Assembly (NCBI GenBank): GCA_942159475.1
Contig: OW804095.1
Location: forward strand, 89,789,740 to 89,853,739
DNA from: Sthenelais limicola
Taxonomy: Eukaryota > Annelida > Polychaeta > Phyllodocida > Sigalionidae
Direction: 5' to 3'
DNA: 64,000 bases
In this document: in pieces, positions 1-64,000 of the stretch
How the letters are laid out: each line of letters begins with the position of its first letter
How positions within the stretch are numbered: the stretch's first letter is position 1
Position numbers and translations under genes: made by a program
Notes under the pieces: model-generated
Databases searched by the model: none
Told to the model about the DNA's origin: nothing
The model's input: only the letters and a program-made list of their open reading frames with translations

Positions 1-935
1 AAATCAGAACAAATGTCATTTTCAATAGATATCTTCCTATGGAGAGGCGTGTGAAGATAGTATAATACGGACAAGCTCTTCCAATCGCCAAAAGATTTTA
101 TGTCAATGAGTGGTACGCCCAGCCCATGCAGGTACTAGGCACCCGACCGGCGTAAAGAGTGTAGACCGATATCTTTAGGGTCGTACCCAATGCTAGCAGT
201 TTTCAACTTCAGAAAAGCCAACACATCGGTGTAAAGCAAGCAAGTGCGTTGTCCATTGTCCAATATTTTGTAGAACAAAGGGTCGTCTGAGGAGGCTGGA
301 AATTTCATGAAATGTCGTCCCAGACAGGAAACAACATCAAACAAATGATTACTGCATCTGTTGATGGGAATCACAAATTTGTCCCGACGGTGACGAAGAG
401 TCTTAGAAGACCTGACAGTAATGATGACGCCCGTATCTGTGAAGATTATGTCAGAGCGGCGAAGAACATGTCCAAGGTCTGTGGGAGAAGAAGGCACAAC
501 ATTTGATTTCCGTAACAAGGTACGAAAACTTAGCAAAATGGCAGTGCTACAAGTCTGTTCATATGTATCCGATAAACTCACAGATTTAAAAATGGAACAC
601 AAGTCCTGGACAGAAAGACATGATTTCTGCTTAACTTCCTTCCCTAGCTGATTAGCTAGCCCCATTAGGACTAGTTTAATCGAGTAGTTCTCGCGAAAGG
701 TACAGTCAAACCCTAAATATTTGTGGAGGGCGATAATTGCTGACAGATAATTATTGTATGTACTGTAACAAGATGTCCTGGCCAAAAAGTATAAGAAGCG
801 ACATACAGTCCTCGGGTCAGCAGGTATTGACTGCAATTCATTATCTTGGCAGAACTGCAAAAACTTCCCCCACTGGGAGTTCCTGGTTTTGAGCGTATTC
901 CTAGACTAACCAGTTGAAATAGCAGCTGAAACTTC
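1..935 (-). pseudogene. Ngaro-like YR retroelement: tyrosine recombinase, broken by a stop codon
   Basis: The protein would cut and rejoin DNA to integrate the element's circular or linear cDNA. The N-terminal SAM-like core-binding region is seen (SQWGKFLQFC, TYNNYLSAIIALHKYLGF). The catalytic domain follows, with the first arginine in FRTLLRKSN and the H-x-x-R box as HSLRRSGA. A TAG at 135-137 directly follows that box. Reading on in the same frame restores the rest of the fold (GDWKSLSVLYYLHTPL), with the nucleophilic tyrosine region at about positions 51-62. A single nonsense mutation therefore separates the protein from its catalytic tyrosine. The N-terminal frame has no obvious ATG. It lies just downstream of an RT-RNase H ORF, the usual order in YR retrotransposons. 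The element continues beyond the left edge. Confidence 0.8.
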
Positions 936-954
936 ATTGTCGAGTACGGCTAAA

Positions 955-2727
955 TCAACCTTCCATTTGAGAACTGCAACAGAGAGAAAAGAATTTCAAA
1001 CTGTTAAGGTCTGACTCGTTAGTGATTCGAGACAGAAAATCTGTGGACACATTTAAATGGCCAGGAATGTGGCGGGCAGTTAAGTATATATTCTTGTTAA
1101 CACAAAGCAAAAAAAATTCGCGTATCAATGGCATGATGGGTTTGCTAGACAAAGTGCCCTTGTTGATGCTGGCAATAACGGTGGTATTGTCTGAAAAAAG
1201 CACAACATGATGATCCGTCCAAGTAACACCAAAACGAAGCAGAGCCAATTTTACGGGTATCAGCTGCAGGTAGTTAATGTGGAAATCGTTTGGCACAACA
1301 TCCACATTGACCCAATGAGAATGACTTGAACACAACTTGGAGTCTGGAGAAGGGAGACTTGAGAAAAGGCCTGACTGCCAGTCGTCTTGATAAACCAACC
1401 CATAACCAGTGTTACAAGCATAGGTATACAGCACTGGGCCATCTCCAAAATTGTGTTTCACCATTAGATTTGAGCCGTTGAAATGCGGAGCCCAGCTTAA
1501 CCACCATTTAATGTTGGGAACAAAACCCTCATTCAAACGAACCCGTGGTTTGTCAGGGTTAATGTTGGCCAATAAGTCAATTACTCTACGCGAGAAGGTT
1601 TGTGCACCCCAAATTACCTTTGCTGCGTGAGCCATGAGACCACAAAGTCTTTGCAACTGTTTCCTAGTAGCTCTGTTTTTCTCTGAGAAGAATTTAAGCT
1701 CTAATAAGAGCCGATCAAGCTTTGTTGCTGGGAGGGATACTGCCATGTTGACGGAATCAAACTCGATGCCTAGGTATATTGCTGGTTGGGATGGAGAGGT
1801 GCATTTCTTTCAAGCAATCCCAAAGCCTAAGGATCGAAGAATGGACACTAGTAGGTGTTGGGTGGCAAGACAACTCTCATAGTAATCAGACACAATGAGA
1901 TAGTCGTCTATGTAGTTTACACATTTGAAGAGGCCCCGTCGTTGCAAACATCTCACCGTAAAATTCGACAACTGTGTGTAAATGTACGGGGCGCACTTTA
2001 GCCCGAAACATAACCTAGTATCAGTGAGGTAACAAGTTTGACCATTGATGAGCCACTTTATCCCCTGATATGTACCCTGATCTGGCCGGACGGGCACAGT
2101 CCGATATGCTGCCGACACATCTAAGGACAACATATATGAGCCTGGCGTGATCAATTCAATGACGTCGTCGACTGACTTATAACAGAATTTTTGTGCAGTA
2201 GTGACCATGAAATTGTTGATGGACGTTCCTATGGGGCGTTTACAATCCGTTATAGGACGCCAGTGGCCATCAGGTTTGGGGACTGCACCCAGGCTATGCA
2301 CACAAAAAGGAGTAACATTTGAGACAATATATTTTCCCTCTCTCAACTCAGATGTGATCAATTCATCAATGAATACATTTGCAGGGCCAGACAAAACTGA
2401 CTTATAATTGTCACATTCATAGCTAGAGATATCACTATTGTCGCCTACAATGGTAAAACCATTTACTACACCATCATAAATATACTCTCGTAAAGCAGCA
2501 TCATTTTCATAGCTTAATTCATATTGCCAAGCCACAACATTCCAGTCAGTACGAACATCTCCGATAACATGATCAAAAGATTTTGAGAAACAGACAGGTA
2601 AATCAGGGACAATACAAACAGGCACATAATTTGCATAACGATCAAAGGCATTTTCGATGTCGTACATATAGGTAGCAGATTCAAAATCAACATCAGCATA
2701 GTCTAGATTACAGTCAGCGTAACACAC
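955..2727 (-). pseudogene. Ngaro-like YR retroelement: reverse transcriptase-RNase H with one in-frame stop
   Basis: This frame copies element RNA into DNA. RT motifs are clear: SLGAVPKPDGHWRPITDC, SLDVSAAYRTVPV, CFGLKCAPYIY and the catalytic NYIDDYL. The RT part ends at a TGA at 1810-1812, but the same frame continues through YLGIEFDSVNMAVSLP into RNase H. So it is one polypeptide of about 590 residues with one nonsense codon, probably from a tryptophan. In the RNase H, two of the four acidic catalytic sites look replaced: the first, normally DAS, reads YAC, and the glutamate site reads YLQLIP. LFSDNTT and STDFLSR keep the last two aspartates. No methyltransferase-like domain follows, which fits Ngaro rather than DIRS. 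No gag is seen upstream, so the element is 5' truncated near 2760. Confidence 0.82.
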
Positions 2728-3201
2728 AACATCAGCGTAATCAGTAGCATTTGGACAAAAACGAGCAACTTAATAATGTCGGTCGTTTTAAAGTATGATC
2801 TAGTCGTGTCTCTGCTTAGCATTTACTAAGAACTTGAAGGCTTGGTCAAAATTGAATTCGTCAACAGGCATTGACTCTAGAGTCAACAAATGTTCTGTGC
2901 TCACTTTCAAGGCAATTCAATGCAAAATGCCATTGTAATCCCATTAAGATGCCTACTCTGGGGCCAAAAGCCCAGTCAACATCCAATCAAAAACATATAA
3001 TTCTTATGTGATCTGAGAATGTCTGTGAATAATTCATATTTATCACAATTGTTTCTGTACCACAGCTATCTATTTTGCACGACATAGATAGTGTTAAATT
3101 GTGGCCTTGACTTTATAACCAAGAATGACCCTAAATTCTTCAATAGCATTCATTGGGCTTCAACTCCTAAAATTCCAACATATGACTACTGTGATATACT
3201 T
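2728..3201. other. Non-coding, no feature recognised
   Basis: A few residues of the RT frame continue to about 2760 and then hit a stop. Beyond that I see only AT-rich unique-looking sequence with no long ORF or repeat. Confidence 0.5.
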
Positions 3202-3304
3202 ATACCAAATGGCACGATGTAGGTTTGTAATCGGGTCGAGAGCAGCTGAAGTTCTGTTCTTCTTCGAGACCTGATTATAAACCGTACAGAGTGCCATTTG
3301 GTAT
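3202..3304. repeat. Imperfect inverted repeat (hairpin or MITE-like)
   Basis: The left arm 3202-3240 (starting ATACCAAATGGCAC) is the imperfect reverse complement of 3265-3304 (ending GTGCCATTTGGTAT). The loop is about 24 nt. Arms of roughly 40 bp suggest a foldback element or a transcribed hairpin. There is no coding capacity and no clear target duplication. Confidence 0.7.
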
Positions 3305-5207
3305 TTATTACATACTGATTTGTAGATTTCTTGCCAAATTATCGGAACTTTGCTTGAAACTTTCAAAACTTGCAAGGCAGCGCTACGCAGCATAGCGCAA
3401 TGTCACCAAGAGCGCAACGTCGCCAAACCAATTAAGTTGCGTTGTTTGGGTCTTGTGTTCCCAGTTTGGATTACAAGTGAAAACAACCGGCAAACTTTTT
3501 TGAAATTTTTTTGTCAACACCAATGCCGGACAGAACGCAATATGGGCCCTAAAGTAAGACGTTGCATCTCCTAATTTATGCTATGTTAGCAACGTGTCCA
3601 TCACAATGCTATTTTCCTTGTTGAGAAATGTGGTCCTAGACTGATTTTGAAGGGCTAAGGGAAGATCTTCGAACGGTGTAACTTGTAAAATGTTATATTA
3701 CACCTACTGTCAAGGTAACAATTTTATCAGAAATCTAAGTCATATTTCTTTGAGTAAAGTATGTACAAGTTATGTGTAGTGGGTCCGGCCCATCACATCA
3801 TCGCTGCCGACCAACACCACCACCATATGACAGCAGTGAAGGGTATCTCTACTAGAGCTGGACATACTACCTAGTAGTCCAGATGCCAAACTGGGATTTT
3901 AGGGCCAAGCATGTTTCGTGGTATGGACGATGTTTTAAGGTGGATTCTGGTAATATAACATGTCCTGAGCAGGAATCAGCCAGGTACCATGTTATGACTC
4001 AAGGGGGAAAATGTTATGGGCCCAAAACAAAATGGCCGCTGGACAACCCTGTTGCCAATCATAAATACACCATAACTTCCTAAATATTGGTGCTATAAGC
4101 TTGATCTTGGTGTCTACATCTATATTTCCAGGGTCTAGAAAGTCATAAATGTGCATCAAAGTATTACTATTGCAGCCAAACATTTAACACCTGTTTTTAA
4201 CCTGTTATATCATTGTTGAACAAGGTAATTAAACGTGACAACTGCTTTGTTTAAATTTACAAACTGATAAATAATACAGTAGCCTGCTTGCTGAACACTC
4301 CCCCAACTGTTGGGCAGCATCATAACTAGTTTTCTAACCAACAGACCAAAAACCCTTGAAACTATCTTGATTGATGGACAGTATTATTGGCCTAGCTTAA
4401 ACAGTTGCTCACAACTTTGGCCCAAATATAGCATCAACTAATGGAGTAAAATCACATTCACTAGCCTTATACTCAACTTTAGAAGTGTACAGTGAATTGC
4501 ATATCATTTAACAGTCCAACAATCAGAATGCTTGATGGGATGGGGAAAGGGGAAGTGAAATAAGAATTAAGCTATTGCCAGTAACTATACAACACCTTGG
4601 ACAATGGGCCTTGGAAACCTCCAATGCTGGAGGCCTGTGCCCAGTATCACATCCTCCCATTGCAAGTACTTGCTGCTGAGGTCATCACACTGTCAAAGCT
4701 CAGGACACCAACTACATGCTCCTTTGTAGGATCATACATGGTGAGTCCACAACTAAATATAGTGGTAGTCTGTATCAACACAGGGATGACTACTGTATAG
4801 GGATACCCCATCAAACCTTCGACCAAATCCACCTATACTACCCTCATTGATTGGAAGTCACCTGCTGAAGGTGTGATTATAACTGCCATGGTAGTGACAG
4901 TTAACACCTATACAAAATCTTCCTTTCAAGTTCTCTCTTCTGTGGTAACCCAGTATAGAGGCAAAGGTGCACATTTGACACAACAGCATTAACACCCCAT
5001 TTCACTCACCTATACCAGTGGGGGTGTGGAATCGTTTTGACACCCTTTCAAAGCTAAGTTGAATCTCCATACAAACGTTAGTGGCTCAGAAACCATCGTG
5101 GATGTCTTATTTAGAAATATTTATAACTTTGGTGGTACATGGTAGAAATTGAAAGCCCTGTCTTATAATAATAACTACTCACTTGCAAATACCCGTGCTA
5201 CACACAG
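3305..5207. other. Non-coding intergenic DNA
   Basis: Only short chance ORFs of under 80 residues occur, with no recognisable motif. No repeat structure was noticed. Confidence 0.5.
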
Positions 5208-5370
5208 GATTTGCTAGTGGGACAGTCGGGCCCACACCCCAACTCTCCTTGTTCACTCTTCCAGCAATTTTCTCTTTCAACTTCTCTCTGTAACTTAGTA
5301 CCCGCATTAACATTTATACCTCAAATGGGACTCTTTAAAATGCTTCTTTTGGTCACTGTTGTGCAACAGA
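5208..5370 (+). repeat. Interspersed repeat, copy 1 (second copy at 20143-20310)
   Basis: This segment starts with TTTGCTAGTGGGACAGT and continues through a C/T-rich stretch to TTTTGGTCACTGTT. It matches 20143-20310 in the same orientation with scattered differences and small indels. It is therefore a dispersed repeat of unknown class. No coding signal is present. Confidence 0.65.
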
Positions 5371-5526
5371 TACAGATTCATTAAATCAAATTCTAAAGAC
5401 ACAACTGTTAACAGTAAACTACTGTAAGCATTAATTAATTAATTAATCTGAAAGACTGTTACCTGCAATATACTTCTTATCTCAGGACTTAAACTGCTAA
5501 AGTTCTCAATTGTGTGTAATATATAT

Positions 5527-5800
5527 GAGCAAATCCACCATTTGGTCGTCATTTGACCCTAAAATCGTATTGTGCTTATTTGAATGGAAAAAACAATGAT
5601 TGGAGACATTTTTCAATAGTTTTTAGAAGAAAAATCAAGGGATGCCAAATAAAATGATGGAAATAAATCAAAATATTTAGTCGAACATAGTTTAAACTTA
5701 TTTTACCATTGAGCCTTGACCCTGGCTACTGCATGATCTGTTTTTTATTTGTTAATTATGGATTTTTGGTCTAGTAAGAATGAAAAGAGATGTTGGGAAC
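5527..5800 (-). repeat. Dispersed repeat related to those at 21.1 kb and 23.8 kb
   Basis: Positions 5527-5558 (GAGCAAATCCACCATTTGGT and onward) are close to the reverse complement of 21097-21128. The block near 5700-5790, including CCTGGCTACTGCATGATCTG, resembles 24080-24150. This looks like an old mosaic copy of the repeats that flank the pseudogene at 21.9-23.8 kb. The strand is assigned loosely. Confidence 0.45.
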
Positions 5801-7232
5801 TCTAAATGTCAGCGTCACATGTGGAATATAAAATCCAGGCCTGGAAAAAATGTAACAACTTGGGGTGACCAATATGGGTGGGGCTCCCGAAAATGTCCAT
5901 TTTGCCAAAATCACCCATTTTAATTTCATAATTTATTCGGATTTTATTCCACATTTGTAATTCTTCAGTATTTTGTACATTTCCAAGTGTCTAATGCGGA
6001 CATATTGAAATATATATGAAAAAAAATATTTTAATGCAAAAAAACATATCTTATGTTGGAAAATGGCCTTAAATGCATGTCCCTGGGTTTAATTTTTTTT
6101 TGTTTCATTGAAAAATTATGTAAAGCTGAATAATTGGCTATTTGCTTTTAATTCTCCATACAGCATATGTAAGAACCTCCTTCAGGTGTTTATTTTGTTT
6201 TATTTATTTCATTTTTTTCTGTTCTTTCATTCACAACTCTCCAAATAGCTTATGAAGATCATTGATAAGGTTGATGAATTGATAAATTCAACAATAAAGC
6301 TTCTACCTAGGAAATGTTTTACCTCCAGGCCTTGTGTTATTCAGAAAGTCCCATATCACATCAAACTTTTATTTTCTTATTTTTACCAATTTTTACCATA
6401 CACAGGGTTCCATAAAGTTGAGACATAGAAATTCCGAGTTTGACTGCCTTTTCTTCTCACCCCGACGGGCACAGAGTGCAATTGAGTGGGATAGCACTGC
6501 GATCATTTTGTGATTGACTGTAAACCAGTGAAGTGTGATACTTATGGCTATGAATCACAGTGAAATGATCATGTCATTAGCAACCATTATGTGAAATCCA
6601 TTGCGTCTATTTCCTCCCACGTTGTTGGTGGTCTCACACTTGTGCTGGGTCAAGTTCTCATTCATATTCATTTATGTTTGTATTAAACATGTATTACTCA
6701 ACCAATTGTATCTGGGAATATATGTTTTCATCAAAAGTCAATATATGGGTGTGATCTCAAATGCGCATATAATGCGCATTCAAAATTGCGTCTAAATACT
6801 CATTATAGATATGTACAGATGCAATGCTTGTAGGGATATTCCAATCAATAATTAACATTTCGCTTTTGAAGATGATTAATTTAGGTGCCCTAACGTCCAT
6901 AGGCCCCAAAAGTTGGAATTTTGGAGTATTAGAATGATCAGACATTATAACGGTTATTATGGTTGCAATGAAAGCTGGGGTTGAGAGGAATCCACTGATA
7001 TATATAGATCTAGCTATATGTAATGAAATACAATCCCGAAACCCCCATTTCTGTAATTTAGCACAAGTAGAAAAATCTACCCATATGATGAAGCCACAAT
7101 AGGCTCACAATACCTGACACTGCTCACTCACCTAGCATTCGCACGCACTACCGCACAATTAACACTCCCACTCTGACACCCACACTCAGTCTCTGACACT
7201 GACTTACCCTACTCCAATTCGCGCGAAAATTA
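5801..7232. other. Non-coding intergenic DNA
   Basis: AT-rich sequence with poly-A/T runs. A short palindrome, CCCGACGGGC, lies near 6465 and recurs near 13605. No gene or RNA was recognised. Confidence 0.5.
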
Positions 7233-7407
7233 ATGCCCAATTCGACCAAATTTTCCGAATTTACATTTTATTCCTCCTCAGAAAATGTACAAGTCTCTTC
7301 TTACAATATTCCCAAATGTGAGACTGAAATTACATCTAAAACACAATTACACACATTAATTGCGGGAAATTACAGCGAATTATTGAATTTAAATTCAAGA
7401 AAAGAAG
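7233..7407 (+). CDS. Possible host-gene first exon (weak)
   Basis: An ATG at 7233 opens a frame of about 58 codons, rich in Ser, Asn and Thr. It meets a good splice-donor consensus (AAG|GTGAGT) at 7407/7408. The frame happens to run on to 7487. I recognise no domain and see no matching acceptor nearby, because the DIRS element begins 190 bp downstream. It may be an exon of a host gene or chance. Confidence 0.2.
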
Positions 7408-7598
7408 GTGAGTTGGCTCCTATTATTAATATACACATGAACAAAAATAGATCCAATAGTGTACCACACCTATGTATTGAGTTCTAATTATGATAGGGAG
7501 AAGATTCGACTACCAAAATGATGCTTGGAGCATGGGGAATCTAATTCTTGAAGAGCGCAATGTGTCAGAATATGAGATCGTATAAATCATGTAACAAT

Positions 7599-7708
7599 AA
7601 TTGTTCGGATGTACAATACTTACTGTTCGTTGAAGTACATCCTTGATTCTTGCTCTGCAGTCAGCCGTCGGTGGTGAGGACATGAGAAGGGGAACGAGGC
7701 TAAGGCAG
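7599..7708 (+). repeat. DIRS left (3') inverted terminal repeat
   Basis: Positions 7681-7708 are identical over 28 bp to the reverse complement of 12766-12793. The outer part 7640-7680 is a diverged version of the right terminus: the CTGCAG and GGTGG blocks are shared, with indels. Positions 7599-7684 also pair perfectly with 7841-7926. Confidence 0.85.
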
Positions 7709-7840
7709 GGTTTAACCGGGAGCGTAGCTTGCAACAGAGGAATTGCAAAACACATGTTTCTTGGACTCTCAATAAACATGACTAAAATAAGTCAGACGAC
7801 AACCCGGTGGTAGGACCAACTTTGGAGCGGGTGTGGAGGG

Positions 7841-7963
7841 CATGTCCTCACCACCGACGGCTGACTGCAGAGCAAGAATCAAGGATGTACTTCAACGAAC
7901 AGTAAGTATTGTACATCCGAACAATTCTTGTCTGCAGCCACCGTCAGGTGGCAGCCCATGAGA
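7841..7963 (+). repeat. DIRS internal complementary region (ICR)
   Basis: Positions 7841-7926 form a perfect 86-bp reverse complement of 7599-7684. Positions 7923-7962 form a perfect 40-bp reverse complement of 12788-12827. The two halves overlap at AATT (7923-7926), the shared terminal tetranucleotide. Between the left terminal repeat and the ICR lies a non-coding spacer of about 130 bp. Confidence 0.9.
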
Positions 7964-8119
7964 GTTTTAACCAGCAATTCCTCCGGGACACCATCAAGTT
8001 TGGATAGCAAGCCGAGTCCTCCTTAAAGTTGAAGAAAGTAACTGTAGACTAACACAAAGAAGATCCAAGCATGGACCTGGATCTTCAACAGTTAACTTAT
8101 GTACATTCCAGTAGGCCAA

Positions 8120-9370
8120 CTATTTCTTTCTCTTTCGAGAAGAAGCCTTCGGAGTTTTCTTATTCTTATCCTTGAACGAAGAAAGCAAATGAGCCGAAGT
8201 AGGCGTAGTAACGTTAATAGGTTTCTGATAGAATCGTCTAAATGTATTCTCATCTTTCCACATAGCTCTTGCCATGATCTGATCCATTGGCACATTCAAA
8301 GCCGCCAATTTTGAAGTCGAGGCCCCACGAACACTATGAGGCCTAAAGACATTCGTATTTAAACCGCTTGCTGCCATCAAGCAACGAATATACTTGGCAA
8401 TGGTGCAATTTTGAACTGGCTTAAATGGAGCGGTATGGCTGATAAACAACGGTCCAGTGATGTTTCCATGAGCGTCAGTAGGGCGGTGATCTGCAGTTCT
8501 GAACAGATAGTGACGAAGACATGTTAACGCACACACCCTTTTATTGTCAGGAAAAGCCTCTATCACAATAGATCCTAGAGACCTTCCAACAGACAAAGTC
8601 TTAATAACCTCCGATAGAAGAATAGTCACTTTGTTTTGATCAGAAAAAACAATATCTTCACATTTCAAGGTGCGAAGAGTTTGAACTCTCTGAGATGTAA
8701 CCAACATCATTAGAGTAGCCATCCTTTGCGTCAGTTGAGGAAGATTGAGATCCGTCAGCGGATACATAGATGAGATATAATTCAGAACTATATCCGGATC
8801 CCATGTTTCTGAATATCTAGTTTTCGGAGGCCTTTGAGTGAACATTCCCCCAATGATTTTGGAGATCGAAGTACAGGCCCCAAACGAAGTAAGACCCACT
8901 TTCGGCATAACAGCAGAAAGAGCCGAGCGGGCAGAGGCAATAGCTCCAAGTCCTAAACCATTATCAAATAAATCACATAGGAATTCCACACCTTGTTGAA
9001 AAGAAGGGATAGTGTATGGAATATCTTTCTCATGGCAATAAGCCTTCCACTTACGATGATAGGTACGATACGACTTTCTCGTATTCTTAGACCAGCTGCG
9101 AAAATAATGTTTCTTAGCTCTAGCCGACAGGTCTAAATTATCAACAAATTGCTTCAGAATAGAGCAATGAGGAGAGAGCACATGGAGATCTTTGGATCCT
9201 GATGTTTTCCTTTTTGAGGAATGAGATTTCCCTTTCTTTTTCTTATGAACAGAAGCTGTCTGCTTCCCCGTTTTAGCTGCGGATACCAGGGTTGACTGGG
9301 CCAATCCGGAGCAACTAGGATTGCTCTGATGCCCTCCATCTCTATCCGCTGAAGGCACCTTCCTACCAGC
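8120..9370 (-). CDS. DIRS tyrosine recombinase
   Basis: This is the integrase-equivalent that inserts DIRS cDNA by site-specific strand exchange. The frame is about 412-416 residues. A basic Lys-rich N-terminus is followed by a SAM-like core-binding domain (RSWSKNTRKSYRTYHRKWKA) and the catalytic domain. The catalytic set is arginine in TSQRVQTLRTL, H-x-x-R in PHSVRGAS, and tyrosine in FRRFYQKP near the C-terminus. A basic tail (KASSRKRKK) resembles a nuclear localisation signal. The frame opens after a TAG at 9371-9373, and its first ATG codon is only about residue 150, inside the domain. Translation must therefore start at a non-AUG codon (a GTG lies at 9358), come by frameshift from the overlapping RT frame (overlap about 205 nt), or use splicing. 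No damaging change was seen. Confidence 0.9.
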   Translation of the reverse strand, partial: AGRKVPSADRDGGHQSNPSCSGLAQSTLVSAAKTGKQTASVHKKKKGKSHSSKRKTSGSKDLHVLSPHCSILKQFVDNLDLSARAKKHYFRSWSKNTRKSYRTYHRKWKAYCHEKDIPYTIPSFQQGVEFLCDLFDNGLGLGAIASARSALSAVMPKVGLTSFGACTSISKIIGGMFTQRPPKTRYSETWDPDIVLNYISSMYPLTDLNLPQLTQRMATLMMLVTSQRVQTLRTLKCEDIVFSDQNKVTILLSEVIKTLSVGRSLGSIVIEAFPDNKRVCALTCLRHYLFRTADHRPTDAHGNITGPLFISHTAPFKPVQNCTIAKYIRCLMAASGLNTNVFRPHSVRGASTSKLAALNVPMDQIMARAMWKDENTFRRFYQKPINVTTPTSAHLLSSFKDKNKKTPKASSRKRKK

Positions 9371-11105
9371 CTAAAAGGAGGAAAAATATATGGCCTTGAG
9401 AATTGATTCCAAGGAATAGTAAAAGAATCAACAAAAGATGATGTAGGATCCGGAAACCAGCTAGCATAAACTTCAACTTTGAAGTTATGTCTAGAGGCAA
9501 ACAGATCGACGTCTGGTTCTCCAAATTCTGAACAGATGTGATCAAAAATATCTTGACTAAGGGACCATTCTGTGTCATCAGATAAATGTCGACTAGCATG
9601 ATCTGCCTCAACATTCTCGACTCCTGGAATATGCGAGGCGGAAAGCCAATTTTCCCTTTGTTCCGCCCACAGCCAGATTTCCTTTGCTACAGCATTACAG
9701 CTTGGGGACTTCGTTCCTCCACACTTATTAATGTATGCCACCGCAGTTGTATTGTCTGAGCGGACTACAATATGAGTGTTATAAACATCCCGAGCCAATG
9801 AAAGAATACCCATCTTAATGGCCAGAATTTCTTTTGTATTGATGTGATATTGTTCCTCATAGTCATCAAAACAACCTTGAGCCATGTCTTCTCCTAATAC
9901 TGCACCCCAACCTTCATCACAAGCATCAGCGTACAAGGTCAGAGTAGGAGAAAAGGTTCTAATCTTCCTAGACCTCCAAGGAAGATTAAGTTTCCACCAC
10001 AACAAATCCTCATGAGCTGCTGGAGAAAGAAACATTTTAGCTGAAAAATCTCCTTTGTGGAACACCAAAGCACCGATTTTGTCAATCTCCAAGTTCTTAT
10101 AATGTGCTAATCCATAATCCACTCCACGGCACAAATCAACTAGAGTACCAGTAATCGACGATACCTGTTGTATGGAGAAAGCTTTCTCTGGATGGTTAAG
10201 GAACTGATCAATTTTATCCAGAGTAGCAGTCCGTTTCCCATCCGGTGGGAACACAATCATCTCATGGGAGTCAATGAAAAAGCCTAAGAACTTCATGACT
10301 CTTGAAGGCACTATAGCTGATTTCTGAGGATGAACTAGGAAACCTAACTTGCACAGAAGCTCCAATGCAAGGCACACAGAATTAGCACATTCTTCCTCCG
10401 ATCGGCCCCAGAGAAAACAATCATCAATATAACTAAAACCGAAACCCCCCTGTTCATGAACAGAGGAAAACACAGGTTTCATTACTTTAGTAAAATTAAA
10501 TGGGGCAGGTGATAATCCAAAAGGCATCGCCACAAACTTAAAGTACTGGCCTTCCCATGGGAAAGCAATAAAAGGCTGTGCTTCACTATGTAAACGGAGG
10601 GAAAAATAAGCTTCTTGTAGGTCCAACGATGCCATATAGGAGTCCGGTCGAAGCATTTCCAACGCTGACTGCAGATTGTCCATCTTGAAATGCACTGGAG
10701 GTATTAGCTTATTCAACTCCGTCAGATCAATGATCAGTCTCCACTTGCCTCCGGGCTTCGGGGTTACAAACACATTTGACAAGAAAGAGATCTCAGAAAA
10801 GTTCACAGGAACTACAACTTTCTTGATAATCAACTTTTGAACTTCCTCACTCACCGCAGCCCTTCTTTCCGGGCCAAAACAATATTGATGAGGGATGAAC
10901 TGCTGTGAGGGTGGCTTGATAAAAGACACTCTCACTCCTCGGACAATATCTAAAATATCCGGGTCTGAAGTAATCTTTTCCCATTCTGACAGATGGCGAG
11001 AAATGCTTCCAGGAGTAAATGACAACACAGACGGACCCTTCGGTGATAAGGTTACAGAAGATGGAGAAACAGACGAAGGTAAAGAATCAAGGAGAGATTG
11101 TACCT
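9154..11105 (-). CDS. DIRS reverse transcriptase-RNase H with Dam-like methyltransferase domain
   Basis: Domain order: RT, with IDLTELNKLIPPVHF, ASLDLQEAYFSL, PFGLSPAPF and catalytic FSYIDDCFLW; then RNase H with all four acidic sites (LYADACDEGWGA, NTKEILAIK, RSDNTTAVAYI, VEADHASR); then a DIRS-specific Dam-like (PF05869-type) methyltransferase region running from DVDLFASRHN to LVAPDWPSQPWYP. In the methyltransferase region the expected NPPF-like motif reads FPPF, so methylation activity is doubtful. The domain is typical of DIRS and is not found in Ngaro elements. The frame has no ATG near its start. It stays open upstream of the first recognisable RT residues and runs past the gag stop at 11106, which suggests expression as a gag-RT frameshift product. 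I give 11105 as a practical upstream limit. It looks intact. Confidence 0.9.
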
Positions 11106-12542
11106 CTAATATCTCCGTGAATCGCGATGACGATAATAATCGTCCCTCGGCTGGCGTTCCCTCGATCTGCTGTACCTCCTGGAGTATTGGTACCCCCGTC
11201 CGCGTTGATTCCCCCTGGAACCCCTCCCGCCCCGGCGAGAGGAGTTCTGTTGATAATCGTCGTTGTTCTGTTTCTTCTGGCCCCCTCCCTGAGGACGGTA
11301 AGGAGGCCGATCCGAGTTTTTTTGTTGCTGTTGAGAGCCCTTCTTTGAAGTATTAGCCTGAGGTTTTGGCTCTGCAACAATGGAAAGCTTCTTGCTTCCC
11401 TCCAAAGACTTAATATTCGCATCCAAATCCTCCCCCAAGAGACAAGCAGGGGAAGAAGGAAAGCGCTTCGGGTTCGAAGCCAACTCCTTGTAAGTTTCCT
11501 TGAGATGCTTTGCCATTTCAGTACGGCGCCCCTTGGTCGAAATGAACATGTTATAGAACCCAGCAATGGCAAGGGCATCACGACAGTGGGTGAATCCCTG
11601 GTTCACCTTTTCCAAAATGTCCTTATCAAGCACACGACTCTTAATGTCAAAGAACACATCAGTAGCATAACACATAGCAGTGGCCTGAGCTAACAACATC
11701 ACCTGAAACTTCTTGTGAGTAGAGTCGAAGCGTTTCGGATCATCTCCTAGAGCTGACCAGACTAGATGAGGGACCTCAGGAGTCTTGAGAACTTCCACAT
11801 TGGAAGGCCTCTTATTCCTAGCCTTTACTTCGTCGAACACTTTTCCGGTAGGAGGTGAAGTGAAAACTTGCTGCAGATACCGTTGTAACTCTGCGCTGAC
11901 AATCGGAGGACCCTCATTTCCTTTCTCATTCATCTGTTTGACAAATGAATCCAGAATCCCCGAACAATCCTCCACCAATTCACCTTCCTCTACTTCAGGG
12001 GCCAAGGTGTTGGTGTTTACATTGTTACCGGAAACAGACCCTCCGCCATCTTGGAAGGTTACACCACCACTTCCGGAAGCCTTAGGTGACCTAGTTCTCG
12101 GGGGCACAATGGCGGACGCCTCACTTGACGAAAAAGAATGAGTACGCTTGCGACGTCTATCTCTCCTAGGTCTCTTAGGACTGGGAGAAGAGGATGATGA
12201 ATCCGATGAGAAATACCTTGAATGTCGAGAACGTTTTTTATAAAAGTCCCTGTAGAAGCCCTCTCTCCTCGAGATACGACCCGAAGGGCGAATGGATGGT
12301 GACCTAGATCTTGACTCACGAGCACCACGAGGTTCACTAGGTTTCTGTGCCGTAGTGTTCGAAAGAGAGCCCTGTTCAAGGGTAACAACTCTTTTGTTCA
12401 CACCATTAACTGCTAAATTGACCATGTCCAGCTTAGAACTAAATCCCTTCATGGATTTTAGAATGTCAGCCAGAGTTGGTTCCTTCTCGACAGCTGGCCC
12501 GTCAGGGAGAACGGCCGCCTCGTGCTTATCAACGTCCGACAT
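11106..12542 (-). CDS. DIRS Gag-like protein
   Basis: 478 residues from the ATG at 12540-12542 (MSDVDKHEAAV). The frame is open further upstream but has no ATG there. The N-terminal third has a short helical region and then a long Arg/Ser-rich stretch like SR proteins (SRSRSPSIRPSGR, DSSSSSPSPKRPRRDRRRKR). A central helical region around residues 200-370 (HLVWSALGDDPKRFD, HCRDALAIAGFYNMF) is probably capsid-like. The C-terminus is an RGG/Arg-rich RNA-binding tail with no zinc knuckle. It should coat the element RNA. It is the first ORF after the 5' terminal repeat and overlaps the start of the RT frame. Confidence 0.85.
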   Translation of the reverse strand: MSDVDKHEAAVLPDGPAVEKEPTLADILKSMKGFSSKLDMVNLAVNGVNKRVVTLEQGSLSNTTAQKPSEPRGARESRSRSPSIRPSGRISRREGFYRDFYKKRSRHSRYFSSDSSSSSPSPKRPRRDRRRKRTHSFSSSEASAIVPPRTRSPKASGSGGVTFQDGGGSVSGNNVNTNTLAPEVEEGELVEDCSGILDSFVKQMNEKGNEGPPIVSAELQRYLQQVFTSPPTGKVFDEVKARNKRPSNVEVLKTPEVPHLVWSALGDDPKRFDSTHKKFQVMLLAQATAMCYATDVFFDIKSRVLDKDILEKVNQGFTHCRDALAIAGFYNMFISTKGRRTEMAKHLKETYKELASNPKRFPSSPACLLGEDLDANIKSLEGSKKLSIVAEPKPQANTSKKGSQQQQKNSDRPPYRPQGGGQKKQNNDDYQQNSSRRGGRGSRGNQRGRGYQYSRRYSRSRERQPRDDYYRHRDSRRY

Positions 12543-12765
12543 CTTGGAAGGCTGGCGCACGTGTTGCACAGAATCAAAAGTCTCAAAATATGGCAGAGAG
12601 GGAACGGCAAAGTTCACCAAACTGGAATGAGATAGCAGCAGAAGGTCGATACAAACAACTTTGTCGCTGGAAATATGCTGAGGAATAGTTCGTAAGATGA
12701 AAAAGCGCTGAAAAATGCGGAGGACTTGCTCCCGAACGTTGACCCTTGATGCGTGATCCCGTAAA

Positions 12766-12827
12766 CTGCCTTAGCCTCGTTCCCCTTCTCATGGGCTGCC
12801 ACCTGACGGTGGCTGCAGACAAGAATT
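12766..12827 (-). repeat. DIRS right (5') inverted terminal repeat
   Basis: Positions 12788-12827 are the exact inverse of 7923-7962 in the ICR, and 12766-12793 the exact inverse of 7681-7708 in the left repeat. The outer edge is AATT at 12824-12827, followed by AATC in the flank. The 5' leader to the gag ATG runs 12543-12765. Confidence 0.85.
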
Positions 12828-13735
12828 AATCTTTTACTTGTGAGAATTGTTGGCACCAGCACAGTATCTCCCAAACATGTATTGGCCTTATCTTCTCAGT
12901 ATCTATTTACAAGACCTTTGAAGATTCTATTATGTTCGAAATAATGGGAATAGCCCATTACCGTAAGCCAATAGCCCTTACCATTATGACACTTGTTCTC
13001 ACCAGGTGGTGCAACTGAGAACTGGGGTGCATTTGCACTTTCTTTTATAATGAAAGTGCCGCTAATACACTTATGTAGCATTTATACATTATATATGCTC
13101 CTAACTAGTTGATTAGAAACGTAATATCTTAAAATAGTTCATTAGTGTAATTTATTTTTTAATTTTAAAACAGGTAATAATCCAAACACCCCATATAACT
13201 GTATACAGAAATGCTATGGGTGCTATGAGCGCACTGTAGCAGTTGTACACACATTAACGTCACCTACAGGTATCTAAACCTGCTGTTATCTTGAATTGGA
13301 AAGAGATGACGAAAATGATGTTAAATAATTTATGTATTACCTTGGACAATTAATTATGAGTAATTCCGAATGATATTATTATACACTAAAAGCAATGTAA
13401 TAAGGTGAAAATTGTGCATGAAATATTCTGCCCAAATGCCATAAGAATTTGCTAATTTTTGCACCCTATTGCGTTATACCCTTAGCGTGACCATCTCGCA
13501 ATCATTGCGCAATAATTATTGCGTGAAAAGCGTCCACTCTCATCACACAACTATGTCGAGATGATTGCGCATTAAAAATTGCGTAGAATCGCGCTCATTT
13601 GCCCGTCGGGACAGTGATAAAGTGCATTTTTATTCAAATATTCATGAAAATACAATTGTGATTATGCCCCTTTATTTGATATTTACCGATCTTATATGTT
13701 GAATTTGAATATATTAGCAGAGAACCCACCTTCTG
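12828..13735. other. Non-coding intergenic DNA
   Basis: AT-rich flank of the DIRS insertion. Around 13490-13610 are several ATTGCG/CGCAAT words in both orientations, forming weak inverted repeats. No gene was seen. Confidence 0.5.
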
Positions 13736-14224
13736 AGTATGTGTTGTGTTCGGGGACAGGGGTGTTGTGTTCGGGGAAACAGAGATTATGACCAAAAACT
13801 TATGAAATTGAAAAGTAATGGAAAAATCGACTAAACCCTTCATTTATGCAGGCAATTTTGTATATATAACCGATTGGTTATATTTCAATTGACTGCCTAT
13901 TTTCCCTTAGACAAAGGGGTTGTTGTGTTTGGGGATGGGGTGGGTTGTTGTGTTCGGGGAGGGAGTGTTATGTTCGGGGAGGGGGTGTTATGTTCAAGGA
14001 GGGAGGTGTTATGTTCGGGTCCATATATGCTATGAAGAAAAAATGATAAAATTGAACAACAACGAAAAAGTACACAATGCTATTCAATTGTGTCTGCAAT
14101 TTTGAGCTTATATCATTGGTCATCTTTCAAGTGAATGGATACTTTCTCTTAAATTAAGAGGGTGTTATGTTCGGGGACAGGCTGGGGTGTTGTGTTTGGG
14201 GACAGGGGTGTTATGTTTGGGTAC
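13736..14224 (+). repeat. G-rich minisatellite in three blocks within a higher-order repeat
   Basis: A unit of about 20 bp, roughly GGGTGTTRTGTTCGGGGA, occurs at 13741-13780, 13916-14021 and 14159-14224. The stretches between blocks also resemble one another (TATGCTATGAWGAAAAAATG near 14027 and 14228). The array therefore looks like a longer repeat of about 200-240 bp containing a minisatellite. The G-runs could form quadruplexes on the plus strand. Confidence 0.75.
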
Positions 14225-14465
14225 AAATATGCTATGATGAAAAAATGATAAATTAAAAAAATAAAGTATGCTATTCAAATGTGTGTGTAATTCTGAACAG
14301 AAATCAAATCAACCGACACGTCGATGCCCATATTTGGGGCCTTGGGCGCGACTGCGGAATAGCCACGCCCACTCCTCGTCACATGGACCAATCGCTTGAA
14401 TGACTTCTCCATTGTGACGTAAGGTCGATGGAACATAAACAAACAATCGCTCCATTCACTCTCGC

Positions 14466-15095
14466 TTGATTCACTGCACTGGTTCTGATTCTGGTATAAT
14501 CGCATTTAATCAATGTGATGCTAGTGTTGATGGCTCGATCTACAATGTGGGCATGGACTCGCATAGCCGTGGACGTACGCGCTGCAGATCTAGAACTAGG
14601 TCGAGGACCTGCCCCTTCAATCAACGCAAGGACCTGGATAAAGGTGATGCTATTGATACCATTGAGAACTTGCTATTGCTTAATCTAAAATTGGTAGACA
14701 AGTTAGTCGTTGATTCTATACCCTTGGATGAGATTAGGGGAGCGGTGGGTCACTGTATAACGATGTGTGAAAAAGCCGGATCCCAGGTTTATTGGCTCAA
14801 AGCAAGCCTGTCGTACGACCAGGCCGTGCGTAGCAGGGCAAACAAAGTGGGCTTGTCGGCATTCAAGGAGGTGCGTCAGGAAGAAGTGCTTCGCTGTTAC
14901 AGTTATGAAAATTCACGCAAGGCAACTAATTCCAAACCTGCTGCTGGTAAATCTAGGAAGGATCGTATCTGCTTTAAATTGAATAATATTGGGGGATGTT
15001 GCAACAAATCATGTGAATATCCTCACAAGTGTTCGACTTGCGGGGCCTCCGAGCATGGAGCCTGTGCTTGTCACGGCACCAAAGGTGGTAAATAG
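14466..15095 (+). CDS. Ngaro-like Gag with Cys/His-rich C-terminus (element C)
   Basis: About 209 residues. The first ATG is at 14553 (MDSHSRGR); the frame is open to 14466 upstream of it. It has an Arg/Ser-rich N-terminal part and a helical middle (NLLLLNLKLVDKLV, GHCITMCEKAG). The C-terminus ends in a Cys/His-rich motif of CCCH type (CFKLNNIGGCCNKSCEYPHK, then CSTCGASEHGACACH) likely to bind zinc and RNA. It aligns along its length with the gag at 26869-27690, and the Cys/His module resembles the one at 35508-35906. The frame is open, but the rest of the element is gone. Confidence 0.75.
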   Translation: MIHCTGSDSGIIAFNQCDASVDGSIYNVGMDSHSRGRTRCRSRTRSRTCPFNQRKDLDKGDAIDTIENLLLLNLKLVDKLVVDSIPLDEIRGAVGHCITMCEKAGSQVYWLKASLSYDQAVRSRANKVGLSAFKEVRQEEVLRCYSYENSRKATNSKPAAGKSRKDRICFKLNNIGGCCNKSCEYPHKCSTCGASEHGACACHGTKGGK

Positions 15096-15122
15096 GATGA
15101 GGACTGTCGGGAGAAGGTTGTT

Positions 15123-15771
15123 TTGGGTGTGGTTGACACTTGTGATTACGGAAATGCTGAATTTTTGAGTTGTCATATTGTTAAACCTGATGTTTACTCT
15201 AATGTTGTGTGTAACCACGCCCCCCCTGGTAACCATGTGAAGAATGTTTGTTGTGATATTGCTGACCCGCCCATTGACCCGGAAGTGGTTACTGGTAATC
15301 TGGGCGACCCGGAATTGAACTCAACTGTCATGGCGGACCATGATGGTGAAGGGCTCGATTCATCAACATTGACAAACAGTTACTTCCCGATTATTCTTCA
15401 ACAAGTCTTGGACTTTCTTCCAACTGTGACCAAGGTAAATATAGTGATCTTAGAGACATTATCTGTGACTTTCTGGAACTGAAACCGACAATGATATGCT
15501 ACTTTTTGACACGCCAAAATCTCCTCGAGGTCCTGTCGTTAATGTTTTTGCCAAATGTGCTTGTGGTGTTTGTCATTGTATTCATCAGCTGGGAGGTATG
15601 CATACCCAGTTGAAACCATGTAGGTTCGCATATTTATTATTCAGCCTAAATGACAATGATATTGATAATTATATTGGTGTATTCTACGGTGTATTGGATG
15701 GGTTTGATGTGGTTGACAGTACAGTCGAACCGTATGACTGCCCTAATTATAATTCTATTCTCTTTCCATAA
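15123..15771 (+). pseudogene. Ngaro-like RT N-terminal region, truncated (element C)
   Basis: Two open stretches (15123-15482 and 15496-15771), in different frames, correspond to the region between gag and RT. The second, with FAKCACGVCHCIHQLGGMHT and YDCPNYNSILFP, matches 28100-28330 and the N-terminus of the RT at 2727. It ends at stop codons at 15769-15777, where homology also ends. The RT catalytic core is absent. Confidence 0.7.
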
Positions 15772-18700
15772 TAAGACCTCAAGGTGTCTAGTTTGATATA
15801 TCAACAGGATTAAGATATGAATCCATTTTGAAATTTGACCTCCAAAAACCCCCAAAGCGGACAGTTCATTAGAATCGACCATACATTAGTATACATATTT
15901 GTAAGTTTTGTATGTAATAAATCACTCTAAATGTTGATTTCCTTATGAAAATACCCCAGAATTCACTACTTTTTCATATTATACCTCCCTTCTGAAAAAA
16001 TGTAACTGTTCTAGGTATTACATTTCACCTGGTTTCAATTCTTATGCATATTTATGACAACTTGGTGATGATTTAGCCTTCTATTAGCCCTCATAACAGT
16101 ATGTCAGTCCTATACTCAAATGTCCAATCTTCATGAGTCACTTGGGCATACCCGGTATGAAACATAGAATGTACTATACTGGCTGAAAATATATCTGCCA
16201 CATATGATTTAAAGTATCTAAAATACACTTTAACATATAAGTGATGCAATTTTGGTACAATTTGGCCAGTAATACCGACATAAGCAGAGCCATGCTTCTA
16301 TGTTTACCAGACCAGAGATTTTATACTATTCCATACCGGGTATGCCCTGTACCCTATTATAATGTAGATCCAGTTTCACTGCAATTGGGGAACTAAAAGC
16401 TGGTATATGTAATCCTAGTATCTATCCTAATATTCACACCAATTGAGAATCTTCCAAATAAATTTATTGTGGGGATATGAATGCAAATGATATGTGGGGT
16501 ATGCCCGTATATTGAGGGATGCCAGGTATGGCAGGAAAGGAATAACTAGGACATACATTCAAAGTGTTTTCATGTGGCCAAGCCTCTGTTTTTTCTTTTG
16601 GAAAATTCCTTGGACATTGTCAAGAAGAACGAGAGTGACTCAGGATTATACATAAACTTGTATGGTGTGGATATACTGTTAAGGTGTTTAGGATTCAGCC
16701 ATCGGTGTGATATTCAGCTATCTAATCATTATTTATATGTTTAAAAAGTTATTTTCAATAATTCTTAGTGAAGCATGTTTCTGACATAAGTTAAAGGAAG
16801 GAGGGATATAGCCTTACAATTAACAAGAATCCAAAAGGGTATACCTGGTACCATCATCTTTCAACATGATACCTATGCACATTTAATAATTATTTCTCAA
16901 AAGGGCTCTAGTTAAGTTAGTTTTTATAGTTCAGGGATGTCATATGCATAACTCAACAAGCTTTTAGGAGTGTGCGGGCAGGGATGTTGAGACAAATGTA
17001 TTTTGAGTTGATATCGCGCATGCCACACAAATTATTTTCTGTTGATAAATGATAGCAAAATAGCATTATTATTGTAGGTAGGCTCCTCTTATTATATGTC
17101 AATGTCCCTTGCAATTCCTTTGTCAATGTACAAGTGAAAATGTGCTCATAAACACACAGTTGACACATCAATGCTCATATTTGGGCGGGATATTTTTTCT
17201 TATGTATCTGTTGTTATTGCTGATGAATAAACCATGCTTTGCTTGGTTTCTGGCCAACCTTGTGTATTCTTTCCTTCTTTGTCTAATACAATATCTACCG
17301 TTGTATGACCAAATATACAATAGATACCTTTTTTAAGCATATTAAAAGAGTGGTTTATACCGGGCATCCCCTCATACCAGGCATACCCCCTTCAATCCTA
17401 GTACCCTTCACCAAGTCCATTTTGAAGCTACAAATTACCATTAAACTTACCCTTCGAACATATCATGCCTTACTGTACATATGTATGTGGCTTTATGCCT
17501 CATTTCCATGCCATTTAATTCCACTTTAATCAAAATCGTGATACCGGGCATCCCTGGGCATCCCCTGAAAGATAAAAATTGTTATCCTATCTGCTACCCA
17601 TATGCCTTTATCCTCTGTTTTTTCTTACTGTAACATGGCCTGTTCCCTCCCCTAACATGTAAGACCATTAGAAATAAGATGTGACAACTTTTATTGTTTT
17701 GGTGTTCTCAACCGCCATATAATTTCATTAAAATATATTATGATCCATCATATCGAGTTTTTATCATTGATTTTAGAGCCTGTATCCATTACTACACATG
17801 TTTCTTATGTACTTACTGTGTTTCATGTCATTGTGCCTATTTACGAAGCCACAATGCGATGTGAGATAACATGTACTCTTCTGGGGATGCCCGGTATATA
17901 CAGGGATGCCCGGTATATTTGAGAAGGTGTTGGTCTCAGGCCAAGTGAGGTGATATTTAGTCAAGGAGTGACTCGAAATTAGAACAATTGTGTACCAAAT
18001 ATATTACTCCATTGATGTAAATCATTTTCTATTATTGATATGAAAACTTTCTAATTCATTTATGATGGCAAAGTCGGTGGGGAATTATAAGGGTATGCCC
18101 GGTATATGTGAAAAGGGATGCCCGGTATCAAAGATGGCTTTCTATTACCAATTTTCCCAGGGATACTAAACTTGATTAATTGGTAATAAGTTGCTATATT
18201 GATGGAAAAATGTTTTCACCCTGTTTATGGCAACAACTGCAGCATTATTGAATTAATATTTGAATCATATGTTACTGACCAAAACACTCCTGTTTTGGGG
18301 AGATGTGATCGATTTGCTTTCATGTCTCACATGATAACCTTGGATGATACATAGTTATGGATTGGCATACTTGTAAAGGAACATTTAATCCTCATAAGGT
18401 ACTACTTATTATTTGGAAATTGAATCATTAAGTCCTGAGTTATTGAGGATATAAGGAACTGCCACTTCATTTGATACCGGGTATACCAATGTATAAGCAT
18501 GTATTGTTTTTATTCGGTCTCCCGTTTTTATCCTGCGGCGAAATCGACCTAAACTGGTGACCATTGACTCGTATAGACCAGGTGAATTGATCAGCTGCGC
18601 AGTGTTGATGGGAAATGTACATGTCAACTAGAATAGTTTATCTTGATAGTATGTTTATGTAGGTGTATGATCACTAAGAGAATCAAGAATAGATCGTATT

Positions 18701-19140
18701 GTTTCTGTATAGAGTTTGAATGTATTTGTGGCGGTCAGAATAGCCATTTAAATCTTTATTTGGAAATGTAGAATGTTTAATGGTATGAGTATTTTGTGAG
18801 TAATTTTGAAATTTGATAAGCAATAATGTATCGATATCACGGGCAACGCACGAAATATAACAGTTTTGTTCGTTATGCGTAATTTTGAGTTGAATATGAA
18901 ATATGTAATATGGCCAATAAAAATATCTAAAAAAAAAATACCCTAAAAGAAGATCACCTTGTTTCAACTATAATAAAAACTGACATATTGAAATCTGGTG
19001 AGTATAATTGGTGTTTTTAGGTCATGGAGACATCTATGATACCAGCCAGAAGGAATATGAGTTTATATTTACTAATTTTTTTTTAATCTTCCTAAATCTC
19101 ACAAAATCGCAATTGTACATTCTAAAATTTTTTTACCCAT
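15772..19140. repeat. Non-coding region with about 14 dispersed copies of a CCGGTAT palindromic motif
   Basis: The core reads (A/G)GG(A/T)AT(A/G)CCCGGTAT or its reverse complement, giving ATACCGGGTAT-like palindromes. Copies are at about 16143, 16331, 16497, 16515, 16837, 17356, 17373, 17541, 17556, 17883, 17902, 18091, 18115 and 18471. Several come as pairs 15-24 bp apart (16497/16515, 17356/17373, 17883/17902, 18091/18115). The sequence between copies is AT-rich and does not look repeated. No ORF of substance occurs. Confidence 0.7.
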
Positions 19141-19154
19141 ACGTGTTTACGTTC

Positions 19155-19405
19155 GAGCATGCAAGGCGTAAGCTGTGTGGAGACTTTCGGCATAGCCACT
19201 CTGTGCATGGTGCACTTGGCTTTGCATTGTGTACTGTAGTCTAGATAGCGCATGGAGGATTTCATTCGAAAGTCCCGAGCTAGCAAGGCAGACCGGAAGA
19301 GATGTGGAGACTTTCGGCATAGCCACTCTGTGCACTGTGCACTTGGCGTTGTATTGTGTACGGTAGTCTATTTAGCACACTCCTTCTTTCATTCAAAAGA
19401 GTAGA
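19155..19405 (+). repeat. Tandem duplication, two copies of about 125 bp
   Basis: TGTGGAGACTTTCGGCATAG occurs at 19175 and 19303, a spacing of about 128 bp. Similar sequence continues on both sides, including CACTCTGTGCA and ATTGTGTAC. Copy one is about 19155-19282, copy two 19283-19405. Confidence 0.8.
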
Positions 19406-19487
19406 ACATGCTTCTGGGCTTTAGTTCCTTTATATTACGCCAGTCGCAACCACCAAAACTTCTATAACGGGCCCGACACGGGTATGA

Positions 19488-19730
19488 CACGCCTCCCTTT
19501 CTATAACGGCCCAGCATGGGGTGAAACTGGCCAGTTACAACTATAAAGCAAACCCCCAGAATCCAAAGATCGGCGACTAAATGTGTATACTGGCACATGG
19601 TCAATGACCTGTCACCCTTGCTGCTGCCATTATCATTACAATTACTGGAATGGTTATTTAGCTTTAGTCGCCGATCTTTGGATTCTTGGGGTTTGGACGT
19701 TATAGTGATTTGGACGTTATAAAGGCGGCG
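19488..19730. repeat. Foldback (nested inverted repeats)
   Basis: Inner arms 19553-19580 and 19664-19691 are near-perfect reverse complements (AATCCAAAGATCGGCGACTA). Outer arms 19490-19510 (CGCCTCCCTTTCTATAACGG) and 19712-19730 also pair with a few differences. A related half-arm, GAATCCAAAGATATGCGACT, recurs at about 19890. It looks like a non-autonomous foldback transposon. Confidence 0.65.
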
Positions 19731-19915
19731 TTTTGACTCGCTCCTTTCCGTGTAAGAAGTAAAATAGTAAACCATGTATTCGAGTGGAGGAGCTAAATTA
19801 TTGCAGTTTGTCATGCTGTAAGTACAGTACATCTAGAACGTTTTTTAAATGGTCTACTATTTGTTAATATGTGTTTAAACAGTAGTATTGAATCCAAAGA
19901 TATGCGACTAAAGGC

Positions 19916-19983
19916 ATTAATGCCCTCGATTTGGTGGCTTCGGCTGTCAGACAGCTGAAGCCACCAAATCTCGGGTCATTAAT
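19916..19983. repeat. Near-perfect palindrome with arms of about 32 bp
   Basis: The left arm 19916-19947 (containing GATTTGGTGGCTTC) and the right arm 19951-19983 are reverse complements with few mismatches around a 3-nt centre. It could extrude as a cruciform or be transcribed as a hairpin. Confidence 0.8.
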
Positions 19984-20142
19984 TCCATAATAACTGTCCT
20001 TCTAATTTGAATATTTTCACAAACTAAAAAGTGGTATTACCCTTATGTCGAGACCTATCAAGTACAAAATAGTTTAAAACATTATGTGCATATCTTTTTT
20101 ATTTATTTTTTATTTAATTCCTCAGAATTCCTCAGATTTGCT

Positions 20143-20310
20143 AGTGGGACAGTGGGGCCCACATCCTCATCTCTCCTTGTTCCCTCTCCCACTATCTTTC
20201 TCTTTCATGTTTCAAGTTTATAGAGACTCTTTCAAGTCTCTATAACTTAGTATCTTCATACCACAAATGGAACCCTGTTTAGATGCTTTTTTTGGTCACT
20301 GTTCAGTGTT
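20143..20310 (+). repeat. Interspersed repeat, copy 2 (copy 1 at 5208-5370)
   Basis: Starts GATTTGCTAGTGGGACAGTG and ends in TTTTTTGGTCACTGTT. It lies in the same orientation as copy 1. A C/T-rich tract (CCCTCTCCCACT words) follows to about 20470. Confidence 0.65.
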
Positions 20311-21096
20311 GTGCTGTTGTTGTGTTGCCTGTCTCGGTCCCTGTCCCAATCCCTCTCCCACTCTCTCTCCGGTTCCCTCTTTCATTGTGAGGTAATTAGT
20401 GGGCGGGTAAATTTCTGTGTAGGTGGGCCTTGCCCTTGTCTCTGACCTGTTCCCTCTCCCACTCGTTCTTCCTCTCTGATTTCACCTGCCAACGTAGCGG
20501 GCATAGAAAAAAAGTTAATTTCACATACTGTACACAGAGTGCTGAAGACTGAGGCAAAGATTCAACTCTGACGATGCTCCGTTCGGTGGAAATATATCAA
20601 CTTCCGTCCCATAGTGAAGCAATGATGTGCCCGTCCATGACATCATGCTTTGGGTGACCCAGAAACCTGGTGTAGGGGCACTGATAGGTTTGTTTTCAGG
20701 CAGCCCTGGGGGCCCTGGATGGGGCCCCCAATGTAAACCCATTTCTAACCCCTTTCCAACCCTAATTTGTTAATGAAACATAGTGGAATGGCTCGGCATC
20801 ATTTTTGGCAATGTGTATGTGAAATATAATGGAGATCTGGCCAGCGGTTCAGAGAAGATAGGGGTTTAAGGCTCGAAAACCTTATTTTATTAATATAGGG
20901 ATAATTATGTACCAATCTTTGGTGCCCTTACCATCAGAGTTCTAATCATAGAATCTATCCAGCTGCCCTGACTACAATATTCATCATTAACATTCCCAAT
21001 TTCGTCTATAATATGAGCAATATGTGTAGTTTATATACAAAAAGGAATAAATCAAGAGAAGCAATTCTAAAAAATTAAGAATTTTCAGCCCTGGAT
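20311..21096. other. Non-coding intergenic DNA
   Basis: C/T-rich sequence to about 20470, then unique-looking sequence. The only ORFs are short and carry no motif. Confidence 0.45.
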
Positions 21097-21370
21097 GGCC
21101 AAATGACGACCAATTGGTGGAATTGCTCATATGAGCAAATCAACCAATTAGTCAACATAGGGCTATAAAATAGATTTTTGAGAAATGAAAGAATGAGAAA
21201 TCTTGGTCTGGAGTTACTTTAATCAATTCAGTTTGCTTCCCCGATTTGAAATACATCAGAAATACCCTACTTTTGCATATCTGACATAAATATTTAAGAT
21301 TTTAGAGGAATAAACACTGTTTTATTGCCTAAAAATTAACGAAAATATTGCTAATTAGCTAGGAGGGATT
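21097..21370 (+). repeat. Dispersed repeat, left flank of the 21.9-23.8 kb pseudogene
   Basis: 21205-21356 matches 23851-24010 in the same orientation (shared words ACATCAGAAATACCC, CTTTTRCATATCTG, TTTTATTGCC). 21097-21128 matches the reverse complement of 5527-5558. Nothing is recognised from 21371 to 21892. Confidence 0.6.
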
Positions 21371-21892
21371 GCACGCATCATGCACTTGGTGACAATTTTT
21401 GCAATTTGGCATGGTGTTAGGTATGGGTATTAGGTTTTCAAAATCCTGTGCTAACAGAATGTGGTGGCATCCTGGTGGCCATTATACACTAAAAACAAAA
21501 TGGCTGCCTCAAGGAAACATCATATCTCAGCTCCTCTTTATACTAGATCTATGTATAATACCACTTTCAGTATGTTTTAAGGTATGAGGAATTCATTTCT
21601 GAGGTCACTTTTCTGTTTCAAGGTAATTATCAGAATCAATGATTCAAAATCCATTATGGCTGCCACTCATGGATGTAAATCTCCTATAACAACTCCCATT
21701 AGCACTAGATTCATTTGTGATACCATTGTGAAGTCATTCTCCTGTTACACAGTCATTTTCAAGGTCATTTCTAACGTCAAAGGTATTGTTCTGTTAAAAG
21801 CCATTGATAGTGGGTCATTTGATACAGCCACCCATTGAGATTTAGATAGTAGAAAGATCAGGTTTCATATCATTAACTACTTTCACACATTA

Positions 21893-23790
21893 TTAGTGCA
21901 GCCCATCAACGGCACATACATGCTCCCTTACAGGCAACCCACACATCCACAATGGAGGAGCAGTGAACATGCCTGGCTGACATCTGCCAGATCTGTCCAA
22001 TATGGCACTCATCTTTAGTTCTTGGATTCCATTCCCAGCCCCATTTGCTAGGGTCTGGAATCTCAGGGGTTTTAGGGAGGGCCTGCTTCCAGACAAAGCC
22101 TGCAGTGAGGAGGGCATGCTTGGCATGCTGGAATAAAGCATTCTGGGCTGGGGGAATTGATTCCATGGACTTGAGGCCATGAGTGAACATGAGTTTTTTT
22201 TGAGTGTCTGCTTAGCAATTTTGACTGTACATGAGCACAGGCCAATGCTTGAAAAGTTGCAATTATGCAAGGAATCCAGAGTGAGGCTGGTTGGGTCTTG
22301 GGTGATAGCAATGAATGTGTCAGTGACCTCAGCAAAGGCACCCCATACTTTCCATGCAGTCTTTTTACCAATTCTAAACATCAGTGATACAGCATCACAC
22401 CCTATGAATGCATGAAAGAATGGAAGTGCGGTCAGTTGGCTGAGTACAAGGTCAGTCTTTGTTGTGTGAAGGTGGTAAGATGAATCTGCTGTGTTCCTCT
22501 AAAGTTCCTGACTAATAATCTGAAATAGGTTGTCTTTATTATGACAATCATTAAGGAGCTTCTGCCATTGGACTCCATTTGGCAGAAGAATCATTGTTGA
22601 AACTCTTGTTCGTTAGCCAAATGTCTCACCATGCTTGGCCCAAGTTTGGGATTTGAGACTTGTCTCTATACATGTGTCTCAGACGGCAGTGACAATTGTT
22701 GTGCAGCCACTCATCTGACTCCGCAAGTATGGTAGCACATACATCTGTCTCCCCAAACACACTGGCATGCTTGGGTGCACAGATGTGTATTACTGCTAGC
22801 ATATCAAAGACAGCCAAAGATGCCTTTTTGGCTGATGGAGAGTGACCAGGATCAGGCATGCCTGGTAGACAGCCAAGAATATTTTGTTTGGTTCCTTATT
22901 GCAGCTTGCCACAATCAGATAAGGATGGAGGTTCATGCCGATTCTCATGCTTGAAAAAAAATTCATCTATGTCTGATTCAGGGCATGTTTGAAGGGACAA
23001 AATGATATTGGCAACAAGAGATGTATTTGCCTTAGCAGAACCCAGCTTATCAATTCCCTTCTTTAGATCAACAGGGGGTCTCTTGGAGAATGTATACATG
23101 TTTGCGCTGAGAATGACATCAGACAAAAGCTTTGAGGGTTTTTCAATTCTGTCCCTGATGAATTCCCTGAACTTGGCTTTGCCAATCTGTGGAGCTCCCT
23201 TGAGGGAGTTGCTGATCTTATGGTCCATTACCTCACCAGTGTTCAATCTGATGAGCTCTGGACCAATTTCCTTGAAAGGATTGACCACTGAACCATCCTT
23301 AACAAGCTTGTATAGAGCTTTGATTGGTCTGTTCAGCTACTGAAGACTCTGGATGCTCTAAAGTTTCTTTGTTGTCTGCAGCAGAGAAACAAGCACTCTC
23401 AAACGCATTAATGACCATCATAAAGGCCTTTTGGCCCACTATACTCCTTCAGAAACTTGATGCTGTGCTCTTGGCTCTGATCCAGTTCCATCATTGAGAA
23501 CTTCTTGTCCCTATGTTACACAACAAACTTCTCCTCCATGAATGCCTCATGGATTGAAGGGTGGTTCTCTGGAAGTTGCACCATGTCTTTCAAGAATACT
23601 GGCATCCAGCGGGGATAATTAATGTGCCCAAAGGCAAAAAACCATGGACACAAATCATAGCAGGCATTCAGAGTCAGTGGCCAACCACCAACCCACTAAC
23701 CCCTGAGCATAATCTCTCACTGTTGTCCAGTAGCAAATTGTTGGAGCATTGTTGATGAGTGCCTTTCCCATGTCTTCATGGGTTCATGAG
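21893..23790 (-). pseudogene. Decayed copy of an unnamed invertebrate multigene family (FHAFTGCDT-type)
   Basis: Reading on the minus strand across several frames, pieces appear in the order of a large protein family that I know only as uncharacterised and highly multi-copy in invertebrate genomes. They are: INYPRWMPVFLKDM (about 23600); KFSMMELDQSQEHS (about 23490); VNPFKEIGPELIRLNTGEV to DEFFFKHENRHEPPSLSDCG (23288-22896, the longest open piece); AVFDMLAV (about 22800); LPFFHAFIGCDAVSLMF then GKKTAWKVWGAFAEVT (about 22400-22320); and HALLTAGFVWKQAL then SKWGWEW (about 22120-22040). Frameshifts and stops separate them, so it is dead. The biochemical function of the family is not known to me. 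Direct repeats on both sides suggest that it travels as a mobile unit. Confidence 0.65.
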
Positions 23791-23828
23791 GTCCATATCC
23801 TTCAGAACAGTACAGATCATATGAGTAA

Positions 23829-24170
23829 TTCCGTCAATTGGTCGAGATATGACCTTGTCTTGGACTGGAGGTATTTTAATCAATTTTGTAAGGTTCCCGG
23901 ACGGAATATACATCAGAAATACCCCACTTTTACATATCTGGCATTAACATTTTAAATTCTAGAGGAAAAAACACAGTTTTATTGCCCTAAACATTAAAGA
24001 AAATCTTACCGATTATGAGAAAAAGTGTCTAAAGAAAAAAAAAGGATGTCAAATCAGTGTTACATGTTTAATCAAATTTCATATCATGACCCTTGCTACT
24101 GAATAATTTGAAAAAAATATATTTCTAATAATCTTTTGGTTGATTTGCAATGCAAAAATGTCTGGGGAAG
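23829..24170 (+). repeat. Dispersed repeat, right flank of the 21.9-23.8 kb pseudogene
   Basis: 23851-24010 matches 21205-21356 directly. 24080-24150 resembles 5700-5790. Together with the left copy it brackets the pseudogene as long direct repeats about 2.6 kb apart. Confidence 0.6.
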
Positions 24171-24361
24171 TCAGGTATGTCACCATAATGTGCCTATTTA
24201 AACCTAGAATAAAAATAGATTTAGAACTTGAAGTTATTCCCACAAGTAAAAACATGGTATGGCCCCATCAAAGTCGAATTCCCATCAGTAGAAATAAGAG
24301 AACAATTATGGCAAGCGAGAATTAAATTACCAAGAACCAAACCTATATCAAGGCAAAGTAT

Positions 24362-24647
24362 TGTTATGTAACATTACGTAACATTGTGTAACCTCATTAT
24401 CTATCTAATTATCACCTATTAATTATAATATCTCATTATTAAATTCGCTAATTATACTTAGCTATCCAGTACTGTGCAAGTCTACTTATGCATGCTAAGC
24501 CATAGGTATTACGTAAGGGCTCCGCCCCCTACTCTTACCACATCCTGAAGGAACATGTGTACAGATCCTAGTTCATTAAATCAGTTGCTTAGTTCTTCTC
24601 ATGAAGACCACACGTTCGTTTGCTATTCTTCCATTCATACCTTAACA
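24362..24647 (+). repeat. Putative LTR (TGTTA...TAACA)
   Basis: The segment begins TGTTATGTAACA and ends CCTTAACA, giving the TG...CA ends and short terminal inverted repeat of LTR retrotransposons. One base later, TGGCGGACAACCC could be a tRNA primer-binding site, since such sites start with TGG. A large gag-like ORF starts 110 bp further on. No matching 3' LTR is seen in the window, so the element is 3' truncated or rearranged. Confidence 0.5.
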
Positions 24648-24757
24648 CTGGCGGACAACCCGCTCGATCTTGGACTTATAAAATCTCACATGAACAAGCG
24701 AGTTCTTTCCTGGAATATGGAGAGATTATTTGAACATTTCATCAGATAAATATAAGC

Positions 24758-26347
24758 ATGGAAGATGCTCCGAATTCGCCTGAGTTGGCATTGTTCGACA
24801 GACTAAAGAAATTGGTGGAACGATTGGCGGCCATCCCTCGAGCGATTGTGACGAGAAGACAATTGAGAGAAAATCGTGGTAAAATATTGAATCAACAGCC
24901 TAAACAACTTGTTTTCGAGGAACATCCCTATGAAGTGCCTCAGGCTATGGAAGATGAGCAGGAAAGACAAGGTGAAATAAATCCACAAGCAATTCCGCTA
25001 CCCCCTCCTCCAGCACGTATACAGATAGACGAGACAGAACAAGTTCAACAGGAAGGAGTAGTGAATAATCATTGGTTAGACGATATTATGAACAGAAATG
25101 TGCAGCAACTAGCTGGGAATAATATTGGTCAGGAACGGCTGGTGGAAGATAATCCAGTCGACGAGGAGAGAGCCGGCGAACAAGCGCTAGAGGAACATTT
25201 AGCGCCCAACCCCGACGACGCGGTGAATGATCCAGCGATAGATCACCAAGGTCAGGCTATCGACGATGAACAGCAGCCACAGGTTGGTTTAAATGTTGAG
25301 AACAATGTCATTGAAAACGTGGTAAATGAAGGGGAAGTTCTGGAGGAAAATGTCCAGAATCAACGTGAAAGAGTGTTAACACCCCAAGCTGTCGCAGAAC
25401 AGCCTCCTGTGGTTAATCAGGGACCTTATTATCCATTTGAAACACCAGGATTGAATGATAAATTTGTGACACCTTTACAGACTCCAGCAAAACCAGTGGT
25501 TAATCAGTTCATTCCTTTACAAGTACAGAGGCCTATTCTCAGAAACTTTCCCCAGGCCCCAGTGTTCAATGTGAATGGACCCAGACCTCCTGTGTTTACA
25601 AATACCACCCCTCAACACGTAAATCAACAGCCGCCTCAGTTGCCTAGGCAACCGCCTCAGTCGCCTAGACGAGACCCCTATCAACACCAGTGGGATATGA
25701 ATAATCAACAAGGACAGATAGGAGAAATGCAGGCAAATCAGTACGGTTTGCCTCCCCAGAATCACCAATATTTTCCTCAAAATGGTGAGAATATTGGAGG
25801 AAATAACCAATATTTTGCTCCTGTGCAAAATGCGATTCCACAGCAGCAGGCCCAGAATATCATTAATCACCAGCAGCAAAATGATATTCAGCAACAGCCA
25901 CAGAACATTATTCAGCAACAGCCTCGACAGAATAATGTTCCTCTTAAGCAACAAGTTGGTTACCAAGCTCCCCAGCAACCAACTGTTAACCAGCAGAGCC
26001 CTAGAGGATATCAAAATCAGGGGAGAGGCAGACAGACCCCTCCTTGTCAACAACAGCGACCAAGGCAACAAAATTACCAACCTAGGCCGCAACAACAGAG
26101 GCAACAATACAGACCTAATGTGCAGCAACAACAGCAACAGCAAGGGTTTGTACAACTGCCGAATGTGCAACAAGGAATGTATAGGCCCCCACCCCCTGCC
26201 TATAACCAACCCTTGTACGATTTGGTAGGTGAAATCAAGCAGATGAGGCTTGATCAAACAGCCTTTTCGGATGTGTCACTACGACGACAGGCAGAAGCGA
26301 CAGGATCCACCACTTCTGCGACAAGCAAAAGTATGAATGATAGCTGA
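24758..26347 (+). CDS. Gln/Pro/Asn-rich gag-like ORF of an LTR element
   Basis: 529 residues from the ATG at 24758. The first 60 residues are helical and charged (LFDRLKKLVERLAAIPRAIV). Residues 60-200 are acidic. The remainder is a low-complexity Gln/Pro/Asn domain (QQPPQLPRQPPQ, NVQQQQQQQGF) of the kind that favours RNA binding and self-association. There is no zinc knuckle and no protease or RT. I do not recognise the family. Its position just behind an LTR and primer-site-like sequence suggests Gag. The final part (from about 26283) overlaps, in another frame, the first recognisable residues of LINE F, so its true C-terminus may have been replaced when that LINE inserted. Confidence 0.45.
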   Translation: MEDAPNSPELALFDRLKKLVERLAAIPRAIVTRRQLRENRGKILNQQPKQLVFEEHPYEVPQAMEDEQERQGEINPQAIPLPPPPARIQIDETEQVQQEGVVNNHWLDDIMNRNVQQLAGNNIGQERLVEDNPVDEERAGEQALEEHLAPNPDDAVNDPAIDHQGQAIDDEQQPQVGLNVENNVIENVVNEGEVLEENVQNQRERVLTPQAVAEQPPVVNQGPYYPFETPGLNDKFVTPLQTPAKPVVNQFIPLQVQRPILRNFPQAPVFNVNGPRPPVFTNTTPQHVNQQPPQLPRQPPQSPRRDPYQHQWDMNNQQGQIGEMQANQYGLPPQNHQYFPQNGENIGGNNQYFAPVQNAIPQQQAQNIINHQQQNDIQQQPQNIIQQQPRQNNVPLKQQVGYQAPQQPTVNQQSPRGYQNQGRGRQTPPCQQQRPRQQNYQPRPQQQRQQYRPNVQQQQQQQGFVQLPNVQQGMYRPPPPAYNQPLYDLVGEIKQMRLDQTAFSDVSLRRQAEATGSTTSATSKSMNDS

Positions 26348-26681
26348 GGCTGCAGAAAAACTACATGATAATACTAAAACCGTAAAAGGAAACATCTACA
26401 TAAACAGAACACTCTTCAGGCATAATCAGCTGGGCAGAGCACCTACAGAGTTGCTCCTCTCCCAGTTAACCAGGCAGCAAAACGACGAAGCTTCAGTATT
26501 CTTCACTGCTCAAAACCCCCTATCAAACCATTATAGAGCCCCCTTCATACTTGACCAACACAGATTAGAAACAGTGGAGCAATACCTCCTATACCATAGG
26601 GCGGAGATTGGTGACAACCCAGCAAAGCCAACACTAGCTCTAAAAACCCAGGACCCCGCCCAATGTAAGAAATACATATAA
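26337..26681 (+). pseudogene. LINE F ORF1 fragment: first half of a NADAR domain
   Basis: The fragment matches the ORF1 protein of LINE G (50574-51794). Upstream in the same frame, before a TGA at 26334-26336, are residues like the end of the G RRM-like region (RQDPPLLRQAKV). The NADAR part shows the conserved start (FFTAQNPLSNHYRAPF) and the glutamate motif (TVEQYLLYHRAE). The DP...CKK motif III follows, and it is cut at CKKY by element D. NADAR proteins (E. coli YbiA family) act on ADP-ribose-type substrates. Here the domain is fused to a retrotransposon RNA-binding protein. Confidence 0.75.
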
Positions 26682-26868
26682 TCGACGGGTCGATGCCCAT
26701 ATTTGGGACCAAGGGCGGTGACTTCCCTTCTGGGCCACGCCCATATTTATTCAACCAATCACAGGCGACTCAGTATACATAAGTCATTCTTGTTCACTCA
26801 CTTTCAATGGCAGCATCACCACACACAGATGTGCAGGAACAGACATTTTTTTGCTATAGTTGGATTCA

Positions 26869-27690
26869 GAATGTCTGATCCTAAGTATTGTTCCAAGTGC
26901 GAGGGGGAGCATGTTCCTCCGGTTGGGAAGAAATGCAAGAAAGGTGCTGAAGAAGAAAATCCAAGCTTGAATGAGCAGATGGTATCGTTGGAAGGTATGA
27001 TGAAGAACATCCTTGCGAACCTTGAATCCAAAACACTGACCAAACCAGGCGTCGACAAGTGGATCTTCGTTGGGGAGTGATGAAGATATCTCTTTTCTTC
27101 ACAAGAGCAGAGGTCGTAGCCCTAGGAATGATGGATCCATATATAATGTGGGCGTGGCAAGCAGCTCTAGGACTCATGGGTGTGATCGCTCCCGTTCGAG
27201 GTCCAGATGTCTTCCTTTCAACCAGAAGAAAGACCTGGAGAAAGGGGAAAGTATTGAATCTATTGAACAGTTGCTATTGCTAAATCTAGAACTTGTAGAC
27301 AAGTTGGTAACTGATGTCAGACCTTTAAAAGAAATCCAGGGAGTCGTCAGCCACTGTATTACTATTTGCCAGAGAGCAGGGTCACACGTCTATTCTTTGA
27401 AAGCTAGTTTGGCCTATGATAACGCTGTTAGGGCCCGTGCTAATAAGACTGGTCTAGCCGCATTCCAGGAAGTTAAACAACAGGAAGTTCTGAGATGTTA
27501 CTCCTTTCAGAACTCCCGTAAAGTCCCCTCTAAGTCTACTAAATCTACCAAGAGGGAAAGGATCTGCTTCAAGTTTAATAACCAGGGTGGATGTACTGTC
27601 AAAAATTGTGACTACCCACACAAGTGCTCATCATGCAGTGCTGCGGATCATGGAGCGAGAGCATGCACAAGTGTGAAGCATTCAAAATAG
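26869..27690 (+). pseudogene. Ngaro-like Gag with one frameshift (element D)
   Basis: The N-terminal part (ATG 26869) has a zinc-knuckle-like cluster YCSKCEGEHVPPVGKKC and a coiled segment. A frameshift near 27050-27070 moves to the frame carrying the Arg/Ser-rich linker and helical core (LLLLNLELVDKLV, SHCITICQRAG). The C-terminal Cys/His-rich finger (CFKFNNQGGCTVKNCDYPHK) closes the frame. The second part aligns along its length with the gag of element C (14466-15095), which lacks the N-terminal cluster. It probably packages element RNA. Confidence 0.7.
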
Positions 27691-28096
27691 GATGAGGCTG
27701 TTCGAGATAAAGTTCAGGTTAATGATATTGAATCTAGTTGTATAAATAGTGCTTTTATACCATGTAATGATGTTATTGTTGACCATGCGGAGAGTGTATT
27801 GTGTGTTGTTGTGTGATGATTCCATTTGTGACTATGATCTGGAAGTGGTTACCAAGGTTCCTGCTGACCCCTCCTTGACATTGAGCGAGACTGTCATGGC
27901 CGATGAGTTGGAACAATGCCAAGTGTCTTTGAGTTCTGCAATTCCGTGGATTCCGTGGATTATATCTCTCAACGGACCTCAAACAATATTCAAACCCTGA
28001 ACAAGGTATTTATGGTGATATTAGATTGAGTATTACTGAATTTGGTAGTTCTGGCGCCGATGTTTGTAATGATGTATTACTATTTAGAAATCCAGT

Positions 28097-28846
28097 TTCG
28101 TGCGAGGCCGTATTGTTGATGTTTTTGCTGCTTGTGCTTGTGGATGTTGTTCTTGTGTACATGTATTAGGTGGCACTCATGCTCAATTAAAACCATGTAG
28201 GTTTGCTTACCCTTTATTTACTCCACCAAAAGCCAGTATTGATGTGTATATTGATGTGTTTCACAGAGTTTTGGACGGTTTTGATGTGGTAGATTCAGAT
28301 ATTGAACCATATGACTGTTCTAACTACAGCCGTAGCAAAACCGGACAGGGGTATCCGTCCAATAACTGACTGTAGTAGAACTGTTGGCAGGTCAGTGAAC
28401 AAACATTGTAGTAGTTTAGTCAATGAATTCTCCTACAAATCTATTGATGATGCAGTTTGGATAGTATCAAATGACTCTTACATGGCAGTGGTGGACATAA
28501 AATTGGCGTACAGAGCTGTGCCGATCAACCCTGATCACCGTCGCTTCTGTGGTTTTAGGTGGGGTACTGAAGGTAAAGAAACCTTATATGTCGACAATAA
28601 ACTATGCTTTGGACTCAAGACAGGCCCCTGTATTTTTAATCACATTTCTAACTTCTTCATCACATGTATTGTAGAACTGTTCAAATTTCCTGTGGTAAAT
28701 TTTCTAGACGACATTTTTGTCAACACTTCAGACATGACTCTTTCTCTGCCTCGAGAAAGAAAAGAAGCTCATTAAACTTGTGGATCTTACCAATAGTGCG
28801 AAATACATGACCAAGAAGGACTTGGAAAGGTTTTGCGGATACATTT
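28097..28846 (+). pseudogene. Ngaro-like reverse transcriptase, broken (element D)
   Basis: The first piece (28097-28330) carries FAACACGCCSCVHVLGGTHA and ends at YDCSNY. About 50 residues are then missing, and a shifted frame (28302-28775) supplies KPDRGIRPITDCSRT, AVVDIKLAYRAVPI and CFGLKTGPCIFNH. The catalytic box reads NFLDDIF, so the usual tyrosine before DD is replaced by leucine. A further shift leads to KKDLERFCGYIS. RNase H and recombinase are absent. Confidence 0.7.
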
Positions 28847-28850
28847 CGCA

Positions 28851-29158
28851 AAATGGCCCAAATTCACCAAAATCAAAAGCAATGGATTCAACAAAGGGAA
28901 GAGATTGTAAAGAGAGCTCTGAGAGCAAAAGTCAAGGCCCCTGACGAGGCAAAGGATTACCTTCTAATGAAGGGGGAAAGAAAAATCAGAGAAGCCTCCC
29001 CATCAAACAAATACTGGTGAATTTGAAAAGGTCTAAAAATCCAGAAGACTTGGATCACATACAGTGGCCCTCTCAAGGAAACCTCCTTGGGAGATGCTGG
29101 ATGGCTGTCAGAGCCACCCTAGTTAGGCAAGAGAAAAGTAGGCCTGAAATAGAAGAAT
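28851..29158 (+). pseudogene. LINE F ORF1 fragment: second half of the NADAR domain
   Basis: This continues the domain cut at 26681: tryptophan in KQWIQQREEI, then the ALRAK helix, the GERKIREAS segment and the WGxG box. Both glycine codons of that box have become TGA (28999-29012). Downstream, the same frame reads NLLGRCWMAVRATL, the terminal NADAR helix, and ends at 29158. This copy keeps about 19 residues that LINE G has lost after REE. Confidence 0.7.
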
Positions 29159-29429
29159 GAGGATGAGGATGAGTACGAAGAGGAGGAGAGGATGAGGGCA
29201 AGGAAGAAGATGAGCAGCAGGAGGAGGACTCCTGGACCAAAAGAGGATGGGTAGGACCCATTAACCTCCAATGGAGCAAAACTGGCAGAGAGGGGCGACG
29301 GTAGTGAAACTGTAAGAAACTGTAAGAACTATGAGTCATGCTACGACAACGGTGTGGGGAAAGAACTAACATCTCTTCTTTGCGATGAAATACCCCAAAG
29401 TAAGTTGTCCATCGAAAGAAAAATACTGA

Positions 29430-29960
29430 TTAATTGACGAAAGAACAGTAATTTATACAAACAATGGCAGGTCATCCCAGTGATTTAACATACAATGAGG
29501 AATGAAACAGGGAGACCCCCTATCCTCAGTATTGTTTACAATTGTTGTAGAGAAATTGGCGTGTCAAATTAGAAAATCCGAAAAGGTAATAGAATCAAAA
29601 TGGCAAATGTTGAAGCCAAAATAACCCAACTCGCCGACAATTCGCCATTACAGTTAAAGATAAGAGCTCTCTAGTCGAGGTTATAAATATAATTAAAACC
29701 TTCACAAAAGCCTCAGGCCTGAAGCTAAATGAAGCAAAGTTGAAAGGTTTCTTAATAGGAGGAGTCCAAATATCTCACACGTCATTAAGAGAAATAGAAT
29801 GGGTTGAAAGGATGAAAATCCTTGGTATTACTTTATTACATCCAAGAAATGAAAAAATGTTACATAAAACAAACAGCAAAGATCCAATCAGTAAAATCAG
29901 CAATGTAATAAATGACTGGAGCAACAGGTTCCTTACAATGAAAGGTTGAATAGTAATTTG
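29430..29960 (+). pseudogene. LINE F ORF2 fragment: RT middle
   Basis: MKQGDPLSS near 29505 and LFTIVVEKLA match LINE G (39119). The FADDT-equivalent is degraded. After several frameshifts, ISKISNVINDWSNRFLTMKG (29884-29947) matches the palm-thumb region of G. The frame is then interrupted by element E within the sequence equivalent to VVANVFLSSI. Confidence 0.65.
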
Positions 29961-29970
29961 TAACATATAT

Positions 29971-30358
29971 GTTGGATGTCCGCTGGAAGATATATAATAA
30001 CTGGAATGATGAGAAACACAGAGGGTTGGCCTGAACCACCAATGACATGGAGGTTTATTATACCATAACACAATACAATAGAGTAAGAAAAAAATTTTTT
30101 GTGCGTGTGGAGCGGTCGGGTAACGGACTTGGAGTGTTTATGTTATGGGAGAATGGAAGGAGGCGTGTATTGTGACGTAGGGCGTCACCATGGAAGGGGG
30201 GCGTGGCGCAGCGTTGCCAGGCTCCCATCCCAATATGGGCGGTGACGTCTCACCTTCACATACGTTGGATGTCCGCTGGAAGATATATACTAACTGGAAT
30301 GATGAGAAACACAGAGGGTTGGCCTGAACCACCAATGACATGGAGGTTTATTATACCA
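29971..30358 (-). repeat. Element E right-end repeats B1-A2-B2
   Basis: B2 29971-30065 and B1 30264-30358 both begin GTTGGATGTCCGCTGGAAGA. A2 30091-30261 lies between them and matches A1 32857-33029. A 25-bp spacer at 30066-30090 separates B2 from A2. Confidence 0.88.
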
Positions 30359-30382
30359 AAACCAGGCCAAACCGAAGAGAAG

Positions 30383-31813
30383 TTATTCAGTTAAGTTCCT
30401 AGCGGTAAAAGTGTCTACCTTCAGCTTTAGCTCCAGATCTGGGGTAATATATGAATCCACACAAGAGGAAACCCAATGTCCTCTACATTTAATATCCGAT
30501 ATGTTGGTGCCAATTGCAGCCATGTGTGTGGCTCCACCGCGTCTAAGTGATTGGGAAGAAAATAGACCCTTAATGGCTGATAATGAAACCAAATGGGCAA
30601 GAAATTTTTTAAATGGCTCATACGTCGGATTGGGGCAACGACGAGTAGCAAATAGCAGCGCTGACGAAGGGAGCTTATTAGAAGCCCAGAACTTCAATAG
30701 CCAGTGCACTGCACATAAGGTTTTGTCACTAAGTTTCACAATGGGGATCCGGAAGGGTGTAGTAGTAGTTTTTGATGACTTGACATCAATCACCAAACCC
30801 CATGGATGAACTGTCACATCTTCACGCAAGAGGGAATGAGGAGACACTACTAGGTGACCCACTCGAAGAAGTGTTCTGAAGAGGAAAACCATCATAGTGT
30901 GGTGCGCGGCTATGGATTAGCTTTGCTGAACCAGAGCCGCGCCCGCGCGCGTCTCAAGCGGGTGTCGCTTGGAGACCCTTGGTTTTGTAAGATGTGTATT
31001 GGTGCTGGCCGCGCGGGTCGTGGTTATGGTTTTAGTCACCAACAGAGGTCGTGCTGTGTAATGTATCTGTATTTTCAAACTTTTTATTGCTGTATGTTGT
31101 ACTTATCTTATGTATGTCTCACACTTACATATTATACACCCTTTTGTATTTGCATGTTATTATCATGTACTGCTTCCTTTATGTATGTCGGTTGTTGTCG
31201 TCACAAGCTGTGATATTTGGCAACCTGGGTGTGGATATTAGAATATAAACGTTGAGTGCTGGCGAGGTCCATTAGATCCTGTTGTTGTCGTTGTTCTTGA
31301 TTAGATAGATTAAGTTCCCATAGTCGCTTAAGGCTGTCGATCGGACATTACAATAGCCCACATTTTCACATCCACTGGAGAAGAACAGTCAATAAACTTG
31401 AACATTTTGAACAGATGGCGAGGTAGAAGAGGGTCCGAAGGTGAAGGTGAGGCACCTGGTAGACAACTTATTCCCTTCAACACCGATTTAAGTGCTGGGT
31501 GGGACAGAGGCGGGCAATTCACAAGTCTCAACCGCGCCCCAAAGGTGACTCCGCAAAGGTAGGTAGAGACAGATGACACCTTCATAAACGCTGATAGGTA
31601 TGCGGCATACATACACATAGTCTCTATATGAATAGACGAAGACGGCAGGTTATTCTGTTTAATGAAGGATTGGAAGACCTTCCACTGACGGTCTCTCTGT
31701 TGAAGCGTCAAGGGGGCGACAGATAAGGCTTGCAGCTCTCTCACCCTGGCCATCCATTTTGTCAACCCTGTCATAATGATAGTCAGAATTGGTAAAGCAG
31801 CACAAACCAGCAT
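30383..31813 (-). pseudogene. Tyrosine recombinase of element E, split by a 450-bp insertion
   Basis: The N-terminal half (31813-31346) has a core-binding domain (QRDRQWKVFQSFI, STYLCGVTFGARLRLV) up to KMWAIVM. The C-terminal half (30892-30383) resumes at VFLFRTLLRVGHL. It contains the H-x-x-R box as QSLRRGG, so histidine is replaced by glutamine. GHWVSSCVDSYI follows, with the nucleophilic tyrosine. The two halves join exactly if 30896-31345 and one 3-bp CAT duplication are removed. Confidence 0.78.
30896..31345. mobile_element. Unclassified 450-bp insertion in the element E recombinase
   Basis: It is bounded by CAT on both sides (30893-30895 and 31346-31348), consistent with a 3-bp target duplication. 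The left end is GC-rich (CGCGCCCGCGCGCGTC), and the rest is T-rich. No terminal inverted repeats and no clear tRNA-type A/B boxes were found, so it is neither an obvious MITE nor an obvious SINE. Confidence 0.55.
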
Positions 31814-32856
31814 TAGACAAAATAGAAAAATCGACAGGTGGTTTCATATAGGGTAATCTAGAGAGATAGTCCGCCACAACATTGTTCTTAGTGTTAATAT
31901 AATGCAGGACTAGCTCAATGCCATAGATGAATGAGACCCAGTACAACTCGTAGAGCCATTGCATGCACGTGCTGTTGCCACTTACACCCGTAGTTAGCAT
32001 CGCGACTACCTGGGTGTTATCGATAAAGCAATGAAGTTTCTTGTTTTTGAGAAGGTGTTTCCAACGTTTAATTCCCAAGAGCACCGGGAACAGTTCCTAG
32101 ACATTGATGTTGTCCCACTTGACATTCTCAGTAGGACATGGGGCGATATGAGAGCAACTAGTGTCCGTCCATGGTATAGAGTTAGTACCCCAGGCACCTG
32201 CAATCCAGTCCTTGCCCAAGAACACGCCAAAGCCTTTACTGGATGAATCTGACGCCATGGGCAGGTTGAATTCACATTTTGATAATAAGCCTACACCGTT
32301 AAAGCACAGTGGGCAAGGTAACCACATACTTTCTCTAAATCCTTCTTGGAGATGTGGGAAGCTTCCTTTACAGAATCCAGCAGAAGGCGAAGTTTCTCAA
32401 TTTTACCAGCAGGGAGTCGAAGAGTCATATTCATTGAGTTTATCTCAAAACCCAAGTAGGTGCAAGTTGTAGAAGGGGTAGTGACTTTCGGCCAAGCCAC
32501 ATGGAAACCTAGATATCTCAAATAGGAGATTAGGGCATTTCGGGCCAGGGTACAGGAATGGAGGGATGTCGATGACAGGAAAAAGTCATCTAAATAGTTG
32601 ACCACTCGCACACCATAAATATTAAACATTGAATCGGCAATAAGATTAGAAATATTGTCAAAAACGCAAGGTAAGCCGAAACACAGTCTATTGTCTGTTA
32701 AATAGTGTTCCACACCATCAATAGCCCAGCGAAAACCACAAAGAGTCCGATGATCAGGGTTTATCGCTACTGCCCTATAAGCCGATTTAATATCTACTAC
32801 GCACATGTAAATACCATGAGAAACCAACTCTGTGGCATCATCAATACTATTATAAG
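31659..32856 (-). pseudogene. RT-RNase H of element E, N-terminally deleted
   Basis: The RT piece (32856-32291) runs from NSIDDATELVSHG through VVDIKSAYRAVAI, CFGLPCVFDNIS (one or two residues short) and catalytic NYLDDFFL to KKDLEKVCGYLAH. After a frameshift and a short deletion, RNase H follows. ASDSSSKGFGVF carries the first aspartate. A stop lies in the helix before ELFPVLLGIKRW. FIDNTQVVAML and VADYLSR carry the last aspartates. The YLDD box differs from the YIDD box of element A. Confidence 0.75.
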
Positions 32857-33029
32857 AAAATTTTTTTGGTGCGTGTGGAGCGGTCAGGTAACGGACTTGG
32901 AGTGTTTATGTTATGGGAGAATGGAAGGAGGCGTGTATTGTGACGTAGGGCGTCAGCATGGAAGGGGGGCGTGGCGCAGCGTTGCCAGGCTCCCATCCCA
33001 ATATGGGCGGTGACGTCTCACCTTCACAT
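32857..33029 (-). repeat. Element E 5' repeat A1
   Basis: About 172 bp nearly identical to 30091-30261. It contains GCCCATATTGGGATGGGAGC on the minus strand, reminiscent of the CCCATATTTGGG start of elements C and D. Its outer edge abuts LINE F at 33030. Confidence 0.88.
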
Positions 33030-33712
33030 TTCTATTACCTATATTTTAGCATGTCATGTCTTGTATGTCCTTCGATGAAGCTCTTATCAAACAAATCAAC
33101 AAAATAATGTTGGATTTTGTGTATAAAGGGCATTGCTTTCATGGCCCAAAAGATAGAAAATGGAGGCCTTGGGCTAAGGTTGATCGAAGAAATAAATATC
33201 ACGAATAAAATAATGTGGGTTAAGAGATTCCTTAGCTGTGGTAACCAACACTGGGTAAAAGCAGTAGAGCATTTTGAAAAGAAACGCTTGGATCATATAT
33301 TTCTTGCTAGAAGCAGCCCTAAAAAGTTTTTAAAAGGTTTCTATGCGGATCTATTCAAAATATGGAACAAGGTATATACGAAACACAAGCCACAAACCTC
33401 AAACCAAACTGTCAATTCTATTGATTGTCATATTGAAGAAAGATGTATTTATAAATCTCATTGAGTGTAACGCCCAAGAAGTCTATCAGAGTCTAATTTT
33501 GAGCAAAAAAGTTAAAAGAGATTTGATAAGTGGCAGACCCTTCTTAAACTCGACGATCAACAATTTGATGAAGTGGACTGGAAAAAGAATTTCAGCCTTC
33601 CGTATAAAGTAACCACTGAAACCAGAATACAAGTTCTACAATACAAATTGAAAGACTGCACAATCTTTAATAGAGACCTAAAATGCAACATGTCCCGGCT
33701 TTAAATTGGTAT
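33030..33712 (+). pseudogene. LINE F ORF2 C-terminal region
   Basis: HVMSCMSFDEALIKQINKIM continues the protein broken at 29960. KIENGGLGLRLIEEINITNK is the typical post-RT 'GGLGL' segment of L1-type LINEs. VDWKKNFSLPYKVTTETRIQ matches WKDTFPRVYQISDETRLQ of LINE G. It ends near CNMSRL at about 33703, before the C-terminal zinc-finger motif seen in G. Frameshifts are present. Confidence 0.7.
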
Positions 33713-34140
33713 GTTGTTATATTGGGTGTGAAATCAAAAGAATGAAAAAAGAAAAGAAATACAAACTTGTTTGTGTGCAATGTCATGTCAATATAAGTAA
33801 AAAGTTATATGATTTTACATATTTTAGGGTTTGCTTAGTCTCACCTTCATCTAAATTAAAGGATTAAATTCATGAAAAAATCTTAAAAATGGCTTAAGAA
33901 TAATGTCAGAAATAGATTCCCTGTACCTTAAAACCTAAAGAAAATAGTATTACACATTTGTTTGTTTGTTTTAAAGATGTTTATTCAGCAGAGTGAAATT
34001 ATGTAATTATACACTATTCTCATTCGTAGTTGATATGAGTGAAAATTTTTACAAATGCATATTCATTACAACAATGAGAAATATTATAATATTCAAATTG
34101 ATGTGAAGTCAACTCCTAACACATTAGGGACATTGAAAGT
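33713..34140. other. Non-coding, AT-rich
   Basis: An A-rich stretch (33740-33760) may be the degraded tail of LINE F. Nothing else was recognised. Confidence 0.45.
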
Positions 34141-34164
34141 TTGTTTTGAGTAGATTTATTCAAT

Positions 34165-34215
34165 AAGATGGGATCCACGTTTCGGGCGATTTGTGCCCTT
34201 CGTCAGGATGTCATA
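34165..34215 (-). ncRNA. Hammerhead-ribozyme-like motif (candidate)
   Basis: On the minus strand, CTGACGA (34206-34200) is followed by A, a 4-bp stem GGGC/GCCC with a 7-nt loop, then GAAAC. These are the two conserved boxes of a hammerhead core around stem II. An extra A between CTGACGA and the stem departs from the canonical core, and I could not fit a convincing stem III or stem I. Similar boxes occur in Penelope-like elements of invertebrates. This one may mark the end of such an element. Confidence 0.35.
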
Positions 34216-34686
34216 TATATATAATGTATCATAAAGAGCCATAAGAATGACAAAAAGCAGAAAAAATAGCAAAACACACATAAAAACTATCACCCCGGCA
34301 GCATCCTCTTACTACACTCCGAGGAGATTCACAAATATTTATCATAGACAATACAGAAAATAATCAATGAAAATACTGAAATCCCAGGCATATATATATA
34401 TGGCTGAAAGGGCAGTTCAAATCAACAGATCAAGTCATGTCATAACAAAATACAGAGAGGGAATAGGTATGAAAGCTTAATCACAGAAGAACTTCAGGTT
34501 CTGGGATCATTCAAATATCCTGACTATCAGAGAAAGCATTCGTACAGATTTTTTTTATTTGATTTTTAAAAAAAAGTCTTATCCACCACATTTTTTATCT
34601 CCATGGGAAGTGATTTCCAGAATATGAGAATTCTACCGAAGAGGCTCTTCCTGATTTTTTCTTTCTGCCATGGCACTACTATTAGC
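34216..34686. other. Non-coding sequence next to the ribozyme-like motif
   Basis: A TATATATA stretch and T-rich segments are present. It might be the untranslated part of a Penelope-like or LINE element, but I see no coding evidence. Confidence 0.35.
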
Positions 34687-35460
34687 CTATTTGCTCTCAT
34701 ATTGTAAACTTGTCACTGGAAGCAGGAAAGCACTTAAAATGCTCAATAAGCGCCAAATACACACAAAAGGCTTCCTGTGGACCGGATAGTTGGGGATTGT
34801 CAGGATCGCCTGACCACATTGGATTGTCTTTGTAGCACGAACATGTACAAGAAGATAGACATAAACATGATATTCTGAGGACACAGTGCCCCATGTTCTT
34901 CTGGTTGGTCGGCAAGGTGGTCTTGTGAAGGAGTGTGCAGAAGCAAAAGACGATCGGCCACCACAGACAGAGGTTATAGGCAGACATGGGCTACTTGTGA
35001 AACATCATCAGTAGGTTAGTAGGAGTCAAAACAGACTTGGGGGAAGCAGCATTGCCCAGCTCTCTCTTTAGTCCAGACATGGTAAACTGTACCAGCACAC
35101 TCTGTTGAAAATCATTGGAGAAACCATAGTAGCGATGCAAGGCATTAATCCCGGAGACATAGTTCTCAATAGTAGAATATTTGACACTCTGGCTTAGGAA
35201 CACAAGAAACCTGGTCAAGGTTCTGTCAGTCGAAGGAAGAGGTGAGGCTCCAATAGTAGTACAGAATCCAATGAACTTACGCAACCATGAATCTCTGGTT
35301 TTAAGTGTGGAGTCAGCCCAGGCAGATGATATCACATGGGACAGCTTCGCATCAGATGTCCAGGAGAACTACAACAGAGGGAATGGATAACATAATTGAT
35401 ATCATCAGTTAGAGACACTCTAGACAGGATATCAGCCAAGCAGTTGGATATTTACACTGG
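34687..35460 (-). pseudogene. RNase H tail and tyrosine recombinase of element I
   Basis: NCLADILSRVSLTDDIN (about 35440-35390) is the last RNase H motif. The recombinase core-binding domain follows: AWADSTLKTRDSWLRKFIGF and YSTIENYVSGINALHRYYGF, to LLMMFHK at 34991. Shifted frames then supply AYNLCLWWPIVFCFCTLLHK, containing the degenerate equivalent of FRTLLRKS, and KTIQCGQAILTIPNYPV. The catalytic H-x-x-R and tyrosine are not found before homology ends near 34687. Confidence 0.65.
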
Positions 35461-35507
35461 AAGTCCCGGGCTGTAGGAGATTTCATGCCAACTTGTCCTC
35501 TTTTTTC

Positions 35508-36345
35508 TCACGAAGGCGGCAGGACTGCATGTCTGAATTTGCAAAAACCACATATATGTAGCTTCAGGCATTTACTGAAGCAACCTTTGGTGTTGAAATT
35601 ATAGCAAACTTCCTTGTCCCAATCATCGGGCATGGGAGAAAAGCCGGAATCATCCCGACTCTTGCCGAAAGCACGGCCAGACTTCCGGCCTCCTCGATTT
35701 GCATGTGTCATGGCGGCTGCCTTCTCCTCCGGTTTCTTTCGTGAGTAGTAACTGCTGAGATATATCCCAGAAGCATAGGTATCAGGTTGGCCAAAGGATG
35801 CTCGGCCGGCCACAACTTGATTGACAACCTCATGATCATAAAGGATACAGCCTAAGGTAGAAAATCCACTCTCAGTTGAATGACAACCAACATTAATAAA
35901 TGGCACAGGTAGCCTAAACTATTGCCATCTTAGGAAACAATATGGTCGTAAACACAGTTCATGCCGTACAGAAGTTCAGTCAAGGACATTTTAGTATGAT
36001 CCAGCTGTTTCATAGTGAATTGCTGAGCTTTGTGTTGGACATAATATTCTGGCCTATATTCTATACCTTTATGTGGAGGAAGACCATCATTGATGTTGAG
36101 AGAAAGTTGTGCGATGCTATCGGTCAAGGCCACAAATTCACCCTGGGGAGAATCGGAGGAAGACGGCATAGATGACTGGTTGGGAGACGTTCTCTCCATT
36201 TGATCTAGATGAGCCATGATTTTCGACAAAGTGTCGGCAGTAGTATCCATCTTGGAAGGATTGCCTTGTTTTCCTTGAATGGTTTCTCGAGAAACTCCAG
36301 GTACTTTGGGTCGCTGCGATCTGTATAACCTCCGACGGCCATTGT
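35508..36345 (-). pseudogene. Gag of element I
   Basis: Open pieces in different frames: MAVGGYTDRSDPKYLEFLEK (from about 36343), TTADTLSKIMAHLDQMERTS (36250-35930), and 35906-35508. The last piece has a Ser/Gly-rich linker and a Cys/His-rich finger (CYNFNTKGCFSKCLKLHICG) like those of the C and D gags. It is a frameshifted remnant. Confidence 0.6.
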
Positions 36346-36529
36346 GAGTTGCTGTTGTAGAAACAAATTCTTGAATCTAACAGTAATAACTTTTGATCTA
36401 GATTTCTTGATGGGCTGGACAATGAGAACCTTTACCTCGAACAGGCATATCAAAGGTAAGAAAAAATGTCCATGTTGTCTCATTTGAATCTGTGCAACAA
36501 CTGTCTGGGTTGGTGGTCAGCTGGTCATG

Positions 36530-36728
36530 TGTACCCTTGCTATTTATAACCCCATAGCTAAAGCTATACATACACATATGAATTAATTAAGTGTTTTCCT
36601 TGAGTATAAATAAAGCTTGAGCCCCCCTTGCCTGAGCCAAACCTGACAAACATCACCAATCTCTGACTTCATCTTTACCAACTTGATTGAAGACCAAATC
36701 TCTGGGCAAATGCTCTTAAATTCTTACA
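36530..36728 (+). repeat. Putative LTR of a gypsy-like element
   Basis: TGTACCC...TTCTTACA, about 199 bp with TG...CA ends. It contains TATAAATAAAG at about 36605, which could serve as TATA box or poly-A signal. TGGCGACCTACTGAAG, one base beyond the right end, resembles a primer-binding site and is similar in position and first bases to the one at 24649. Confidence 0.45.
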
Positions 36729-36932
36729 CTGGCGACCTACTGAAGAGACTAAGTTGCTAAATAGCAACACTTCAATCTTCTGGCCGCTGTATAGGGTTGA
36801 GAGAAGGATCACACTCAAACACTCATAATACTAGGAGAGTGGGTGAGTAATGTTTTGGGCAAAATACCACTGAATTCTGGGTCCTGGTGGCTATAACTCT
36901 GTATTCTTTTCTCTATCATCAAAGTGTTAAAC

Positions 36933-37297
36933 ATGGCAGACATCAATTGGAATCTCAATGCTGCACACATGGCAGCCCTTGATGAGGGTCAGAGGGGGGC
37001 CAGGTTTGTGCTATCAAAGAGGTTAGAAGGCACATGGAACGCCATGGCATGATGTTGGGTATGAATGATGGTTCCAATAAAGACACTTTGAGGTAGTGGC
37101 TAGTGGTATAGGTAGGGCAAAGGCCTACTGTGCAGCTAATGATAGGCTCACTTTAGAGCTCTTGGGAATGCTTGCCAGCGGGCCTCTAGCGAAGTGCGTG
37201 GCAGCATTCCTGCAGGTACTGGCCAATAGGACTTGGGATTTGGTGAGGGCTGATATATTCTGCCTCTTCATGAATGAAGAGGAGGAACAGCAGCTTT
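36933..37297 (+). pseudogene. Ty3/gypsy-like gag remnant
   Basis: ATG at 36933 (MADINWNLNAAHMAALDEGQ). A stop and frameshift near 37045-37090 lead to a second frame with GIGRAKAYCAANDRLTLELL and GMLASGPLAKCVAAFLQVLA. This pattern (helices around 'ANDxxxLxLxGxLxSGPL') resembles capsid regions of invertebrate gypsy Gags. No protease or RT follows. The remnant ends before the LINE G target site. Confidence 0.45.
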
Positions 37298-37457
37298 AAG
37301 CAAAACTCCCCGACCTCTATCAGCTTCTTTCCAAAGATGCGAAACAATATGGCTGCAAATTCCAAAATTTCCTTTTTAAAATCCTCTGCTTCACCTTGGT
37401 CTTGTTCCATGGGCACGTAGACCCACCTCAGCAACACAACTGAATGATCTAATGGCT

Positions 37458-37473
37458 TTAGTCGCCATTTGTT
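37458..37473. repeat. LINE G target-site duplication, 3' side
   Basis: TTAGTCGCCATTTGTT matches 52322-52337 at 15 of 16 positions. It abuts the A/C-rich tail of LINE G. Confidence 0.75.
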
Positions 37474-37887
37474 TTTTGTTTGTTTTTGGAACATCTTTAT
37501 TAAACAATATCCTGCCATCTCGGCCTATACATCACTAAACATTCAATGCAGTTGGTTACTTCTTACTTTAGCATCTTTCTTCCTACAAATAATGGAAGTT
37601 GCTTGTTGACAACTATAGAAAAACCTAGACAATGTTCAATGTTTTCGCTGGTAAGGTATTAAGGTAAACATAATATCATTCGACAGTATGATTAGCTGAA
37701 AAATTGTATGAAGTCGTCTCTGAGGCTCCTCCAGGGGAGACATTTCTTTTTCTTATTAGGGTTGATGTACATCAATTGAATGGTGACATTTAGTCTACTT
37801 CTTAATTCACTCATAAGGTAATTTAAATGACAACTTATTATCGTAAAACAATTTTTGTCTGTGAATGAACGACTTGGTATGTATTAT

Positions 37888-38427
37888 TTACCAATTAATC
37901 ACTCTGGAACCGTCATTACTGACTGGAACTCCTAATAGAACCAAAGTTGGATTAATGCATGTAACTCTGTCTATCTTTTCTATTATTTCTTCATCATTTT
38001 CTTTTCTGTTAAAGAACCCTATATCATAGATCCACTTAAACAGTTTCTGCCAAAGTAGTCTGGCTTTCGAACACTCTACCAAAAAGTGGCATACATTGTC
38101 CACTCTTTCAGCACAATAATTACATTGTTTTGTTCTTTTTATTGATATATTCTTCAGGTGTTCATTGCACAGTATGACCTTATGTAGGATTTTATATTGA
38201 AACGACTGTAACCTAGTTTCATCAGAGATTTGGTAGACTCTAGGAAATGTGTCCTTCCAGTCTAATTCTTCAAATTCTGCATCCGATAGGTTTAAGATTT
38301 CTTGCCATTTATCAAATTTCACTATATTTAGCTTTTTTTTCTTGATTAAGGCATGGTGAACAACCTTAGAGGAGCAGTATCTATTCCACACTAGGAATAT
38401 CTCCTTGTAAAAGTTGTTAATATCCAC
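37888..38427 (-). pseudogene. LINE G ORF2 C-terminal domain with zinc finger
   Basis: An open piece of 179 residues. WKDTFPRVYQISDETRLQSF precedes CNYCAERVDNVCHFLVECSK, a zf-RVT type C-x2-C...H-x4-C motif common at the end of L1-type ORF2. It probably helps template binding. The 3' UTR follows to 37474. Confidence 0.8.
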
Positions 38428-39450
38428 TTAGGTTGGTACCCATTTTTTTCTTTAGACATTCTTCTAAAACTGAAAACCAGGTAGTATATCTACCTAATAG
38501 GATTCTTTGTACCCATTTTATCCTGTTAACCTCATATATGTCTTCAATTAATCTAAGGTTCATTCCACCCAATATCGTTGATTTTCTTCCTCAGAGATTT
38601 GTCAATTGAAATACATGACATTACATATTGGATAATGGAAGACAAGAACACGTTCGCTACAACGACTCTGCCTTTTAGGGAAAGGAAACGGTTCCTCCAG
38701 TCATGTATTACACCCTTCATTTTGATAATTGCTAGCTCACCATTAATTTTGGACATGAGTTTCTCGTTTCTGGGTGAGAGTAAGGTTACTCCCAGTACAT
38801 TTAGTCTACTACTTCATTTAATTTCTTGCATGGTATCATTCGTCAAAGTAATATTTCCGATTTTACATCCATTGGATTTTCCGGGATTTAATGACAGTTC
38901 CGAGGCTGTTTCAAAGGATTTGAATATTTGGAAGAGTGAAGCTTCATCTTTTGCCACCAAAGTGGTGTCGTCCGCGAATTGTATAATCTTTTCTTGATGG
39001 TCTAAAACATTTATTCCTCTAATTTCCTCACAATCTCTGATGTTTTGGGCTAGTTTTTCAACCACAATAGTGAAGAGAATTGATGAAACAGGATCTCCCT
39101 GTTTCATCCCTCTCTTCACCGCAAACCAGTCAGTTGCAGAAAACTGCTTTAGATCTGCGCAATAAAGTTTTAATATAATCTACAAACTCTTGACTTATGT
39201 TATGATCTAAGAGTGTTTTTTCCATAAACTCCCAATTGACAGAGTCGTACGCCTTAGAAAAATCTAGGGACACAACTATGCCATTCTGATTCTGCAACTC
39301 TAACATTGAAATTATATCGTCTAACTTTCTCACAGCGGTGCCAATATATCTGCCCTTTACAAATCTGTATTGGTTTTCATTAATTATACGGGGCAAAAAA
39401 CTGATACAACCCCTGACAATTTCTGAAACCAAGTCTCTAACAGAAAGCAT
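38428..39450 (-). pseudogene. LINE G ORF2 reverse transcriptase (partial)
   Basis: RT motifs: FVKGRYIGTAVRKLDDI, VVSLDFSKAYDSVNWEFMEK, MKQGDPVSSILF, IIQFADDTTLV (catalytic), ETASELSLNPGKS and IHDWRNRFLSLKG. Breaks are seen near 39120 (frameshift after SKAVFCN), near 38810 and between 38553 and 38430. The N-terminal RT part is missing because the nested LINE starts at about 39449. Confidence 0.8.
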
Positions 39451-41113
39451 GTTCGAAAAACCAAAACCAAATCAAAATTGTAAAAGAAATGAAGTCGAGA
39501 ACGATAGAGACGTTCCATTACTCAGGTTCCCGGAGGTAACACAAAACACCGTTTACAAAATTATTCGGAAAACAAAACCTTCGAAATCCTCTGGTATCCC
39601 CCTATTACCAACAACAGTTCTGAAACCAATATTTATGACCTTATCGTATCAATTCACTCACTTATGTAACGTCTCCCTGAGAACGTCCAAAGTTCCACAG
39701 GACTTTAAAGAGGCAATAGTAGACCCCATACACAAATCGGGGCCAGTATCTGACCCATCAAACTCCCGCCCTATCAGCCTGGTAAAACTACCAGCAAAAA
39801 TCTTAGAAAGGGTAGTACATGGAGTCATTTACCCCCATCTGGAAGAAAACAATCTTTTCTATGATTTCCAGTATGGTTTTAGAGCGGCCCACTCCCTGGA
39901 ACATGCACACCAAAGATTGTTTGAGTTTATCTATGGGAAGAAATGCGATAATGAACACGTCTAGATTGTATAATATTATCTTGATTTCAAGAAAGCCTTC
40001 GATTCCGTTAATCATGAGATATTACTCGAAAAACTAAAATGATTTCGGCTATCATATCCAATAATAAAATGGATAGAGCATTACCTTTCGGACCGCTATC
40101 AACAGGTTAGAACGAATGGGAAATATTCAGAGATGCAAGAGGTCAAGTGCGGTGTTCCCCAGGGAACAGTACTCATCCTCATCTTTTTACTGTATGTGAA
40201 TGATCTCCATCGAGTCATAGGCAAATCGCAAATCCAACTATTTGCCGACGATACCGTATTATATCACTCCCACCCCCTTGATAACAACCTCAAGGAAGAA
40301 TTGCAGAATGACCTAAATATGGTTGGAATGTGGTGCAAGGCAAATAAGATCTCAATAAACACCAAAAAGAGCCAAGTAATGGACATTGTTCTGAAAACAA
40401 ACAACAAAAAACCTACCTCAAACCGTATTGAGTTGAACCTGAATTCTGCAAGTCTGGACTATGCTGACGAGTACTGTTATCTTGGCCTACTTATAGACCA
40501 AACACTCACTTTCAATAAGCATGTCCAAGGGAAAATAAATCAAATTACTAAAAGACTACGAGCCACAGCCAAAATTAGGAAATCACTGCCCACAAACAAT
40601 ACCATACTTGTCTACACAACGATGGTACGCCCAGTGATAGACTTCTGTGATGTATTCTATGCTCCAGCTCAGAAAAAGTTAACAGACAAGCTTCAGACTA
40701 GTCAAAACTCATTCCTTAGAATAGCATATGGTTTAGGAAAAAGAGATAGTGTTAGAGAACAACACAAAACAAACAACATCCCATTCCTAGATGAAAGGAG
40801 AGAATCCCACCTCCCAGGCCTAGCAATCAGAATGAGCTGTAGCGACGAGTATATAGATCAGAGAGGTCTTAACCTAAGAAACTTGGCAAATGGCAAAACA
40901 TTGAAACCCCCTAAGACAAAAATTGAGAGAATACGGAGATCCTTCACAGTACAAGCCCCGACCCTCTATAAAAAATTACCAGCAAAAGGGAGAAACTGCT
41001 CCTCGATAGACGAATTTAAAGCATTCTTAGAAGCAGAATATTATTCCTATTCTGGAACCCAGAGAGACGGGGCCCAAGAACCGCCGCCACGACCTCAATT
41101 GCATCAACAATAG
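39449..41113 (+). pseudogene. H1 reverse transcriptase, same frame with three stops
   Basis: The frame aligns to the H2 RT throughout: KPSKSSGIPLLPTTVLKP, SRPISLVKLPAKILERVVHG, YLDFKKAFDSVNHEILL, CGVPQGTVLI, LFADDTVLYHS. Stops interrupt at 39962 (after NEHV), again a few codons later, and near 40040. There is no frameshift. The catalytic FADD box is intact. Confidence 0.85.
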
Positions 41114-41256
41114 AGGCTATCCCCATTTGAAACTCATAACGACGACTATCACCCTTTCTCTTTCCCTCGCCAACGCATCATTTAACACCTAAGAACAACT
41201 TGAAGATAGTTGATGTAACAAGATAGGACAAATAAGATGGTCCAACTGCCCATGGA

Positions 41257-41535
41257 CTACATACGCAGTGGTGAGTGTTCGTTAGAATGCCACCAACCCG
41301 TGTGTAGACCAGTGGCAAAATAGGCAGTGGACAAGAGTGTTCTACAGAATGCAAACCGTCTACTGCTTAAGTTGTGTTACTGTACTGCAATTGATTTTAC
41401 TATTGTGATTCAACATATATACAGAGCCGAAGGATGGGAAAACGAACCTCAATTGAGACTTCCCTGACCCATCCATGGATACAAGTAAGCCAAGGTACGT
41501 GAGGTGTTCGTTAGAATGCAACCACCTACTGAGGG
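41257..41535 (+). ncRNA. H1 3' UTR hairpins (three copies of the H-hairpin)
   Basis: Copy 1: core 41275-41290 (GTGTTCGTTAGAATGC) within an outer 9-bp stem 41257-41265/41299-41307. Copy 2: core 41337-41352 (GTGTTCTACAGAATGC, loop UACA) within an 8-bp stem 41325-41332/41358-41365. Copy 3: core 41504-41519 with a weaker outer stem. The core folds as GUGUUC/GAAUGC around a 4-nt loop. Confidence 0.75.
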
Positions 41536-41936
41536 TTTCTAGAAAATAAGACAATGAACAACAAATGTAATGCAACAATTTTATTATATAAAACCATAGG
41601 GAAATGTCCCTACAATAATTTACCTAATTCTAATGTCACTAGATATGCATACTCTACATGGAAACTTACTATAATTAATTAACTAATGTACAAGGGACCC
41701 CTTGGAAGAGCTTAGAATAGTGCGCGCGAGAACGCTATGACGCACATAAGAACGCGCTGTTAAAACCATGTCTGTACACTAGGATACAGGACCTTCAATA
41801 GAACACGGAATACGCAAAAACCTTTATAAATACTCCCAGAACAAGAATATAGGCAACATCTGATACAAAAGGACTGATCCGATGCTATAAGGTAACCTCA
41901 AACATTTCAAATCACCCGCCAGCAAACAATACCAAG

Positions 41937-43640
41937 ATGGCGGCGGCGTCGCTAATGTCAACAAAGCATGAGCATGAACGATGGGTCAACAAAACTAACA
42001 ATCCCCATACGGGCCTGAGACGGTCGAATTCAGAACCCAATCTCAATCAACCCGACCCACACATGTCCCTAGACATAAATTTGATAATACAAGAGGTGAA
42101 ACATCAAGTTCTAACAGAGATCGGCCTCCACTATGGTGTTGGAAATCATGCGGTCCCAGTAAAGCTAAGCCAAGTAGGTAACCAAGGGGCGGCCGAAAAT
42201 AACCAGCTGATCGTGGACCTACAAGCTAGACTAGGATATACCCAACAACAGGTGGATAACATGGTCAGGCTCCAATCAGAAAGAGAGAACAACATCCAAA
42301 GTGAGCTAACCAGTTTCAGAACATTCATGACTTCAAATACAGACAGAGAAGCTAATGAAAGTAAAATAACAAGTAGATTGGCGTCTCTAGAAAGTTTTCA
42401 ATCGAAAACTGAAAATACTGGAAACTCCAGCGATGCTGACACAAGCCAATTCCCATACCTAAGCCGTGCCAAACAAGCAAACACAAAAGGGAAGAAAATA
42501 AATGGAAAAGTAAACGCAAAAATACAAAAAGCAGGATCCAAACCTATATCGAGAAATACGTCTTCAAACGCCAACCAAAATCCAGGCCCCAATGGAAATA
42601 CAAATTCAAATAGGGCTAACTCAGAAATAAAAGGTACCTACCTCTTCATAGAGGGAATCCAAGAACCCTGGCTCGATCACAATGGAAAACTACCCAATAA
42701 TATCTCCAAACAAGAGCACATCAAGGATGCACACTGCGTTGAGGATCCGAGATTAAAAATCCTGGAAATTCTTCAGTTAGCAAATCCATCAATAGATGAA
42801 GAAGATGTGAAATCTGTCTATAGGGTAGGCAAGGTACATATCCATTCCACCCGTGCGATGTTTGTAGAGCTCCGACATACGGATAACAAGATAGCTGTAA
42901 TTCGTGGTTGGAAGACAGTGAGAACAAAGGAAAAATTCCAATCGATCTGGCTAAATAGATATCCTCTAACAGGCGGCCGCAAAAACAAATTTCTATTAAG
43001 AAACTGCTACACGCTACTGAAGCACTCAAGCCCTGAAGCGAAACTAGTCGTCAACCATATAGCTATAGGCGGAGAGACTTTCGCCGTGAAAGATCTGGTG
43101 CAACTCCCAGCCGGAAGTACCCCAACGGATGCACAACAAATCATGGTGGGCGATAATGGACTAGGATTCCAGGGAGAGTCACACTTCTGCTCGAATTTCT
43201 ATCCTGCAACCTTCAAATACAAAGGACGAGAATTTAATTCAGTCGAGCAAGGCTTCCAAATCATAAAAGCCGAAGCAGCAGGTCTGACGAAACTTGTGGA
43301 TAAAATCAAGGCCGCGACCTCGCCGAGTGCCGTAAAATGGCTAGGGAAATCGGTAAACACAAAAAAGATCGATAACTGGAGAAACCAGGAAGAATCCCTT
43401 TTGGAGGAGCTTGCTAGACAAAAGTTCGAACAAAATGATGAAATAAGGGGAAAACTATTGGATATCTCGGCCGACAACTTATATGAAATCACGCCATCCA
43501 GGAAATGGGGAGCCGGTTTGTGGCTGCCCCCCACTTCCTACAACAACAACAAGCGAAACACGCTGAAGGTGGAAGACTGTACCGGCGAGAACAAATTTGG
43601 ATTAATTCTAACAAAACTAAAGAAGACACTGTCAAGATAA
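41937..43640 (+). CDS. H2 ORF1: coiled coil-RRM-like protein with C-terminal NADAR domain
   Basis: 567 residues; ATG in good context (AAGATGG). Residues about 85-165 form a heptad-rich coiled coil (QQQVDNMVRLQSERENNIQS). A basic Asn/Lys/Ser linker runs to about 230. Residues about 232-395 look like the RRM/C-terminal-domain region of LINE ORF1 proteins (GTYLFIEGIQEPW, VKSVYRVGKV, AVIRGWKTVRTKEKF). From about 405 to the end is a NADAR domain: FCSNFYPATF, EFNSVEQGFQIIKA (the conserved Glu), SPSAVKWLGKSV, LARQKFEQNDEIRGKLL, WGAG, ENKFGLIL. The Asp after WG in YbiA (WGD) is Ala here. The protein should coat LINE RNA. The role of the NADAR part is unknown but it is intact. It is followed 62 bp later by the esterase ORF. 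Confidence 0.85.
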   Translation: MAAASLMSTKHEHERWVNKTNNPHTGLRRSNSEPNLNQPDPHMSLDINLIIQEVKHQVLTEIGLHYGVGNHAVPVKLSQVGNQGAAENNQLIVDLQARLGYTQQQVDNMVRLQSERENNIQSELTSFRTFMTSNTDREANESKITSRLASLESFQSKTENTGNSSDADTSQFPYLSRAKQANTKGKKINGKVNAKIQKAGSKPISRNTSSNANQNPGPNGNTNSNRANSEIKGTYLFIEGIQEPWLDHNGKLPNNISKQEHIKDAHCVEDPRLKILEILQLANPSIDEEDVKSVYRVGKVHIHSTRAMFVELRHTDNKIAVIRGWKTVRTKEKFQSIWLNRYPLTGGRKNKFLLRNCYTLLKHSSPEAKLVVNHIAIGGETFAVKDLVQLPAGSTPTDAQQIMVGDNGLGFQGESHFCSNFYPATFKYKGREFNSVEQGFQIIKAEAAGLTKLVDKIKAATSPSAVKWLGKSVNTKKIDNWRNQEESLLEELARQKFEQNDEIRGKLLDISADNLYEITPSRKWGAGLWLPPTSYNNNKRNTLKVEDCTGENKFGLILTKLKKTLSR

Positions 43641-43702
43641 AGGTTTAGTTACCAGCAACACAAGCTTACTCACTTACTCCTACCTCATCCAAACTGTAAA
43701 CC

Positions 43703-44422
43703 ATGGCGCAGCGGCTAGATGCACTTGTTTTAGCCGACTCAAGGGGAGCTGGCATGCAACAAATACTGCATAGCAACTACTCAGCACTGAGAACGAAAGT
43801 TGTAGTAGTACGGGGAGGTCAAATTGCCGATCTAACCCATGTTGCAGAACCAATTGTACGCCTACGACGACCGAGAATAATCTACTTCACAGCGGGAATC
43901 TGCAATATTACGAAGAGAGACCGATCTGACCTAGGAAGGCAAATTAAACTAAGGTACAACTCTATTGCTACTTTCGAAGAAACCATCACGGAAATACTAT
44001 CCCATGCAGCAAACTCCCTCCGAAACGCAGTAGTGGTAGCACATGAACGTCCAAAAGTGGGATTCGCATCTATACCAGGTGTGAATATTAACCAATATAA
44101 CGAACATCTAGCAGCGGGCTGGGAAGGCCAAGTTATCTTCAAAAGCACCCCCTACACCACCCAAGGGATGCTAAACGACATTGTTATTTCCTATAACAAT
44201 GTTGTAGGATACCTTAATGCGCTAGAAGATCTACCCACCCCCAGAATAGGGGAAATAGTCCACAAAAGGAAATCGACCAGGAAAGCTAAACTCACTGGAA
44301 AAACCAAGATGATGCATTCCTACTCCAAGCTAGCACCGGACGGCTGCCACTACACCCAAGAAATGCTACTAGCCGCAACGACAAAACTGGTGGAATGTAC
44401 CAACAGAGCACTGACAAACTAA
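43703..44422 (+). CDS. H2 ORF2: SGNH (GDSL-type) esterase
   Basis: 239 residues; ATG in strong context (ACCATGG). SGNH blocks are visible: serine in LVLADSRGAG (residues about 9-18), glycine in VRGGQIADL, asparagine in TAGICNIT, and histidine in APDGCHYT near residue 215. CR1-type LINEs are known to carry an esterase domain, normally within ORF1. Here it is a separate frame between ORF1 and the endonuclease-RT. The role of the esterase in retrotransposition is not established; a lipid- or membrane-related function has been proposed. The frame is intact. Four hairpins lie between its stop and the next ORF. Confidence 0.8.
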   Translation: MAQRLDALVLADSRGAGMQQILHSNYSALRTKVVVVRGGQIADLTHVAEPIVRLRRPRIIYFTAGICNITKRDRSDLGRQIKLRYNSIATFEETITEILSHAANSLRNAVVVAHERPKVGFASIPGVNINQYNEHLAAGWEGQVIFKSTPYTTQGMLNDIVISYNNVVGYLNALEDLPTPRIGEIVHKRKSTRKAKLTGKTKMMHSYSKLAPDGCHYTQEMLLAATTKLVECTNRALTN

Positions 44423-44449
44423 AGGACAACAGAAAACCAACACACCTAA

Positions 44450-44912
44450 CCTGTGGTCCTGACGGATGGTGTTCGTAAGAATGCACCTGACGGCCCACAG
44501 GGAAGGTGAAAGGTAACAGTTTGCTTCTACCTACACTAAGTCACCCCCTCTTCCCCTAATACACTGACATTTGCAGATTAAAACAGAAGACAGACAGGAC
44601 ACAGCCTAATCCGAAACAAGCCACAGGGAAAACCCCCTGGGGAACTGTGTTAGTCATAATGCAACCCCAGAGTAAGAATACCCAGAAAACACAGGAGGAA
44701 GTGCCAATGTTAATGTTAATGCCAAAATTGGAAGAATCGGAAATCAAAAAATCTAAAAATCTCCAGGGAGATAGATGGTGATTAGAATAAGGCTTACTGG
44801 GGAACTGTGTTAGTTATAATGCACCCCCTCCCCTAAAATATATAGTATATAAAATCTATATAAATCACAAGACAGGCTTGCCGGGGAACTGTGTTAGTTA
44901 TAATGCACCCCC
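44450..44912 (+). ncRNA. H2 inter-ORF hairpins (four copies of the H-hairpin)
   Basis: Cores at 44469-44484 (GTGTTCGTAAGAATGC, outer stem 44450-44456/44495-44501), 44648-44663 (GTGTTAGTCATAATGC, outer CTGGGG/CCCCAG 44638-44643/44666-44671), 44807-44822 and 44891-44906 (both GTGTTAGTTATAATGC, with G4/C4 outer stems). In the last three, the closing C-G pair of the core is A-U. This is a double change that keeps the stem. The next ORF begins about 500 nt downstream of the last copy. Confidence 0.78.
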
Positions 44913-45409
44913 TAAAATATATATAAAAAACCCAAGCCTAAAGGTGAAAATGTGAAAAAATGCGAATAGTGTGTGTCAGTGCGCTAAGTCTATCTCTGCA
45001 TATATATATATGTAAACACATGCATGGATGGATATATATGGGATACCTATAAAAGCCAAGCAGTTAGACTCTGTGATGAAAGAAGAAAAGAAAAGAAAGG
45101 AAGAAAAGGAAGAAAAGAAAAAAGAAAAGTGAAAATGTAAATCAGTAAAACAATGTAAAATTAAAAACCAGAACAATCATGCAGGAAATAACTGACGAAA
45201 ATGACAGTATAGTGCTAAACTGGTTAACAAGTCAATCATAGAATAACAATAACAAAATAAGCGTATCAAGTAAAAATTAATCAAAGAAGGTCTAATCTGA
45301 AACTTACTACAACTGTGTATATAAGTATATATAGTGAAAACACTAGATAAAAGAGAAGAAGAGAAAGGTAAAATTAAAACTAATTGTAGAAAACACTACC
45401 CAGATAAAG
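44913..45409. other. H2 spacer before the endonuclease-RT ORF
   Basis: A-rich on the plus strand (45080-45130 is nearly pure purine), with a TATATATATATG run at 45001. No ORF. The long A-rich leader before the ORF3 ATG could matter for internal initiation. Confidence 0.5.
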
Positions 45410-48328
45410 ATGTCTGGTAGTGTAGAACTTGAAGCAAAAGAACTTGGGGAGAAAAAGGGAGTTACCCTAATCTCATGGAACATTTGTAGTGTCCTCCCCA
45501 AGATAAACTATGTCAGAGACATGCTAGAAGTGGCAAAACCCGATATTCTAGCGTTACAAGAGACATGGCTGGGTGAAAATGTCACAGACAGCCAAATAAA
45601 TATACCACTTTACCAACACTACAGGGTGGATAGGTTAACAAAGCGTAAAGGAGGAGGTTTACTCCTCTTCCTGAAAGACGGGTACGAGGTAGATGACCAA
45701 TCGATGGCACATTTGAATACCCAAAACAAAGATCTCGAATTACAAATAATTACATGTGCAAAACAGAAGGCAAAGCACCTTACAATTGTAAACGCATACC
45801 GCCCACCGAGCGGCAGCCTTCCAGCAGCGCAAGAAACGCTGAAACACTTGTTAGGCAAGCTAAATCCCAAAACAGAAATCTATGTCATGGGCGATTTTAA
45901 TCATGAAACAGACCAAGATAACTGTAAAATCACCCCTATCTTTCGACAATGCGGACTCTCCCCTAAAATCAAAATGCCAACAAGAATTACACGCAAATCG
46001 GCGAAAACAATAGATCAAATCTATACAAGCGCAAAATATATAAATGTAACGGGGGTAATAAATGACAACTCGAGTGATCATCTACCAATCTTTGTAGTAA
46101 AGAAAAAGGGAAGAAACTCTTATGAACGCACACCCTTGACGACGAGGTCATGGAAAAACTTAGATACAAACAACCTCTGCAGAAACATCGTAAATGAAGA
46201 TTGGACAGCACTCTACCACAGCAGCGACGTAGATCGCTGCTGGGAAGAGATGTCAACCAAAATTGAGAATTCCCTAAATGAAATGTGCCCGGTTAGACAT
46301 ATCGCTAACTCAAGAGTTAAACCACCCTGGTATGTTGATGATTTACGGCGTCTGGCGAAAGAGAGAGACCGAGCGTTTAAGAAAGCCAGGAAATCAAATA
46401 AAATATCACATTGGTCTACGGCCAAAATCATCAGAAATAAGATGAATTCTAAACTCCTAAAGGCCAAAAATGAGTACATATCCAAATGGCTAGCAGAACA
46501 TTCGAAAGATCCAGGTAAATTTTGGGACATCCTAAAACCACTGATAACTCCTAACAAACTGAAAACAATAGAGAAAATAAAACTCAAAAACAGTAGTGGA
46601 AATTTTGTAGATAAAGAGTCAATCCCAGAAGAATTCAATCAGTTCTTCACTAACATAGGACCCAAACTAGCCGATCGGATAGAACCATTAACAGGCAATG
46701 AAAATAATGATCTGCTCTCCCATTTGGTAAAAGGTAACCGAACGGCTGAGAGAGGTACCCGAGAGATGGTGAAACTCCAATTCCCAGAAATAACACACCA
46801 AGCAGTCTTCAATATAATTAGAAAGACGCAAACATCAAAATCCTCAGGGATGCCATTACTCCCCACAAAAGTATTGAAACCAATACTACTTGCTATATCA
46901 CACCAGTTTACCCACCTCTGTAATACCTCGACCAAAACCTCAAAGGTTCCAAAAGAGTTTAAAGAGGCAACTATTACGCCAATATTTAAATCTGGAGCAA
47001 GGTCCGACCCCTCGAACTATAGACCGATTAGCCTGGTGAAACTGCCAGCAAAAATCCTAGAAAGGGTCATCCATGGTGTCATATACCCACACCTGGAAGA
47101 GAATGGCTTGATATACGAATTTCAATACGGCTTTAGACAGGGACATTCCCTGGAACAAGCGCATAGAAGACTGTTCGATTACGTATATGGGAATAAAAGT
47201 AAAAACAACCCAGTATCACTCGTATATTTGGACTTTAAAAAGGCGTTTGATACCGTCGATCACAACATCCTTCTGGCCAAATTGTCAAAATTCCACCTAT
47301 CGAAGTCAATAATAGACTGGGTTGGCCACTATCTCTCGGGGAGATATCAGCAGGTGAGGGCAAACGGGGAAACTTCGGGGAGGGAAAGGGTCACATGCGG
47401 GGTCCCCCAGGGAACGGTGCTGGGCCCCTTACTCTTCCTCCTGTATGTCAATGACCTGCATGAGGCAGTCCGCGAATCGCAGGTGCAGCTATTCGCGGAT
47501 GATACCGTCCTCTATCACTCAAAATCAGACGAAGATGAAATGAAACGTGAACTTCAACAAGATCTGAACCAAATTGGAAAATGGTGTAGAAAAAACAAAA
47601 TTTCGATAAACGTAACAAAGAGCAAGGTTATGGACATATGTTTAAAAACCTCAAAAAATAAAACCACACCTGACCCACTGAACCTCAATTCGGCTGACTT
47701 GGAACAAGTGCCCGAGTATTGCTATCTTGGCCTAAAAATAGACCAAGCTCTGACATTCAACAGCCATGTTCAGGCAAAAATTGATCAAATCGCAAAAAGG
47801 TTGAAGGCAACGGCAAAAATTCGAAAAGCACTAACTATAAAGAATACCATATTGGTTTACACCACCATGGTCAGACCAGTCATAGATTTCTGCGATACAT
47901 TCTATGCGCCTGCCCAAAAGAAATATCTAGAAAAACTACAGACTACCCAAAACTCCTTTCTTAGGATAGCATACAACCTAAATAAAAGGAATAGTGTAAA
48001 AGAATATCATACCCAGCTTAAAATCCCTTTCCTAGAAGAAAGAAGAGAATCACACCTCTTACAGGTAGGCTACGAAATGAGCTGTAACGCAGAATGTCTA
48101 GATGACAGGAAAGTAAACTTAAGAAGCTTGGCCAAAGGTCGACTATTGAAAATTCCAAAGGTCAAGACCGAGAGAATAAGAAGGTCATTCTACATACAGG
48201 CACCCACCCTATTCAATCAACTACCACCTAAAGGGCGAAATTGCCCTACAATTACAGAATTCAAAGCATATCTAGAACAGGAGTATTTTTCCTACTCAAT
48301 AGGCACAGGGGCCCAGCCACCAAACTGA
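45410..48328 (+). CDS. H2 ORF3: APE-type endonuclease-reverse transcriptase
   Basis: 972 residues. The endonuclease (1-220) keeps its active-site motifs: SWNICS, QETWLG, NAYRPPSG, GDFNHE, IDQIYTS, SDHLPIFV. The RT has a fingers region (SKSSGMPLLPTKVLKP, NYRPISLVKLPAKILERVIH), then VYLDFKKAFDTVDH, CGVPQGTVLGPLLFLLYVNDL, catalytic LFADDTVLYH and a thumb region. It nicks target DNA and primes reverse transcription there. The CGVPQGTVLGPLLF/LFADD pattern and the short repeat tail point to the CR1/L2 group. No inactivating change was seen. No RNase H and no zinc-finger tail are present. Codons just upstream of the FADD box are GC-richer than elsewhere in the ORF. Confidence 0.9.
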   Translation: MSGSVELEAKELGEKKGVTLISWNICSVLPKINYVRDMLEVAKPDILALQETWLGENVTDSQINIPLYQHYRVDRLTKRKGGGLLLFLKDGYEVDDQSMAHLNTQNKDLELQIITCAKQKAKHLTIVNAYRPPSGSLPAAQETLKHLLGKLNPKTEIYVMGDFNHETDQDNCKITPIFRQCGLSPKIKMPTRITRKSAKTIDQIYTSAKYINVTGVINDNSSDHLPIFVVKKKGRNSYERTPLTTRSWKNLDTNNLCRNIVNEDWTALYHSSDVDRCWEEMSTKIENSLNEMCPVRHIANSRVKPPWYVDDLRRLAKERDRAFKKARKSNKISHWSTAKIIRNKMNSKLLKAKNEYISKWLAEHSKDPGKFWDILKPLITPNKLKTIEKIKLKNSSGNFVDKESIPEEFNQFFTNIGPKLADRIEPLTGNENNDLLSHLVKGNRTAERGTREMVKLQFPEITHQAVFNIIRKTQTSKSSGMPLLPTKVLKPILLAISHQFTHLCNTSTKTSKVPKEFKEATITPIFKSGARSDPSNYRPISLVKLPAKILERVIHGVIYPHLEENGLIYEFQYGFRQGHSLEQAHRRLFDYVYGNKSKNNPVSLVYLDFKKAFDTVDHNILLAKLSKFHLSKSIIDWVGHYLSGRYQQVRANGETSGRERVTCGVPQGTVLGPLLFLLYVNDLHEAVRESQVQLFADDTVLYHSKSDEDEMKRELQQDLNQIGKWCRKNKISINVTKSKVMDICLKTSKNKTTPDPLNLNSADLEQVPEYCYLGLKIDQALTFNSHVQAKIDQIAKRLKATAKIRKALTIKNTILVYTTMVRPVIDFCDTFYAPAQKKYLEKLQTTQNSFLRIAYNLNKRNSVKEYHTQLKIPFLEERRESHLLQVGYEMSCNAECLDDRKVNLRSLAKGRLLKIPKVKTERIRRSFYIQAPTLFNQLPPKGRNCPTITEFKAYLEQEYFSYSIGTGAQPPN

Positions 48329-48388
48329 AACCAAAAACCAAAAGAGTCAATGAAGATCTCTCGCTCTCTCTCTTTCACTCCATACAAT

Positions 48389-48734
48389 CTGCAGGATGGT
48401 ACGATCAGTGTTCGTCAGAATGCTACCGACCCGTCCTGCAGAGCGACCCCCAGGGCTCACGACAGTCAGAGTGTTCGTCAGAATGCAATACTCGAGTGAT
48501 ATCTGGGGAAGCCCGTAAAGATAGTGAATGTATCATAAAGGTCATATGTACTAGACCAACACTGTAACTAGTCAAATCAATGGACGACTCTAGTAGTGTT
48601 CGTAAGAATGCAAACGACTCCTCCATTGACGTGACTTTGGTCACTACTCATTGTAATAGACCAAAACTGCATCTAGTCAAATCAACGGACGACTCTATTA
48701 GTGTTCGTAAGAATGCAAACGACTCCTCCATTGA
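48389..48734 (+). ncRNA. H2 3' UTR hairpins (four copies of the H-hairpin)
   Basis: Cores at 48408-48423 (loop GUCA; inner GGTA/TACC 48398-48401/48424-48427 and outer 8-bp stem 48389-48396/48434-48441), 48471-48486 (outer CCCCAG/CTGGGG 48448-48453/48503-48508), 48596-48611 (outer TCAATGGA/TCCATTGA 48577-48584/48622-48629 plus AGTCA/TGACT), and 48701-48716. The last two sit in a recent tandem duplication of about 105 bp. Confidence 0.8.
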
Positions 48735-49116
48735 TGTGACTTTGGTCACTACCTGAACAATGTTCAGCATGTGTATATAATTATTCCAGAACAAATAAAG
48801 GAGGAACAGAAATAAATAAATAACACAAAACAAAACTATAATAATGAAGGGAAGATATCCCATATAAGGCTGTACTATCTAATGAAAAAGGCCGGAATAT
48901 AACCTGATTACTTATTTATGAAATGAAAATGTCGACACCCTATGAGGTAATGTAACTTATGAATATATATAGTGTAGATAATTTAACGATAACGTAACAG
49001 GCCTCTCTGGAAGATCTATGGCTAGCATAGATGCGAGTTCCTACCTCCAGTCATATTATTATTGTATACTTTGAATTTATGTAACAGATGATCTGGAAAT
49101 AAACAACATCAATCAA
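48735..49116 (+). other. H2 3' UTR end and tail
   Basis: Runs to CTGGAAATAAAC and an ATCAATCAATCAA tail. The terminal block (CTCTGGAAGATCTATGGCTA... to ...CTGGAAATAAAC) is repeated, in diverged form, by the H1 remnant that follows. Confidence 0.65.
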
Positions 49117-49235
49117 TCAAAAGGCTACCATAGAAAGGGAGACCCATTTCCAGAATTATTGTTACTATTATTCTTATCTGTACTTGTTATGTCGAATCTG
49201 GAAATAAACACTATACAATACAATACAACAAAGAT
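49117..49235 (+). mobile_element. CR1-like LINE H1, right part (3' end)
   Basis: GGCTACCATAG...CCAGAATTATTGTTACT...AATCTGGAAATAAAC aligns to the end of the H2 3' UTR and continues the H1 3' UTR broken at 41727. The tail CACTATACAATACAATACAAC is a short A-rich repeat, as in CR1/L2-type LINEs. LINE G coding sequence begins immediately after, on the opposite strand. Confidence 0.7.
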
Positions 49236-49239
49236 AACC

Positions 49240-50529
49240 ATTGTCTTCTTCGTCTAGTCTTACTGTGTTTTCGATCACTTGGTCTAGACCTATATAAGTT
49301 TAGTAAAAGTTCTCCCCTTCTTTCAGTATTTGTTGCCTGTTGGTTACCATAACTTCATAAGTTTTAATTTGTGTGATCACTTTTTTCAAGGAATTGTATT
49401 TCTCAAGAGAACAGAAGTATTTTGTCGGTTTTTCACTGTCTACTGCCCATTTGGCCTTCGACCTGAGTAACGCTCCCTCCGCTTTTTTTTTAGCTCTAGT
49501 TCTGTTAGCTCATTAATAACACAATATTTCTCACTAGTACTTCTTTGGATAGCCTTCTCTTATTATCTAACAATTCTAGCCTTTCGGTTAGCACACTTTT
49601 TCTACAATTTCTGGCTCTTGCTCCATTAATACTAATTTCTATCGCAAGTTCCCTTACTCTCAATTTAAAAAACTCCCAGATGGTTTTATCTGTTAATTTC
49701 AAATTGGATACCTCTTTGACAATATGTTCAACACCATTTACAAAAGCATCTTCAGACAATAGTTGAAAATTAAATTTCCAGTATCCTCTACCTCTAGAAG
49801 GGAGGTCTAGTGAAACAGACAGCAATATTTCTTTATGGTCAGTTAACACCTTGGTATAAACTTTATGGTTTTTTACCCTAGAAACGATATTCTCTGAAAT
49901 AAAGATATAGTCCAATCTCGTCTCTTGAGTGGTCTTGGACCAAGTCGTCTGAGGGAGTTGTCCGTTTTTATTCTCTAGATTAGCTATGATGTCACATAAG
50001 TCCAGGGAGGATACAAAGTCTCTCAGGGCAGAACTAGATTTTGATTCTGGTTTGTAAGTTAAGTCTGTATTAAAGTCTGTGAGATGACCAGATTGTCGAA
50101 GATCTTGTCACACATTTGTTCTTTAACCTTCTTTAACACTGCTGTTTGTTCTTTTACACGGTCCGCTGTGGGGGCATATATATTTACCACACATGTTTTA
50201 ACACCATTAATATTTAGTATAATATACACCCATCTACCATTGGGGTCTGCCTCCGACTCTAGTAGGTGATCTTGTAAGTCTTTGGAGATCATAATTAATA
50301 CCCCTTTGGAAGCTGAACTTCCATGACTATAAACAATTTTTCTTTTCCACTGCAGGTTCCAAATTATTTCCTGCTCCCAAACTGAGTGTGTTTCTTGAAG
50401 GGAAATAATGGTATTATTCTTATTATAATAGCTAGAAAAAATGCTTTTTCTCTTTTTATGATCATTGAGACCATTCACGTTATTTGATGAAAAGGTAATC
50501 ACTGAATTTTCTCCTATGTTTGGCTCCAT
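49240..50529 (-). pseudogene. LINE G ORF2 N-terminus: endonuclease
   Basis: From the ATG at 50529: NGLNDHKKRKSIFSSY, ISLQETHSVWEQE and VVNIYAPTADRV match the L1-type APE endonuclease. A frameshift near 50075 falls at the GDFN motif (the other frame reads TDFNTDL). LDYIFISENIVSRVKNHK and VLTDHKEILLSV give the C-terminal motifs. RSKAKWAVDSEKPTKYFCSL and VMVTNRQQILKEGENFY (about 49450-49290) continue towards the RT before the nested H1 tail cuts in. It overlaps nothing; ORF1 ends 45 bp upstream. Confidence 0.78.
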
Positions 50530-50573
50530 TATTAACAGGATGGAACTGACCTGGCTTCTTCCTTTAAGAGACT

Positions 50574-52136
50574 TTAGAAACCTTCCATCTCTTCTATTTC
50601 CTCTCCATTTTCTTGTAGTAAATCATCCTGATGTTCCTGATCTTCCACTTTTTCCTGGTATGGTGTCGCTGTCTTTTGGGGTGCCTGTTGAACCTTTTGG
50701 TCTTCCACTGGGTTTTTGTGGACTACCTTGGGTTGCCCTCTCTTTGGAGATTCGTCTTGGTTTTTCATCATCTCCTTGTGTCTGAGCTTATCTCTTATGC
50801 TCTGTCTGACGAGCATCCAACACTTTCCAAGGAAGTTGCTGTTTGGAGGCCATTTGTCGGATTGCAGGAAGTCAGGGTTACCCAAACCCATCCCTATCCC
50901 CCAATCCTTATCTCGGGGTGAGGCTTCGCCTATTAACCTCTCTCCAGTGTTTATAAGCTCTTCACGATGATTGAGCCACTCCCCATTATCTTTTGCTACG
51001 TTCTTCATGAGTTTCTTACATTCAGCTGGGTCGTAGGTAGCTAGGGCTATTGCCGGCTTTTCTGCATCTCTTGCAAATTTTGCCCTGTGGTAAAAGATAT
51101 ACTGTTCCACGTGTTCAAATTGGTGTGCATCTACCATAAATCTTACCCTGTAATGATTCGATAATGGGGAGTTTCCTGTAAAGAAACCAATTGTGTGGCG
51201 GTCCTCTTTCATGGAGATTTGTGAGGGTAGTAGTGCTTTCGGTAGCGCTCCCAATCTGTTGTGTTGATATAAGTCGCCGTCTATGATTACTCCTCCCCTT
51301 ATTGCTACTACATCTTTGTAGCCATTCTGCTCCGCGATTTCCTTCATCATATGTTCCCTCTGATTTCTCAGTCTTATAACCAGTGGGAGGTCCTTCCTGA
51401 CCCTCACCCTGTCTTTCTCAGGAATGTCGCTTTGACTGTCCTCCAGATGTTGCTTGGCTACAAAGACTCGACGTACCTCATCAGTCGACTCAAGTTCAAC
51501 TTTCACCAGGGCGGTTTCCTTCCATCCAACACAAAACATTTTCACAATCTTGAGATCAGTCAGACCCCTCTTTACTTCCAATAGATCATCCATCTTTGCT
51601 CTGAGCATTTGTTTTAGTTCAACCTTGCCAGATCTAACCCCCATGAATAATACATTCTTTTCCAGCTTTTTCATTTCACTGTTCACTATCTCCTTCTCTC
51701 TTTGTTCCTCAGATCGGACCTGATCTGTATCCTTTGATATTTGCATTTTTTCTTCTACCACCTGTAGCTTGTGCTCCGCCATTTCTAATCTCATTCCTAA
51801 GTCCCCAATGTCTTTGTCTCGGGCACTGTTCTCTTAGACGACCTCTTTTTTGCAGACTTTGAGGTCTTCCTCTGCGTTTGTCAATCTATTTTCAGCTCCC
51901 AGTAAGCCGGTTTCTACTTTGTCTACTCTGGTTTTTACTCCTTTTATTTCTTTCATGGCCTCGAAGATTTTAGTCACCGAAATGTCTATTACCTCGATTT
52001 CCTTATGTCTTATATAGAGTCTGTTTTTGGAGCGCCTCGCTCTCTTACTATTGGTCTCATTGAGTCGATCTGAAAATCCCAACGGACTCGATTCAACTTG
52101 GGTTTGGTAATGGCCAACCGCCTTGTGTCCTCGATG
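50574..52136 (-). pseudogene. LINE G ORF1: coiled coil-RRM-like-NADAR protein, one stop
   Basis: A single frame of about 500 residues, interrupted only by a TAA at 51834-51836. A clear ATG at the N-terminus is missing; the frame opens after a stop at 52137. Order: coiled coil (VDKVETGLLGAENRLTNAEE and a second stretch), RRM-like region (NVLFMGVRSGKVELKQML, MFCVGWKETALVKVELE, VRVRKDLPLVIRLRNQRE), then NADAR at about 51200-50780. The NADAR part shows FFTGNSPLSNHYRVRF, EHVEQYIFYHRAKF (conserved Glu), DPAECKKLMKNV, the tryptophan in GEWLNHREEL, DKDWGIG, and NFLGKCWMLVRQSI. About 19 residues after REE are missing compared with LINE F. A Lys/Glu/Gln-rich tail follows. Confidence 0.8.
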
Positions 52137-52321
52137 TTAGAATTTCAACCTCCAGTATATCCTTAGGTAAGGGTAAAGTCACTGTATGCTTCACTTCTAT
52201 TTGTTCTTGACCGTTTTATGAACCTATACTTGCAAGAATATAGCTTCGATCTGCTCCGACCTGTAAAAAAAGGGGTTAAAAACTGGGAGCTCGCTCCCGC
52301 TCGTGGTACTCTCTTAAAACC

Positions 52322-52337
52322 TTAGTCGTCATTTGTT
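52322..52337. repeat. LINE G target-site duplication, 5' side
   Basis: TTAGTCGTCATTTGTT; pairs with 37458-37473 (one C/T difference). The LINE G 5' UTR lies at about 52137-52321. Confidence 0.75.
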
Positions 52338-52397
52338 CGGATGTTACTGTCATTAACAACAAATTATAAATGACTAGCAAAGTACGGTTCCATACCT

Positions 52398-52508
52398 TAC
52401 CGCGCTCATGTATACCGCTCCCCTGCATTGCGCGCTCATGCATACCGCTCCCCTCCCATACCGCTCCCCTCCCATACCGCTCCCATGCATACCGCGCACC
52501 TGCCTACC
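52398..52508 (+). repeat. C-rich tandem repeat
   Basis: Units of about 15 bp (CATACCGCTCCCCTCC and variants, interspersed with GCGCTCATG). At least six imperfect copies. No coding significance. Confidence 0.7.
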
Positions 52509-54136
52509 GCGGTCAGGCGTTGAGCTCCCGGCCGACGGCCGACATGCTTATGATGACCTGAATGACGCACAGAAAACAATGTTGATACATGATAAAACTA
52601 TCTGACTGATGATAAGCTGTGGGCTATATGAACGAAAGGTAGATGAACTGTATCAAAACTACAAACAATATGATATGTGTGTAGCAATGTCTTTATGTAA
52701 CGTCTAATCATCATGTCATATTTCGTTTGTGCTTTGCTATTATCTCCGACCTGATATGTTTTAACTGTCCTTGATATGAATGTGAATAGAGAAGGACTCT
52801 TGCCTTGCTCCACTTTTGTACCAACATCGTGACTGAATACAACTACATTGAAAGCAAGAAAATGTCTTTATTCTTCATTTATTCCCAGGGGCGGATCCGA
52901 GGGGGGGGGGGGGTTGAGGTGTTTGAACCATGATGCCCTTTTTGCCCTCACCCAAAGTGCCCTTTTTCCGCCCCTGATGGTTGGTGGGTGGGAATGTTTT
53001 GGATTGTTTTATTAGGTTGGGAATGTAAGGCCAAGTGTACGTGGCTCAGAGATAGACATCAAATAGACAGTTAAATAATGCGCCGCTGGACTGAATAATG
53101 ACACTAACTCACCAATAGGTAGTATAGGGTGCTTTGGTGTAAACAACCGACAGTACACCTCACGAATAATGTCATGGTGTTTTTCCAAATGCGGGTTTGC
53201 CAGGAGCCATGGGGTCGGCACTGGTCAATTTATTATTCAATTTCTATGAAATATATTCTATTCCTGATTGGAACAAATAAATGTGTTGCCAACAAACTAT
53301 TTTACCCCTCTTCCACTGGTGATTTGTGTGCGCCAAATTTTTACAATTTTTTAGTCATGTCGGCGACAAATTTTGCCTGTCGGTGCCGTTTTTTACTTAT
53401 AGTGGAGTCGCCCTATAAGGCTAGGAAATCCACTGGAAACAATGGTACCAAATAGTTTGATAATAAAGCTTTATTCTGCTACCTCCCAAAGGGACCCTGT
53501 ATGTGAGAATTATTACTTATCTGCAAAATACACCAAGCATTAGTGACCTCCCCAATAAATGTGATTTATCTATAATTATTATATATGAATGAGAAAGAAA
53601 TTACTTTTAATTTGATAAGTCGGTGAGTAGAGTAATAAAGCAGAACTTGGGCGACAACATTTTTATTTATAGTTATCGTAATATAACAATTTCAGAATGA
53701 ACTACAATATATAATAATTTAAGAATTATATTATTATTATGTCGACAATCAGGGTAATTGACGACATTTGACAATGTTGATTGATAATATATAAATATAG
53801 ATATAACTATTGGCTGTGTTATTTTTGTTTGAAGGGAAACGGGTGGGTGGGAACAAATCTCTGAGAAATGTATGGTTTGGTTTTAAGATGTAGGTAGAGA
53901 AGAATGAGGTGTATGGAACTATGGGTAACACTGCCGTTAGCTAGAGGTAGGGGGCGCCACTAATGCTCAATAATCAAGATTCTAACAAAATGAATACAAT
54001 ATACTTTGCAGAACTGATATGTTATTTATTATTCCCCATACATCATACATAACACATAAGGAAATGCATGGAAATCTGGTCATAAGCCCATTTTTAGTGG
54101 ACTATTCCACTGGCAGAGGGAGGGGGTTTGGGCTCA
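52509..54136. other. Non-coding intergenic DNA
   Basis: A poly-G run at about 52899-52912. Otherwise AT-rich sequence without recognisable genes. Confidence 0.5.
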
Positions 54137-54219
54137 TTAACTGTGAACCAAAATAGTAATTAACTTATTTCAGCAATTATTGCTGAAATAAGTTAATTAC
54201 TATTTTGGCTCACAGTTAA
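54137..54219. repeat. 40-bp near-perfect palindrome
   Basis: Arms 54137-54176 and 54180-54219 are reverse complements with one mismatch around TTA (54177-54179). AT-rich; likely to extrude as a cruciform or to be a minimal foldback element. Confidence 0.88.
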
Positions 54220-55587
54220 ATATCAATATTTAATACCCTGTATTGTCTTCAATGAATAGGTTTGAACAGCCAAATGTTACATAAAAATGCATACAAATTA
54301 ACTTGTCATTTCTATACAAAAACATGCTTAATCAAATTTTAAAAATATTCAAATGCATATAAAATGTTTTCCCAATGCTGATTCCTGTGAATTTTGGATA
54401 TGTTATTCAACTCAGAATTACGCTTCATTTGACACGAAGATTGTTTTCATCACATTTTGGGGGGGGGGGGGATTTTGCGGTAAAAAAATATTTAAAAAAC
54501 TATTAAAAAAAACTTGAAATTCATATAAAAAAAATTCTCCATAGCGGATTTTTGCGAACTTTGAATATGTTATTCTACTCCGAATTCCGCTTCATTTGAC
54601 ACCAAAATTGTCTTCATACCAATTTATGCCGGGTCAAAATGTTCATGGACTGGACTAAAATTGTTTACAACTCATTGTTGAAATATTTTCATTCTTGGAG
54701 TGTCTAGTCCTTGTGGTTGTATGAATACATCTACCAAATTTCAAGACTGTTTATTAATAATATCAGTGTGTTTCTTAGATCATCCCATTGAGTATATTTA
54801 GCTATCTTACTGGTAATTATCCACCCAGAAATATTGCAAACGTTGTTTTTTTAAAAAAAAATTAGAATATCTAACTAAAAAGATAAAAGTACTTATTAGA
54901 TGTCCGTAATGTTTACATTCATTAGAATCCAGTTGGTCTCATCTTTTCAAATGTGGTGATTATGGACGTCTATGTATACGTATGACTTATTTTGCTAAAA
55001 CGGATCACATATGTTATCTCGTTTTAAACAAAAGTTGTAGCTGTCTGAAATAGACAAGTTTGTGAAACAGAGCTAGCTGTGGGTAGGCCTACTCTCAGCT
55101 GTACCCATTTAGTAGGCAAGTCTATTGGGAAATGCTGCATTTTTCTTTCACGGTTTTGGGAATAAAACAATTTTTATTTAGTTGGGATTAAATTGTTTTT
55201 ACAAAAATACCGAAAAATAGTGGGTTTTTTTTCGAGATTCTAATTAAAAATTTGCATCTGCTAGGACATAATATGTCTAGGACTATTTCACCTGAAAAGA
55301 TCAACTTCGGCTTATATGAATTTTGGAAATTCTATTGATTCCATTACATTCCACATAATACAATATCATTTGTCATATCTCATTAGAATTTATCAACCCC
55401 ACATTCATTACCAAGCGATTGCTGAAAATGACTATTAAAATACAGAAGCATATTCTAAAATAGATTACTGCGTTGCCTTCCATCGTATGAGATTAAATCT
55501 AATTCACAAAGTTCTACAGAATACTCCTAGATATAGATCAAACATATGAATACTAACTATACATATTTGTTCCTTGACGTTAATTAA
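54220..55587. other. Non-coding intergenic DNA
   Basis: A poly-G run near 54462. Two copies of a short block resembling ATATGTTATTCWACTC-GAATT occur near 54398 and 54567, about 170 bp apart, suggesting an old local duplication. No ORF was recognised. Confidence 0.4.
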
Positions 55588-55683
55588 TTCAATATGTTGT
55601 TAATCTATCCTCTCAATATGTTGTTAATCTATCCTCTCAATATGTTGTTAATCTATCCTCTCTCTCTCTCTCTCTCTGTCTCA
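55588..55683 (+). repeat. Tandem repeat (three 26-bp units) followed by a CT microsatellite
   Basis: TCAATATGTTGTTAATCTAT plus CCTC is repeated three times, and the array ends in (CT)n to about 55683. Confidence 0.85.
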
Positions 55684-56224
55684 TCTCTCTCATTTCTTTA
55701 AGGAAATAAATTCCGTTTCTATTATATAAGGTGACCTCCCCACCTCCCTCCACTGACACTCCATGCGGGAAAATGGCTATTATGTGTTGTCCAGGACTCC
55801 ACTGATCCTGATCCACTGATTTTTTTCAGCCAGTATTTGTATGGATACTTTTCATGAAATTATGATTTACTGATCGATGAATGACGTTGGAATCATGAAA
55901 TTGTCACACATGCCCCCCCCCCAACACCCCCACCCCCCATCCCCCTGGTAGCAACGGTAAGTTACTCTGTTCAAACTTTCACGTCAACTTATCACGTCGT
56001 CAGTTTGTGACGCATCCATAAGGGAAGGAGTGTATAGGGATGTTTCAATTCTCATAGGAATGGTAGGTGTGCGACAAGGGTTGGAGTGGGCGCTGAGGCA
56101 CCCAAATTTCCATGGGCGTGAGTCGCGGTAAGGTAAGCTGTCGCGGAAGGGACAGTGCGGAAAGATTTGGCGCGGCAAGGGTGGTACCCGCAAAGTACCC
56201 GTCCTCTGAACGGTCCCCATGTCG
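55684..56224. other. Non-coding, C-rich near 55915-55945
   Basis: Includes a run of C (CCCCCCCCCAACACCCCCACC region). No gene was seen. Confidence 0.45.
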
Positions 56225-56560
56225 CCCCACATTTCTCCCTCTTCCTCTTTTCCCTCTGCCTCTTCTCTGTCTGTCATACCTGTTTTTCTCTCCCACCCCC
56301 ATCTCTGATTCCCCCTCTCCCTCTCCCTCTTCCTCATGCTACCCGTCCATGCTTTCTTTCCCTCCCCTCTCTGCCTTCCCCTACATCTTCTCTCTCCCCT
56401 CTTTTCCCTCTCCTTCTTCTTTCCCTCCCCCCCCTCTCCGATTTCCCCACCCTCTCCCTCTTCCTCATTCTCCCCTCCTACAACCGCTCCCTTCCCTCCC
56501 CCCTCCAATACCCCCACCCTCTCCAACCCCTCTTCTTCACTCTCCCAGCTCCTCTGTAGT
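56225..56560 (+). repeat. Long polypyrimidine tract
   Basis: More than 300 bp of almost pure C/T on the plus strand (TCTCCCTCTTCCTC words). Long open frames on both strands here are products of this composition, not genes. Such tracts can form triplex DNA. Confidence 0.8.
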
Positions 56561-57702
56561 GGCAAATGACGTAGTATTTCCTAGGGGCTTTCCCAGGCTA
56601 TAAGTAGAGTGTGGAGATCCCAATTTAAAAAAAGGCTTCAAAATTTCATTTTCACTCTGTACAGATACCTTCACAAACCACATGTAATATCCTCCACACA
56701 GGGTCAACAGACCTGTACAGACAAAAAAACAAGTGGGGACATCCCAGATTCCCAGAACATGCGTTACAAAAAAAATCCTTCTAGAGTTTTATATATTAGA
56801 TATTGAAGCAAAATGAACTAGAGGAAAGCTGTTTTGAGCAGTAAATATTGTTTTTTTATTTTTGTTGATGTAAGCGGTTGGCCGGAACCGGACTTCCAAC
56901 ACTAGTTGGCTTGGTCTGTATGCCTACAACTGCAGGGTCTATCCCAACAAATGGCAACTAAATGCCAGGGGAATCCCCTTCCCTACAGTCTCCCCTTTGC
57001 CAAAACATAGACCATTCTAATATCATAAAACACTTCGACACCCTATGTCTCTATGTCAATTGTTGACATGGTACCTATATAGTATCATCATATCATCATC
57101 TATTGATTGGGATTAATTATGTGTATTCAGGAAGAATTGTTTTCACATATTATAATTATGTATCTTAACGTGTTCTTTACACTGATTCAGATTGGTGATT
57201 GAAGGGATGTGTTTTATCTCCTTGAATCAAAAATCATTATCAAACTTCCATTAACACACTACAGGCAATTCCCACCAAGCCAGGAAAGGTTCCCTAATGA
57301 GAGGGTGGCATGCAAGTACTGTCATGTATTGATGAAATTAAGGTCAAAGCATCAGCCGTTTGCATTCAGGCATTACATCCCAAGTCCTGTGAAAATTTAC
57401 ACTTAAAATCTTTGTGCCATTATTAAGCATACACAAATAAAGAACCATCTCTTTTTATCTTTCTTATGTACATGCATTGAATGCTTGGGGAAAAAATACA
57501 AACAAATATTTCATCAGAATTATGCAGCATTAAGAAATTATGAAAAGGTCTTTTGAGGTTAATAGAATTGTTCTCTAATTTTCAATGGGCGTGGTTGTCC
57601 AACACAGCCAGTAACTCCCTGTGAAGACAACACAAAAGAGGAATATGTGTAGTAGGTCTGCCCATCGTCATCTTTGCTGCTGACTAGAGCCAGAAGCGAC
57701 AC
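56561..57702. other. Non-coding intergenic DNA
   Basis: No feature recognised; short ORFs only. Confidence 0.45.
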
Positions 57703-57860
57703 TCAAGTCAGGCCAGTTCCAGCAGGAGGTGACTGCATCATCAGGAAGTCGTCACTGAAGATACCCTCCTCTGGCAGGTAGGTGGAGCGTACACCTACTC
57801 TGCAAAGGGATCCACTCAATCTAAAACTGATTAGGATTTCCCTGGATGACTTGCACATCA
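57703..57860 (-). pseudogene. Unidentified coding fragment, copy 1 (copy 2 at 61125-61270)
   Basis: The minus-strand frame reads SGSLCRVGVRSTYLPEEGIF then SDDFLMMQSPPAGTGL. It matches 61125-61270 on the plus strand, which reads DRSPCRAVVCPTYRLEEGVF then SDD. Protein-level similarity with DNA divergence suggests two copies of a formerly coding unit. I do not recognise the family. Confidence 0.4.
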
Positions 57861-58317
57861 CTTGCTTAAATAGCTTTAAATGTGGGTGGCTCATTGGCGG
57901 AATAACTATTATTCAGTGTTCCGCAAGGATTTTATCTCCTTCCGTGGTAGGTGTCCAGATCCACTGCCCTGCATATTGATAACTGACTCCGGTTCCGCCT
58001 GCACGGCCTCTGCTTCACCAGTGTCAACTGAGTATCCTGCCTTTTCCATCAAACATGATAAGTTTCCAGATCATAGTACAACCGAAAACCATGGGCACTG
58101 GCCACCAGTTTAGTGACCAAGAAGGTATACTCTTTGCCTACTGCCAGCAGGAGGGTGTCTGCAATGAAGAGTTGCGATGATCATGTCTCGCCTCCTGGCA
58201 GGACTGAGCGGGACTGCTATCGTTTCTGACACTGGTAGAGATGAACCCACTGCCGTTAGGTTGGTTGGTTGTATTGATATGGCAGCATTGTCATGCTGTT
58301 ATCAGGCGGACCCACTA
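57861..58317. other. Non-coding intergenic DNA
   Basis: Nothing was recognised apart from weak continuation of the fragment above. Confidence 0.4.
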
Positions 58318-58412
58318 CAGGGTGAGGGGTGAGGGGTGAGGGGTGAGGGGTGAGGGGTGAGGGGTGAGGGGGGGGGGTGAGGGAGGGGTGAGGGGGGGTG
58401 AGGGGGGGTGAC
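58318..58412 (+). repeat. GGGGTGA minisatellite
   Basis: About a dozen units of GGGGTGA with later G-rich variants. Strong G-quadruplex potential on the plus strand. Confidence 0.9.
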
Positions 58413-59091
58413 TAATCTATCATGCTTACAGTCTACTGGCACTGCCTACACAACTTAGTTTCTGTCAAACTGCAGAAGTATGTAATAAAGTTTTGAATTA
58501 TTTATCCAGTTATAGCATTACATCAGGAGTACTTTTATAAGCAATAACCGGTTCAAAGAACGATATATATATGCTTTTTTATGATAATAATGTTTTGGCA
58601 GAATTAATGCTGACATAATAGGTGGCGTAATAGTTTTGAGAATCTGCTATTAAATGTTGACGCTTGAGTCTGTAGGAGACTAGACTCCTTTGAAATATCT
58701 TGCTATTTTGTATTTTGTTAGCCTATAGCTACTTTTGATACGTTTTTACTTTCAGAGATATAGACTGACATTGATAATACTGTTAAGAAATTAGTATGTC
58801 TGAGTCTATTTCAGTATATTAATTGGTAATGTAGTGAACCGCAGATTTGTGGGGGGTCATTAGTCAAACTGTCACGAAAAGATAACCAGATGAAAGGTAT
58901 TCGTTTGCACCAAGTTTTATTTAACTCATTATTACATACGTGTGTGATTTCACGGGTGCTATTCGGGGGTGCTATTCGAAATGTCAAATAGCACCCGTGT
59001 GCTATTCGGACCAAACTACTATCGTGGGTCATGTGACTAGATTGACCAATGAGAAGCCTAGAAATTGTTCATCTGCTAAAGCCCGTGAGAA
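58413..59091. other. Non-coding, with inverted repeat 58951-58999 ahead of the Crypton pseudogene
   Basis: CACGGGTGCTATT (58951-58963) pairs with AATAGCACCCGTG (58987-58999). GTGCTATTCG recurs twice more between and after the arms. It lies 90 bp upstream of the recombinase start and could be part of its promoter or of a terminal structure. Confidence 0.5.
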
Positions 59092-60446
59092 TGGACGTAG
59101 ATGAGTATTTACGCGATTTTGTCAACTTAAAAGTGGCGAAAAACACCAAAAAAGCGAATGAGACGGTTGGGCTTCGTGAGAAGTAAAGGTATTGTGGACG
59201 AATTGAAAAACATTGAGCCTTACCATATGAACACCTTGATCGATGAGTTTGTCAAAACTGCCGTTCAAAAAGATGGCCAGGAATACGAACCAGACTCCCT
59301 CACGACCATGCATCGAGCATTGGCTAGGTATTTGCAAGATGACTTTAAGTCATCTTAAGTATCCACACAACATTATTACTGGGGACGAATTCAACCTCAG
59401 TCGAATGGTCTTGCATGCGAAAAAAAAAGAGTTAAAACAGCTTGGTAAAGGAAACAAGCCCAACAAGGCCCTGAAGAAAGATCTGGGCCATGGCAGTTAC
59501 CTGAAATGGAACTAACGTTCAACTAAGACACGCCAAGGCAAAGGTAAAATAATAATAAATATCAAATGAAATTAAATGGCGTCAATAAAGACGAAAGTTA
59601 TGGTTTGTTGACAATATTTGTGAACGGTATCATGACTTGAAAACAAAGCGCATAAATTCATCTAGTTGAAGTAAGATAGCGCAGCAGTTTGTCAAGGCGC
59701 ATGATTTCTTTTCGTTGACGTAAGGTGGCAGCACTTCAATTATTCAATGCACGATATTCTAAGGTTAGAAAATGAAAGGTTAGAAAAAATATATATGTTC
59801 AATTTCAGGCACTCACCTTCGCTTGTTCCTGCCTAAAATGTTCCCCAACACTGAGAACCCGGAACGATGCCCAGTGGCCATATACACGGCCTATGCTTCC
59901 CATTGACCAGTGGAAATGTCGGCCCCCGAGTCGCCTTTCTACCTCGCCGTCAAAACAAATGGGAGAGCAGGCGACTATGTATGGTATAAATGTGCCCCTC
60001 TTGGCGTTAATATGTTGAAAGCGATGTTGCCGAAAATGTGTAATGTGGCTGGCATCGCAGGGAAGAATCATTCTGTTTGTCGTACAATGATAAATAGACT
60101 ATTGGATAGCGGTGTCTCCGCACACGCCACTGCCCAACTCGCCGGCCAAAAGAATGTGGCGTCAGTAGCTAAATATTATGCTGTCCCAAGCCTGAATCAA
60201 CAACACGGTATGTCGTCAGTACTGATGGGAGAGTCACAGCAAAAATGCCTTCCAAGTATAGTTCCTAATGGCCAGACCCCACTGCGAAGCATCAAGGCTG
60301 CTCCTGTCAACGATAATCCATGTGCTCTCGTCACAAGATCTGATGATAATATGGCCGTCAACTCGCATCAGCAACAAGCCATGTACGGCATGTTTGCCGA
60401 GGCGAACATTAGTGGAGGCAGCTTCACTTTCAATGTTAATAATTAA
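59092..60446 (+). pseudogene. Crypton-like tyrosine recombinase (DUF3504/KIAA1958-type), decayed, with an intron
   Basis: The ATG at 59092 starts VDEYLRDFVNLKVAKNTKKA. Shifted frames continue with LKNIEPYHMNTLIDEFVKTA, DGQEYEPDSLTTMHRALARY and AKKKELKQLGKGNKPNKA, the typical N-terminal domain of this family. About 60 residues with the first catalytic arginine are deleted after KKDLG. TKTRQGK then leads into a donor at 59543/59544, and an acceptor AG at 59807-59808 rejoins it to LFLPKMFPNTENPERCPVAI. The C-terminal part (59910-60446) keeps PFYLAVKTNG, H-x-x-R as HSVCR, and tyrosine in ASVAKYYAVPS. Stops lie at 59513 and 59904 (probably CGA to TGA) and frameshifts near 59160 and 59350. It could be a dead transposon gene or a dead host paralogue. 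Confidence 0.75.
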
Positions 60447-60916
60447 TATATAGGCGATCTGAATATATTTGTAATATATTCTTCATATTTATTACATCTG
60501 TAGTCTGTTAAAAGTCTAAATAAAGACGAAAGTTACGTTTTAATGACAATTTTTGTGAACAGTGTCATGACTTGGTAACCAGGGAGAGAAAAAGTAGTCC
60601 CCCATCTGAAGAATTTCAAGCGATATATCATGATCCATAAGATAGAAGACCAAATACATACCTTTAATCTCCAGTTCGAGTTATATTAATTCCAAAGAAA
60701 TCAGACGTAGAAACATAATATTAAAGAAAAATTGAATGCGTATCTCACAATGAAGCCATAGTAGTGAAAAGTCTCAGCGCACAATGATATAACATACTTC
60801 CGCCATCATGGCTTCAGCTGTCATGTTCGTTCAAGACCGATGTCGGCAAACTCAATGGAAACCAAGGTAAAATGTCATTAAAATCGTCTTTCTCTTTTTG
60901 ATTACGTATGAAATAA
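60447..60916. other. Non-coding 3' flank of the recombinase pseudogene
   Basis: AATAAAGACGAAAGTTA at about 60520 and again at 59585 suggests a poly-A signal and a local duplicated block (GTCAATAAAGACGAAAGTTA-like, with CAATWTTTGTGAACRGT), one copy in the intron and one after the gene. Confidence 0.45.
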
Positions 60917-61043
60917 ATATCAAATGGCCCTGTGCACGTTTTGAATCGATTGAGACGGAGGGTCAAATCGCACGACACCCCAGAGTGCGATTTGACCCAA
61001 CGTCGAGATTGATTCAAAACATACATAGGGCCATTTGATATAA
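60917..61043. repeat. MITE-like inverted repeat of about 127 bp
   Basis: The left arm 60917 to about 60973 (ATATCAAATGGCCCTGTG...TCAAATCGCAC) and right arm about 60987-61043 (GTGCGATTTGACCC...GGGCCATTTGATAT) are imperfect reverse complements, with loop GACACCCCAGA-like. This is a non-autonomous foldback or a hairpin RNA source. Confidence 0.82.
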
Positions 61044-61124
61044 GAGTAGCACAGTTTAAATGCAACGAGTGTTAGAGCTTTATTTGAACAACAGAAGTAT
61101 TTCGGTCCGCAAGTGGCACAAGTC

Positions 61125-61270
61125 CATAGTGTCAAGCAAAGACCGGTCCCCTTGCAGGGCAGTTGTATGCCCCACCTACCGTTTGGAGGAGGGTGTCTTC
61201 AGCGACGATGTTTGTGTAGTTGTATGTTGCCCCCTGTCGAAACTGGCCAGAAGTCTGTATTGTGTCCGGC
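61125..61270 (+). pseudogene. Unidentified coding fragment, copy 2
   Basis: See the copy at 57703-57860. Shared residues include C-x5-TY-x-EEG(V/I)FSDD. The continuation KLARSLYCVRL has no clear equivalent there. No function can be assigned. Confidence 0.4.
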
Positions 61271-64000
61271 TCTAGTAGAAGTGCCCTTCGCTGCCGCCAG
61301 GTGTTGATGCACTGCCAATCTCAGAATGCTGGACACGGTTGTCACCTTTAAACATTTCTCCAACATCCGCATAGGGACGGATGCTTTTTTTTTAATGGCC
61401 TTCACCAGTTAATAAACGGATGCGATGACTTCACGGGTGTAGGCTGCTGGTGTGACAGAGAAAACGGGTGTTGGCACATTTCGCTATTACGTAACAGGTC
61501 AACAAGTGTCATGGTGGCCTTTCTGCAGCAGGGTGGCATTCACACAAGCAGCGCTACTATTAGGCCTGCTTCATATTCAGTATGAGTTAGTTAATACATT
61601 TCTTAATTCTATACGCTCAATACAGTATCCCCTCAACTGACTCTTTTCAAATAGGTTCAGGTCATTTGTAATTATTGATTAGCCTATCACCGCAATACAA
61701 CACCTGCAAGTAAAGCTACAATAATTATTTAGCTAGCACATAATAGGCCTATAATTATGTTCCCTTCCCAATAGAAACAATTGCAAGTTGATAAAAGTGA
61801 AATAAACACCACTCAAGACAAGGCCAAACTATAGGCTATCCATTGTTCCAACATGTTTTCCTTAAAATAACAAACAAACAAGCAAAAGAAACCTCCCAAG
61901 AATATGGTCATTTTTGATGAATCACTTTAAGTTATATGTGAAATGTATGGCAAAATCCATCTGTTGTCAAACTGAACTTTATCAATACCATCTTTACTTA
62001 ATTATTATGACGTTAGGCTATATTGGCGATTAAAAACTACTTCACAACTATAGGGAGAGAGTGAGAGAAAGAAATTAGGTGAATGATGAAAAGTAAGCCT
62101 AGATGTAGGCCTAATTATCATATCGAAATAGACTAGGCCTATAGCATACAGTATAATTATAGGCCTAATATTTTAGCGTATAGAGTGTCAGCTAGTGATA
62201 GGACCTGTGTAGGGTGGGATAGGAGAGAGACACTGTCCAGCCTAGCTGTAGCCGCGCGCGACAAAGCATACAACTACAAGAACGCAACGTGCATAGTAGA
62301 GCCTGCTGAGGTCAAGAAGTGGGTCAGTACTGGCTATTTATATCCACGCATGCGTGAAGCCATCAGGACATTCAAAATAGTGTTTGGTGTCCGTATCGTT
62401 TGGACCAATTATTTCCATTACATTTGTAACGTTACTTCCTCAAAACCACAATGGAGTCAACCTTGTAACAGGGAGCTTTGCGACGTCAGGTAAGTTATGA
62501 TGAGCCATTATAATTATGTTTTATAACTGAGTTTCTATTTAGGATTGTTAGCTGCCCGTTAGCTTGTTCTCCCGACTTGTGTTTGTTATAACAGGCTACC
62601 AGGGTCATTCTAAGCGCCTAATTAAGCTCTCTCTTGCCCCCGCCCCCCTCTCTCTCTACTCTAAACCCTACCTATGTAAATGCGTGGAACAATCTTTTTT
62701 ATTCATTTATTCAAGGCCAATATAATATTTAATATTTGATAATTATAAATTCATGGACATTTCACATAATGTGTACGCAAGACGAAGACGTCTTGTCCTT
62801 TATATATGAGTCTTACTGATCTATATACTAGGGAAAGTATGCACCCAAATACCAACGAAAAGGATGTATAATTATCTGTTTATCTATTTATTAAATACTA
62901 CATGAACAATTATGAGGATTTAAATCATTTATTTTTAGGGTCATCTCTATTTAAAGCAGTACTGTACATGGTGATATCCAACAGAGTTGTGGTCAAGGAT
63001 CTCATGCTTACATTTCCAAAGCCTTGGAACTGATGTTCTTCAAACTTTGCCCTCAACGTGACCACTACCATGCAGTCAATGGATTTCTTCCAATAGGTAA
63101 ATATCATATATGCAATCGAATAAGGACGACATCATGATTAATTATTATCATTATTGGGCAGGGCCTTCCATTTCTACAATGTACCACCTTGTTATAAACT
63201 TTTCGAAATAGACTTACCTTTAACATTCACAATGGTTTCTGAACCCCTAGCTTTTGTTTGGGGATTTGACTTAGCTTCAAAAAGGCGTCAAAACAATTCC
63301 ACACGCCAACTAGTATGGGTGAGCGAAAGGGGGCTTAATATTGTACTAGTGTCAAATGTGCGACATTGCCTCAACATTATACTGTGTTAGGGGATTCACA
63401 GAAGGCTGAGGTTTGGTACGAATACACTACTGTACAATTTCTTGTTTTGCTATAACATTTTGAGTTAATATATATGATTGTTGTACTTGCAGCACAACAT
63501 TACCCTTGACCAGAGGACACAACATGGAGTCAGTGGATGAGCTTACCATGTCCACGACGCCCATCAATAAACTCTTCAAAGAGGAACCAAGAACACCCAA
63601 ATGAAATGTTCTCCGATTTAAGGTCTTCCAGGATCTGCTTTGATATTAACTCAACCAGTGGCATGAACTAGATAGCAATGATGGCACACTTCACCCAAAG
63701 ATTTCTTCATTCTACCAGCAGTAATTGGGACCACCGACTGAGAGAAACTGGTCTTAATAATGGGGTAGTCTCTATAGAGAGGTGGTCTTTATGCGAGGAT
63801 CCACTGTATATATAAAGATATATATGGGTTTCTATTATATGTTACCATACTGAATTTATTGTTTTATATTGTTTATTGAGCGAGTGTTGCTCTTTGAGAA
63901 TTGTTGTGTGTGTATTTCTAATATTTGTGGTATCCCCGGAATATCTGCCTTGCAGAGAGAATAACCATGTTTCTACATTCATGTAAAATGCAAATGGAAA
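61271..64000. other. Mostly non-coding; weak splice-like signals
   Basis: A strong donor (CAG|GTAAGT) at 62489/62490 follows a short CpG-containing stretch (62240-62290). An acceptor-like TACTTGCAG occurs at 63492. They might belong to a host gene extending to the right, but no exon has recognisable coding content. CT-rich and AT-rich simple sequence elsewhere. Confidence 0.3.

Follow-up and report, generated by a model that had tools for sequence, protein, structure and literature searches.

LINE ORF1 proteins with a NADAR domain kept by purifying selection in an annelid genome

The window analysed here, a 64-kb stretch of DNA from the annelid Sthenelais limicola, contains three NADAR-bearing LINE ORF1s of two kinds, since an H2 element, a T element and a T-like copy are all found in it. 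In both the H family (that of H2) and the T family the domain is maintained by purifying selection: its residues are kept, its dN/dS in H is low, and its dN in T is the lowest of the ORF1 parts. A first-pass annotation had proposed that the ORF1 protein of H2 carries an intact NADAR, and the profile match, the fold, the active-site residues and purifying selection over copies bear out an apparently intact domain. Its further proposal, that the domain takes off or reads ADP-ribosylation on the RNA or cDNA of the retrotransposon or works against a host defence, is plausible. Judged from sequence, it is likely a working part of the H2-type ORF1 protein, and we infer that it is catalytic. That the domain is kept suggests that an ADP-ribose tag, or its removal, matters for the life cycle of the element.

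Among the papers listed on NADAR in retrotransposons a single one was relevant, PMC12477816. Its available text describes a NADAR in one Gypsy lineage of Ectocarpus; querying Repbase, its authors also found the domain in the ORF1 proteins of several Pacific oyster Tx1 LINE families, and they suggest a role in RNA processing. The annotation's statement that no established description of NADAR in LINE ORF1 proteins was known must be qualified to this extent: the combination is mentioned there, for Tx1 LINEs only and, in that text, without characterisation. The main text of a study of 448 Jockey-superfamily ORF1s (PMC4120745), as available, contains neither NADAR nor DUF1768, and the available text of PMC9503650, on viral NADARs, has no mention of retrotransposon, retroelement or reverse transcriptase. 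As to activity, NADARs hydrolyse guanine-ADPr, with Glu, Lys and acidic residues weighing in (PMC11543638), and guanosine-ADPr hydrolysis was found in all four NADAR subtypes tested in PMC11125620, which describes as unclear what eukaryotic NADARs do physiologically; the NADAR assays described in the available text of both papers were on DNA.

A NADAR domain in the H2 ORF1 protein

41937..43640, plus strand: ORF1 of the LINE H2, 567 aa
Residues 1-234, helical/linker; 235-400, RRM/CTD-like; 404-567, NADAR: parts of the H2 ORF1 protein
43176..43631, plus strand: NADAR domain of H2 ORF1, residues 414-565

The H2 ORF1 protein matches the profile PF08719 at 72.5 bits (cut-off 35.1), with positions 9-162 of the 163 in the profile covered. 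The domain has the NADAR fold. Residues E437, K444, K467, W481, E517 and W524 occupy characterised ligand or catalytic positions, and three of them, E437, K444 and E517, correspond to E43, K50 and E125 of the Phytophthora NADAR (PMC11543638), the active site of the YbiA subfamily. The domain also matches TIGR02464, named as an N-glycosidase of riboflavin intermediates. The RRM/CTD-like part found no Pfam or PDB profile match and its structural model is of low confidence; the single-sequence fold of the whole ORF1 protein (pLDDT 37) is uninformative.

Copies across the genome

Copies were sought in the window's own assembly (1.13 Gb, 161 contigs). H2 ORF1 has at least 83 matches there (77 scored of 5,235 initial candidates), and in 44 of these, counted manually, a frame without stops runs for at least 500 aa and extends to residue 563 or beyond. 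One of them, L169, lies elsewhere in the genome and is 99% identical to H2 ORF1 over all 567 residues. T ORF1 has at least 189 matches (102 scored of 3,682 initial candidates), and among the matches listed many frames measure 550-714 aa.

Searching the genome with PF08719 itself, with 150 scored of 5,561 initial candidates, gave 150 matches out of 150 over the cut-off, at 103-119 bits, 148 of them stop-free. Since these scores exceed the 56-88 bits of the H and T members scanned, and since by eye no place is common to them and the listed H or T matches, the 150 matches seem to belong mostly to NADAR families other than H and T. Non-LINE members are possible among them, and three frames of only 162 aa may be stand-alone NADARs.

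Conservation and selection

The H alignment comprises 26 ORF1 rows, namely H2 and 25 of 30 loci, near-copies included; left out were L168 (the window itself), L177, L188 and L191 (broken or partial frames) and L181 (no matching 250-aa frame). The positions equivalent to E43, K50, K75, E125 and W133 are kept in all 26 rows, and that of W89 in 25. Two ADPr-contact positions are changed: where the ADPr pyrophosphate is contacted by Asp D130 and Arg R79 in Phytophthora-type NADARs (8bau), a pair that does not define the superfamily, H has S in 26 of 26 rows and K in 25 (G in the remaining one), respectively, and the substrate may therefore differ. Six distant H copies (L198-L203) were compared by eye, of which L199 has K at the E43 position and L198 has R at the K50 position.

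In H, dN/dS was calculated as mean dN over mean dS per bin of NADAR dS, with 141 of 325 pairs binned and pairs left out where NADAR dS was below 0.02, or 3 and above (saturated). It amounts to 0.08-0.15 in the NADAR, 0.085-0.20 in the RRM-like part and 0.25-0.66 in the N-terminal part (from the four of five bins with sufficient codons there), from pairs that share ancestry and are thus non-independent. Because its value is the lower one in two bins and the higher one in three, the NADAR is about as constrained as the RRM-like part.

The T alignment has 30 rows, one of which (L215) has no letters in the NADAR, leaving 29. The equivalents of E43, K75, W89, E125, D130 and W133 are kept in 29 of 29, and at the K50 position 18 rows have K and 11 have R. 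Eight T pairs were computed, with dN of 0.06-0.13 in the NADAR, 0.13-0.24 in the RRM-like part and 0.32-0.55 in the N terminus, the NADAR being lowest in every pair; dN is given here without a ratio because NADAR dS is saturated in all eight.

H2, T and further NADAR-bearing elements

45410..48328, plus strand: H2 ORF2, 972 aa, APE-type endonuclease and reverse transcriptase
39404..41519, plus strand: H1, a 5'-truncated relative of H2
50574..51794, minus strand: T ORF1, of the second NADAR LINE, 406 aa from ATG
49303..50529, minus strand: endonuclease part of T ORF2 with the sequence after it, in several open pieces
37888..39471, minus strand: T ORF2 reverse transcriptase (RT) pieces and zf-RVT C terminus
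26298..29121, plus strand: T-like ORF1 copy, the third with a NADAR, sharing 42% identity with T residues 133-263

H2 is a LINE, a non-LTR retrotransposon. Its ORF2 matches PF03372, PF14529 and PF00078, as do those of three relatives, and the family has dispersed copies, some of them 5'-truncated, as seen in the genome-wide ORF1 matches and in H1. The H1 stretch 39404-41083 is 64% identical to H2 ORF2 residues 424-971, and H1 and H2 both lie inside the minus-strand LINE T, between its endonuclease and RT pieces.

By its sequence H2 appears to be a lineage apart from T, and a non-Tx1 one, because the H-type ORF2s scanned have no zf-RVT match (H2, L201, L202 and L198, the L198 frame stopping early) and because only the T RT piece, of the two compared, matches L1 ORF2p. 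In PDB that piece matched five sequences, four named LINE-1 ORF2 and a fifth, 8c8j, named RNA-directed DNA polymerase, which we take to be L1 ORF2p too; the roughly corresponding piece of H2 had no PDB match. Counting against a separate lineage, the best matches of the whole H2 ORF2 are L1 ORF2p as well. The C terminus of H2 ORF2 has what we presume to be a CR1/L2/Jockey-like look.

The NADAR of T ORF1 scores 55.7 bits against PF08719, and the copy in the window misses 19 domain residues that other aligned T copies have. The third copy is interrupted, at about 26680-28850, by an insertion of DIRS-like look. A further ORF1-like protein of 648 aa, at 116-2059 (plus strand) of locus L234, has a NADAR after its RRM/CTD-like part. 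Because PMC12477816 reports NADAR in Tx1 ORF1s, the T elements are probably of the kind already mentioned there for oyster Tx1 LINEs.

In a free tree of NADARs H and T form separate clades, at 100/100 each, with H beside three short YbiA-like rows; this is a tree in which long branches meet, as a warning, and H and T are the sole eukaryotic NADARs included. The AU test gave no rejection of H and T as one clade, with p 0.469 for the window T alone and p 0.395 for six T copies. An hhalign comparison between H and T over their RRM/CTD-like parts (probability 9.8, P 0.0033) is suggestive at most. By eye, a segment with LPxG/LPKE..P precedes the NADAR in H, T and L234, and in these three ORF1 types, the ones read, the domain directly follows the RRM/CTD-like part. 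BLASTP with the ORF1 regions of H2 and T that precede the NADAR found no match. A 5.8-billion protein set, queried at E 0.001 with the NADAR domain, with T ORF1 and with ORF1 residues 235-567, gave none either, and viral contig scans with H2 ORF1, T ORF1 and H2 ORF2 found no relative.

Comparison with known NADAR systems

The Tx1 LINEs of Crassostrea gigas, as presented in PMC12477816, share with H2 the presence of a NADAR in a LINE ORF1, and T elements resemble them; compared by description only, H2 differs in having no zf-RVT match and a separate SGNH-like ORF, and it looks non-Tx1. The Ectocarpus Gypsy lineage of the same report is also a retrotransposon with a YbiA-family NADAR, but it is an LTR element with the domain in another protein and place. 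Invertebrate positive-strand RNA viruses, as described in PMC9503650, are likewise RNA-based replicators with a NADAR joined to their own nucleic-acid machinery; unlike H2, they have an RdRp polyprotein and no reverse transcription. The DarT1-NADAR toxin-antitoxin systems and stand-alone YbiA/NADARs, to go by the accounts in PMC11543638 and PMC11125620, have the fold and the main active-site residues in common with H2, whereas no ADP-ribosyltransferase was seen among the ORFs of H2, and H has S for D130 and K for R79.

Possible roles of the domain

As the likeliest role we tentatively propose that the NADAR in ORF1 would hydrolyse ADP-ribose off guanines of the element's RNA or cDNA, since assays of characterised NADARs have measured guanine-ADPr hydrolysis. 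The RNA of a LINE is bound by its ORF1 protein, so a NADAR fused to that protein would sit on the RNA and near nascent cDNA. The RNA-binding part could thus deliver the domain first to the RNA of the element and afterwards to the nascent cDNA, where it would strip guanine ADP-ribose, and the RNA template and single-stranded cDNA would stay readable; the ADP-ribosylation might stem from the host or from cell damage. In this scheme we infer that the domain is catalytically active, that its substrate is guanine-ADPr, that it works on nucleic acid of the element itself, and that a host writer provides the reason for it. In favour of the proposal stand the domain and its fold, the kept residues tied to guanine-ADPr hydrolysis and the purifying selection in both families. 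Counted against it are the family-wide changes in H at the D130 and R79 positions, the exceptions L199 and L198, and several published results. A K-to-R NADAR mutant (K50) hydrolyses in vitro yet failed to rescue cells from DarT1, and Glu-to-Ala at the E43 counterpart has a minor in vitro effect, both as reported in PMC11543638; YbiA and phage NADARs, according to PMC11125620, are active in vitro yet did not protect cells from DarT1.

The same residues can be read otherwise. Were the domain one that recognises and binds ADP-ribose, its targets being RNA, DNA or proteins that carry the modification (at nicked chromatin, for example, PARylated proteins), and were its main task to guide the RNP to its target sites, with catalysis in second place, one would understand why the ligand-binding residues are largely kept while two ADPr contacts are changed throughout H, as altered specificity would give, and why the NADAR belongs to a presumed RNA-binding protein; the catalysis-tied E517 and K444, kept in 26 of 26 H rows, and the E125 and E43 equivalents, kept in 29 of 29 T rows, make this unlikely. 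It also seems rather unlikely that the domain degrades a small ADP-ribose-type molecule (an immune signal, an NAD derivative or a by-product of RNA repair), thereby dampening a host response: the fusion to ORF1 in all three types read suggests action on the RNP, even though the name of TIGR02464 fits such a substrate. Soluble ADPr derivatives have been proposed as NADAR substrates in PMC9503650, for phage NADARs, while for animal RNA viruses that text favours macromolecular ADPr, their NADAR tending to sit in the polymerase polyprotein.

Two accounts would deny the domain a role in the element. LINE ORF1s do exchange domains and entire ORF1s (PMC4120745, in its available text), so that a NADAR could have been captured by chance as a passenger with no role; a dN/dS of about 0.1 in H, the lowest ORF1 dN in T and the many copies with open frames render this very improbable. 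That the NADAR is a host gene, or a misassembled join beside a LINE, and no ORF1 domain at all is a negligible prospect: nothing was found in its favour, and it is ruled out by the dispersed copies, with a single uninterrupted frame, the near-identity of L169 along its full length and a relative of the 239-aa ORF accompanying most loci.

Guanine de-ADP-ribosylation by the ORF1 protein would take on a wider meaning if at least two LINE lineages carried such an enzyme in their RNP protein as a counter-defence, erasing a host or cell mark in cis; the marks could be set on guanines of retroelement RNA or cDNA by enzymes like shellfish CARP-1. We regard this as a speculation, conceivable though on the whole doubtful. 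CARP-1 of a clam and the pierisins of insects are guanine-N2 ADP-ribosylating enzymes in PMC11543638, where their reversal by NADAR is an assumption. If true, nucleic-acid ADP-ribosylation would be an anti-transposon defence of animals, and base ADP-ribosylation of DNA or RNA would be linked to mobile-element control in them. A NADAR kept by selection in a retrotransposon makes the role of eukaryotic NADARs testable, in that ADP-ribosylation would be expected to reach its RNA or cDNA inside the cell, and H and T offer two natural versions that differ at known ligand positions.

An SGNH-like ORF between ORF1 and ORF2

43703..44422, plus strand: SGNH-esterase-like ORF of H2, 239 aa, assigned by the motif DSRG...G...GxCNxT...DGCH only

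In 10 aligned rows of this ORF, DSRG, G38 and GxCN are invariant and DGCH is nearly so; it had no match in Pfam, and none in PDB by sequence or profile. A relative is present in 29 of 30 H loci (the window copy L168 included) and in five of the six distant loci. Esterases are known from LINEs in the SGNH esterase ORF1 proteins of CR1, L2 and RTEX elements, such as ZfL2-1, in the account of PMC3905857. Like H2, these LINEs have an accessory protein with an SGNH-like motif; in H2 the motif-supported ORF is separate and lies 3' of the NADAR ORF1.

A repeated RNA hairpin motif

44469, 44647, 44807 and 44891 (to 44906), plus strand: the hairpin motif GUGUUNGUNANAAUGC four times, in the stretch that separates the SGNH-like ORF from ORF2
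48408, 48471, 48596 and 48701 (to 48716), plus strand: four copies of GUGUUNGUNANAAUGC, in the H2 3' UTR
41275, 41337 and 41504, plus strand: three copies of GUGUUNGUNANAAUGC, in the H1 3' UTR

Allowing up to three mismatches, the 16-nt motif is matched 14 times in the window, where 1.6 matches would be expected. Eleven lie in non-coding parts of H1 and H2, all on the sense strand; the other three are elsewhere and have three mismatches. The motif occurs in 27 of 36 H loci (window L168 included; many loci contain the non-coding DNA only partly), and control DNA had one match in 690,978 bases. Rfam gave no match in 38500-52600.

Each of the 11 sites folds into a 6-bp stem with a four-base loop, with single-site fold z-scores from -7.3 to +0.6. 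The outer arms differ widely in sequence. They pair better with their own partners than with those of other sites (0 of 20,000 permutations), if unevenly, two of the 11 sites falling below their own control and two being a tandem duplication. The pair that closes the loop varies over the family through compensating changes; it is pairable in 78 of 80 distinct occurrences (CG 28, UA 24, AU 23, others 3), where 36.6 would be expected under independence, relatedness not being removed. Pairing holds in 99.5% of cells over 33 distinct rows. A covariation score that rests on one varying pair was reached in none of 500 shuffles; measures counting pairs and pair types were reached by 493 and 118 of 500. 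Our guess is that the hairpin either is bound by the ORF1 protein or serves translation of ORF2.

A 105-bp unit is tandemly duplicated in the H2 3' UTR (48542-48752), with one hairpin motif per unit. Elsewhere in the window, ORFs that resemble recombinases and RTs suggest four DIRS-like elements, at 135-2727 (minus), 8120-12620 (minus), 27070-28775 (plus) and 30383-32827 (minus).
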